Shown: piece after piece, positions 1 to 40,227 of the stretch
Layout of the letters: every line of letters begins with the position of its first letter
Numbering within the stretch: position 1 is the stretch's first letter
Translations under genes and position numbers: made by a program
Notes under the pieces: generated by a model
Databases searched by the model: none
Told to the model about the DNA's origin: nothing
The model's input: the letters and a program-made list of their open reading frames with translations, nothing else
Origin: Elainella sp. Prado103
Lineage (GTDB): Bacteria; Cyanobacteriota; Cyanobacteriia; Elainellales; Elainellaceae
Assembly (NCBI GenBank): GCA_025454395.1
Contig: JALOOM010000042.1
Location: forward strand, 1-40,227
Direction: 5' to 3'
Length of the DNA stretch: 40,227 bases

Positions 1-333
1 AATGTCATCCCAGATGTGGTTTGGATCAGCCATGAGCGCTTGGCGGCTGGTGTAGATGAAGAAGGGCATTTTACGATCGCCCCTGAGCTGATTGTCGAGG
101 TGCTCTCGCCGGGAACCCAAAACGAACGGCGCGATCGAGAAACCAAGCTCAAACTCTACGCCGAACGGGGCGTGCAGGAATATTGGATCCTCGATTGGCG
201 GGTGCAGCAGTTGGAGGTTTATCGTCGCCAAGATGCCCTATTGCGGCTAGTAGCAACGCTGTTTGCAGCCGATCCGCTGACTTCGCCGCTGCTGCCGGAG
301 TTTAGCTGTAGTGTAGCTGAGTTTTTTCGTTAG
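1..333 (+). CDS. Uma2 family (DUF820) endonuclease, 5'-truncated by window edge
   Basis: The reading frame is open from base 1 (NVIPDVVWIS...), so the start lies upstream; the GTG at 16 is only an internal codon. Uma2 proteins have a PD-(D/E)XK nuclease fold and are highly multiplied in cyanobacteria; their biological role is unclear. Visible family signatures are PDVVW, PELIVEVLSPGT with the acidic residue of the fold, the basic stretch RRDRETKLKLYAERGV, and EYWILD followed by a VYR strand. The protein ends EFSCSVAEFFR, exactly as the broken copy that stops at 2814, so the two are close paralogs. Only the C-terminal half or so is present. Family assignment is secure; function in the cell is not. 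Confidence 0.85.
   Translation, partial: NVIPDVVWISHERLAAGVDEEGHFTIAPELIVEVLSPGTQNERRDRETKLKLYAERGVQEYWILDWRVQQLEVYRRQDALLRLVATLFAADPLTSPLLPEFSCSVAEFFR
289..333 (+). repeat. 45-bp direct repeat, copy 1 (3' end of Uma2 gene)
   Basis: This 45-bp segment, beginning CTGCTGCCGGAG and ending in the stop codon, recurs at 2770-2814 with two differences (A/G inside, TAG/TAA at the stop). The pair encloses the restriction-modification genes. Confidence 0.9.
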
Positions 334-339
334 AGGTCG

Positions 340-438
340 TTGCGAGAAGAGCTTAAAAAAGGATTAGATAGACTCAATGATGAGCAACTCCAAAAGATTG
401 TTGGGCTGTTCCGGGTACAGGTATTCGCAATAGTTTGA
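340..438 (+). pseudogene. Short antitoxin-like fragment
   Basis: A 32-codon frame begins at a TTG and reads LREELKKGLDRLNDEQLQKI before stopping. Its amphipathic helix resembles the start of small cyanobacterial DUF2281/antitoxin-like proteins, but the rest is missing and no ribosome binding site is seen. It may be a decayed remnant or chance coding; the family link is a guess. Confidence 0.22.
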
Positions 439-512
439 GATTGTTGGTGAGGATTAGAGATCTGACTGTTAAGGGGAAACTTTGAGATTAGTGGCGGCTT
501 ACGATCGAAAAA

Positions 513-529
513 ACGTACTTTGGGTTCGT
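513..529 (+). promoter_or_regulatory. Controller operator, site 1 (upstream of controller-endonuclease)
   Basis: ACGTACTTTGGGTTCGT is an imperfect palindrome of form ACGWAC-N5-GTWCGT. A second copy with one change lies exactly 50 bp downstream (563-579), and a third, related copy lies before the methyltransferase gene (2430-2446). The position, palindromy and sharing between the two genes of one restriction-modification system suggest binding by the HTH controller. There is no experimental support. Confidence 0.7.
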
Positions 530-562
530 TCTGCTATTTCTAAGCGTTGCATACGATTCGAG

Positions 563-579
563 ACGTACTTTAGGTTCGT
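563..579 (+). promoter_or_regulatory. Controller operator, site 2
   Basis: ACGTACTTTAGGTTCGT differs from site 1 at one central base. It ends 10 bp before the chosen ATG at 590, so bound protein would block the start region. The 50-bp site-to-site distance is close to five helical turns and would place both dimers on the same face. Confidence 0.7.
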
Positions 580-589
580 CTTAAATCGC

Positions 590-1411
590 ATGACTTCTGC
601 AAAATATGAGGAAGCTAAGCAACTTTTTGGGGAGAGAGTTCAGGTGCTTCGCAGAGAAAGAGGAATCACCCAAGAGCAGTTTGCAGAGCGCCTTAATAAG
701 TCTGTTGAGCATATTAGCTACATAGAGCGTGGTGAACGCGCTCCATCTTTTGAAACAATTCTGGATATTGCCCAGGCTCTTGATGTATCAGTATCGTACT
801 TGATGAACGTTACTCATCAAGCAGAAGTCAGCACTAACTTTCTCACTGAGTTGCAAACTCCAGTAGTTCCCCCGTCCCTTGTTGAGCCTGTTGAAGAGCC
901 AATTAACACAACTAAAGAGAGGCGGTCAGATTTAGAACGTCTGCAAACAGCACTTGAAGCGATACGGGAATTGCAGAGTCTTGCAAATGAGTATGGTATT
1001 AATGATGTTTTTCAGGACAATGGTGGTAAAGTTCTTCAAGTCTTAATTCTACTTGGTCTACGGATATCTCCTGGGCGTGAAGGGAATGATGCAATTGATG
1101 CGGAAGAAAATGAGTATGAGTTAAAAACAATTAATAAACTTCTGAGTAGAAGTGTGACCACACATCATCACCTTAATTTGGACATTCTTGCAAAGTATCG
1201 AGCAGTGAAAGCCTGGTATATTGCTGTTTATGAGGGCATAGTCTTGAAAGCTATCTACAAGGTCGATCCTGCATCACTAGAGCCTAAATTTAGCTATTGG
1301 GAATCTAGAATACTTGGAGGAATAGAATCTATCAATAACCCTAAAATTCCTTTAAAGTTGATTGAAAAAGAAGGCGATTTGGTATATCCCAAAGTAGATG
1401 AGGGAACATAA
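590..1411 (+). CDS. Fused controller-endonuclease of a PvuII-type restriction system (predicted to cut CAGCTG)
   Basis: A 273-aa protein with two parts. Residues about 14-71 form an XRE-type helix-turn-helix (ITQEQFAERLNKSVEHISYIERGER), like the controller (C) proteins of type II systems. After a linker, residues about 120-273 match R.PvuII almost throughout: GINDVFQDNGGK, GREGNDAID, EYELK, THHH and INNPKIP. The PvuII active-site residues D34, D58, E68 and K70 and the H83-85 cluster correspond to D143, D167, E177, K179 and H192-194 with identical spacing. ATG 590 is preferred because the two operators lie inside the longer frame that opens at 482. No Shine-Dalgarno sequence is visible, so the message may be leaderless, as for several C genes. 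The gene looks AT-richer than its neighbours, consistent with transfer. It converges on the methyltransferase gene, 26 bp away. Family identity is strong; the actual specificity is inferred. Confidence 0.93.
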   Translation: MTSAKYEEAKQLFGERVQVLRRERGITQEQFAERLNKSVEHISYIERGERAPSFETILDIAQALDVSVSYLMNVTHQAEVSTNFLTELQTPVVPPSLVEPVEEPINTTKERRSDLERLQTALEAIRELQSLANEYGINDVFQDNGGKVLQVLILLGLRISPGREGNDAIDAEENEYELKTINKLLSRSVTTHHHLNLDILAKYRAVKAWYIAVYEGIVLKAIYKVDPASLEPKFSYWESRILGGIESINNPKIPLKLIEKEGDLVYPKVDEGT

Positions 1412-1437
1412 TAAAGTCTATCGATTGGGCTTATGAC

Positions 1438-2424
1438 TTATAACTTCATAACTAATTGTTTTGAGGTACTCAGATAGACTGCTTCCTGTTGACGGAGAAG
1501 ATTCTCATAAAGAGCAAGAGCATCGTCTGGGTTTTGGGTTTTGCCTAAAAAACGAAAGGCTGAAGCAGCAAGATAGGCTGATTCTTCTTCAAAAGCAATC
1601 CATTTTCTTTCTAGTTCTTCAGCCACAAATCCCGTAGTGTTTGAGCCTGCAAATATATCAAGAACTTTATCTCCAGGCTCAGTCAAAAATTTAATGAAGA
1701 ACATTGGTAGCTTCTGAGGAAACCTTGCAGGATGAGGAGCTATGGATGCAGATTTACATATTTGGATATAGCTGGAATTACTTTCAGTATTTGGAATTTC
1801 TAATAAATTGGAAGGAATAGCACCGCCATTGTCAGTGGCAAAGTTTTTACCAATATCATGCCCTGAAGGTCTTTCCTTTGGAGTATAGTATTTTTGAGGA
1901 TTGGCTTGCAATTTCTTCATGCGATCGGAGTAAGGGACTAAAACATTACTTACATTGGCTTTAGGATGATCAGTTTTCGATAACCACCAAACTGTGTTTA
2001 CTGCATCCTTAGCTCGGATCTTGCGTTTGTTAACCCACTCAATTGGTGAAGGTAGCTTTGCTGGATTGAACCAGAAAAATTCTTCAGCAAGCCTAAACTC
2101 TAACTCATCACAAAGTTTGATGAGAATACGGTAGTTATAGAGCGATCGAACTGGGCGTTTACTTTGATAGGCTCCACCTAAATCAAGCACAAAACTCCCA
2201 GTAGGCGAGAGAACTCTATAAACTTTCTTGCAAAACTCAAAAAGCCAATCAACGTAATCCTCCTGCTCTACATTACCGTATGTCTTTTTGCGCTGAAGAG
2301 CAAAGGGTGGAGAGGTCAATACCAGATCAATTGAATCATCTTCAAGTTGATCGAGAAGCGCAAGGGAATCACCAACATACGCCGCACCACAGTCTGTGGT
2401 GTAGAGAGGATTTGGAAGAGCCAT
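1438..2424 (-). CDS. Site-specific DNA methyltransferase, M.PvuII-like (N4-cytosine, predicted CAGCTG)
   Basis: A 328-aa, apparently intact beta-class methyltransferase. The catalytic motif SPPF lies at residues 38-41 (TSPPFALQRKK) and the AdoMet-binding motif DIFAGSNTTG near 256-265. Stretches such as LPSPIEWVNKRKIR, KDAVNTVWW, YSDRMKKL and RPSGHDIGK are those of M.PvuII, which makes N4-methylcytosine in CAGCTG. The protein would shield host DNA from the fused endonuclease encoded tail to tail at 590-1411. In the classical PvuII system M diverges from C-R; here it converges, so it has its own promoter. A copy of the controller operator (2430-2446) ends 5 bp before the start codon, implying repression or coordination by the same HTH domain. 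Start ATG at 2424 fits the MALPNPLYTT alignment. Confidence 0.95.
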   Translation of the reverse strand: MALPNPLYTTDCGAAYVGDSLALLDQLEDDSIDLVLTSPPFALQRKKTYGNVEQEDYVDWLFEFCKKVYRVLSPTGSFVLDLGGAYQSKRPVRSLYNYRILIKLCDELEFRLAEEFFWFNPAKLPSPIEWVNKRKIRAKDAVNTVWWLSKTDHPKANVSNVLVPYSDRMKKLQANPQKYYTPKERPSGHDIGKNFATDNGGAIPSNLLEIPNTESNSSYIQICKSASIAPHPARFPQKLPMFFIKFLTEPGDKVLDIFAGSNTTGFVAEELERKWIAFEEESAYLAASAFRFLGKTQNPDDALALYENLLRQQEAVYLSTSKQLVMKL

Positions 2425-2429
2425 TTCAA

Positions 2430-2446
2430 ACGCACTTAGAGTTCGT
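2430..2446 (-). promoter_or_regulatory. Controller operator, site 3 (upstream of methyltransferase)
   Basis: The plus strand reads ACGCACTTAGAGTTCGT, matching ACGNAC-N5-GTTCGT of sites 1 and 2. It sits 5 bp upstream of the methyltransferase ATG on the minus strand, where binding should block transcription or initiation. Confidence 0.65.
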
Positions 2447-2635
2447 TCTATACTATAGTGCTAAAATGTCGAAACCGCGCATGTAATCCCAGAAACTTAC
2501 AATCGTTTGCATCTGAGACATATTGCCAGCAGCCCATTGCCACCCATATTCAGCGGGCACCTGTTCTAGATGATTTGAACCTAACTTTAAACACAACCGG
2601 AAGGAGCAAGTATGATCAAAGCAAGTCTCATTCTT

Positions 2636-2779
2636 CTCCCGCACTCCCTATGACACCCGCCACCGATCGCGTCTACTGGACGACGGAAGACCTCAAGCTG
2701 CTGCCGGCTCCCGCACTCCCTATGACACCCGCCACCGATCGCGTCTACTGGACGACGGAAGACCTCAAGCTGCTGCCGG
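2636..2779 (+). repeat. Two tandem 72-bp units inside a Uma2 remnant
   Basis: Units 2636-2707 and 2708-2779 appear identical, start CTCCCGCACTCCC and end CTGCTGCCGG. As 72 bp is 24 codons, the duplication keeps the frame and repeats the peptide from MTPATDR to LKLLP. Confidence 0.9.
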
Positions 2780-2814
2780 AGTTTAGCTGTAGTGTGGCTG
2801 AGTTTTTTCGTTAA
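2650..2814 (+). pseudogene. Uma2 gene remnant: N-terminus duplicated, middle deleted
   Basis: The 54-aa frame contains MTPATDRVYWTTEDLKLLP, a typical Uma2 N-terminus, twice and then jumps directly to the C-terminal EFSCSVAEFFR shared with the Uma2 gene ending at 333. The nuclease core, with all acidic and basic catalytic residues, is gone. The junction CTGCTGCCGGA occurs both in the N-terminal LKLLPE codons and in the C-terminal LLPEF codons, so recombination between these short repeats would explain the in-frame loss. Any product would be inactive as a nuclease. Confidence 0.8.
2770..2814 (+). repeat. 45-bp direct repeat, copy 2
   Basis: Second copy of the Uma2 3' end found at 289-333 (43 of 45 bases the same). 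It marks the right flank of the restriction-modification module. Confidence 0.9.
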
Positions 2815-2831
2815 CCAGGTGCTTAATTGCC

Positions 2832-3200
2832 ATGAACGAGCTTTCAGCAGACCAGATTGCCCGCTATCGGGCCGGTGCCCGCCAACAAGAACAGCAACAC
2901 CAGCAGCAACAACGGGAGCGACAGCAGCGGGGACTCGAAGTGGCTCGACAGGCTGCCCAATTGCTGAAGCAGGAGTTTGGCGCTCAACGGGTGCGTCTGT
3001 TTGGATCGCTGTTGGATGTCGGTCGCGTTCGGCAGGAATCGGACGTTGATCTGGCGGTGGATGGGCTGGACGATCGACGCTATTTGGAAGCGGTGGCTCA
3101 ATTGCTCGATCTGTCCGATTTTTCGATCGATTTGGTGCAGGTTGAATATGCTGCGCCTAGAATTCGTCAGATTATCGATCAGCAGGGAGTCGATCTATGA
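2832..3200 (+). CDS. MNT-type nucleotidyltransferase (MntA-like antitoxin), apparently orphan
   Basis: A 122-aa protein of the minimal nucleotidyltransferase class, which in HEPN-MNT toxin-antitoxin pairs inactivates the HEPN ribonuclease by adding nucleotides to it. The motif LFGS (G58-S59) followed by SDVDLAV gives the metal-binding aspartates D71 and D73. Residues about 18-34 are a Gln/Arg-rich helix (QEQQHQQQQRERQQR), unusual for the family. The stop overlaps an ATG (ATGA at 3197-3200), the usual arrangement with a HEPN toxin, but that second frame stops after nine codons. The antitoxin therefore seems to have lost its partner. Family call is good; present function is uncertain. Confidence 0.82.
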   Translation: MNELSADQIARYRAGARQQEQQHQQQQRERQQRGLEVARQAAQLLKQEFGAQRVRLFGSLLDVGRVRQESDVDLAVDGLDDRRYLEAVAQLLDLSDFSIDLVQVEYAAPRIRQIIDQQGVDL

Positions 3201-3226
3201 GCCGCTATGAGGTTTTATCAGTTTGA
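3197..3226 (+). pseudogene. Nine-codon stub where a HEPN toxin gene would start
   Basis: ATG overlaps the stop of the nucleotidyltransferase gene, as in translationally coupled MNT-HEPN pairs. It reads MSRYEVLSV then TGA. No HEPN sequence follows in any frame before the opposite-strand antitoxin gene. The HEPN identity rests on position only. Confidence 0.25.
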
Positions 3227-3261
3227 TTTTTCGCGATTATCTTATAACTTCCGATCGAATT

Positions 3262-3480
3262 TCACAGCTTTTCTAAATCGAGTTCTTGGGTTTTGCCATC
3301 GTGGTACTCAGCTATTGCTGAAGCTGCAAGTTGAGCCAGCAGATCGGGCGATCGAGCAAATGCAGCATCCCAACGGCGATCGTCTTCGAGTTCTTCTAAA
3401 ATCATCGCGGCGATCACATCTTGTTCACTTTCAGGTAAGCTTCTGAGTTTGGCGATCGCATGTTCAAGTAGACTGGTCAC
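3262..3480 (-). CDS. Orphan RelB/ParD-like antitoxin (small cyanobacterial TA family)
   Basis: A 72-aa acidic helical protein. The pattern EHAIAKLRSLPESEQDVIAAMILEEL, then an RRWDAAFARS segment and a hydrophilic tail ending near TQELDLEKL, is typical of small cyanobacterial type II antitoxins that precede RelE/ParE- or PIN-type toxins. Here no toxin frame follows on the minus strand: within 40 bp lies the stub of the opposite-strand gene. It may act alone, answer a toxin encoded elsewhere, or be a relic. The antitoxin assignment comes from overall resemblance, not from a catalytic motif. Confidence 0.65.
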   Translation of the reverse strand: MTSLLEHAIAKLRSLPESEQDVIAAMILEELEDDRRWDAAFARSPDLLAQLAASAIAEYHDGKTQELDLEKL

Positions 3481-3684
3481 TGCTGCTAGGCTTGATCAAA
3501 ATGACGTTGGTTGTATTACCGCTGCTTTTAAGGTTGATCGGGGATCGTCTCTCACCAAAGGATTATACCCATCTCTCTCCCATCCGTTGGTTCGATCCAG
3601 CTAAATTCCGGCAACTTATCCCATATCCATCCGTTTCTTGGATTTTATGTAGAAACGAGTGCTGTTAAAAAACTTTAGAAATGC

Positions 3685-6405
3685 TCAGGACTGGCTTGTG
3701 TTACAGTCTACAAGTCTTTGCGCGAGAGAAGAGAGGTCAAAAATTCGCCCACCAAAACCCCACCAAACTAAAATCCCCAACGGATATTCTCCGGCTAGAG
3801 ATTTTTCAAGATTGAAGTGGAAGTCAATATGGTTCAACCATTCTCCATCCTTACGCCATCCGACACGATCGCCAAACTTTTCCCAATCTTTATTGTAAAA
3901 CATAGGGCTATTGCACTCTTGCCAGATGCGTTTCTGAACGCTGAATCCCCACTTGCCATCTGGGTAATCTGGCGTTTTACTGTAGTTCACCCAAAGGCGA
4001 TCGATCGTCCTTAAATCTTCACAAGGAAAGTTCTCTAGATCGGCGCGATTGAACCATTCCCCTTCTTTTTTACCAACAGTGGTAATCATGAGTCGATAGG
4101 TTTCTTGATCCGCCTCCAGCCAACTTGCACTTGTCAAATAATTCAACAGCTTTCCATATTTTGCATGGATGGTTTCTCGGATAACATAAAGTTGCCTATT
4201 TTCCGCAATTTTTGCTCTTTTATAATCACTAGCATCTGGCAATTCATAGATAAACAACGCATCATTTACCTGCAAACTAGGTTGAGTTGGCAGCCAAGCA
4301 CAAAACCAGTTGCGATCTGCTAAAGAAAGACCCGTAACAGGTAGATCTAACTGTTCTGGCGAAATCATCTGAGGCTGGGCGGTTGAGTGAAATTGTCCAG
4401 CATTTTGTGCTTCTAGGAACCGTTGATATTCTCCCCAGGTGATCGGAGTAGCGGTAATTTCAGTCCGCTCGTCTAACCGAATCATCTGCTGAAACCGCTG
4501 TTCTAAGGTAATTTTTGCCGCAGTCGTTCCAGTCAACTGCACCGTTGCCAACAACTCATCTAGCTGTTCACGTAATTTCGGCTGCTTAATCCGGCTTTTT
4601 TCCTCTTTAACGATTTGGTACAACAGCACTAAAGATTGCTGTCGTTTTTCGCCATCTGGCATAGCTGCCACTGCCTGCACGAACCAATCTGCCCCTTCTA
4701 GCGCAGCATAAAAGCTAACGATCTCGCGCCAATCCTCTATCGACTTCCAATCTTCGCGCTGTAACCGTTCTTCTAGGAGTGACTGCAAGCCTTGCTCTTT
4801 CTGGTCTTGAATTTCTACAGCCGTCAAATACTCTTGAAAGGTTTTATGGGCAAATTGGTAGAGATCGCTGTCGCCACCAGTGAGCAGACCTGCCACCTGT
4901 TCAATCTCTCTCAAAAATTGCTGTGGAGTGCATTCAGTTTCACTACACTGTTCAGCCAATCTTGCCTTGATCCACTCAGCACCTTGTTTAGGGGTAAACT
5001 GTGTTTCTCCTCGTTGCACTAAATTCAAAGCGAGGGCTTGCAAAACGACTTGATTCTGCGCTGCTTCTTTCAGTTTTAAACGCGTGTCGCGACGGTTAGG
5101 GCGATCTTCTAGCAGCAAGCCAAACATCTTGCGATAGAGGTTCACCCGCCGCTCTGGGAGGGCATCAAACGCATTGTGGGTAGAAGCGATGATTGTCAGC
5201 AGAAGCGGATTGACGGCAAGCTGGGTGTTGATCGCCAAATTACCTACAATTTGCCGATAGAGATCGGCTACTGCCCGCTGTGCTTCCGCTTCACTTTGAG
5301 CTTTAGCCTGCTCTTCAGAAAGCTGCGGCGAGGGCTGTTGTTGATGCTCCCTCAGCAAAATCTCCCACTTTTGCCGCCACAACACCACCCGATACCATTT
5401 TTCTAAAAATTCCCGCTTTTGATCGTTCGTAAAATCCAAAATGCCTAGCTGTCGTACTCCACCCCCCTGAAAGAGCGACGCATCATACCCGTGAGGGCGA
5501 GAAGTCAGGATGAAAAAGCTGTCATATTCCTGCATCTGCCGCTTTGCCCAACGGCTCAAGGTTTCCCGTCGCTGTTCTGGCACTTCATCCAACCCATCCA
5601 GCATGATGAGACATTTGCCATCTTTGAGTTGCTGCTTCATCCAAGGCTCAGTCACTTGCAACTCGCTGCAATTCGGCAAACCTTTGATCATCTGCACGAT
5701 CAATGACTCCAGCTTCGGCTGAGTCTCACTCTCAACTAAACTGTGGATATCTCGAAAGCGCAACAACACAGGCAGCAGTTTCGCCGCACCTTGTTCCTCG
5801 TAAGTTGGACAACTATAGCTGAGGGCCAAATAGCGAGTTAGCGTCGTCTTGCCGTAGCCCGGATCAGCAACGATCGCCAGGCGCTGCGATGATGTGGTTT
5901 TCTCTTGACCCGTTTGAGGAAGAAAGTGCCAGATCGTCGTATCGACTCTTGCTTGTCCGTAAACATTACCGCGATCGGTATCTAAACGCAGGGGGATAAA
6001 TACATCTGCTAAGGCTAGCGGCGGAAGATTGCCCCGAAATCCTTCCACTTCCAGAGCATGACAATAGGCTTGTAAAGCTTGCAGGTATTTGCGCTCAAAT
6101 CCAGACAAGCTAGTTAACCATTTTTGGGCAGTATCTTCAGTGCCTGATGCCGTCGTTTCACCTAAATACCCTGCCCCTTGCTTCAACTTCTTCGAGATTG
6201 GTTCAGCAACCGCAAAGACAATCGGCGCAACGCCACCCCCAATCACACCGCCTAATGCTAGTTTGGGGAGATCACTGCTGTTCAACAATGTAGCAAAGGT
6301 GCCAATGCTTCCACCTGCTACAGCCTGAATGATGATACCGGCTAGTTTGTCATTCCAGGGAGACTTATCATCTTTTTCGTCAGGTAGGGGGGATGATTGA
6401 GCCAT
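3685..6405 (-). CDS. Membrane-anchored NACHT NTPase with C-terminal GUN4 domain
   Basis: A 906-aa STAND-type signalling NTPase. Residues about 22-70 contain two glycine-rich hydrophobic segments, probably membrane-inserted. The NACHT domain follows, with Walker A DPGYGKTT (181-188), Walker B CLIMLDGLDEVPE (265-277) and the sensor-like FILTSRPHGYD (298-308). A helical middle leads to a short stretch resembling a formylglycine-generating-enzyme-like (FGE-sulfatase) domain (ITWGEYQRFL ... PVTGLSLADRNWFCAWL, about 650-710). Residues about 750-880 are a GUN4 domain: LNYLTSASWLEADQETYRLM, FPCEDLRTIDRLWVNYS and GFSVQKRIW. GUN4 binds porphyrins and stimulates Mg-chelatase, but fusions to NTPases or kinases suggest a sensor role. 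Bacterial NACHT proteins include antiphage factors, and the neighbours here are defence genes. The role is inferred; the domains are seen. Confidence 0.87.
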   Translation of the reverse strand: MAQSSPLPDEKDDKSPWNDKLAGIIIQAVAGGSIGTFATLLNSSDLPKLALGGVIGGGVAPIVFAVAEPISKKLKQGAGYLGETTASGTEDTAQKWLTSLSGFERKYLQALQAYCHALEVEGFRGNLPPLALADVFIPLRLDTDRGNVYGQARVDTTIWHFLPQTGQEKTTSSQRLAIVADPGYGKTTLTRYLALSYSCPTYEEQGAAKLLPVLLRFRDIHSLVESETQPKLESLIVQMIKGLPNCSELQVTEPWMKQQLKDGKCLIMLDGLDEVPEQRRETLSRWAKRQMQEYDSFFILTSRPHGYDASLFQGGGVRQLGILDFTNDQKREFLEKWYRVVLWRQKWEILLREHQQQPSPQLSEEQAKAQSEAEAQRAVADLYRQIVGNLAINTQLAVNPLLLTIIASTHNAFDALPERRVNLYRKMFGLLLEDRPNRRDTRLKLKEAAQNQVVLQALALNLVQRGETQFTPKQGAEWIKARLAEQCSETECTPQQFLREIEQVAGLLTGGDSDLYQFAHKTFQEYLTAVEIQDQKEQGLQSLLEERLQREDWKSIEDWREIVSFYAALEGADWFVQAVAAMPDGEKRQQSLVLLYQIVKEEKSRIKQPKLREQLDELLATVQLTGTTAAKITLEQRFQQMIRLDERTEITATPITWGEYQRFLEAQNAGQFHSTAQPQMISPEQLDLPVTGLSLADRNWFCAWLPTQPSLQVNDALFIYELPDASDYKRAKIAENRQLYVIRETIHAKYGKLLNYLTSASWLEADQETYRLMITTVGKKEGEWFNRADLENFPCEDLRTIDRLWVNYSKTPDYPDGKWGFSVQKRIWQECNSPMFYNKDWEKFGDRVGWRKDGEWLNHIDFHFNLEKSLAGEYPLGILVWWGFGGRIFDLSSLAQRLVDCNTSQS

Positions 6406-6652
6406 AGGGGGATGGCAAAAAATAGACTATTGCCTCTTTTTTAACCCAAAAATCAGAATTCGTGATAGATCGTCGTCAATCCTCGCCGCTGTAAAGCATC
6501 CAGAAGATTGTGAGATTCAACCAATCGGCTCCCCCAAAATCGTCCAGCGCCCGATCCACACGCTACATGATCAGGGCTACGCTGAAGCTAACCTGCAAAC
6601 CCGTCGCCGCCCAAGGCTTAGGCGAACCCAGCGAAGTCGTCAGCATCCTGTA

Positions 6653-6691
6653 GCACGATCTAATGGCACGATCTAGTGGCGCGATCTGACG
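6653..6691 (+). repeat. Three tandem 13-bp units
   Basis: GCACGATCTAATG, GCACGATCTAGTG and GCGCGATCTGACG follow each other without gaps. The units differ at one to four positions. Confidence 0.75.
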
Positions 6692-6767
6692 TTGGCTCAA
6701 TCGCTACAATGAAACTAAACTGCAACTAAACTGCTACATCACTCGATCGCCTCGCAACATTTTGCCC

Positions 6768-6932
6768 TGTTTGAAACATGGCAGTCAGTTGGGCTGGCTG
6801 ATCGACCCAGAAGAGCGGATCGGTTTGGAGTTTCATCCTGCACAGTTGCCGACCGAATTCAGTGCAGCAGAGGTTTTACCCGTTTTGCCTGGATTAGAAC
6901 TCACGCTAACGGTGGCAGATGTGTTTGGCTGA
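6768..6932 (+). pseudogene. Uma2 C-terminal remnant
   Basis: The frame reads HGSQLGWLIDPEERIGLEF, then LPVLPGLELTLTVADVFG and a stop. GAQLGWLIDP followed by a VLPG-type tail is the C-terminal signature of one Uma2 subgroup. The N-terminal two thirds of the gene are absent upstream, and no start codon or ribosome binding site is apparent. This is the third Uma2 trace in the first 7 kb and belongs to a subgroup different from the pair at 1-333 and 2650-2814. Confidence 0.7.
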
Positions 6933-6988
6933 TTGTAAGGACGATCACTCCAATTAGCCCCAGATTAGGATCGTAGAGCCGCTCATCT

Positions 6989-9900
6989 TCAATCACCCGA
7001 ACGCCGCCGAAACTCCAGAAAATCCAAATACTCTGTGATCTGCGATAGCTCAGCCTCTGGCCAGGTCACCAGTCGATCGACCAAGCTTTGTCGCAGATCG
7101 AAAGCTAGAGCAGAAGGCTGCGGGGGTAAGCATCGCCAAGTTTGACCGATCGTTTCAATATCTTGCCGCTGTTTCTGAGCTAAATTCAGATTACCCATCT
7201 GCTCCGATCGTCTGGCTTGCCGTCTTTTCACCTCGATCCAACGTTCACGAGCCAGTTCACAAATCTCCAGTGAGAATCCTGTGCGAAACCGTTCATAAAA
7301 CCGTAGGGCTGGTACCAATTCTCCGATTCGATCGAAAACTACACCTGCTTCCTGTAAATGGATTGAATCAGCAACCCATTCTTCTAACCGAGTAGTTTCA
7401 TCTACAAATCGGCAAAGCAGCCGCCGAGCTTCTAAAAATTTTTCACGTCGCATTCGTTCCAGCGTTCGTTGGGGTCGCTCATTTCCCGATCGAGAAACAT
7501 CTATATTCTCTTGCTCTTGTTTTCCAATTGGTTCTGACTGCCGTTCTACGATTTGTTCTACTTCCTGTTGAATGGTAGCGGGTGTCAATCTAGTATCGGC
7601 CGCCATTCGCTGCAACATGCGCAACTGCAACTGGGCATCAAAAGCCGGATCTTGTGCCGCCACACGATCCATCAATTGCTGTACAACCGTCACCCACTGC
7701 CCCAACTGCATCTCCAGTTCTAGCAGCGCGATCATCTGACCCTGCTGAGATAAGGCTTGCCGTAACCCTGCCAAAACCGGCTGCCACGCCTCATTAATTT
7801 GATAGTTGCCCTGTTGCCACTCCGCTACAACGTGATCCCACTGTTGCGATCGATGGAGCCAGATAAACTTTTCGGGGGCAGGTAGCAGCGCAGCCTTAGC
7901 AACACAATATTCTGGATCAGTTCGATCGATCGGTTCTCCGATCGCTTCCCATACAGTCACCGCCAGGGCATAATCTGTGGCTCGATAGGCACAGCGCGCA
8001 GCTAAGTCTTGGCAGCCTTCCGCTATCAATCCTGACTCGGCTAGACGACTCAGCATTTGTTGCCATGATCGCCATTGGGAAGCCGCAAGTTGTTGCGGGG
8101 GCATCATCAAGAGATTCTCCATCTCAGCCCGCAGACGTGGCCAGACTGGCTGCCAAATGCGATCGTTTCCAGGTTGCAAAAGCTGCTGGATTCGTCCTTC
8201 ATCTAGAGACTCAGTCAACATTTGCAAGTTAGCAATCCGAGCAGTCCATCTATTCCCTACAGTGGCATCTACTGTTGTGATTTCTTTAAGATTGGTTTGA
8301 ATAGCCAACGGTTTTGAGTCTAACAGTTTTGAATCTAATGGTTTTGAGTCTAATGGTTTTGAGTCTAATAATTCCGAGCTTGATATCCCTATACTTTCTT
8401 TTGCGGGTTCGATCAACATAGTTGCCACCATAAACACAATTATCCCACGCCATTCTGCCAAGGGATCGGTTGAGTAATGATCACACCAGTTCAGGAGGGC
8501 ATCCCAATGTTGACCAGCCCAGAAACAGTCCCAGGCATCTTGAGCCGGTCTGAGTCCTCGTTTAGAGGAGAAATGAATTTGCATGAATTGTTCACCGGCC
8601 TCACGCCAACGCTCTTGAAGCCGCAATAACCAGGCACGGCAATAGTCGGCTTCTGCAGGGCATTGGGCCCGATCGTAGTAAAATGCAGCCGTCTCAAAAA
8701 AGTCTGCACTTTGCTGATCCAAACCAGACTGTAAAAAGATTTCGGCCAGTTCCAGGGGTTGGGTTTGCTGGAAGATGGTGATGTTAAAGTAGAGTGATAG
8801 GGATTGAACCTGGGATCTCCAGGAGGATAGTTCTTCCGAAGAAAGCAAATGGAGCCAGCGATCCAAACAATGATTCTGGGCAGATTGCCACAAAACCCGA
8901 TCGCCAAGCGGTGTGTCAATGATCCCTAATAACTGGGTTGAACGACTAACGGCGACATAGAGTTTATTGAGGAAGTATTCCAGCTTCAAGGTTTTGGCAG
9001 GATGCTCAAGAAAAAACTCTAGCGGGCGATCACCAAATTCTTGGGCAAAATATTCGCCAAATCCACAAACTATGATCTGAGAGAATTCCATTCCCTTAAA
9101 CGCAATCGCACTATAGACATTTAAGGGGCGTTCATTTTTACGATCGAGGTCGGGGAACAGTTGTCTCAATTCGGGCGATCGGTGCAGAAAATCGACTTCT
9201 CCGCCTTCGTCGCAAGGTAAAATAAAAATAATGTTACTTTTGGCAATCTGCTCTAATTCAGATTTGACCAAATTTTCAGCAATGATGCCTTTCTGGGGTG
9301 GAATGCCATGCTTTTTATCTCGCCATGGGATCTGAGGTTTGAGGGCTTTGAGATTAAATAGGGCCTTGCGCCACAAATGCACCACGTTACTGAACCGGAC
9401 AATTTCGCGAGTTGAGCGATAGTTTTGCTGCAATTCTTCAAGTTCGGTCAGATCCTGATCTCGTAATCGCAATTCTCCCGCCGGATCTAACGGAATTAGA
9501 ATCCGATCGTAGAAACTAGCTCGCAGACTTTCCCAATCAAATCCGGTGGGGTTCAGGGTCTGCATCGGATCGCCTGCAAAGGCAAAGGGCAGGTTATGCA
9601 CAGGGGGATAGAGCCGACAATGAGACCAGATAGAGAGCCGCAATATAACCTGCAATTCTAAGCGGGTGAAGTCTTGCGCTTCATCACAAAAGATTGCCGC
9701 ATAGTTTTGTGGAGCCCTTTCCGGCTGCACGATCGATCGCAGTACTGCCCGCACCAGATCTTGATCATCCCAATACCCAGCTTCATGTTGTAAATCGCGA
9801 TACCAACGCCAGATTTCCCGATAGATCGCAGTAAAGACTTCATCGTCAATGCTTTTATAGGCTTGCTCGATCTCATTCACATATTCTTCGGCAGTTAAGT

Positions 9901-11386
9901 ATTCTTCTCCATCTTCAGTAAAATAGAATCCTTTAATGTAGGTGCGGATCGCGTGCCAACACATCTCTGGACTATATTTGTGATGAGGGAACGATCGGCT
10001 ATACAGTTGCTTGAAGCGATGCAAGGAGATGTAGGTGCGGCTGGTAAATTGCGCGGCTATTGGGGCTGGCAGTTGCTCTCGCAAGAAAGATTGAAAGGGG
10101 CGAAAACAATCCTCAAGTTGGGATAAAGAGGAGTCGGTTAAGTGGGGTAAGGTGCGTTGCCCTTGTTGCAGGTTTTCCTGGTAGCAGACATGGCTGGTGA
10201 GAATATTTTTGACCGCCTGACTGGCCCGATCGGTCAACGATTTGCTGTAGGTGAGAAAGAGCGGGGGCAGCATTTCAGGGGTTGAGGCTGGAGACGAGGA
10301 AGGTTGCGGCTCCGCATGTTGGGCTTGCAGGTAAAGATCGCAATAGTAGGCAAAGGCATGATAGAGCATGGTTGATTTGCCACTGCCGGCTCGCCCGTTG
10401 ATGAAGGCTGGAAATCGTATCCGATCGAGCAACTCTTCTTCTTCCCCAGACAGCGCTAAATTCGCCTCTTGATCCTGTTCCAGGCTATGCCAGATGTGGG
10501 GCTCATAGACCAGGTAATCGGGATAGGAGCGACGGGCAAACTGGGCAATCTCATCTGCCGTGATGGGCTGGGTCAGAATATTGCGATCTACAGTGCTGCC
10601 ATACATTTCCAGATCCTTACCCAGGAGGGTAATTTCACCCCCAGTCGGCAGATGTTGGAAGGGAGCCAGTAGGAAGATAATTTGCCGTTTCGATCGATCT
10701 TGGGGGTGCAACGTGCGGTACAAAATCGTGCAATCGGTTTCTGGATCCCAATAGCCTTGCAGGTGATACTCTTGCACGACAGACTGGATCGGCCGATGCT
10801 CGTCGATCGCTCGACAATTGCTCTCTTGAATCGTCAGTAGGTGAGCCAGAATTTTGTGAAAACTTTGCCATTGATGGGAGAAGGCCATTTCCCGATCGCG
10901 CCATCGCTCTACCCAAACTTCACTTTCAAAAATCACCCGATCCTGCTGCCGAAACAGGTTGGGCTTTTCCAGCCAGGGGCTGAGGTGATCGATCGTTAAG
11001 AGGGGCGGTGGTGGTTGAATTTGCTGCCGTTGCTGGAGCCAGGTTTGCAGTTGAGCTTCCGGCACCTGCATTTTTTGCTGCCCCCAAGCTGCCGGATCGG
11101 CCAAAAACTCAGCATAGTCATGACTACTTCGGGATAACAGATGGGTCAGACATAACACGGTTTCCTGGTCTACCACTTTGACCGTAGCCAGCAGTCGCCA
11201 ATCACGCTGAATTCTTTTAATCCAGTGGGGGTAGCGGGGGCTAAACAACAGGGAAAACAGGAGGGGATCGCCTGTCTCAATTTGTTCTTGAATCTGTTTA
11301 ATGCGTTGCCGATGGTGTTTATTTTCACTGTTTGCCACCGAAGCACCAACATACACCCACATGGCTGCTCCCCCTCGTTGTTTCAA
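6989..11386 (-). CDS. Large superfamily 1 (UvrD/Rep-like) helicase with long helical C-terminus
   Basis: A 1465-aa protein. The central SF1 motor shows motif I GRAGSGKST, motif Ia-like LFLTYSKSLTDRA, motif II FCDEAQDF, motif III FAGDPMQTLNPTG, motif IV QNYRSTREI, motif V AIAFKGMEF and motif VI LYVAVSRSTQLLGI, all within residues about 330-870. The first 330 residues and the last 600 match no domain I recognise. The C-terminal part looks like irregular helical pairs rich in W and A, perhaps degenerate TPRs, interrupted by four copies of LDSKP. No nuclease motif is evident. It probably unwinds DNA or displaces proteins with ATP; a defence role is suggested only by the neighbouring NACHT and restriction genes. 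It follows the transporter gene by 109 bp. The start could also be the Met nine codons in (MWVYVGAS). Confidence 0.82.
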   Translation of the reverse strand: MKQRGGAAMWVYVGASVANSENKHHRQRIKQIQEQIETGDPLLFSLLFSPRYPHWIKRIQRDWRLLATVKVVDQETVLCLTHLLSRSSHDYAEFLADPAAWGQQKMQVPEAQLQTWLQQRQQIQPPPPLLTIDHLSPWLEKPNLFRQQDRVIFESEVWVERWRDREMAFSHQWQSFHKILAHLLTIQESNCRAIDEHRPIQSVVQEYHLQGYWDPETDCTILYRTLHPQDRSKRQIIFLLAPFQHLPTGGEITLLGKDLEMYGSTVDRNILTQPITADEIAQFARRSYPDYLVYEPHIWHSLEQDQEANLALSGEEEELLDRIRFPAFINGRAGSGKSTMLYHAFAYYCDLYLQAQHAEPQPSSSPASTPEMLPPLFLTYSKSLTDRASQAVKNILTSHVCYQENLQQGQRTLPHLTDSSLSQLEDCFRPFQSFLREQLPAPIAAQFTSRTYISLHRFKQLYSRSFPHHKYSPEMCWHAIRTYIKGFYFTEDGEEYLTAEEYVNEIEQAYKSIDDEVFTAIYREIWRWYRDLQHEAGYWDDQDLVRAVLRSIVQPERAPQNYAAIFCDEAQDFTRLELQVILRLSIWSHCRLYPPVHNLPFAFAGDPMQTLNPTGFDWESLRASFYDRILIPLDPAGELRLRDQDLTELEELQQNYRSTREIVRFSNVVHLWRKALFNLKALKPQIPWRDKKHGIPPQKGIIAENLVKSELEQIAKSNIIFILPCDEGGEVDFLHRSPELRQLFPDLDRKNERPLNVYSAIAFKGMEFSQIIVCGFGEYFAQEFGDRPLEFFLEHPAKTLKLEYFLNKLYVAVSRSTQLLGIIDTPLGDRVLWQSAQNHCLDRWLHLLSSEELSSWRSQVQSLSLYFNITIFQQTQPLELAEIFLQSGLDQQSADFFETAAFYYDRAQCPAEADYCRAWLLRLQERWREAGEQFMQIHFSSKRGLRPAQDAWDCFWAGQHWDALLNWCDHYSTDPLAEWRGIIVFMVATMLIEPAKESIGISSSELLDSKPLDSKPLDSKLLDSKPLAIQTNLKEITTVDATVGNRWTARIANLQMLTESLDEGRIQQLLQPGNDRIWQPVWPRLRAEMENLLMMPPQQLAASQWRSWQQMLSRLAESGLIAEGCQDLAARCAYRATDYALAVTVWEAIGEPIDRTDPEYCVAKAALLPAPEKFIWLHRSQQWDHVVAEWQQGNYQINEAWQPVLAGLRQALSQQGQMIALLELEMQLGQWVTVVQQLMDRVAAQDPAFDAQLQLRMLQRMAADTRLTPATIQQEVEQIVERQSEPIGKQEQENIDVSRSGNERPQRTLERMRREKFLEARRLLCRFVDETTRLEEWVADSIHLQEAGVVFDRIGELVPALRFYERFRTGFSLEICELARERWIEVKRRQARRSEQMGNLNLAQKQRQDIETIGQTWRCLPPQPSALAFDLRQSLVDRLVTWPEAELSQITEYLDFLEFRRRSGD
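8311..8370 (-). repeat. Four tandem 15-bp units in the helicase gene
   Basis: Four near-identical units (plus strand GTTTTGAGTCTAAYR type) encode LDSKP-like repeats in the linker region of the helicase. They keep the frame and may vary in number between strains. Confidence 0.85.
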
Positions 11387-11495
11387 CTCGATCAGGCGTG
11401 GGTTAATCCCACATGCTCGTTTCTAACACAGCCCGCCCTCTCTGTTGCAACCTGTTCACTCCCCTCAGCAACTCCTATCCGCCATATGACCAGGC

Positions 11496-14495
11496 TTAGA
11501 CTTGCTGCCGTTTCATTAATTGACTGAACAATCCCTCCTGCGCCGCCAGTTGGTCGAAACTGCCCTGCTGGATCAAGCGCCCATTTTGCAGCACATAAAT
11601 TCGATCGGCATTGCGAATCGTACTGAGGCGATGGGCCACCACGATCCGGGTTACCTTGAGTCGATCCAAACTGGCACTGACGATCGCTTGGGTGCGGTTA
11701 TCAAGGGCACTGGTGGCTTCATCAAACAGCAGAATCCGAGGCCGCAGAGCCAAGGCCCGCGCAATTAACAGCCGCTGCCGTTGCCCACCCGACAGGTTGG
11801 TGCCTCCTTCACTCACCACTGTATGCATTTGCATGGGCATGGCTTGAATATCATCCGCCAAGCCCGCTAACCGAGCCGCTTCCCAGGCTTCGTCCATATT
11901 GATCAGTGCATTACTGGAAATATTCTCAAAAATGGAGCCCGTCATCAGGCGGCTATTTTGCAGCACGACACCCATCTGTCGCCGCACCGCGTTCACATCC
12001 AGTCCCGCCAGTTCCTGCCCGTCAAAACAGACGGTACCCGATTCCGGCAGATCAAACCCTAAGATCAACCGCAGTAAGGTGGATTTACCACTCCCAGAGG
12101 GCCCAACCAGGGCAATAAATTCACCCGGTTCAGCTTTAAAACTGACATCATCCAGGGTTAAGGCCCCATCCTGACGATAGCGAAACACCACATGGTCGAT
12201 CGAAACCTGTCCAGAAATCCGCCCTGGATCGGCTTTACTAGCATCAACTTCTGGGATCGCCTGTAGGATCGGCTGTGCCCGTTGCCAGATCGGCAAAATA
12301 TCCATCACATCGATCACCGTAGTACTGAGACTGGTTGCCCCGGCGATAAAGGTGCCAAATGCTGTGTTGAATGCCAGAAAAGTGCCGGTTGAAAAGCCAC
12401 TCCCGTCCGCTGACGATTGTTGAAGTAAATGGGTAGCGCAAACAAATAGCACAGCAGGAGTCAGGGCTGCTAATAACTTGTTAATGACAGCAAGATTATC
12501 TTCAATATTTTGGGAAGCCAGGGTTAGTTTAAGCTGGGTGCCATATTGTTGCCCCCAATAGGCGAAAGCCCGCGTTTCCGCCCCAGCGATCCGAAATTTA
12601 GAAACCCCATTGATCATTTCGACCATCGTACCTAGCAGCTTGCCTTGGCGATCGAGCAAGGGTCGCACTTTCTTTAACGTCAGAATCCCAGCAATTACGG
12701 TTACGGCAATGTTGATCAGCGCCACACCCGTCGCCACCAATGCCAGGGGCATACTGTAATAAAATAACAGCCCTAAGTTCAGGAAAGAAAACAGGCTGGA
12801 AAACAAACTTTTCAGCAGCGTACTGCCCAATCGCTGCCGAATTTGAGTAATGGCCGACACCCGACTACTCAGATCTCCGGTGGAATATTGCCGAAAGAAG
12901 GATGCTTTCAACTTTAAGAGCCGATCCCACACCGCCGCTTGGGTGGAAGCGTTGGCAAAAGATTCCAGCCGCATCAAGGCAATGCCCTGAGTGACTTGAA
13001 ACAACGTTACGCCAATCGTAGTGGCAATTAAGCCAGCACCAATTTGCAGAAGTAGGCGTTGATTGGCATCTGGAATGGCCTGATCGATCAAGATAGCCGT
13101 GGCTTGAGGCGTGATCATGCCCAACAAGGTGGCTGCTAATCCCGTCAAAATCACGATCGCCAGTTCCTGCCACCGGCCGCGAAAGGCAAACTGCATTAGC
13201 TTCAGGGGTTTTAGATCAGCCGGTAAGGGGCGATAGAAAGTATAGGCGGTGCCGGTTAATTCTGCGGCAAAGCGGGCATCACAGCGGCCCCGACAATTGC
13301 GTAACGGATCGATCCATTCATAGGTGGTTTCTGTGCGAGGTAAAAGGGCGATCGGACGATTATCTTCGCGGGCATAGGCCAGCAGTGGGCTACTATCTTG
13401 CTGCCACCAGCCTGGCCGCAGGGTGACACGACGGATGCGAATTTGGGACGATCGGGCAATACTTTCCAATGGATCCCGGACTCGCCGCAAATCTTCTGAG
13501 TCCGCAGGTGGGTAAATCGGAATTCCTAGCGATCGACCAATTGCCCCCACCGCCGCCAGTAAAGCCGCTTCTGGAGTCGGAGCTGCTTCGATGGCAGATT
13601 GCTGGGAACGGGACGGCGTTTGAAATACATGTGCTAAATCTGCCAAAGTCTGGCTAACGGCCGATCGATTCAGTTGCCCCCGCTGATGAAACCGGCTCAG
13701 TTCTCGCTGATGTTCTTGTCGTTGAAGGTGGGCAATGCCGCGAAATACAAGAGTTTGCAATTGTTCGAGCCCATGCAGCAACACCGCCGCCTGGGTGAGT
13801 GAGCGCGAGCCGCACAGATCAAGCTCCACGACTTCCCTTGCTTGAAACCATAGGTGGGATTGCAATGGGATTCGCCCTAATCCGGTTGTCACCGTTAGCC
13901 CTGCCCATCCTAGCAGCATTGCCTGGCCCTGCAACACCTGCACCCATACCACCTGTCCCTGGGGCGGTTGGAAGACTTCACCTGTCCCTAGTACGCCGCA
14001 GGTTGGCATTGGGGTCGGTAAAATTGGGGAAGCAATACCCGATAGAGCTGACCCCAAACGATGTACCCAGGTTTCCAACTGGGCGACTGCCACTTCCGGA
14101 GACTCCGTCAGCCACTGGAGATAATCCGATCGCGAACTGGCAACCAACTGGGTCTCTTCCAATGCCACTGCCAGAATACAAGTTTCCCAGCCAAGGTGGT
14201 TAATCGATCGGTAGTCGCTCACGATCGCCAAATCATCACTTTTTTCCTGATCCAGGTCGTTCTCAGGGAGCAAAGGCTGATGATGCATTCCCGGAAACAT
14301 CGCTTCGCCCATCTTGATACTAAATAAATATCGTCGCCGTCCTCGGGGTAATCCCTGTTGCATTTGAATGGAAAACAGCGCTAATGCACCTGACTGTACC
14401 TGCCAGATTACGCTGGGATCATCTAACAAAATAGGATCGTTACTTTTCAACTGACGAGTCACGCTCGCTTGCAAATTTCGTTCTTCTGCCAGCAT
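11496..14495 (-). CDS. NHLP/NHLM-type peptide export ABC transporter, second subunit (ATPase/permease, no peptidase)
   Basis: A 999-aa protein whose layout fits the NHLM_micro_ABC2 family (TIGR03797 type): an N-terminal soluble region of about 400 residues of unknown role, an ABC transmembrane domain (about 430-720), then a nucleotide-binding domain with Walker A GPSGSGKST, signature LSGGQRQR, Walker B ILLFDEATSALD and the H-loop VAHRLST. It lacks the C39 peptidase of its partner. Its start lies 2 bp after the stop of that partner gene, so the two are surely co-transcribed and may form a heteromeric exporter in the inner membrane. It is the last gene of the export operon. Confidence 0.9.
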   Translation of the reverse strand: MLAEERNLQASVTRQLKSNDPILLDDPSVIWQVQSGALALFSIQMQQGLPRGRRRYLFSIKMGEAMFPGMHHQPLLPENDLDQEKSDDLAIVSDYRSINHLGWETCILAVALEETQLVASSRSDYLQWLTESPEVAVAQLETWVHRLGSALSGIASPILPTPMPTCGVLGTGEVFQPPQGQVVWVQVLQGQAMLLGWAGLTVTTGLGRIPLQSHLWFQAREVVELDLCGSRSLTQAAVLLHGLEQLQTLVFRGIAHLQRQEHQRELSRFHQRGQLNRSAVSQTLADLAHVFQTPSRSQQSAIEAAPTPEAALLAAVGAIGRSLGIPIYPPADSEDLRRVRDPLESIARSSQIRIRRVTLRPGWWQQDSSPLLAYAREDNRPIALLPRTETTYEWIDPLRNCRGRCDARFAAELTGTAYTFYRPLPADLKPLKLMQFAFRGRWQELAIVILTGLAATLLGMITPQATAILIDQAIPDANQRLLLQIGAGLIATTIGVTLFQVTQGIALMRLESFANASTQAAVWDRLLKLKASFFRQYSTGDLSSRVSAITQIRQRLGSTLLKSLFSSLFSFLNLGLLFYYSMPLALVATGVALINIAVTVIAGILTLKKVRPLLDRQGKLLGTMVEMINGVSKFRIAGAETRAFAYWGQQYGTQLKLTLASQNIEDNLAVINKLLAALTPAVLFVCATHLLQQSSADGSGFSTGTFLAFNTAFGTFIAGATSLSTTVIDVMDILPIWQRAQPILQAIPEVDASKADPGRISGQVSIDHVVFRYRQDGALTLDDVSFKAEPGEFIALVGPSGSGKSTLLRLILGFDLPESGTVCFDGQELAGLDVNAVRRQMGVVLQNSRLMTGSIFENISSNALINMDEAWEAARLAGLADDIQAMPMQMHTVVSEGGTNLSGGQRQRLLIARALALRPRILLFDEATSALDNRTQAIVSASLDRLKVTRIVVAHRLSTIRNADRIYVLQNGRLIQQGSFDQLAAQEGLFSQLMKRQQV

Positions 14496-14497
14496 AT

Positions 14498-16801
14498 TTA
14501 ACTTGCCTCCAGGGATTCACCTTCGCTTTTGATCAATTGCAAATATGGTCCTTCCACCTGTCGTAGTTGATCATGACTACCGCGTTGCACCACCTTGCCT
14601 CGATCCAACACAATAATTTCGTCACAGTCGCGGATGGTGCTAAGACGATGTGCCACAATGAGACAGGTACAGCCTCGGAGTCGAATGTTATAGTTAATCA
14701 GCTTTTCGGTTTCCGAATCGAGCGCGCTCGTGGCTTCATCCATAATCAACACAGTTGGATTGTTGACCAGAGCCCGAGCAATTTCCAGGCGCTGCCGTTG
14801 CCCACCGCTCAGGTTAGTGGCTCCTTCCAGCAGATCGGCATTGTAGCCCCCTGGCAGGGAGAGCACCACTTCATGGATCGCCGCATCTCGGCAGGCTTGC
14901 ACCAGGTTATGATCGGGAACAGTCGTATCCCAGAGAGTCAGGTTATCCCGCACTGTACCGGCAAACAGTTGCACATCCTGTTCGATCATGGCGACAGAGT
15001 TGACTCGCACCGATCGAGGCAGGTGTGGCAAAGGCTGACCATCCCACAAAATCTCACCACGCCAAGGCTGATACAACCCCGCCACCAGTTTAGAGAGGGT
15101 CGATTTACCCGATCCACTGCCGCCAATGAGCGCAACCCGTTGTCCCGGTTGGAGGGATAGGCTGAAATTTTCGATCAAGGGGGGAGCGGTGCGGTTATAG
15201 CCAAAGGTGAGGTTGCGGATCTCTAGGGCTCCTTGGAGTTTGGGTTGAGCGATCTGGCGATCCCGTCTCGGATCTAAGGCTGCCTCTCGATTGCCCACCA
15301 ACGGATCGATCGGATTTTGTAAGACATCATCCAGTCGATTCAAAATGCCGCCCAGTTCTTGAAACTCACCGCCTAGCCGAATTAACTGATTCACGGGCTG
15401 GGTAAATTGCTGGATCAGGGATTGAAACGCCACCAACATCCCGATCGTCAGAGCACCATCCATCACCCGAAAGCCACCGACCACCAGCAGCAGCATCGCG
15501 TTGATCCCGGTTAAGAAAGCCGGTAAAGTGCTTAATCGTTGATTCAGGCTATCCATTTCCTGTTGGGCGTTCAGCGATTTGGCATAATGTCCGGCCCAGC
15601 GGGTAAAAAACTCCGACTCTAGCCCAGAGGCTTTTAGGGTTTCCATACTTTTGAGCCCAGCGATCTCCACCCCACCGACTTTGCCCCGTTCCTGCATCAA
15701 GCGCGTGTTGGTGTCGGTTCGTTGTCGTGCTACCCAGTTGAGGGTGACTAAATTAATCCCAATAAACGCGATCCCAATCAGGGTTAGCACATAGTCATAT
15801 TGCAGCATAACGATGCCATAGAACAACACCATCACACAGGAAATGACGGTGGTTGCTAGCTGTCCAGACAGGAGCCCTGCTAAGCGATCGTTGTACTGAA
15901 TTCGACTACTGATTTCACCAGAAAATCGTTGATCGTAAAAACTAACTGGCAAATAAAGAATATGCCAAATAAACTGACTGGACATACTCATAGCCAACTT
16001 GATGCGTAGTTGGCGTAAAAGCTGAAGTTGGAGTCGCGTCAGCAGCCCAGTCAATAATGCCGTGAACAACATAGCGAAGATAAGAGGACGGAGCCAATCC
16101 TCACGATTTTGGATCAGAACCTGATCAACAAATACTTGAGAGAACGTTGGCATCGCCAGTCCGGGTAACACCAGCAACAGACCCACCAGTACACAAAAGA
16201 TGAGCGATCCGAGTGACCCTCGTAACCGTTGCCACAGGGCTAGACGAATATTCGGTTTTTGCCCGCCAGTTTGAAAATCCGCACCGGGTTCGAAGGTCAA
16301 CACTACACCAGTAAAGGATTCGCTGAATTCTGTCAGGGAAACGCTGCGCGGCCCAGTTGCCGGATCATTGAGATAAACTCGCTGCCGGTGAAACCCTTCG
16401 ACTACCAAATAGTGGTTAAAGTTCCAAAACACAATATAGGGGCAGGGCAATTGTTGCAGCGTTTCTAAATTACACCGCAGCCCCCTAGCTTGCAGACCAT
16501 AACGATGCGCTGCATGGAGGAGATTTTTGGCTTTACTGCCATCGCGAGAAATCCCACATTCTTGCCGTAATTCTGCTAAAGAAGCGATCCAACCATGGTA
16601 TCCCAAAATCATCCCCAGGGCAGCGGCTCCGCATTCCACTGCTTCCATTTGAATGATAGTCGGTGTTCGTTTGCGAATTCTCGTTTGATAGATCCAGGCA
16701 TCGATTCCTGCCCAGATTGGAGCGATCAGCGGCCAGGTTCTGAACCGTTTGTATCGATCAATCGAGAACTCGATTCGAGGTAGGGCAAATCCTGATGTCA
16801 T
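14498..16801 (-). CDS. Leader-cleaving peptidase C39/ABC transporter of NHLP/NHLM type
   Basis: A 767-aa exporter that removes the leader after a double glycine and pumps the peptide out. The N-terminal C39 peptidase has the catalytic Cys57 (EAVECGAAALG), His130 (NFNHYLVVEG) and Asp146 (LNDPATG). Membrane segments follow (about 185-480), then the ATPase with GGSGSGKST, LSGGQRQR, LIMDEATSALD and VAHRLST. This matches the NHLM_micro_ABC1 layout (TIGR03796 type). The start is separated by one base from the stop of the adaptor gene. Likely substrates are the two GG-leader peptides encoded at 19582-19953 and 20035-20331. Confidence 0.93.
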   Translation of the reverse strand: MTSGFALPRIEFSIDRYKRFRTWPLIAPIWAGIDAWIYQTRIRKRTPTIIQMEAVECGAAALGMILGYHGWIASLAELRQECGISRDGSKAKNLLHAAHRYGLQARGLRCNLETLQQLPCPYIVFWNFNHYLVVEGFHRQRVYLNDPATGPRSVSLTEFSESFTGVVLTFEPGADFQTGGQKPNIRLALWQRLRGSLGSLIFCVLVGLLLVLPGLAMPTFSQVFVDQVLIQNREDWLRPLIFAMLFTALLTGLLTRLQLQLLRQLRIKLAMSMSSQFIWHILYLPVSFYDQRFSGEISSRIQYNDRLAGLLSGQLATTVISCVMVLFYGIVMLQYDYVLTLIGIAFIGINLVTLNWVARQRTDTNTRLMQERGKVGGVEIAGLKSMETLKASGLESEFFTRWAGHYAKSLNAQQEMDSLNQRLSTLPAFLTGINAMLLLVVGGFRVMDGALTIGMLVAFQSLIQQFTQPVNQLIRLGGEFQELGGILNRLDDVLQNPIDPLVGNREAALDPRRDRQIAQPKLQGALEIRNLTFGYNRTAPPLIENFSLSLQPGQRVALIGGSGSGKSTLSKLVAGLYQPWRGEILWDGQPLPHLPRSVRVNSVAMIEQDVQLFAGTVRDNLTLWDTTVPDHNLVQACRDAAIHEVVLSLPGGYNADLLEGATNLSGGQRQRLEIARALVNNPTVLIMDEATSALDSETEKLINYNIRLRGCTCLIVAHRLSTIRDCDEIIVLDRGKVVQRGSHDQLRQVEGPYLQLIKSEGESLEAS

Positions 16802-16802
16802 A

Positions 16803-18347
16803 TTATTCCAACCCCGTCCAAGACTTTAAGATCGGCAACACATAGGAAATGGGCGATCGTTCTTCTACCGTGATCCGTACTGCTGTCGTCATCCCAGCAG
16901 TCATGGTTTGATTCGGCCCTTTAGAAGAAGACCAGCGAAACCCACTGATGGTGTCAGCACTCGGTTCTAGTTCGGCAAACACCGCAACATGGGCTCCTTC
17001 CGACAACACTCCCGGTAGAATATCTGGATTACCAACCAAACTGGCTGCCCCTTGTTGGGTCACAGGGAAGGCGGAAACCTGCTTAACCCGCCCCACAATA
17101 CCACCATACTCTTCCCGTTTAACGATCGTTGGTGTCAGTTGTACTGCCATATCTTCTTTCACTTTCTTACCATCACTGACAGGCAGGAAAATCACTCCTT
17201 CTAAGCGATCGGAGGTTTCAACGGCGATCTTACCGAGTTCCATCCCAGGCTCTAGTCGTTCACCAGGTTTAGCAGCTAACTCAACAACCGTGCCATCTTG
17301 TGTACTCACCACTTGGCTACTCTGTTTTAGCTCCAGCTCCAACTTGGCAATTAGTCGTTCCGTATCCTGAATTTCCTTGTTACGATTCGCCGCAGCCGCC
17401 AAATCTTGTTCAGTTTGGGTTGCCACTCGGCTTTCCAATGCTTGCAGTTGAGCCTGCAATTCATTAATCCGATTTTGATTGGTCAGAAATTCTCGCTGAG
17501 CTTCTGCTTCACGGGTATCCAATTGTTTGAGTTGAGTTTCAATTTGATTCACCTTAACCTGCATATCCAGATATTCCCGCTCTGCTTGCAATACCAGGTC
17601 TTCGGGCAACGCGCCCGCATCAAGCGCTGCCTGCCGCCCCTGCCACCGCTGTTCATACACGGGCAATTGACTGCGTAAGGTTTGCAACTGCTGTTCTAGC
17701 GTCAGTCGTTCCTGCTGAATTGATTCCAACCCCTTTTCACGTAACACCGGAGTCAGAGATTGTACAGTAGCTAAACTCTGTTGAAGCGCCTGCCGCTGTT
17801 GAGCAATTGCTGCTTGATCAAGCGATCCTCGCTGGCTTTGAGCTTCCTGAGCCATCTGATCTTGCATCCGCAACTGAATCAATTTTTCGCGGGCCAACCG
17901 CAGTTCTTGCTCCAATTCAGATTGATCGATCGTGGCCAGCACTTGCCCTTTTTTAACCCGATCGCCCGTATTCACCGCCAAAGCCTCCAACCGGCCGGCA
18001 CTGGCAGCTTGCAGATTGATCACCTGACTGGGATACACAATCACCCCCTGCCCCTTAACCGTGATCGGAATGCGCCCAAACACACTCCAGGTTAAACCGG
18101 CCGTTACTAACGTGCCCAAAGCGATCAAGGATAGCCAGCGTTTCGGACTGACAATTTGCACCAGTTGATCGAGTTGATCAGGAGAAATCGGTTGATCAGG
18201 ATGAGACGGCCGAGCCTGTCCCGTGGGAGCCGCCGGGTTGTGCGGAAGATGGAGCCGCCGATTCCCAGCAGAGGAGGATGGGGTTTGAGGCGATGATCCA
18301 GTAGGTGGATCGATCGATCGATCTTGTGATAATTTTTCAGCTACCAT
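16803..18347 (-). CDS. HlyD-type membrane fusion protein of peptide export system
   Basis: A 514-aa periplasmic adaptor linking the ABC exporter to the outer membrane. A Pro/Ser-rich cytoplasmic N-terminus is followed by one membrane helix (RWLSLIALGTLVTAGLTWSVF), a lipoyl-type half (GDRVKKGQVLATID), a long coiled coil rich in Q, E and L (about 160-345), and the second lipoyl half (QDGTVVELAAKPGERLEPG). It fits the NHLM secretion protein family (TIGR03794 type). ATG at 18347 is preferred: it overlaps the upstream stop by seven bases (ATGGTAG), giving translational coupling. A longer frame to 18398 would run 58 bp into the preceding gene. Confidence 0.9.
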   Translation of the reverse strand: MVAEKLSQDRSIDPPTGSSPQTPSSSAGNRRLHLPHNPAAPTGQARPSHPDQPISPDQLDQLVQIVSPKRWLSLIALGTLVTAGLTWSVFGRIPITVKGQGVIVYPSQVINLQAASAGRLEALAVNTGDRVKKGQVLATIDQSELEQELRLAREKLIQLRMQDQMAQEAQSQRGSLDQAAIAQQRQALQQSLATVQSLTPVLREKGLESIQQERLTLEQQLQTLRSQLPVYEQRWQGRQAALDAGALPEDLVLQAEREYLDMQVKVNQIETQLKQLDTREAEAQREFLTNQNRINELQAQLQALESRVATQTEQDLAAAANRNKEIQDTERLIAKLELELKQSSQVVSTQDGTVVELAAKPGERLEPGMELGKIAVETSDRLEGVIFLPVSDGKKVKEDMAVQLTPTIVKREEYGGIVGRVKQVSAFPVTQQGAASLVGNPDILPGVLSEGAHVAVFAELEPSADTISGFRWSSSKGPNQTMTAGMTTAVRITVEERSPISYVLPILKSWTGLE

Positions 18348-19468
18348 TGCATTTCTCTCCCCGCTCCTTGTTGTGTTTGCAACCGATTCAACAACCATTC
18401 AAATCGGGCTTCAGCTAAGGCCACCTGAGTTAAAAACTGCCCCCCTAAGTCCGTGGCATGAACCCTTTCACCATCCAACATTTGGCGATATTGCTGAATC
18501 AGCGACTGTCGTTTATGGGCTAACAAGATCGTCAACACCCGATAAAAGCGTGAGGCAAACCCAACATCATGCAGTAACTTCGCAGCCAGCCGCCAGCGGG
18601 GGATTGAGAGTACCTGGGAATCTCGCAAAGCTCGCACAGTCACCATCGGTAAATCCGCATCAAGCAATCCCATTTCACCGAGCATCTCCCCGCGCGACAA
18701 TCGAGCAATTTCTGCTTCAGCAGTCTCAGGGTGTCCAGATAAAGCCTGGCTAGATAAAAACTGGCCAGATAACCCTTGCCAGGGTAAAAATGCCCCAGTC
18801 CGAGATATGGATCGATCTTCAGTCTCCGGTTCTGTTGTCATCGGTAAACTCAACGCTACCGATCCATCCAACAGAACATGAAACGCATCAATTGGATAGC
18901 CACTCCGCATCAACACCTGATGGGCGGCTAGGGGTTGCACTTGTCCCACCGCAATCAACCAGTCCAGATCGCTATCTTGCAATTCGGCAAAAACAGTCAA
19001 CCCTTCTCGCAGTTGGGGCTGATTTAATAAAGCTGGATCGATTCCCATGTGATCGCTCAAGGTCTGAAGTTGATGGGCTAACAGCCTAGCGCTGGCTCGA
19101 TACAGATGCGCCGCAAATCCTAGATCCTCAGTCATTTTTTCTGCCAGGATGGATCGATCGATCGCGAGCAATGTGCAGTCAGTCATCGTTCGTGCTGCCA
19201 TCACTGCCGTCTGGCTCATCACACCTGGAATAATTCCCGATAAATCTCCGGGAGATAGACGATTTAATTCTCGTCCTGTTGACGAATAACTATCATCAAC
19301 TTGTCCTAGCAACTCTGACACCTGCCCTTCTAGCAGGAGATAAAAGTCATCCAACGATTGATAAGCTTGCCATAGAACTGTGTGGGCTGACACCGATCGA
19401 TGAGATCCGACCGCAAATAGCCAGTCCAGATCTGAAGTGTTCAACTCCTTCAGTAAGATTTGTCTCAT
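18341..19468 (-). CDS. Protein with two cyclic-nucleotide-binding-like domains, export cluster
   Basis: A 375-aa soluble protein with two CRP-type effector domains. The first (about 20-140) contains LLLEGQVSELLG and RLSPGDLSGIIPG; the second (about 175-320) contains HVLLDGSVALSL, LSRGEMLGEMGLLD and a following VRALRDSQVLSI strand. No DNA-binding helix-turn-helix or kinase follows, so it is not a CRP regulator. Such proteins accompany NHLP-type exporters in cyanobacteria and may tune the pump or bind the precursor; this is inference. The phosphate-binding RxA residues of true cNMP sites are not clear, so ligand binding is doubtful. It lies between the precursors and the HlyD gene in the same operon. 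Confidence 0.8.
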   Translation of the reverse strand: MRQILLKELNTSDLDWLFAVGSHRSVSAHTVLWQAYQSLDDFYLLLEGQVSELLGQVDDSYSSTGRELNRLSPGDLSGIIPGVMSQTAVMAARTMTDCTLLAIDRSILAEKMTEDLGFAAHLYRASARLLAHQLQTLSDHMGIDPALLNQPQLREGLTVFAELQDSDLDWLIAVGQVQPLAAHQVLMRSGYPIDAFHVLLDGSVALSLPMTTEPETEDRSISRTGAFLPWQGLSGQFLSSQALSGHPETAEAEIARLSRGEMLGEMGLLDADLPMVTVRALRDSQVLSIPRWRLAAKLLHDVGFASRFYRVLTILLAHKRQSLIQQYRQMLDGERVHATDLGGQFLTQVALAEARFEWLLNRLQTQQGAGREMQW

Positions 19469-19581
19469 AGGTCAATCCAGTGAAAGGGAACATGTGATAC
19501 AGAACAGAAAGTAGAAAGCAAAAGTGAGGAATGATAAGAATCTCAGAGCAAAAATCTGAGGAATGATAATGATAGTCAGCT

Positions 19582-19953
19582 TCAACGGCCAAATAATTTC
19601 ATCAAACCTGAAATAAAGCTGAGGGCTTCTCCTACAGATTCAAACCCTGAGCCAAAGAATTGCCAGGATGAGAAAGAAGTTCGGGAGGAACTGGAAACCG
19701 ATCGCATTGAGCCACAGTCGGAGTCGATCGCCTGACCAGAAAATTCATCCACTTGTTCAAATAAAGTTGAGGAAAACATTAGATCAATGCCACCGGAGAT
19801 TTGATCAAGTTCTTGCTCAGTCAGTTCAATTGGTGATGAATCGGCATTGAATTGATCATCACTGAATCGATCGGTACTATATTGATAGTCACTGAATCGA
19901 TCATCACTAAATCGATCACTACTCGGCTCATTGGGTTGGGTTTGCTTAGACAT
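19582..19953 (-). CDS. Double-glycine precursor peptide 1 of the export cluster
   Basis: A 123-aa peptide. The leader contains a repeated DRFSD element (DRFSDDRFSD ... DRFSDDQF) and then IELTEQELDQISGG, the classical GG cleavage signal recognised by C39 peptidases. The 68-residue core starts IDLMFSSTLFEQVDEF, is Ser-rich, has one Cys (DSDCGS) and ends in an amphipathic helix (VGEALSFISGLMKLFGR). ATG at 19953 is chosen because AGGAG lies six bases before it; an in-frame ATG at 19968 has none. No known modifying enzyme is nearby, so the core may be exported unmodified. I do not recognise the core family. Confidence 0.8.
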   Translation of the reverse strand: MSKQTQPNEPSSDRFSDDRFSDYQYSTDRFSDDQFNADSSPIELTEQELDQISGGIDLMFSSTLFEQVDEFSGQAIDSDCGSMRSVSSSSRTSFSSWQFFGSGFESVGEALSFISGLMKLFGR

Positions 19954-20034
19954 GGCCGACTCCTGCAAAGAATGAGGGGAGCGGAGGGTAATCCTGATCT
20001 AGCATTACTCCTCCGCTGGATCGCAATGAACTAC

Positions 20035-20331
20035 TTAATTGATCGCAATGTCTTGGAAGGCACCACTCTCAATCCCTTGGAAGTCAATTTGGGAAATCGT
20101 GCCACTACCTTCTGGTCCGGCGAAGGTTGCTTGACCAATCGACAAGTTCTTCTGCGAGAAAAAGTTGCCTGATTTCTGTGCAAAGCTATCCACGTCACCA
20201 AAGTTCAGCGACATGCCGCCCGAAATCCCGTCTAGCTCGTCTTCCGACAGTTCCATCGCGCCCATTTCTGCATTTGCCATTGCAGTCAGATCGATCGGAT
20301 TAATCTGATTTTGTTCTTTTTCAGTCGCCAT
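20035..20331 (-). CDS. Double-glycine precursor peptide 2 of the export cluster
   Basis: A 98-aa peptide with leader ending MELSEDELDGISGG, closely parallel to the leader end of peptide 1 (ELTEQELDQISGG). The 59-residue core (MSLNFGDVDSFAQK ... GAFQDIAIN) is rich in G, S, F and Q and has no Cys, so lanthionine or disulfide chemistry is excluded. AGGAG lies eight bases before the ATG. It is the first gene of the leftward export operon and diverges from the TPR genes with about 300 bp between them. The function of the exported product (bacteriocin-like, signalling or surface) is not readable. Confidence 0.82.
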   Translation of the reverse strand: MATEKEQNQINPIDLTAMANAEMGAMELSEDELDGISGGMSLNFGDVDSFAQKSGNFFSQKNLSIGQATFAGPEGSGTISQIDFQGIESGAFQDIAIN

Positions 20332-20592
20332 TCGTTTTCTCCTTTCAGATATGAGTCATTGCAGTATCTGTCAACGGTTTGTCCGTTCACGGTTACCGAC
20401 TGCACCTACATACCCAACGGCAGAGATCGCTTATGCACTTTCAACTCAAAATTCGCTCGATCGCGATTAATCATTTCTGCACAAATATAAAGAAATGACG
20501 AGTCCAGCGGGGTCAAGATTGCGAAATTCAACAAATTCAGATATCACTAGGGTGGGCTTGCGCTGTCTGTAATCTAGCGTGAGTCATCCATT

Positions 20593-20621
20593 TTGACAGT
20601 TTCATTTCTCAGTGATAAAGA
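20593..20621 (+). promoter_or_regulatory. Candidate sigma70-type promoter for TPR gene
   Basis: TTGACA at 20593-20598 and TAAAGA at 20616-20621 are separated by 17 bp. The ATG of the TPR gene is only 11 bp beyond the -10 box, so transcription from here would give an almost leaderless message. Confidence 0.4.
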
Positions 20622-20632
20622 CTCGTTTGACT

Positions 20633-21475
20633 ATGCCATCTCCAACTCTTGTCCAAGCCAAAACTTACCTTGAGCAGGGTAATACCTTTGCCGATCAAGG
20701 AGCGATTGAGCAGGCGATCCAAAGTTACCAAATGGCAATCCAGACCAAACCGGACTTTGTCCCTGCACTTAAACGGTTGATCCAGCTCTATTCCACTCAG
20801 AACAATTGGTCAGCCCTGATTCCAGTTTGTCAGCAATTAATTGCCCTGAAACCAGAGCTACCCATAGCCCACCTCCAGCTTGCCCGCGCCCTCAAACATC
20901 AGAGTGATGAGGAATCGGCTCTAGCCTCCTATCAAGCGGCTTTAGAGCGTAAGTCAGACTGGAGCCCGCAGGTTTATCGAGAGATGGGGAACGCTTTTTC
21001 CCAAAAAGCAGTCTATGCCCAACAGGCGGTCACTGCTTATCGGCGAGCCTGCGAGTTAAAATCCGACTGGGAAAATCCTGACTTTTATGCCAAATTTGCG
21101 GATGCACTCTGTAAAGTCCAGGAATTTGATCAAGCGATCGATTTCTATCACCGAGCCCTTCAGATCAAACCTGATGTTTGGCAATCTGAGTTTGGTCTAG
21201 GCAGAGCCTATCACGACAAAGGTTGGTTTAATGAGGCAACAGAGCATTACGATCGCGCCATCCAGCTTACGTCCAATCGTCCGGTGCCTCGACTGCATAA
21301 AAGCATGGGAGATGCCCTGGTCAGCAAAGGATTAGTTGAGGAAGCACTGTCCTATTATCGTCAGGTGTTAGATATGGACAGCCCAGCGAAACTCTATCGG
21401 GCGATCGGCGATCGGCTCAGCGAGTGTCAGCGAGAGTCTGAAGCGCAGGCTTTTTACCAGAAAGTGACTCGTTAG
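20633..21475 (+). CDS. Tetratricopeptide repeat protein
   Basis: A 280-aa protein made almost entirely of TPR units, for example AKTYLEQGNTFADQGAIEQAIQSY, FADALCKVQEFDQAIDFYHRAL and GLGRAYHDKGWFNEATEHYDRAI. About seven 34-residue repeats can be counted, from residue 5 onward. TPRs bind other proteins; there is no catalytic domain, signal peptide or membrane helix. It diverges from the peptide export operon and is followed by a second TPR gene on the same strand, so the pair may serve that system as scaffold. ATG 20633 (MPSPTLVQ) is chosen over a GTG at 20612 that would overlap the putative -10 box. Confidence 0.85.
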   Translation: MPSPTLVQAKTYLEQGNTFADQGAIEQAIQSYQMAIQTKPDFVPALKRLIQLYSTQNNWSALIPVCQQLIALKPELPIAHLQLARALKHQSDEESALASYQAALERKSDWSPQVYREMGNAFSQKAVYAQQAVTAYRRACELKSDWENPDFYAKFADALCKVQEFDQAIDFYHRALQIKPDVWQSEFGLGRAYHDKGWFNEATEHYDRAIQLTSNRPVPRLHKSMGDALVSKGLVEEALSYYRQVLDMDSPAKLYRAIGDRLSECQRESEAQAFYQKVTR

Positions 21476-21581
21476 GGAACAGGGCATCCAGCCTGTGCAT
21501 CTAACCTGTGCATCTAAATCGATATCCTGGATACCGTTCGATCGTGTCGTAGCCCCACAGTGATTATCGGGAGAGTCCATC

Positions 21582-23399
21582 ATGATTTTAGTTGGTTTCG
21601 GCGGCTTAATTCAAAAGTTTATGCAGTGGGTATCCCGCCTGTTTCAACCCCAAGCCCAACCTAAATTACTATCAGAGCGATCGACTCGATCGACTCAGTC
21701 TGATACGACCCGTTCTGCTACTCACGATCCAGCCAGCCCACTTCCGCTGACCGTAACAAATGCGGCTTTACCAGTGGTTACAGCCCCTGTTACAGCGGAT
21801 CCAGCCTCAATAGTAGCATCCTCTCCCAAGATCACTTCTGCCGATCCTTCCTTTGTTGATCCTCCCTCTACCGATGCCAGCACTGCCGAACCAGTTCTGA
21901 TCGCATCTGAGCATGATCTATCAGACCCAGGAAATACCAGTTCAGGAAATAATTTAGATATAATAGCTACACATCAGGCAAATATTTCAGATACCGATCC
22001 AGTTAATGTTCAGTCAATAGGTTCAGCAGAGATCGATCTGGCTCCCAACTCATCCGATCAGGCAGCTTTTGTAGCGGCACCGATACCTACACCAATAGAT
22101 ACGCCGATAGATACACCAATACCTACACTAATAGATACGCTGATAGATGCACCGATAGATGAGAAAGCAGGGACACTAACAGGGACACCTGAAGCACCGG
22201 CTGAAAAATCGGGGAGCCAGGAACAAAACCATATCTCTGAAGTTGCCACGATCGAAGCCTCGACCCAGACAGAAGCTTTCAATGATCAGGCAGATGATCA
22301 GGCAGATGATCAGGCGGATGATCAGACGGTACGTTCCCTCAGCGCCGAAGAATTTACTGAAACTGAATTGACTGAATTGACTGAAGCTGAAGAATTCGCA
22401 GCCGAAGAACCGACCCTCATTCCCACCGCACAAGAACATTATGAGGCCGGGCAATCCCTACTGAAGCAAGACAAATTGGAAGAGGCGATCGTACAGTTTC
22501 GACAAGCGATCGGACGAGATCCCAACAATGCAACCCTGTATGAAGCCTTAGGAAAAGCCTACATTCAAGGAAAACAGTGGCCGTTGGCGATCGAGGCATT
22601 GCAAAAAGCGATTCAGAAAGATTCTCAGTTTGCTGCGGCTTATCAGGGATTGGGGCAGGTTTATTTTCGTACCCAGCAATGGGAGCAGTCCCTATCAGCG
22701 CTCAGGATGGCCCTGGAGTTTAACCCTCAGTTATTTTCGGTGTATGAAATGATCGGCAGAATTCAGCTTCAGATGGAACAGTTTGAAGATGCCGCAGAGA
22801 ATTTTAAACAGGCTGTTCGGCTCCGTCCCCTCTATGGTCAAGCCTACGAAGGGTTAGGGCAGAGTTATCTGAAACGAGAAATGTTTGAGCCCGCGATCGG
22901 TGCATTTCAGCAGGCCATTAGTTGCAATAAAAAACTTTTTACAGCCCATGAAGGATTGGGCCAGTCCTATCAAGGTGCCAAAAATCCTGAGGCAGCCCTA
23001 GCTGCATTCCAGCAGGCAACTGCTCTTAAACCCAACTCGATCAATCTTCAGGAAACCATTGCCAAACTCTATTTTGAGCAAGAAAACTTTGAGCAGGTGA
23101 TTACCACGATCGAAACTGCTATTCCCCAACATCGCCGTACTGCCCCCCTTTACAATCTTTTAGGTCAGGCTTACTTAAAGCAAGATCGCTTAGAAAACGC
23201 GAAGTCAGCGTTCTCAAAAGCGATCACCCAACGCCCCTCCATGATGGCCGCTTACCGAGGTCTGGCCCAAACTGAATTGCAGCAAGGTGCAACAGCAGCC
23301 GCGATCACGACTTTAAATCGAGCCCTCAAAATCAATCCCACCCATCTAGCTTGTCGTCGATTGTTGGAACAAGCTATGTCCAAACAGAGCCAGGCATGA
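21582..23399 (+). CDS. TPR protein with long low-complexity N-terminal half
   Basis: A 605-aa protein. The first 25 residues (ILVGFGGLIQKFMQWVSRLF) form an amphipathic, perhaps membrane-touching helix. Residues about 30-280 are disordered and rich in S, T, D, P and A, with PIDTPIDT-type and QADD repeats. From about 285 to 600, nine TPR units follow (AGQSLLKQDKLEEAIVQFRQAI, GLGQSYLKREMFEPAIGAF, LLGQAYLKQDRLENAKSAF). It lies 106 bp after the first TPR gene and is probably co-transcribed. A scaffold role is likely; its partners are unknown. Confidence 0.85.
   Translation: MILVGFGGLIQKFMQWVSRLFQPQAQPKLLSERSTRSTQSDTTRSATHDPASPLPLTVTNAALPVVTAPVTADPASIVASSPKITSADPSFVDPPSTDASTAEPVLIASEHDLSDPGNTSSGNNLDIIATHQANISDTDPVNVQSIGSAEIDLAPNSSDQAAFVAAPIPTPIDTPIDTPIPTLIDTLIDAPIDEKAGTLTGTPEAPAEKSGSQEQNHISEVATIEASTQTEAFNDQADDQADDQADDQTVRSLSAEEFTETELTELTEAEEFAAEEPTLIPTAQEHYEAGQSLLKQDKLEEAIVQFRQAIGRDPNNATLYEALGKAYIQGKQWPLAIEALQKAIQKDSQFAAAYQGLGQVYFRTQQWEQSLSALRMALEFNPQLFSVYEMIGRIQLQMEQFEDAAENFKQAVRLRPLYGQAYEGLGQSYLKREMFEPAIGAFQQAISCNKKLFTAHEGLGQSYQGAKNPEAALAAFQQATALKPNSINLQETIAKLYFEQENFEQVITTIETAIPQHRRTAPLYNLLGQAYLKQDRLENAKSAFSKAITQRPSMMAAYRGLAQTELQQGATAAAITTLNRALKINPTHLACRRLLEQAMSKQSQA
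22284..22331 (+). repeat. 12-bp tandem units coding for DQAD
   Basis: GATCAGGCAGAT is repeated three times with a degenerate fourth unit, in frame within the disordered part of the TPR protein. A second, looser 12-bp array (coding PIDT) lies at about 22083-22160. Confidence 0.85.
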
Positions 23400-23435
23400 C
23401 AATGAAGGCTGAAGTTCACCCATGAAACTCACAAA

Positions 23436-24479
23436 TTATCGTTTCTCTGCTTCTAACACCGCTTGAATTGCAGACTGATCTAAGCACTCTCCGATGAAGA
23501 TGAGCCGGGTTTGGCGCAGTTCGTCCGGTTGCCAAGGGCGATCGTAGAAGTAATCAAATCGGTTGCCGACCCCTTGCAGTACCAAGCGCATCGCTTTGTT
23601 TGGCACAGACACGAACCCTTTGATCCGATAAATTTCATGTTGCTGGACGAGGGTCGTCAATTGGTTTACCAAGCAGTCAGGCTCAAAGGACTGATCGGCG
23701 ATGAATTGCACTGAGTTGATCTGGTCATCATGGTCGTGCTCTTCTTCGTGATCATGATGGCTAGGACGATGATCGAGGTTGTCTTCAACGGCAGCATTAA
23801 AGCCGAGTAGCACCTCTGGGCTAATCTGTCCTTGGTGACAGGACACAATCTTCACACCGGCTGGTACTTCCTGCTGAAGCCACTGCTGCACCTTAAACTG
23901 AGCAGTTTCATCAACGCAATCACTCTTAGTTAACAACACCAGATCGGCACAGGCTAACTGATCTTCAAATAATTCTTCGATCGGGGTTTCATGTTCCAAA
24001 CTGTCATCCGCTTGCCGTTGGGCTTCCAAGGCAGCCAAATCGCCAACCAGTTTCCCATTTGCTAAGGCTTCGCAATCTACAACGGTCACCACACCATCCA
24101 CCGTCGCTCCAGTACGAATCTCTGGCCAACGAAAGGCTTGCACCAAAGGCTTGGGAAGGGCTAAGCCAGAAGTTTCGATCAAAATGCTGTCAATTCGATC
24201 GCGACGTTTGAGTAGTTCTTGCATGGTAGGCAAAAATTCTTCCTGCACTGTGCAGCAGAGGCAGCCATTCGTCAGTTCTAGAATATTGCCATCGGGGCTT
24301 TCATCTTCATCACAGACTTGGCAAGATTTAAGTAGTTCGCCGTCAATGCCAATTTCGCCAAACTCATTGACCAAAACAGCAATGCGTCGCCCTTGATTAT
24401 TTTGTAAAAGATGACGGACAAGCGTGGTTTTTCCAGCCCCCAAAAAGCCGGTAATCACTGTCACTGGAATTTTATGCAT
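23436..24479 (-). CDS. cobW: CobW-type G3E GTPase metallochaperone
   Basis: A 347-aa COG0523 GTPase. Walker A GFLGAGKTT is at 11-19, the metal-binding CxCC motif NGCLCC at 71-75, a switch ETSG follows, and the guanine-specificity motif appears as LTKSD. A His-rich loop (SHHDHEEEHDHDD) near 245-258 may hold metal, and the C-terminal CobW_C domain runs to VLEAEKR. The insert CDEDESPDGNILELTNG resembles the CobW of cobalamin synthesis rather than zinc-type YeiR/ZagA. CobW is thought to deliver Co2+ to corrin synthesis. ATG 24479 (MHKIPVTVITG) aligns with the family; the longer frame to 24575 would overlap the upstream gene. The cobalamin riboswitch ahead of the pair supports the cobalt role. Confidence 0.9.
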   Translation of the reverse strand: MHKIPVTVITGFLGAGKTTLVRHLLQNNQGRRIAVLVNEFGEIGIDGELLKSCQVCDEDESPDGNILELTNGCLCCTVQEEFLPTMQELLKRRDRIDSILIETSGLALPKPLVQAFRWPEIRTGATVDGVVTVVDCEALANGKLVGDLAALEAQRQADDSLEHETPIEELFEDQLACADLVLLTKSDCVDETAQFKVQQWLQQEVPAGVKIVSCHQGQISPEVLLGFNAAVEDNLDHRPSHHDHEEEHDHDDQINSVQFIADQSFEPDCLVNQLTTLVQQHEIYRIKGFVSVPNKAMRLVLQGVGNRFDYFYDRPWQPDELRQTRLIFIGECLDQSAIQAVLEAEKR

Positions 24480-24546
24480 GGTGAAGCCTTTCATGAAAGA
24501 ACAAAGCACAATGAACCGATCGAGATAGAGGTATGGCCATCCCGAG

Positions 24547-24954
24547 TTAAACAGACGGCATGGCGATCGGCGCAACCGGCTGCGGTGGAATCCGGGCTAA
24601 CACAGTCGTTTTGAGTGGGTCAGGACGACTGCCATAGGGCAACAGCCCAATCGGATGATGATGATATTGGCTGGCGCAGTCTAAAATAGCAGAGAGTGGA
24701 TCATACAGGCTCAAATTGCCAAATAGGTAGGTGTATTTGCCCGGTGCCGAAAATGAGATCGCGCAAGACTTTTCGCAGACGAACATACATTCCACTGGCT
24801 GAATGGTAAATCGATCGCGCAGTGGCCAATCTTGAGCCAATTGGTTTAGGGCTTCTAGCAGCTTCTGTCCACCACTTTTGCAGGGTTGAGTTGAACCAGA
24901 AGCCGCACGAACTTTGGCACAGGTCGTGCAAACAAACAGCGTATGGGATGTCAT
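24547..24954 (-). CDS. DUF1636 metal-binding (ferredoxin-like) protein
   Basis: A 135-aa protein with cysteines arranged as CTTC (residues 9-12), C25 and ECMFVCEKSC, as in DUF1636 proteins, which resemble thioredoxin-fold [2Fe-2S] ferredoxins and travel with CobW in cobalamin loci. The tail PIGLLPYGSRPDPLKTTVLARIP is typical of this family. ATG at 24954 (MTSHTLFVC) is preferred; the frame to 25005 would add 17 residues without similarity in the riboswitch leader. It precedes cobW by 67 bp and shares its riboswitch. The biochemical role is unproven. Confidence 0.85.
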   Translation of the reverse strand: MTSHTLFVCTTCAKVRAASGSTQPCKSGGQKLLEALNQLAQDWPLRDRFTIQPVECMFVCEKSCAISFSAPGKYTYLFGNLSLYDPLSAILDCASQYHHHPIGLLPYGSRPDPLKTTVLARIPPQPVAPIAMPSV

Positions 24955-25024
24955 GATGGAGTAGTGTATCTGTACCACGCAGATAGACGAAACAACCGTT
25001 GGCAATGAGGTGTCTCAAACCATG

Positions 25025-25215
25025 AGAACCTCGATCGGCGGGCATCCTGACTTATCAGATGGGAAAGCGTCGCTTGTGTATCAACGATTGCCTATCAGCA
25101 ATGTATTAACCCTGGCTATGCTCAACCTGAATAACAGTTGCGGGACAGCGGCAGATTTACACTGCACTTTCCCCCTTACGTTTGGTGACTGCTCCTCACC
25201 AAAACCGATTAGGTA
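25025..25215 (-). ncRNA. Cobalamin (B12) riboswitch
   Basis: Read on the minus strand, this leader contains the conserved core GCCGCTGTCCCGCAACTGT (about 25135-25155) and then the B12 box GTCAGGATGCCCGCC (25037-25051). Further 5' is a GGGGGAAAGTGCAGTG segment and a GTGA...TCAC hairpin. These are the landmarks of the cobalamin riboswitch family. It lies 70 bp upstream of the DUF1636-cobW pair, which would be switched off when adenosylcobalamin or pseudocobalamin is plentiful. No U-run terminator follows, so control may be translational. End points are approximate. Confidence 0.9.
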
Positions 25216-25329
25216 ACGATAGCATGTTTCCCGAACATCCTAGATATCAATTACTCTCTAGATGAGCCATAACCTTCCTATGATATAAATGCGATTTGGC
25301 ATTATTTTAGCGTTGTACAGCGAGCCTCC

Positions 25330-26472
25330 ATGACTCACATTCTAATTCTGTATTCCACCCTCGGTTCCGGCCACGTTAGTGCAGCCAAGGCATTGACTCA
25401 AGCATTCAGCCAATTTCCGGATGTAACTGTTCAAAGTGAAGATGCATTGAATTACGCGAGCACGGTCTATCGCAGTGCAGTGGTGCAAATTTATGAGCAG
25501 CTCAGTGAGAAAGTACCCCAGCTTTATAAGGCGTTTTACGAAGGCAGCGATGTGGACGATCTGGAGCGATCCCTAGACAACAACCTGACTTGGGCGCGGT
25601 TAGAGCGTCCTTTTTTTCGTAAATTGGGGCAATTGGTCAAAACCGTCAATCCAGATGTGGTGGTCTGTGTGCAACAAATTCCGAGCCGATTACTGCAACT
25701 GCTGGATCAGGAAGATGCCTTATCGATCCCGCAATATGTTGTCGTGACTGATACGATCGCCCATAGCACCTGGATCAATTATGGTGTGAAGGGATATTAC
25801 TTACCCAATGCCCTCAGTGCTAACTTTCTGATTCAGCGCGGCATCGATCCCGCTTTGCTGCATGTCACCGGTATCCCGGTCAAGTTGGAAATCATGCAGC
25901 CAAAATCGCAAGCCGAGGTGCGAGCCCGTCATGGTTTACCGATCGAGGCTCCAGTGATCACCGTGTTTGGAGGGGGCTTAAACCCGCGCCGAGTACGCTA
26001 CATGGTGTCTAATTTGTTGGAACACCTGGAAGCCGGAATGGTGGTGGTTGCGGCTGGTCGAAACGAAGACTTGGAAGATGCGATCAGCGATTTAACCGCT
26101 AGCAAAACGACTCAACTGCTCAAATTGGGCACAATTGACTATGTCGATGATTTGATCGTGGCCAGCGACTTAATTATTACCAAAGCAGGTGGATTGATCA
26201 CGAGCGAAATTTTAGCGCGTGGCACCCCGATGGTGATTGTTGATCCCATTCCCGGACAAGAGGAACAAAATGCAGATGTGATCGCAGCGGCGGGGGCCGG
26301 GGTGCAGTTGCGACTCTTGGAAATGGTGACTCCGGCGGTGCAATATCTGTTGCAACACCCAGAACGCTTAACCGAAATGCGACAAGCCGCTCTGGAGATC
26401 GGGCAACCCCGCGCCTCCCTAAACATTGCCGAACATGTCCTGAGCAATTGGCAGACCCATCGCACAGATTAG
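25330..26472 (+). CDS. GT28-family glycosyltransferase (MGDG synthase/UgtP-like)
   Basis: A 380-aa two-domain GT-B enzyme. The N-terminus ILILYSTLGSGHVSAAKAL carries the GSGH(xxAA) acceptor loop of diacylglycerol glucosyl/galactosyltransferases. VVVTDTIAHSTWI and LHVTGIPV follow, with the donor-binding half GGGLNPRRVRYMV and the sugar-nucleotide motif TKAGGLITSEILARGTPMVIVDPIPGQEEQNA. It should move a sugar from a UDP donor to a lipid at the membrane face. The cyanobacterial MGlcDG synthase is a different family, so the natural acceptor here is uncertain. It diverges from the riboswitch leader and is followed by a GH1 gene. Confidence 0.82.
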   Translation: MTHILILYSTLGSGHVSAAKALTQAFSQFPDVTVQSEDALNYASTVYRSAVVQIYEQLSEKVPQLYKAFYEGSDVDDLERSLDNNLTWARLERPFFRKLGQLVKTVNPDVVVCVQQIPSRLLQLLDQEDALSIPQYVVVTDTIAHSTWINYGVKGYYLPNALSANFLIQRGIDPALLHVTGIPVKLEIMQPKSQAEVRARHGLPIEAPVITVFGGGLNPRRVRYMVSNLLEHLEAGMVVVAAGRNEDLEDAISDLTASKTTQLLKLGTIDYVDDLIVASDLIITKAGGLITSEILARGTPMVIVDPIPGQEEQNADVIAAAGAGVQLRLLEMVTPAVQYLLQHPERLTEMRQAALEIGQPRASLNIAEHVLSNWQTHRTD

Positions 26473-26543
26473 TTGCAGATTGGTTGCAGATTAATTGCAG
26501 ATTGATTACAGATTAATTGCAGATTCACTTCAGATTGATTTTC
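26467..26543 (+). repeat. Seven 11-bp tandem units between glycosyltransferase and glycosidase genes
   Basis: Units of form GATTRRTTGCA run from 26467 across the glycosyltransferase stop codon to 26543, five of them well conserved and the last two degenerate. The period of 11 bp is close to one helical turn. They end 16 bp before the GH1 start codon. Confidence 0.85.
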
Positions 26544-26558
26544 GAATTGATTTCACCT

Positions 26559-28103
26559 ATGGTTATGACAGACGCAGTCGTTCCCGCCCCCTTCTTGTGG
26601 GGTGTAGCCACTTCTGGGTATCAAAGTGAAGGTGGATTTAACGGGACAGGACAACCCCAGAATAACTGGTCACAGGGAGAGTCCCACGGTACTGTGATGC
26701 CGACCTTACGGGCAGCCGAGTTCTGGACTCGTTATGAAGAAGATTTTCAGCGTTGTCAGCAGATGGGCTTAAATGCCTTTCGGTTGGGGTTAGAGTGGGC
26801 CCGCATTCAGCCTTCCACCCATTCCACCACATTGCCGATCGCGTCTGCTCCTGCGTTCGATCTAGCGGCGATCGATGCCTATGCCGATCGAATTGCCGCC
26901 TGCCGTCGCTATGGGCTAGAACCGATCGTCACTCTGCACCATTTTACCCATCCTGCTTGGTTGGGGTTAGATGCTTGGCTGGCTGAAAGTACGATCGATT
27001 GCTTTCTTGCCTATGTTCAGATCACTATTACCCGCCTGAACCAACGACTCACCGAACATCATCAATTGCCCCCAGTGGGATGGTATATCACCATCAACGA
27101 ACCCAATATTTTGGTGCCCAACAGTTATCTGAGCCGCCAATTTCCGGCCGGATCGGCGATGGGGATTGCAACCCTCATGCAAGCCTACAACCATTTGTTA
27201 ACGGCCCATGTGCGCGCATACAACTGTATTCATGATTGCTATGCCGCTGCTGGCTGGCCAACTCCTCAAGTATCCCTCAACACCTATTGCAGTGATCTGT
27301 ACTGGTCTGAGCAAGTGATTTGGGATCTCCTATTATCTCCAGAACACCAGATCAAGCCAGCCCAATTACGGGACTATACCCACGATCGGGCCAAGGGGCT
27401 CGAACAAGCCTTGAAACAAGCCTCGTTGCCCTTCCGTCATAATTTACCCTACCAGTTAGGACGGCTCACCCATTGGGCTACCAATCAGCTTGGGTTTCGC
27501 CGCTTCGATATTGAGCAACTCGCTCTGTTTTTACAAACATTAGCCCGATCGCCCCGCGCCTCTGTGATCGATTTTGTCGCGATTGATTACTATGATCCCT
27601 TCATTGCCCACTTGTTTCGCCTCCCCGCATTTTCTGACTTTGAATTCAAAACTAAGGATTTCCGGGGTTGGCTGATGAGTGGAATTACCAGCAAATGGTG
27701 GGATTGGCGTAGCTTACCGGAAGGACTCCATTTTTTCTGCCAATATTACGCCAAAATTCTCCAACGCCCCATCTTAATCGCTGAAAATGGCATGGCGCTG
27801 CGACGCAAACCAGACAACAGTGTGGCCACCCAGCGCAACGATCAACTCCGACGCAGCCAGTTTTTGGAGGCACATCTGCAACAAATCTGGCGCTTAATGC
27901 AGGAAGGGGTGCCTTTACTGGGATACCTTCACTGGTCACTCACCGATAACTACGAATGGGGATCCTATACCCCACGGTTTGGCCTATTTAGCATCGATTT
28001 CGCCGATAGCACCGATCGATTAGTGGCCGATCATTTGGGCGATCGACCGTCCGAAACCTACGCCCGCCTGATTCGAGAACGGCAGCAGCAACAGACCGGC
28101 TAG
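26559..28103 (+). CDS. Glycoside hydrolase family 1 (beta-glucosidase-like)
   Basis: A 514-aa (beta/alpha)8-barrel enzyme. The N-terminus FLWGVATSGYQSEG, then LNAFRLGLEWARIQPS, the acid/base TINEPN (E181), the nucleophile IAENG (E409), and the aglycone/sugar-site stretch WSLTDNYEWGSY are canonical GH1. Thus retaining beta-glycosidase activity is likely; the substrate (cellobiose-type, glucosylglycerol or glycolipid) cannot be read. No signal peptide, so cytoplasmic. The start is ATG 26559 (MVMTDAV) or 26565; neither has a clear ribosome binding site, and the 11-bp repeats lie directly upstream. It follows the GT28 gene by 86 bp, so the two may be linked functionally. Confidence 0.9.
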   Translation: MVMTDAVVPAPFLWGVATSGYQSEGGFNGTGQPQNNWSQGESHGTVMPTLRAAEFWTRYEEDFQRCQQMGLNAFRLGLEWARIQPSTHSTTLPIASAPAFDLAAIDAYADRIAACRRYGLEPIVTLHHFTHPAWLGLDAWLAESTIDCFLAYVQITITRLNQRLTEHHQLPPVGWYITINEPNILVPNSYLSRQFPAGSAMGIATLMQAYNHLLTAHVRAYNCIHDCYAAAGWPTPQVSLNTYCSDLYWSEQVIWDLLLSPEHQIKPAQLRDYTHDRAKGLEQALKQASLPFRHNLPYQLGRLTHWATNQLGFRRFDIEQLALFLQTLARSPRASVIDFVAIDYYDPFIAHLFRLPAFSDFEFKTKDFRGWLMSGITSKWWDWRSLPEGLHFFCQYYAKILQRPILIAENGMALRRKPDNSVATQRNDQLRRSQFLEAHLQQIWRLMQEGVPLLGYLHWSLTDNYEWGSYTPRFGLFSIDFADSTDRLVADHLGDRPSETYARLIRERQQQQTG

Positions 28104-28148
28104 CCACGAAACAAATTGCACCGATCAACATCGATCCCCCCAAAAGCA

Positions 28149-28186
28149 GGAATTCCCCAGTTTGATCGATCAAACCAAGGAATTCC
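28149..28186. terminator. 38-bp palindrome between convergent genes
   Basis: GGAATTCC, three bases, the perfect palindrome GTTTGATCGATCAAAC, three bases, and GGAATTCC again form a near-symmetric hairpin. It lies between the 3' ends of the GH1 gene and the desaturase gene. A bidirectional terminator is plausible, though there is no T-run; it could also be a protein site. Confidence 0.4.
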
Positions 28187-28250
28187 CGCAGATATTTACA
28201 ATTCGATCAAGTCATCGACTCACGAGTGGTAACACCACCCTTGCTGCCGA

Positions 28251-29297
28251 TTATCCCTGCCGATCGACGGCTGAAAACGGTTGGTAGGCTTGCTCCGGAT
28301 GATAGAGATGGCAATGATCCACAATGTCTTTCATGAGTTTCCAGGAAAACTCTCGACATTGCATATATTCGCCCCAATTTTCCATCAAGCTCTGATGCGC
28401 CATTCTCAAGTTGTAAGAGGGCACTGAAACTGAGATGTGGTGCGGAACATGTACGTTGATGTCATGGCAGAGAATTTCTACCCAGCGGGGATAGCGGCAG
28501 TGAACGGTACCCGCGAGTTGCGACATTGCCGGATTCCAGGTTTCAGTCGGGTAAAACTGAATGTCAGGTGCCGTGTGATGCACAAGGGTAAAAGTACTCA
28601 TCCAGAAGTGATAGCCCAACCAAGGAATAAACCAAAACTTGATAAAGCCCCAAACCCCGGTGGTTAAGATCAATGTCGGGAATGTGATCACTGCAAAGAG
28701 AACAACAACTGCGATCGAGACTTTCACCTTGGCATGATCGCGCGCTGCAAATTGGTTGAGGTCAAAGTGGATTTTGAACCAGTGGGCAATGGAAGCCATC
28801 CACCAGAGCCGCCCCCGTAATAGTCGGTAAAAGGCTCTTAACCAGCCTGGGGCTCCTTCATACTGCTCAACCGTCCAGGGCTGCCAAGCATTGTCTACCA
28901 GCAGTTCGTTGGTGTGAACATGGTGATAATCGTGCAAAATCCGCCAGGGATGGAATGGATAAATGAGAGGCATCATCATAATGTGACCGACCCAGTCGTT
29001 TACCCAACGCCGTTTGGCAAATGAGCGATGCCCGCAGTCATGGCCGATTACAAAGAAGCCCGTCAGCGCAGTTCCCGTAAATGCCCAAGCAAAAGGCAAG
29101 AGGAACCAGGGAGAATTGGCAATGGCCACATATCCCAAGATGACAGATGACACGCTCAGCAAGACCGCTTGCCAGGCCTTACGGCGGTTTTTCTCAAAGC
29201 ACGCTTTGGGTAGGGTTTTAATGATATCTTTCAGATGAAAATCGGCCTTATCCGAAAGACGCGAGGTTGTTACGAAGTTATCAGTCGTTGCCGTCAT
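28251..29297 (-). CDS. desA: Acyl-lipid Delta12 fatty acid desaturase
   Basis: A 348-aa membrane di-iron desaturase that introduces the Delta12 double bond into oleoyl groups of membrane lipids, using ferredoxin. The three histidine boxes are HDCGH (86-90), HDYHH (122-126) and HVPHH (283-287). Hydrophobic segments around 45-85 and 190-240 are the membrane helices. [14 protein letters not shown] near the N-terminus and the [16 protein letters not shown] segment are typical of cyanobacterial DesA. It stands alone, convergent with the GH1 gene. Cold-inducible expression is known for desA in other cyanobacteria; nothing in this promoter shows it directly. Confidence 0.9.
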
Positions 29298-29760
29298 GTA
29301 TCAGATCGATTCTCCATGTTGAATGTGGATCGGCAATCGGCCAAACCCACGGTGAAACTGCGAGGCTCACCTGGACAGCAGACGGTGACATAGCAACCAT
29401 GTAACACCACCTATCCCAGCGAGTCCACTGTGGCTCTTCAAGCACGCCAGGATGAGCAAGATCCCCGCTAAAAGGCTTAAAAAACCTTTACATTTATACC
29501 ACGGGCAGGGCAACGCTGGATGGGATTTATCCAGATTGACTGACCCATCCGTCCAAATGACATAAAAAATGACATAAAAAATTCCCCGATCGCCGGTAAA
29601 CCTGATCTTCGATCGAAATCGATGGATCAATGCCACTGAAACGGGGAAATTGTGGAAAACTGTACCAGAACCTATTCACTGCCCACTTGATCGATCAGAT
29701 TCAAGGAGGAGTCCATCAGTTCACAAAGTCAGAAATTAGAAATTCGAGACAACTTGAGGT
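29298..29760. other. 463-bp intergenic stretch upstream of desA
   Basis: No supported gene. It includes a perfect 12-bp tandem pair (29557-29580) and presumably the desA promoter, which I cannot place. Confidence 0.55.
29557..29580 (+). repeat. 12-bp tandem pair upstream of desA
   Basis: ATGACATAAAAA is repeated twice without a gap, about 260 bp before the desA start on the opposite strand. This could be a regulator site or a chance slip. Confidence 0.6.
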
Positions 29761-30264
29761 TTAGCTGCTAGCTTTGCCGCGTCGTTTCCGAGTTGGGGCT
29801 GCTGCCACTGTTTTAGTTTTAGTCGCAGTCGATCGAGTTGTTGTTTTGGCAGTCGGTTCAGCAGCAGCTTTAGCCGCCGCTGGCTTACGTCCCCGTCTTG
29901 GGGCTTCTGTCGGTTCAGCGATCGGGGCTTCTTCCAGCTCATCATCGACTGATTTTGTCCGTCTGCGGCGAGTTTGCCCTCCCTTGGTGGTTTTCAGTTG
30001 GCGGTTGCTGCGCGCCAAGTAATGCTTTAAGGAAGAGGGAGCAATTGTCACCCCTTGCTTGGCTAACATCACCGCAATGTCATCGTAGGAGTAACCTTTA
30101 TCGAGCGCAGCCGTAATATGATCTCTAAGAACATCAACAGCTTCCCTCAAAGAAAGTTTCTCTTTCGTCTTTTCAGGCAGTTCCTGTAATGCTTCAGAAG
30201 CCTGATCGATTGCATCTTTCGTAACAAGCGTAGCGTTGGGAGAACGTCTGGTAGTTGAAATCAT
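29761..30264 (-). CDS. Small DNA-binding-like protein with AT-hook-type basic tail
   Basis: A 167-aa protein. Residues about 38-85 (LREAVDVLRDHITAALDKG, then YSYDDIAVMLAKQGVTIAP and SLKHYLAR) look like a helix-turn-helix in which a cell decides between units, a pattern common in accessory plasmid and mobilisation proteins. The last 70 residues are a lysine/arginine/alanine/threonine tail with RRGRKPAAAKAAAE, an AT-hook core (RGRKP), and a histone-H1-like end RKRRGKASS. Similar conserved proteins of unknown role occur in filamentous cyanobacteria. A chromatin- or promoter-binding role is inferred from composition. It is monocistronic. Confidence 0.7.
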   Translation of the reverse strand: MISTTRRSPNATLVTKDAIDQASEALQELPEKTKEKLSLREAVDVLRDHITAALDKGYSYDDIAVMLAKQGVTIAPSSLKHYLARSNRQLKTTKGGQTRRRRTKSVDDELEEAPIAEPTEAPRRGRKPAAAKAAAEPTAKTTTRSTATKTKTVAAAPTRKRRGKASS

Positions 30265-31037
30265 TGTTCAAGAAACTGATCGTTTGAATTTAATACTATC
30301 CTATTCTCGTAAATTTCAACCTCCCTTTACTCCCTAAATTCTGGTTCAGATTAGGCTTCACATTAACACCCTCAGTCTTACACTCAGTCCAAAACCGCTT
30401 TATTTCCAAGCTTATGATGCCAACTAACTGCGAATACTCCAGCCAATTCGCAATAGAACTTAACTATTTTTTAATCATTGTCCTTGTTCGTCGGGATATT
30501 TTCGGAATCTTGGACGAACCAGTTTCTCGCAATCATCGATCGACCCACCCCGATTCCCTTTAAATTTTTCACTCTACTGGGCACAGCCACCATAGTTCAG
30601 CCCTAGGTGTTACCCATAGGTTAAGGCAGGGTTGAGGTGTGCTTACGGCTAGTTATCAATTCAGTGGCTCAGGCTGAACAGAACCAGGTTCCATCAGCTC
30701 AGGTTTGCAAACTTAACCGAAATCTACTCGAACTAAATCTACTCAAACCAAACTTCACTCAAACTCAAACTTGATCGAAACCCATTTGATAAAGCTAATT
30801 TTCGGGCTGATTCGGCTGCAATCGATCGCAGCTTGTATTCAAATATATCGCTAATTTCAACACCTTATCACGAACATTACTCTGCTATACACCCCCTATC
30901 CACTCGCTAAAGTTCGTCCCCTATTCCCGCCGCACTCCCACGCCTCCCGACTCCGCCGCATCACCACAACTTGCAATGCTATAGTATGGCTCTAGATTAT
31001 GGCTCTAGCTTCTTCGTTCTTCGTATGAGTTAATCCT
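30265..31037. other. 773-bp intergenic stretch, no gene seen
   Basis: Stop-rich in all frames. At about 30719-30782 four degenerate units of roughly 15 bp (AAATCTACTCGAACT type) lie in tandem. Near the right end ATGGCTCTAG occurs twice, 12-15 bp apart, just before the cryptochrome gene. Confidence 0.55.
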
Positions 31038-32552
31038 GTGAAACCTCGTATTCTAATTTGGTATCGCCACGATTTGCGGCTCCATGACCATGAGCCCCTC
31101 CATACCGCCCTCAAACAGAGTGCTATTATAGTGCCGCTCTACTGTTTTGATCCACGGCAGTTTGGAGAAACCCACTTTGGTTTTCCCAAAACTGGTGCAT
31201 TTCGCGCGCAGTTTTTAAGAGAATCCATTCAAGATTTACAACGATCTTTCCAGAAACTGGGTAGTGCTTTAATCATCCGGGTCGGTAAACCCGAATCAAT
31301 TATTCCCACTTTAATCGAACCACTGCATATCACTTCAGTGTATTACCATACAGAAATTACTACTGAAGAACAGGTCGTAGAATTGGCACTTCAGCGATCG
31401 CTTCAGATGCATCACATACCTTATAGAGCCTTCTGGGGAAACACCCTCTATCATCCTGACGATTTGCCCTTCGATCGATCCAACATCCCAGAATTATTCA
31501 CGACTTTTCGTAAGCAAGTTGAAAAACACGCAAACATCCAACCTGCGTTGCCATCTCCGCAGACGTTATGCCCTTGGCATCTCCCTTCAGAGGGCTCAAC
31601 CCCTACATCTCCCCCATCCACAGTGGAGATAGGTGATATTCCCAGATTGGGTGACACATTGGGTGACTTCAACCTTCAACCAATCGTTCCTGACCCGCGA
31701 GCAGTACTGGCTTTTCAAGGTGGAGAAACCGCAGGTCTCACCAGGCTTCAGCAATATTTCTGGCAGCGAGATCAGCTCCGTCATTATAAAGAGACCCGTA
31801 ATGGCTTATTAGGGGCAGATTATTCATCTAAGTTTTCGGCTTGGTTGGCTGCTGGGTGTCTATCCCCTCGATATATCTATCAACAGGTCAGGCAGTATGA
31901 GCGGGAACGAGTACAGAATGATTCAACCTACTGGTTAATCTTCGAATTGTTATGGCGCGATTACTTTCAATTGATTAGCGCCAAGCATGGTGACCGCATT
32001 TTTTATCGATCGGGGTTACAAAGGCTACCCATTGCCTGGAAGCAAGACTGGCAGAGGTTCGATCTATGGCGAGCAGGCAAGACAGGCTATCCCTTCGTCG
32101 ATGCCAATCTGAAAGAGTTAGCCGCCACAGGCTTTATGTCAAACCGGGGGCGACAGAATGTAGCCAGTTTTCTCACCAAAAATCTGGGAATTGACTGGCG
32201 GATGGGAGCTGAATGGTTTGAATCGACCCTGATTGATTACGATGTGTGCAGCAATTGGGGAAATTGGAATTATAGTGCCGGAATTGGCAATGACGCACGC
32301 GGGTTTCGTTTTTTTAACATTACCAAACAGGCCCAAACCTACGATCCAGAGGGGAGCTATGTCAAACACTGGTTACCGGAACTGGTTGCAATTCCGGCGG
32401 CACGGATTCATGAACCCTGGAAACTCAGTCGCGATGAGCAAAAACAGTATGGAGTCAGGCTGGGGGTTGATTATCCCCACCCAATTGTGGATTTATTACA
32501 GTCGGCTGCAACTGAGGAAAAACGCTACAAAGAAGCAATTGCCAGGCGTTGA
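31038..32552 (+). CDS. DASH-type cryptochrome (cry-DASH)
   Basis: A 504-aa flavoprotein of the photolyase family. The N-terminal antenna-binding Rossmann half starts ILIWYRHDLRLHDHEPL. The FAD-binding half includes GADYSSKFSAWLAAGCLSPRYIY, LLWRDYFQLI, TGFMSNRGRQNVASFL, WRMGAEWFE and DVCSNWGNWNYSAGIGNDAR, which are diagnostic for cry-DASH rather than CPD photolyase. Members repair single-stranded or looped cyclobutane dimers and act as blue-light receptors. Translation appears to start at GTG 31038; no upstream ATG fits. A 20-residue Pro/Ser/Thr-rich insert (LPSEGSTPTSPPSTVEIG) lies in the interdomain linker. The iteron-bearing region starts 6 bp after its stop. Confidence 0.92.
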   Translation: MKPRILIWYRHDLRLHDHEPLHTALKQSAIIVPLYCFDPRQFGETHFGFPKTGAFRAQFLRESIQDLQRSFQKLGSALIIRVGKPESIIPTLIEPLHITSVYYHTEITTEEQVVELALQRSLQMHHIPYRAFWGNTLYHPDDLPFDRSNIPELFTTFRKQVEKHANIQPALPSPQTLCPWHLPSEGSTPTSPPSTVEIGDIPRLGDTLGDFNLQPIVPDPRAVLAFQGGETAGLTRLQQYFWQRDQLRHYKETRNGLLGADYSSKFSAWLAAGCLSPRYIYQQVRQYERERVQNDSTYWLIFELLWRDYFQLISAKHGDRIFYRSGLQRLPIAWKQDWQRFDLWRAGKTGYPFVDANLKELAATGFMSNRGRQNVASFLTKNLGIDWRMGAEWFESTLIDYDVCSNWGNWNYSAGIGNDARGFRFFNITKQAQTYDPEGSYVKHWLPELVAIPAARIHEPWKLSRDEQKQYGVRLGVDYPHPIVDLLQSAATEEKRYKEAIARR

Positions 32553-32557
32553 GGGAT

Positions 32558-33267
32558 GATTACAAATCTGATTACAGGACTTGTAATCAATCGGTGCGAT
32601 CGGGGCGGCGAGAGATCGATCGACCCCATGATTACAGAAAATGATTACAGTGAAGTCGGGGACACCCTCAAGGTCATTTGGCTCAAATCTAGCCCTAATC
32701 AGGCTTTAAGTCGAGTTCAGTTCATTGCCCACCCTCGATTTTGGGGCGAGGATCTAGAGCATGATTTTGTAATCAGCCATTGGGCCAGAGGGTCTAGAGA
32801 ATCTTGTAATCAGCCTCGCTTTGACAGGAGTGGTCGCAATCACCCTGAACGGACAGCTATCCTCGATCGATCCGGATGATTACGTAACGATTACAAGTCA
32901 TAGTTCGGTAGTGCTACCTCTAATCACCCAGCACCGGCCTGTTGATAACGAAAACCTTCTAGACCCCTACCCCCAACCGACTGCCTATTATCCAAGGTTT
33001 CAGCCCCATGATTACAGGTTTTCCTAAACCCCCCTCCCCAACCCGATTCATTTGTTTCTAGAACCTCCCCCCCAAGCTCTCTAGATCCTCAACCCGACCC
33101 AGTCTAGACCCCCACAGTCAAACTTTCTAGAGCCTCCCTCCCAATCACTTCTAGACCCCTAGCATCGATCTCTCTAGACCCCCTACCCCTAAATTACGGT
33201 AATTGGCTCAAGTTATCCGGATTTACGCCCCAGGTGATTACAAAACACTGTAATCAAATCGATTACA
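32558..33267. repeat. Twelve GATTACA boxes in a candidate replication origin
   Basis: The exact heptamer GATTACA occurs at 32558, 32570, 32630, 32643, 32889, 33010, 33236 and 33261, and its complement TGTAATC at 32582, 32768, 32805 and 33249. Two triplets and one pair are spaced 12-13 bp. By chance fewer than one copy would be expected in 710 bp. Another TGTAATC lies at 37196, just after the small gene that follows the replication protein. They look like protein-binding boxes of an origin or of the replication gene's operator. Confidence 0.85.
33057..33195 (+). repeat. Six 23-bp iterons headed by TCTAGA
   Basis: TCTAGA starts at 33057, 33080, 33103, 33126, 33150 and 33173, giving intervals of 23, 23, 23, 24 and 23 bp. 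Most units continue TCTAGANCCYC and are C-rich. Two outlying copies are at 32793 and 32958. Regular direct repeats of this size before a replication gene are the hallmark of iteron-controlled plasmid origins. Confidence 0.85.
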
Positions 33268-33342
33268 AAAGCCGCTGTTGATGAGGGTAATTGCCCAGAA
33301 CCGCCCTGATATAACCAGAGAACGGTTTATTGGGGTCATTTC

Positions 33343-36300
33343 ATGTCGGCATCAAAGATCGCCACAGCCGCCAAATCTACAACTCATTTAGCAAGCTGGA
33401 AAGCCGATCAGTCTCAATCGGAGGCAGTCAATCCAGCCGTTTCTAGGCGGACATCGTCAGTTGAACCCGCAGCACTAGCTGAGCCGGTTCCAGATTGGCA
33501 ATCGCTGGAAAACCAGAGCGGTCATCCAGCCGGAAAGCTGCCGGTATCCGCGTGGATTACCCATGTTGCTCCCGATCATGCTGCCGAATGGCTAGCCAGT
33601 GGGGTAGATCCCGAAATCATTGCCCTGAATGTTGAAACACTGACCGATACCGCGATCGAGCCTACAACCGATCGCCTCTTTCCGATCGCAGAGCGACTTA
33701 ACTGGTCAATTAACCGCTTTGGTGTCAAAACTCGCCCCGCACTGCGAGGTTGGTGGGTGAGTGGTCGCGACCCCTTCACAGGACAGAGAATGGATTGGGG
33801 CCGGTTTAAACCGGATATCGCAACCCCGATTCTGGATTACAAACAGCAAAAGTTCGCGAAATACCTCAGTCCCCGTTTGGGGCCAGGGTCTAGTCGTTTA
33901 GTGCTCTTAGATGTGCCAGTTCAGATTTGGCAACGGGTGGCTCAGCGTTATCAGACATCAGTTCCAGAGGATCAAACCCTAGGCTTCTGGGAGTGGGTCA
34001 AACAAAATCAGATTCCGATCGTGCTAACAGAAGGTGAGAAAAAGGCAGGCTGTTTACTGACATTGGGGTATGCAGCAATCGCTTTACCGGGAGTTTTTAC
34101 CGGATATCGCAGGCAGACAGGACAGTTGATTCCTGATTTAGCGATTTTCGCTACACCCGATCGCCCAGTTTATATCTGTTTTGATTTTGAGACTCGTCCA
34201 AAAACCCGCCAGCAAATTCAGTTGGCTACTACTCGATTAGGACAGTTATTAGATCGATCCGGATGTAACGTCCAGGTGATTACATTACCTGGAAGCGAGA
34301 AGGGAGTCGATGACTTTGTCATGGCACAAGGGGCAGCAGCCTTCCATCAGCAATATCAACGATCTACCCGTTGGATAGATTGGCAGGTTCAACAGCAATG
34401 GGGGATTAGCTTTCCGATCGCCCGATCGCTCAATCAGCCCTATTTAGCAGATTTAACCTATCCAGAGACAGGCATTGTTGGGATCAAAAGCCCGAAGGGA
34501 ACTGGCAAAACAACTGCACTTCAGCCTCTAATCCAGCAGGCGATCCAAACCGAACGCCCCGTTTTGGTGATTACCCATCGCGTTCAACTCGGACGCGCAA
34601 TTTGTAGCCACTTAGGATTGACTTGGATTGAAGCACTCCAACATCCGCCTTCTCAACCGTTCAATTCCGATTCGTTAGGGGACACACAAGCCCTGTTAGG
34701 GTACGGATTATGTGTTGATTCACTCCACCCTCTCTCCCAGGCTCGGTTTAACCCCCAACTTTGGCAAGGAGCGATCGTCATTATTGATGAAGTTGAGCAA
34801 GTCCTCTGGCATGTTCTCAATTCATCCACTTGCTATGAACATCGCGTCAAAATTCTTGAAACCCTTCGAGAATTAATTCAAACAATTACTGCCAGCGGCG
34901 GCTTACTGATTCTTCAAGATGCCGATCTATCCGACCTCAGCCTCAATTACTTCCTCAGCCTGACAGAAGAACCAATCCTGCCGTGGATTGTGGTCAATCA
35001 ATGGCAGCCTCCGCAATATCCAGTCTGGTTTTACGACACACCGAACCCGACTCCCTTACTTGACCAGCTTCTGGAGATCGCCGAAACAGGAGCTGTTTTT
35101 ATCAGCATGGATTCACAGAAAGTACAGGGGCGCTGGAGTTCTAGAAACCTAGAGTCTTTTTTAAGCAAGCGACTTCCCCATAAACAAATTTTGCGGATTG
35201 ATTCTGAAACCGTCACCGATCCCAATCATGCAGCCTATCAAATTGCCGATCGGCTCAATCAAGCAATAGCCCAGTATGACATCGTACTGGCCACCCCTAC
35301 AATCGGTACAGGGGTAAGCATTGATTTGCCCAATCATTTTCAAGCCGTATTTGGCATCTTTCAAGGGGTAATTCCCGATCCAGAAGTAAGGCAAGCCTTA
35401 GCCCGTATTCGCAGTCCCATTCCCCGATTTGTTTGGGCAGCTCGGTTCGGTAATCGCAAAATTGGCAATGGCAGTTGTCATTATCAGGAGATTGTTACAT
35501 CCACTTTGCAATCAGTGAAATACAACATCAATTTGTTGAAGATGATCGATTTTGATCTCGATCAATCCACTGATCCAATTACCCTCAGAACCTGGGCCAA
35601 AATGGCAGCCAGGGTAAATTATTCACTCTGGAACTTCCGACAGCAGTTAGCTCAAACCCTGCAATTAGAAGGACATGAACTGGAAACACTCACAGCCGAT
35701 CGCCCTTCTTCCAAAGTAGAAAAGATATTGACGGAGTTAACAACCGTACAGCAAGAAAATCGGCTACAAGATGCCATAGCCATTGTTACAGCAACTGAAA
35801 TTCCGAGTGATGAATACGAGACATTGAAAGATCGACAGACTAAAACTTGGAAAGAACGCTGTGCGATCCAGAAATATGAACTTCAGAAGCGCTATAGTAT
35901 CCCCCTCACATCAGAGATTAAATTAAAGGATGACGATGGTTGGTTTTCCCAATTACGCCTCCACTATTATCTCACTCATCCTATCGATCTCGTTCATCGA
36001 CGCGACCGGAAAGAATGGCAAAACCACCTGGAACGCGGCGAGGGTAAGGTCATTCTACATGACATTCGATTTTTTACTGCCCAAGTAGAAGCTTTAAAGA
36101 GCTTAGGCATTTCAGCACTGCTAGATCCCAATCGAGAGATCCGTGCGACCGATCCAGATGTTGTCCAGATTGCCCAACATTGCATTCGTTACCAGCGCGA
36201 CATCAAAACTGTATTGAATCTAACCCTATCTGAGAAAATGACCCCGATCGCGATGATCCAGTCCCTGCTCAGCAAATTGGGGTTAAAACTAACCTGTATC

Positions 36301-36639
36301 CGACGTGATCAAGCTAGCAATGGTAAACGAGGAGGATTACGAGTCTACCAATACCAACCCCCTCAAGATCAACGAGCAGAAATCTTTGCCAGTTGGCAAG
36401 CGCGTGATCAAGAGGTTTTCGGGCTAGACACTAGCGACAGGACACCAAACAATGATCCACCCCCAGATATAGAGAGATCTATTCAATCAACCGATGGATT
36501 AAACGATGGATCAAACCGATCGTCCATCAAGGGTGTTTCCCAGCATCCTTCGCCGCCAATTCAACACCACTCATCCGTATGCTTCCACCAACGCGATCGA
36601 TGGGCGGATCAATTATCAGAACGATGGACAGATCAATGA
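33343..36639 (+). CDS. DUF3854 primase/helicase-type plasmid replication protein (CyRepA-like)
   Basis: A 1098-aa protein. Residues about 200-335 form a DUF3854 TOPRIM-like domain with VLTEGEKKAGCLLTLGY, ALPGV, YICFDFETR and KGVDDFVMAQG. A helicase domain follows, with Walker A SPKGTGKTTA (about 382-392), VLVITHRVQLGRA, Walker B VIIDEVEQ (about 478-485), a motif-V-like TPTIGTGVSID (about 650) and the arginine motif RQALARIRSP. The TOPRIM-plus-helicase layout is that of the DUF3854 replication proteins (CyRepA) of large cyanobacterial plasmids. The iterons and GATTACA boxes directly upstream fit an initiator acting on its own origin. The last 250 residues are unclassified, ending in a His/Ser/Pro-rich tail. 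ATG 33343 is the first in-frame start after the repeats. Whether it still fires replication here is unknown. Confidence 0.82.
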   Translation: MSASKIATAAKSTTHLASWKADQSQSEAVNPAVSRRTSSVEPAALAEPVPDWQSLENQSGHPAGKLPVSAWITHVAPDHAAEWLASGVDPEIIALNVETLTDTAIEPTTDRLFPIAERLNWSINRFGVKTRPALRGWWVSGRDPFTGQRMDWGRFKPDIATPILDYKQQKFAKYLSPRLGPGSSRLVLLDVPVQIWQRVAQRYQTSVPEDQTLGFWEWVKQNQIPIVLTEGEKKAGCLLTLGYAAIALPGVFTGYRRQTGQLIPDLAIFATPDRPVYICFDFETRPKTRQQIQLATTRLGQLLDRSGCNVQVITLPGSEKGVDDFVMAQGAAAFHQQYQRSTRWIDWQVQQQWGISFPIARSLNQPYLADLTYPETGIVGIKSPKGTGKTTALQPLIQQAIQTERPVLVITHRVQLGRAICSHLGLTWIEALQHPPSQPFNSDSLGDTQALLGYGLCVDSLHPLSQARFNPQLWQGAIVIIDEVEQVLWHVLNSSTCYEHRVKILETLRELIQTITASGGLLILQDADLSDLSLNYFLSLTEEPILPWIVVNQWQPPQYPVWFYDTPNPTPLLDQLLEIAETGAVFISMDSQKVQGRWSSRNLESFLSKRLPHKQILRIDSETVTDPNHAAYQIADRLNQAIAQYDIVLATPTIGTGVSIDLPNHFQAVFGIFQGVIPDPEVRQALARIRSPIPRFVWAARFGNRKIGNGSCHYQEIVTSTLQSVKYNINLLKMIDFDLDQSTDPITLRTWAKMAARVNYSLWNFRQQLAQTLQLEGHELETLTADRPSSKVEKILTELTTVQQENRLQDAIAIVTATEIPSDEYETLKDRQTKTWKERCAIQKYELQKRYSIPLTSEIKLKDDDGWFSQLRLHYYLTHPIDLVHRRDRKEWQNHLERGEGKVILHDIRFFTAQVEALKSLGISALLDPNREIRATDPDVVQIAQHCIRYQRDIKTVLNLTLSEKMTPIAMIQSLLSKLGLKLTCIRRDQASNGKRGGLRVYQYQPPQDQRAEIFASWQARDQEVFGLDTSDRTPNNDPPPDIERSIQSTDGLNDGSNRSSIKGVSQHPSPPIQHHSSVCFHQRDRWADQLSERWTDQ

Positions 36640-36795
36640 CCAAAACAGAACAGCCAAGAAAATGAGATGGAGAGATCTAACTGCAAATTAGGGGACACAA
36701 AAAGCAGCTTATCAACGGGGTAAATGTACCCTAACCCAGCAATAAGCCTGCTATCTTCACCACACTTTCCACTCTCTTTTCCATCACGTAAGTCT

Positions 36796-37155
36796 ATGCC
36801 AACCTACTTACAAACCCTAGCTGTTCAGGCTGTCCATTTATCACCAAAAGAACGACTAGAGTTAATCGCGATCTTGGAAGCTTTAAACCAGGCTGAGCAA
36901 GATTTAATTCCCCCTTCAGCTCAGTCAAATTCTTCCCAAGCAAATTCCTCGGCCACTCAGCTTCAGCGGAAAGTGGCAGCCCTTCAACGGGTAGGAATCA
37001 GAGGTGGGAAAGGTAGCTTCGAAGATAAATATATTCGGGGTTATGGCCCCTATCGATATCTGAGATATTGGTATGGCAAAACCCACAAAAGTATTTATTT
37101 AGGTAAGGTCAGTTCTCATTTGGAAAAACAGTTAAAACCTGAAATTGAGCCATAA
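36796..37155 (+). CDS. Small protein with GPYRYLRYW-YLGK motif, downstream of replication gene
   Basis: A 119-aa protein. The N-terminal half (MPTYLQTLAVQAVHLSPKER then LELIAILEALNQAEQDL) resembles small antitoxin-like helices. The C-terminal half GYGPYRYLRYW, then YGKTHKSIYLGK, resembles the short beta motif seen in DUF6788-type proteins on cyanobacterial plasmids and mobile elements, sometimes near integrases. ATG 36796 (MPTYLQ) is preferred over 36724, which lacks similarity. It follows the replication gene on the same strand with 156 bp between. A role in the replicon is likely from context only. Confidence 0.6.
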   Translation: MPTYLQTLAVQAVHLSPKERLELIAILEALNQAEQDLIPPSAQSNSSQANSSATQLQRKVAALQRVGIRGGKGSFEDKYIRGYGPYRYLRYWYGKTHKSIYLGKVSSHLEKQLKPEIEP

Positions 37156-37268
37156 AGCCAAGATTCAGCTCAGTAATAGAGACTCAATCAAAGGTTGTAA
37201 TCATTAAGTGACTTCCCGCAATGAAGAATTCGACAAGACATTAATACTTTCCCTCATACCAATTAAAA

Positions 37269-37336
37269 GCATAACGTTGCCCATCACCCGCCACAGCTAA
37301 CCTCTCGGCGGTCAGTGTGCATGGGCGTTGTTAGCT
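37269..37336 (-). other. attC-like recombination site A
   Basis: On the minus strand it begins AGCTAAC and ends GTTATGC, the RYYYAAC...GTTRRRY end pattern of integron attC sites. Between lie two unequal complementary arms: GCCCAT and CCGCC pair with GGCGG and ATGGGC, leaving extra bases on one arm. It sits just after the stop codon of the PrsW gene, in the orientation expected for the 3' end of a cassette. No integrase gene is in the window. Confidence 0.55.
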
Positions 37337-37462
37337 GGCATCTGCCTTCTATAAAGTAAGGATCGATCGATACTGATTAAAGTCTGTGGGTGCTGGGTTT
37401 TGCGCCTCAACCCAAACGACTAACTTTGGGGGGGGCGATTTAATGCCACGATCGCTTCTTCC

Positions 37463-38698
37463 CTATGCTCGCAGGTGACCTAAAACCTCTCGCCAGGAAG
37501 CGACCAACGTGTCTTTGTCCAGGGATTGTCCCATTTGTTTGACGCGCCATTTACGAAAGGCAAGCTCGTTTTGGGCCCGAACGATCGCGGCTGAGGTGCG
37601 GCGATCTGTGCCATCAATGCGGCGAGTACGGAAAATGCGATCGCCCTTCACGGCTTCATACTCTTCCGGCGTAATCACCGATTCCTGTTCATCAGCAAGT
37701 TGTTCTCGAATCACAGTCCGCTCCCAGATGCCGCTCTGCCAGAGCATCACGCCCACAATCAGGAAAAACGGGAAATAACTCACCAGTTTTATGGCGCTGT
37801 GCTGTACCCACTGATTCAGGAAAGGTGCCACCAAAGCTGGGGTGGCGGTCGCGGGTGTATCAGCCACAGGTTGTCCCGTCTGAAAGTAGATGACCAGTGC
37901 GATCGTCAACCCAACCATATTGTTGAGGAAATGAGCCGCAAACCCCAGCAGCCAACCTCCGATCGGAGCCGCAACGCGCAACCAGCGGCGGGTCGTTTGA
38001 CAAGCTAACCCCAATCCCATGCCAAACATTCCTGTAAACAGGGGATGACCCGCGAAACCGAGAACCGCAAGGCGATCGGCGATTTGGTAATACAGCGGAA
38101 TGTCTCCAGTTTCGATCAATGCTTTGGTGATGTAAAACGGCGTTTCCTGGAAATTAAAGCCGATGCCAACCAATGCTCCATAAATGAAGCCGTCGCGCAC
38201 ATTATCAAACTCACTACGGAATAGCCAGAACAACAGCAAAACCCCCAGCCCTTTGGCGGTTTCCTCCACCAGTGGCCCGGCAATTGGGGCGGTCAGCAGC
38301 ATCACGGCATCTTCGCCCAAAACGTCTTTGATCTCGGGGTGAAGCACTACAAAATCACCTACACTCTTGAAAAAAATACCGTTAACAGGAAACGCAATTC
38401 CGGAGGCAATCAGCGCTCCCCACAGAAAGGCAATCACATAAAGCCAGCGGGATTCTGGTTCCCGTCGATCCAGAAACCATAGGATGGCAAGGGGGCACAG
38501 CGTCACCAGAAGTGTGCCAAGCAAGCCCATGATGTAAACCTGGATAGCCGCTGGGGAAAGGGTTGAAAAGTAGACACGGAATAACGAAAACGTACTGGCC
38601 AGTACCAGCACCACCAGAACGATGATGGCAAAGATCGCATTTTTGGGACGACTCAACGGTGAGCCATAGAGAACACGGGCGGAATCAGTTAGCGACAT
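37463..38698 (-). CDS. PrsW family intramembrane metalloprotease
   Basis: A 411-aa multi-pass membrane protein. The family motifs are VEETAKGL (EExxK), FNFQETPFY, GHPLFTGMFG and AAHFLNNMVGL, which together bind the catalytic metal inside the membrane. About nine hydrophobic helices can be counted from residue 20 to 320, with a charged cytoplasmic tail of some 80 residues (SVITPEEYEAVKGDR). In Bacillus PrsW cleaves an anti-sigma factor; the target here is unknown. It is transcribed after the CPBP protease gene with 82 bp between, suggesting a two-gene unit, and is closed downstream by the attC-like site A. Confidence 0.9.
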   Translation of the reverse strand: MSLTDSARVLYGSPLSRPKNAIFAIIVLVVLVLASTFSLFRVYFSTLSPAAIQVYIMGLLGTLLVTLCPLAILWFLDRREPESRWLYVIAFLWGALIASGIAFPVNGIFFKSVGDFVVLHPEIKDVLGEDAVMLLTAPIAGPLVEETAKGLGVLLLFWLFRSEFDNVRDGFIYGALVGIGFNFQETPFYITKALIETGDIPLYYQIADRLAVLGFAGHPLFTGMFGMGLGLACQTTRRWLRVAAPIGGWLLGFAAHFLNNMVGLTIALVIYFQTGQPVADTPATATPALVAPFLNQWVQHSAIKLVSYFPFFLIVGVMLWQSGIWERTVIREQLADEQESVITPEEYEAVKGDRIFRTRRIDGTDRRTSAAIVRAQNELAFRKWRVKQMGQSLDKDTLVASWREVLGHLRA

Positions 38699-38780
38699 GG
38701 GGCACCTTAAGATTCAAAATGGCAGGCATGACTCAGACTCAAACACAGGGTTGACCTCGACAAGGTATCGTTGGAGCCCC

Positions 38781-39680
38781 CTACCGGACTCCAACTCCGG
38801 CTTTGTGCTTCCAGGACGGTGGCACGATCTTGCCGCGCCGCACCGCCAGAATCAGCACGACCACACTGAACGCAATACTCACCAGCATAGCGATTAGCGA
38901 TCCTTCCAATCCGGCGTTGCCGCCAGTCAGCCATTCCGGACCTGTGACAGTAGTCTTAAGCAGACCCGCCGCCTCATTGCCAGAAACGTTAATAGAGTAA
39001 ACCTTGCCCATCGTGTAGTTCCATGCCATGTGGAGACCAATGCTCATCCACAGGCGGCGGGTGAGCATATAGGGTACAGCTAGCATCGGGCCGAACACGA
39101 GGACGATCGCCGCGACTCCTAAAAACGTCTCGCCTTCGTTCGACAGGTGTATGAGTCCGAACCCCAAAGACGAGAGCACCAGTGCCAACCAGCCGCCGAA
39201 CATCCCCTCAAAGATGCGAAACATCACGCCACGAAACACCAACTCCTCGCCGACGGGTGTTGAGAACGTCCCCCCTGTTATCGCCACTAAGGTCTGCCAA
39301 CTATTGATCCCCTCCATGCGGTAGAGACCGAGGGCCATTGCAATCAATATGCAGATGGTGACTAAGCCAAAGCCTAGCAACAGGCCGATGCCCAGTTCAC
39401 GACCCAGGTGGGGCAGGGCCAATTCGCTGGCCAATCGGCGTTCTACGAAATGGGCATAGCTCAAATACACGAGTAGCAGGTTCCCGATGACGAATGCCCC
39501 CGTGAAAATGCCTGATGCGAAAAACAGAGGGTAGCCCAGTCCTGATGGAAACGTAAGTATGTAAGTGTTGCCTGACCACTGCACGTATAACAGGAGGTTG
39601 TAGAGCACCAAAATGCTGACAAACGGGTTGCGCAGGATGCGCAGTAACAGGTGGATTTTTGAATCGGTTCGGGTATCCAT
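38781..39680 (-). CDS. CPBP family (CAAX/Abi-type) intramembrane protease
   Basis: A 299-aa membrane protein with about eight hydrophobic helices. The catalytic signatures are GEELVFRGVMFR (EExxxR), FGLIHLSNEG (FxxxH) and LHMAWNYTMG (HxxxN/B). The family includes prenyl-protein Rce1-type proteases and bacteriocin self-immunity proteins; the substrate is unknown here. It lies in the same direction as the PrsW gene and between two attC-like sites, so both proteases may have arrived as cassettes. Base composition around it (CGCCGCG-rich, few gatcg words in the coding part) seems different from its left neighbours. Confidence 0.9.
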   Translation of the reverse strand: MDTRTDSKIHLLLRILRNPFVSILVLYNLLLYVQWSGNTYILTFPSGLGYPLFFASGIFTGAFVIGNLLLVYLSYAHFVERRLASELALPHLGRELGIGLLLGFGLVTICILIAMALGLYRMEGINSWQTLVAITGGTFSTPVGEELVFRGVMFRIFEGMFGGWLALVLSSLGFGLIHLSNEGETFLGVAAIVLVFGPMLAVPYMLTRRLWMSIGLHMAWNYTMGKVYSINVSGNEAAGLLKTTVTGPEWLTGGNAGLEGSLIAMLVSIAFSVVVLILAVRRGKIVPPSWKHKAGVGVR

Positions 39681-39843
39681 TAATAATTTCAGTTAAAACG
39701 TTTACTAATTCAGGTCATCGGCTAATTTTACTTTTATTTGGAAATGCGTCCCACTACAATTGCTGGAGCATGCGCTGACCGCTCTGCAACTTCGCCTCAC
39801 CGATCGCTTCCTGGGTACTTTCGCAATCACCGATCGCCCTTTG

Positions 39844-39955
39844 CCACCGCCTCACCGACAACATTCTGAGTGTTTTCACTACTGTAGATAACCCTCAAAC
39901 CACCGCCTCAACAGACCATTTTCTGAGTGCTTTCGGGTTGATAGATAACCTCAAA
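39844..39955. repeat. Two 56-bp degenerate direct repeats, plus a third diverged copy
   Basis: Copies start CCACCGCCTCA at 39844 and 39900 and share TTCTGAGTG, TTTTC or CTTTCG, and TAGATAACC. A looser copy begins at about 39793 (CGCCTCACCGATCGCTTC). The GTAGATAACC element recurs inside attC-like site B. This occupies the 300 bp between the CPBP gene and site B, in which no gene is seen. Confidence 0.7.
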
Positions 39956-39983
39956 AGACGAGTGCAAAGACTCGATGCGAAGC

Positions 39984-40070
39984 CAGCTAACGGTAAAGTT
40001 ATGCGGTGGTAGATAACCTCGAACTCTCACCGATAACCTCTGTACCGTCCGCACCAGCGCAGTGTTAGCC
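39984..40070 (-). other. attC-like recombination site B
   Basis: Ends are the inverted pair GCTAAC/GTTAGC (39986-39991 and 40064-40069). Internally TGCGGTGGT faces ACCAGCGCA, and GATAACC repeats lie in the loop. On the minus strand the order GCTAACACTGCGCTGG ... CACCGCATAAC ... CGTTAGC matches the general attC layout. The stop codon of the minus-strand gene tail (40065-40067) lies inside the GCTAAC end, typical of cassette genes. Confidence 0.5.
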
Positions 40071-40166
40071 GTTGCCATTACGTTCGATCTCACGCTCAAT
40101 AATCTCTTTGACAACCTCAGGCAGTTCCTTAGACTTGTTGCGGAATAGGGGATAATCAAGAGAACT
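40065..40166 (-). pseudogene. C-terminal tail of an interrupted gene ending in attC-like site B
   Basis: The frame reads SSLDYPLFRNKSKELPEVV then KEIIEREIERNGNG and stops within the site. The coherent, charged helix looks like a real protein end, but the frame is closed upstream by TGA at 40167-40169, close to the presumed left end of an insertion sequence. I do not recognise the family. Confidence 0.4.
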
Positions 40167-40185
40167 TCATCGAGTTTGAGACTGC

Positions 40186-40227
40186 ATGATCAACCTCTAT
40201 CGTGCCTTGAATAACGAGCGTCTGCTG
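40186..40227 (+). CDS. Start of a transposase gene (IS5-like), cut by window edge
   Basis: Fourteen codons are present: MINLYRALNNERLL. This resembles the N-terminus of DDE transposases common in cyanobacterial insertion sequences (pattern ...NERLLRALTG). Too little is visible to assign a family. The element's left end should lie between about 40140 and 40186, which would explain why the minus-strand gene tail is broken there. Confidence 0.45.
   Translation, partial: MINLYRALNNERLL

Follow-up and report, generated by a model that had tools for sequence, protein, structure and literature searches.

A plasmid-type CyRepA1 replication module in Elainella as a probable old resident of the chromosome, with HTH511 as the likely reader of its repeat array

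In the DNA of Elainella sp. Prado103 analysed here (the window, 40,227 bp, the whole of contig C5), two interleaved families of short repeats lie directly before a gene for a CyRepA1-family replication protein (Rep). We lean, with modest confidence, towards reading this locus as a plasmid-type replication module that has turned into a fixed resident of the chromosome, in which the array would be read by HTH511, about 500 aa long with a helix-turn-helix (HTH) at its C-terminus and encoded on another contig (C35 1250-2782), and in which CyRepA1 would be an exchangeable helicase/primase. The features concerned are the following:

23436-24575: cobW
28251-30264, minus strand: desA-like gene and p167, in conserved synteny
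28251-29297: desaturase (desA-like), below the NCBIfam cut-offs
31038-32552, plus strand: cry-DASH gene, left edge of the slot (TIGR02765, 601 bits), the same neighbour in genomes G001 and G003
32556-33267, no strand: origin-like array of 9 TCTAGA and 12 GATTACA/TGTAATC boxes (box counts, shuffles, three-way DNA alignment)
32741-32815, no strand: two composite units, TCTAGA followed by TGTAATC 15 and 12 bp on
33057-33178, no strand: six TCTAGA iterons in tandem, separated by C-rich spacers, period 23-24 bp
33236-33267, no strand: Rep-proximal triple box GATTACA/TGTAATC/GATTACA
33343-36639, plus strand: CyRepA1-family replication protein, 1098 aa, with DUF3854 at 215-332 and an SF2 helicase
36724-37155, plus strand: p143, small conserved gene directly 3' of Rep
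37463-38698: PrsW-type protease

Between 32553 and 33342, TCTAGA occurs at 32753, 32793, 32958, 33057, 33080, 33103, 33126, 33150 and 33173, and GATTACA/TGTAATC at 32558, 32570, 32582, 32630, 32643, 32768, 32805, 32889, 33010, 33236, 33249 and 33261. The six iterons at a 23-bp period and the twelve boxes described in the earlier note are thus real, with the iterons spaced 23, 23, 23, 24 and 23 bp apart. Shuffling the 790 bp in front of the DUF3854 gene 2,000 times with dinucleotides preserved gave on average 0.26 TCTAGA and 0.10 GATTACA/TGTAATC, and never more than 2 of either. The rest of the window holds eight TCTAGA and seven GATTACA/TGTAATC, all dispersed, and five of the ten places with TCTAGA-N17/18-TCTAGA in the 5.84-Mb genome make up the array upstream of Rep. 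In the three-way DNA alignment, 131 of 138 positions within the boxes are invariant, against 187 of 682 outside them. The triple box, which ends 75 bp before the Rep start, has a pattern present in 4 of 388 genomes, while the reversed-pattern control gave no match. With direct repeats at a helical period, beside a rep gene and above chance, the array resembles an iteron-type origin. Iteron theta-plasmid origins with Rep_3/RepE-type initiators likewise carry repeats in tandem upstream of the rep gene, spaced by about two turns of the helix; unlike in those, the protein beside the present array is an SF2 helicase and two box families are interleaved.

The protein had been proposed to be a DUF3854-helicase initiator of the CyRepA kind, which is borne out by NCBIfam CyRepA1 (NF042913, 443.9 bits against a curated cut-off of 200). 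The N-terminally placed Pfam DUF3854 match (2.5e-43, 147.5 bits against a cut-off of 23) is the sole one of the genome. In a nine-row alignment the helicase motif GTGKT at 386-390 is invariant in all but T387, and D482, E483 and E485 are invariant as well, as in a DEXD-type SF2 helicase. Residues 354-784 of a structure model (pLDDT 61, pTM 0.38) match SF2 folds, the best PDB match being the HSV-1 origin-binding helicase (Z 16.7, with an rmsd of 20.9 over 447 residues), and the next other SF2 helicase giving Z 15.5 and an rmsd of 4.6 over 300 residues. No DNA-binding domain was found above the Pfam cut-off; one within residues 1-190 would be missed, because that part is modelled below pLDDT 50 and is unusable. 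The small gene p143, which had no match in Pfam and NCBIfam, has a match of about 54% identity directly after Rep in both G001 and G003, the one in G001 crossing one stop codon.

A single-sequence search of genome contigs with the Rep found no relative, and a profile of five Reps yielded 12 other CyRepA1 loci. Among the window and these 12 named loci, four share the TCTAGA/GATTACA array (class I): the window, Elainella saxicola E1 (L071), RM1_2_2 (L079) and FACHB-502 (L074). The test set beforehand, that the same repeats should stand before other DUF3854 genes, was therefore passed by three further loci, three others carrying a different two-box set and six neither. Arrays of 22-24 bp period recur in L071 and L079, and L074 has a short array of three. 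The offset from TCTAGA to TGTAATC is mostly 11-13 bp, with extremes of 11 and 16 bp, over 12 loci tested; locus L171 has none.

The same boxes, with small letter variants, also stand before two other proteins, a PrimPol-like protein (X) and a DUF3987 protein, including on complete plasmids. The plasmid records show the order HTH511, boxes, CyRepA1 in pSYN7502.01, HTH511, boxes, DUF3987 in pGLO7428.02 (deposited as linear), and X, boxes, HTH511 in NIES-3755 plasmid3. X is PrimPol-like by sub-cut-off matches only (Pfam 0.0033 in L169, NCBIfam 0.00087 in L165), and its profile gave nothing useful against PDB sequences. A domain shared among X, CyRepA1 and HTH511 was looked for by blastp and hhalign and rejected (hhalign probabilities 0.38, 0.37 and 0.45 of 100, from shallow alignments of 5-7 rows).

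The element that accompanies the boxes is HTH511. Defined by the TCTAGA pattern and GATTACA boxes, the array was found in 11 of 388 genomes, all of them among the 30 with HTH511 at E<=1e-150. The hypergeometric probability is 8e-14 for all and 6e-7 for the five in which the two are not adjacent, both values ignoring relatedness. HTH511 adjoins the array in six of the 11 and lies on another contig in five, this genome included; five of the six genomes with adjacency contributed sequences to the profile A5. Starting from the 30 HTH511 genomes, 17 have an array within about 1.5 kb of HTH511 and six on another contig, so that class I array genomes number 23, with HTH511 next to the array in 17 of 23. 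Two more have class II boxes beside HTH511, two are weak or at a contig edge, and three (G061, G088 and G152, partly in short contigs) have no array. Counted as arrays were G373 (2 TCTAGA, 10 GATTACA), G208 (ACTAGA for TCTAGA, 9 GATTACA) and G056 (1 and 6); left out were G037 (contig edge, 1 TCTAGA, 3 GATTACA) and G131 (2 and 3, on a 5.1-kb contig). The scan for tandem TCTAGA had matched in 23 of the 388 genomes, 12 of which were rejected as unrelated repeats with no GATTACA cluster (13 sites examined; G027:C87 left out). Among those 12, G131 and G200 carry HTH511 elsewhere, in G200 with a full array beside it.

In the sequences compared, box type follows HTH511 and not Rep. The Reps of FACHB-502 and FACHB-63 are 77% identical, yet one has class I and the other class II boxes, and the Reps of the window and PCC 7502 are only 30% identical, yet share the box family. 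HTH511 of this genome shares 59-85% identity with the other class I proteins compared and 24-26% with the two of class II, and the C-terminal HTH differs between the classes. The Rep and HTH511 trees are long-branched and supported at few forks, the only well supported groupings being the class I/class II split of HTH511 and the Rep group of window, Elainella and RM1_2_2; a structure model of HTH511 (class II, 2 rows) reached pLDDT 36 and was set aside.

Since HTH511 stays constant while the neighbouring proteins differ, it is the likely reader of the array. We propose that HTH511 would recognise the TCTAGA and GATTACA boxes from its own contig, and that CyRepA1, transcribed away from the array, would then work with it to open and prime the DNA as helicase/primase; in other replicons the PrimPol-like protein or the DUF3987 protein would replace CyRepA1 behind the same boxes. 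IncQ/RSF1010 has a comparable division of labour, with RepC reading the iterons, RepA as helicase and RepB as primase; unlike there, the helicase/primase part proposed here is exchangeable among three families, and homology is not claimed.

The earlier note had taken the repeats for candidate sites to which this Rep binds, and a one-protein iteron Rep, with CyRepA1 binding the two repeat families and initiating by itself and HTH511 serving only as an accessory regulator, would fit the position of the boxes directly before CyRepA1 and the viral origin-binding helicase as best match of the predicted structure. Published work on pSYSA and pCC5.2 fits it too. The CyRepA1 replicon of pSYSA (Slr7037, Synechocystis 6803) consists of the upstream region and the Rep (PMC9978351), and in Synechococcus 7942 replication was obtained with pSYSA regions holding ssr7036 and slr7037 and with pCC5.2 CyRepA2 plus the region upstream of it (PMC9978351, PMC10079941), so HTH511 is perhaps dispensable for some CyRepA. 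Nevertheless, the recurrence of the boxes before unrelated X and DUF3987 proteins, a box type that does not track Rep relatedness and the lack of a Pfam DNA-binding domain above cut-off in a Rep with a poorly modelled N-terminus make this reading unlikely. The present locus resembles the pSYSA replicon in its CyRepA1-family Rep and differs in its two-box array, its likely HTH511 partner and its probable chromosomal place; pSYSA is described as controlled via ssr7036 and an antisense RNA, and the word 'iteron' is absent from that paper (PMC9978351).

HTH511 could also be a regulator and not an initiator, because its gene and the array are on different contigs in this genome and in five more. 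A further reading makes the array an operator for control of rep, with a chromosomal copy that no longer initiates and survives as a selected regulatory relic of a plasmid integrated long ago. Consistent with this are a reader encoded on another contig, the dnaA match in the genome, the lack of a ParB match on C5 and a GC skew that, in FACHB-502, in the window and over 400 kb of G349, shows no clear switch where the module lies. G349 has a small local minimum near the module and a larger one about 70 kb away; GC skew is irregular in most cyanobacteria (PMC7198777). On the other hand, boxes and an intact 1098-aa Rep have been kept across species whose Reps are only 59-65% identical, and long phased box arrays would seem to exceed what an operator needs, so we regard a mere relic as rather unlikely, and the site may still be able to start replication.

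As to location, array and Rep do lie between the cry-DASH and protease genes, and the contig carries cobW and a desaturase, for which the name desA stays below the cut-offs. No exact overlap of 15-399 bases joins the two ends of the contig, and a circular contig was rejected. The window, G001 and G003 have the slot desA-p167-cry-DASH-array-Rep-p143 in common; an X fragment adjoins cry-DASH in G002, and in G004, the fifth genome of the genus (77% complete), the Rep had no match and the photolyase matches were all distant. Plasmids often carry relatives of the Rep (449 records match, 118 of them across 80% or more of the query), as would be expected of a plasmid that integrated recently and in this strain alone, but none reaches 60% identity, and with the same slot in three diverged species such an event is very improbable and was rejected; the earlier suggestion of an integrated plasmid does not stand as a simple recent event. 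Because the slot is common to three genomes and the FACHB-502 contig also carries purF, purL, clpP and one tRNA, the locus is probably an old chromosomal resident. A placement of the contig on a chromid or large plasmid that carries housekeeping genes in this genus would agree with ParA and ParB downstream of CyRepA1 in G001 and G003, with ParB/ParA beside desA in G002 and with the lack of tRNAs in the window and in the scanned contig pieces of this genus. It is quite unlikely in view of birA and cbiE/T on G001 contig 39, topA on G002 contig 54, cry-DASH and desA separated by 7 kb on the one 5.8-Mb contig that makes up G006, scattered matches of the DNA beside the FACHB-502 locus to single-contig G006 and G011 and to multi-megabase contigs of G026, and the X version of the module on a 7.69-Mb contig in G349. 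Judged from these contigs, a chromosome appears better supported than a chromid.

A broader possibility, which we raise only tentatively, is that chromosomes of cyanobacteria harbour a plasmid origin that has been domesticated, does not depend on DnaA and has a split initiator, with HTH511 as conserved reader and CyRepA1, PrimPol X or DUF3987 as exchangeable helicase/primase. If true, such sites would be natural candidates for chromosome replication starts in DnaA-independent cyanobacteria, an open question according to PMC7198777. The same source, citing Ohbayashi 2016, relates that in S. elongatus without dnaA the replication start moved to the origin of an integrated plasmid; that was a laboratory mutant, whereas the present locus is natural, has long been kept and sits in a genome that has dnaA. 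CyRepA homologues have been reported on the chromosomes of 80 of 145 cyanobacteria, their function unvalidated and said to need functional validation; the text of that report contains neither 'iteron', 'repeat' nor 'helix-turn-helix' (PMC10899382), and in contrast to it a conserved array and a candidate reader are given here. The proposal would assign recognition and helicase/primase function to separate proteins in a plasmid family that serves for cyanobacterial vectors, and offers a footprinted site, a candidate reader protein and the simple prediction that box type follows HTH511.

Plasmids add further variants. X matches pSYSG and is a candidate Rep for this and other plasmids to which none has been assigned. 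As to a relation of X to CyRepX (Slr6031/Slr6090), pSYSX was not seen among the 60 listed of 66 matching plasmid records. Against our reading stand eight further CyRepA1 loci from plasmids (L220-L227) that lack the array, none having more than one TCTAGA or any GATTACA upstream, together with seven more plasmid loci of X (L191-L197) that show no class I array. An HTH511-like gene together with other short repeats was seen upstream in L220 and L225; L191 and L192 carry another repeat set, and L191 and L193 have an HTH511-like gene upstream.

The array upstream of the CyRepA1-family protein (Rep) lies on contig C5, whose 40,227 bp are the entire window and one of the 157 contigs of a 5.84-Mb genome, and no overlap was found between the ends of this contig. 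The array is bounded by two genes:

31038-32552, cry-DASH
33343-36639, DUF3854 gene (CyRepA1-family protein, Rep)

Between them we detected nine TCTAGA boxes, six of which are spaced 23-24 bp, and 12 GATTACA/TGTAATC boxes, while at most two boxes of either kind appeared in 2,000 shuffles of this intergenic region. Both the six iterons with 12 GATTACA boxes and the adjacent CyRepA-kind gene claimed in the earlier note are thus confirmed, the protein belonging to the CyRepA1 family. The genome contains no second DUF3854 match, and a dnaA match is also present in it.

The window was compared with 12 named related loci, and the expectation that related DUF3854 genes would be preceded by the same repeats was borne out by three of them. 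The array is as in the window (class I) in Elainella saxicola E1 (L071), MAG RM1_2_2 (L079) and FACHB-502 (L074). In a three-way alignment of the window with the first two (G001 and G003), 131 of the 138 positions within boxes do not vary, vs 187 of 682 elsewhere. Three other loci (L077, L080, L081) carry a different box pair, AAGTACTT with CGTATCA (class II), and six (L072, L073, L075, L076, L078, L082) have neither class by the 7-mer counts used, other short repeats being present in L072. Upstream of Rep in L080 (~7033-7745), L081 and L077, the AAGTACTT palindrome and CGTATCA/AGTGGAA form repeated units, with the two-box logic of class I in different letters.

When 388 genomes of the class were searched for three TCTAGA spaced 22-25 bp apart, 23 gave matches, four of them already known (G000, the window genome, G001, G003, G008), and 20 sites from the remaining 19 were inspected for the two-box array. 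It occurs in 11 genomes: these four and seven (G021, G142, G147, G164, G189, G224, G294) in which it faces, with no CyRepA1 beside it, a protein of 561-636 aa (X) that is PrimPol-like by sub-threshold matches. In G021, X is also preceded by the Rep-proximal GATTACA/TGTAATC/GATTACA triple, 61 bp from the TCTAGA array vs 63 in the window. On Synechococcus PCC 7502 pSYN7502.01, boxes with ACTAGA for TCTAGA lie between a CyRepA1 gene and a gene for HTH511, a protein of ~450-550 aa (open frames) with a C-terminal HTH_3/HTH_31. In the Gloeocapsa 7428 plasmid pGLO7428.02, whose deposited record is linear, HTH511 and a gene annotated DUF3987 flank boxes in which TATTACA replaces GATTACA. Judged from these gene arrangements, CyRepA1 is not an obligatory neighbour of the array, which also faces X and DUF3987 genes.

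An X relative is encoded on Synechocystis 6803 pSYSG (L294 5001-5939, NC_005231.1 16352-17290; 38.5% over 51% of the query). Because the Rep of this plasmid is called unknown in PMC10899382, we propose the X relative as a candidate Rep of pSYSG. A third repeat set, AGACAA..CTCCGTAT..TCAC, was seen at X genes of NIES-3755 plasmid1 (L191 2963-4009), where an HTH511-like gene is also upstream, and Kovacikia pA (L192 3000-4000).

HTH511 (subfamily scores 586-867 bits, paralogues at most 459) is present in 30 of the 388 genomes, including all 11 array genomes. The array lies within ~1.5 kb of it in 17 of the 30, with X on the far side in 14, CyRepA1 in one (G208) and a gene truncated where the contig ends in two (G078, G284). 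Array and HTH511 are on different contigs in six (G000, with HTH511 on C35, G001, G003, G008, G021 and G056, whose array has one TCTAGA and six GATTACA). Class II boxes adjoin HTH511 in two (G023, G270), boxes are weak or at a contig edge in two (G131, G037), and no array was seen in three (G061, G088, G152). The HTH511 of G224 contig 4 is identical to that of the circular Leptolyngbya NIES-3755 plasmid3.

The Reps of FACHB-502 and FACHB-63 are 77% identical, yet their boxes are of class I and class II, respectively, and the window and PCC 7502 share a box family though their Reps are only 30% identical. Compared with its counterparts in FACHB-502, PCC 7502, pGLO7428.02 and NIES-3755, the HTH511 of the window genome shows 59-64% identity, and with the two class II proteins 24-26%. 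In the C-terminal HTH, class I proteins have SQRKL...SQGLIS, with minor variations, and class II proteins SQMD...SQSWVR; that of G152, where boxes of either class were not found, is class II-like. In these sequence comparisons, box type correlates with HTH511 and disagrees with Rep, over few independent class changes.

We propose that HTH511 would bind the array and that the DNA would be opened and/or primed by CyRepA1, or in its stead by X or the DUF3987 protein, whose gene points away from the array. CyRepA1 combines DUF3854, for which a relation to TOPRIM is suggested in PMC10079941, with an SF2 helicase. Among PDB entries its structure model best matches a viral origin-binding helicase (Z 16.7, rmsd 20.9), followed by general SF2 helicases from Z 15.5 downward. 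Firing of the array on the chromosome is only inferred, and GC skew gave no clear switch as an origin sign; PMC7198777 recounts an earlier case in which a plasmid origin drove a cyanobacterial chromosome.

The order desA-p167-cry-DASH-array-Rep-p143 is identical in the window, G001 and G003, followed by EamA, ParA and ParB in the latter two (ParA split over two frames in G003) and by PrsW in the window. Genes birA and cbiE/T also lie on G001 contig 39, and 7 kb separates cry-DASH from desA in the single-contig G006. The FACHB-502 locus is on a 325-kb contig also bearing purF, purL, clpP, an rsmE-type gene and tRNA-Arg, and its flanking DNA matches scattered sites in G006 and G011 (single-contig) and G026 (multi-megabase contigs). 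From these neighbourhoods in relatives we conclude that the window locus is probably sited on the chromosome, a location on a chromid being a live alternative. Chromosomal CyRepA homologues as such are not new, since PMC10899382 already reports them. The term 'iteron' is absent from PMC10079941, PMC9978351 and PMC10899382, and no paper from 2022 onward with both 'CyRepA1' and 'helix-turn-helix' was among the matches listed.

A small gene without family match, p143 (36724-37155), is located directly after Rep in three species of the genus. In G002, of the same genus, no close Rep was found; its contig 54 (L109) begins within an X gene adjoining cry-DASH, followed by p167, desA, ParB, ParA, a nudC-like gene (called by eye) and topA, so that the slot is common with the window and the replication gene, an X fragment, is different.

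The window also holds:

482-2424, PvuII-type restriction enzyme with an attached HTH, adjoining an N6/N4 DNA methylase
2636-2779, perfect 72-bp tandem duplication within a short ORF
3685-6405, NACHT ATPase with an attached GUN4-like domain
11496-19968, a pair of ABC-type exporters, HlyD-like and CRP-like genes, and a 128-aa ORF (by eye)
25020-25224, cobalamin riboswitch (Rfam RF00174, 55.7 bits)

The 128-aa ORF has a double-glycine leader (LTEQELDQISGG), and by eye the 11496-19968 region looks like a bacteriocin-type export cluster. A small ORF (24547-25005) and cobW are located downstream of the riboswitch.
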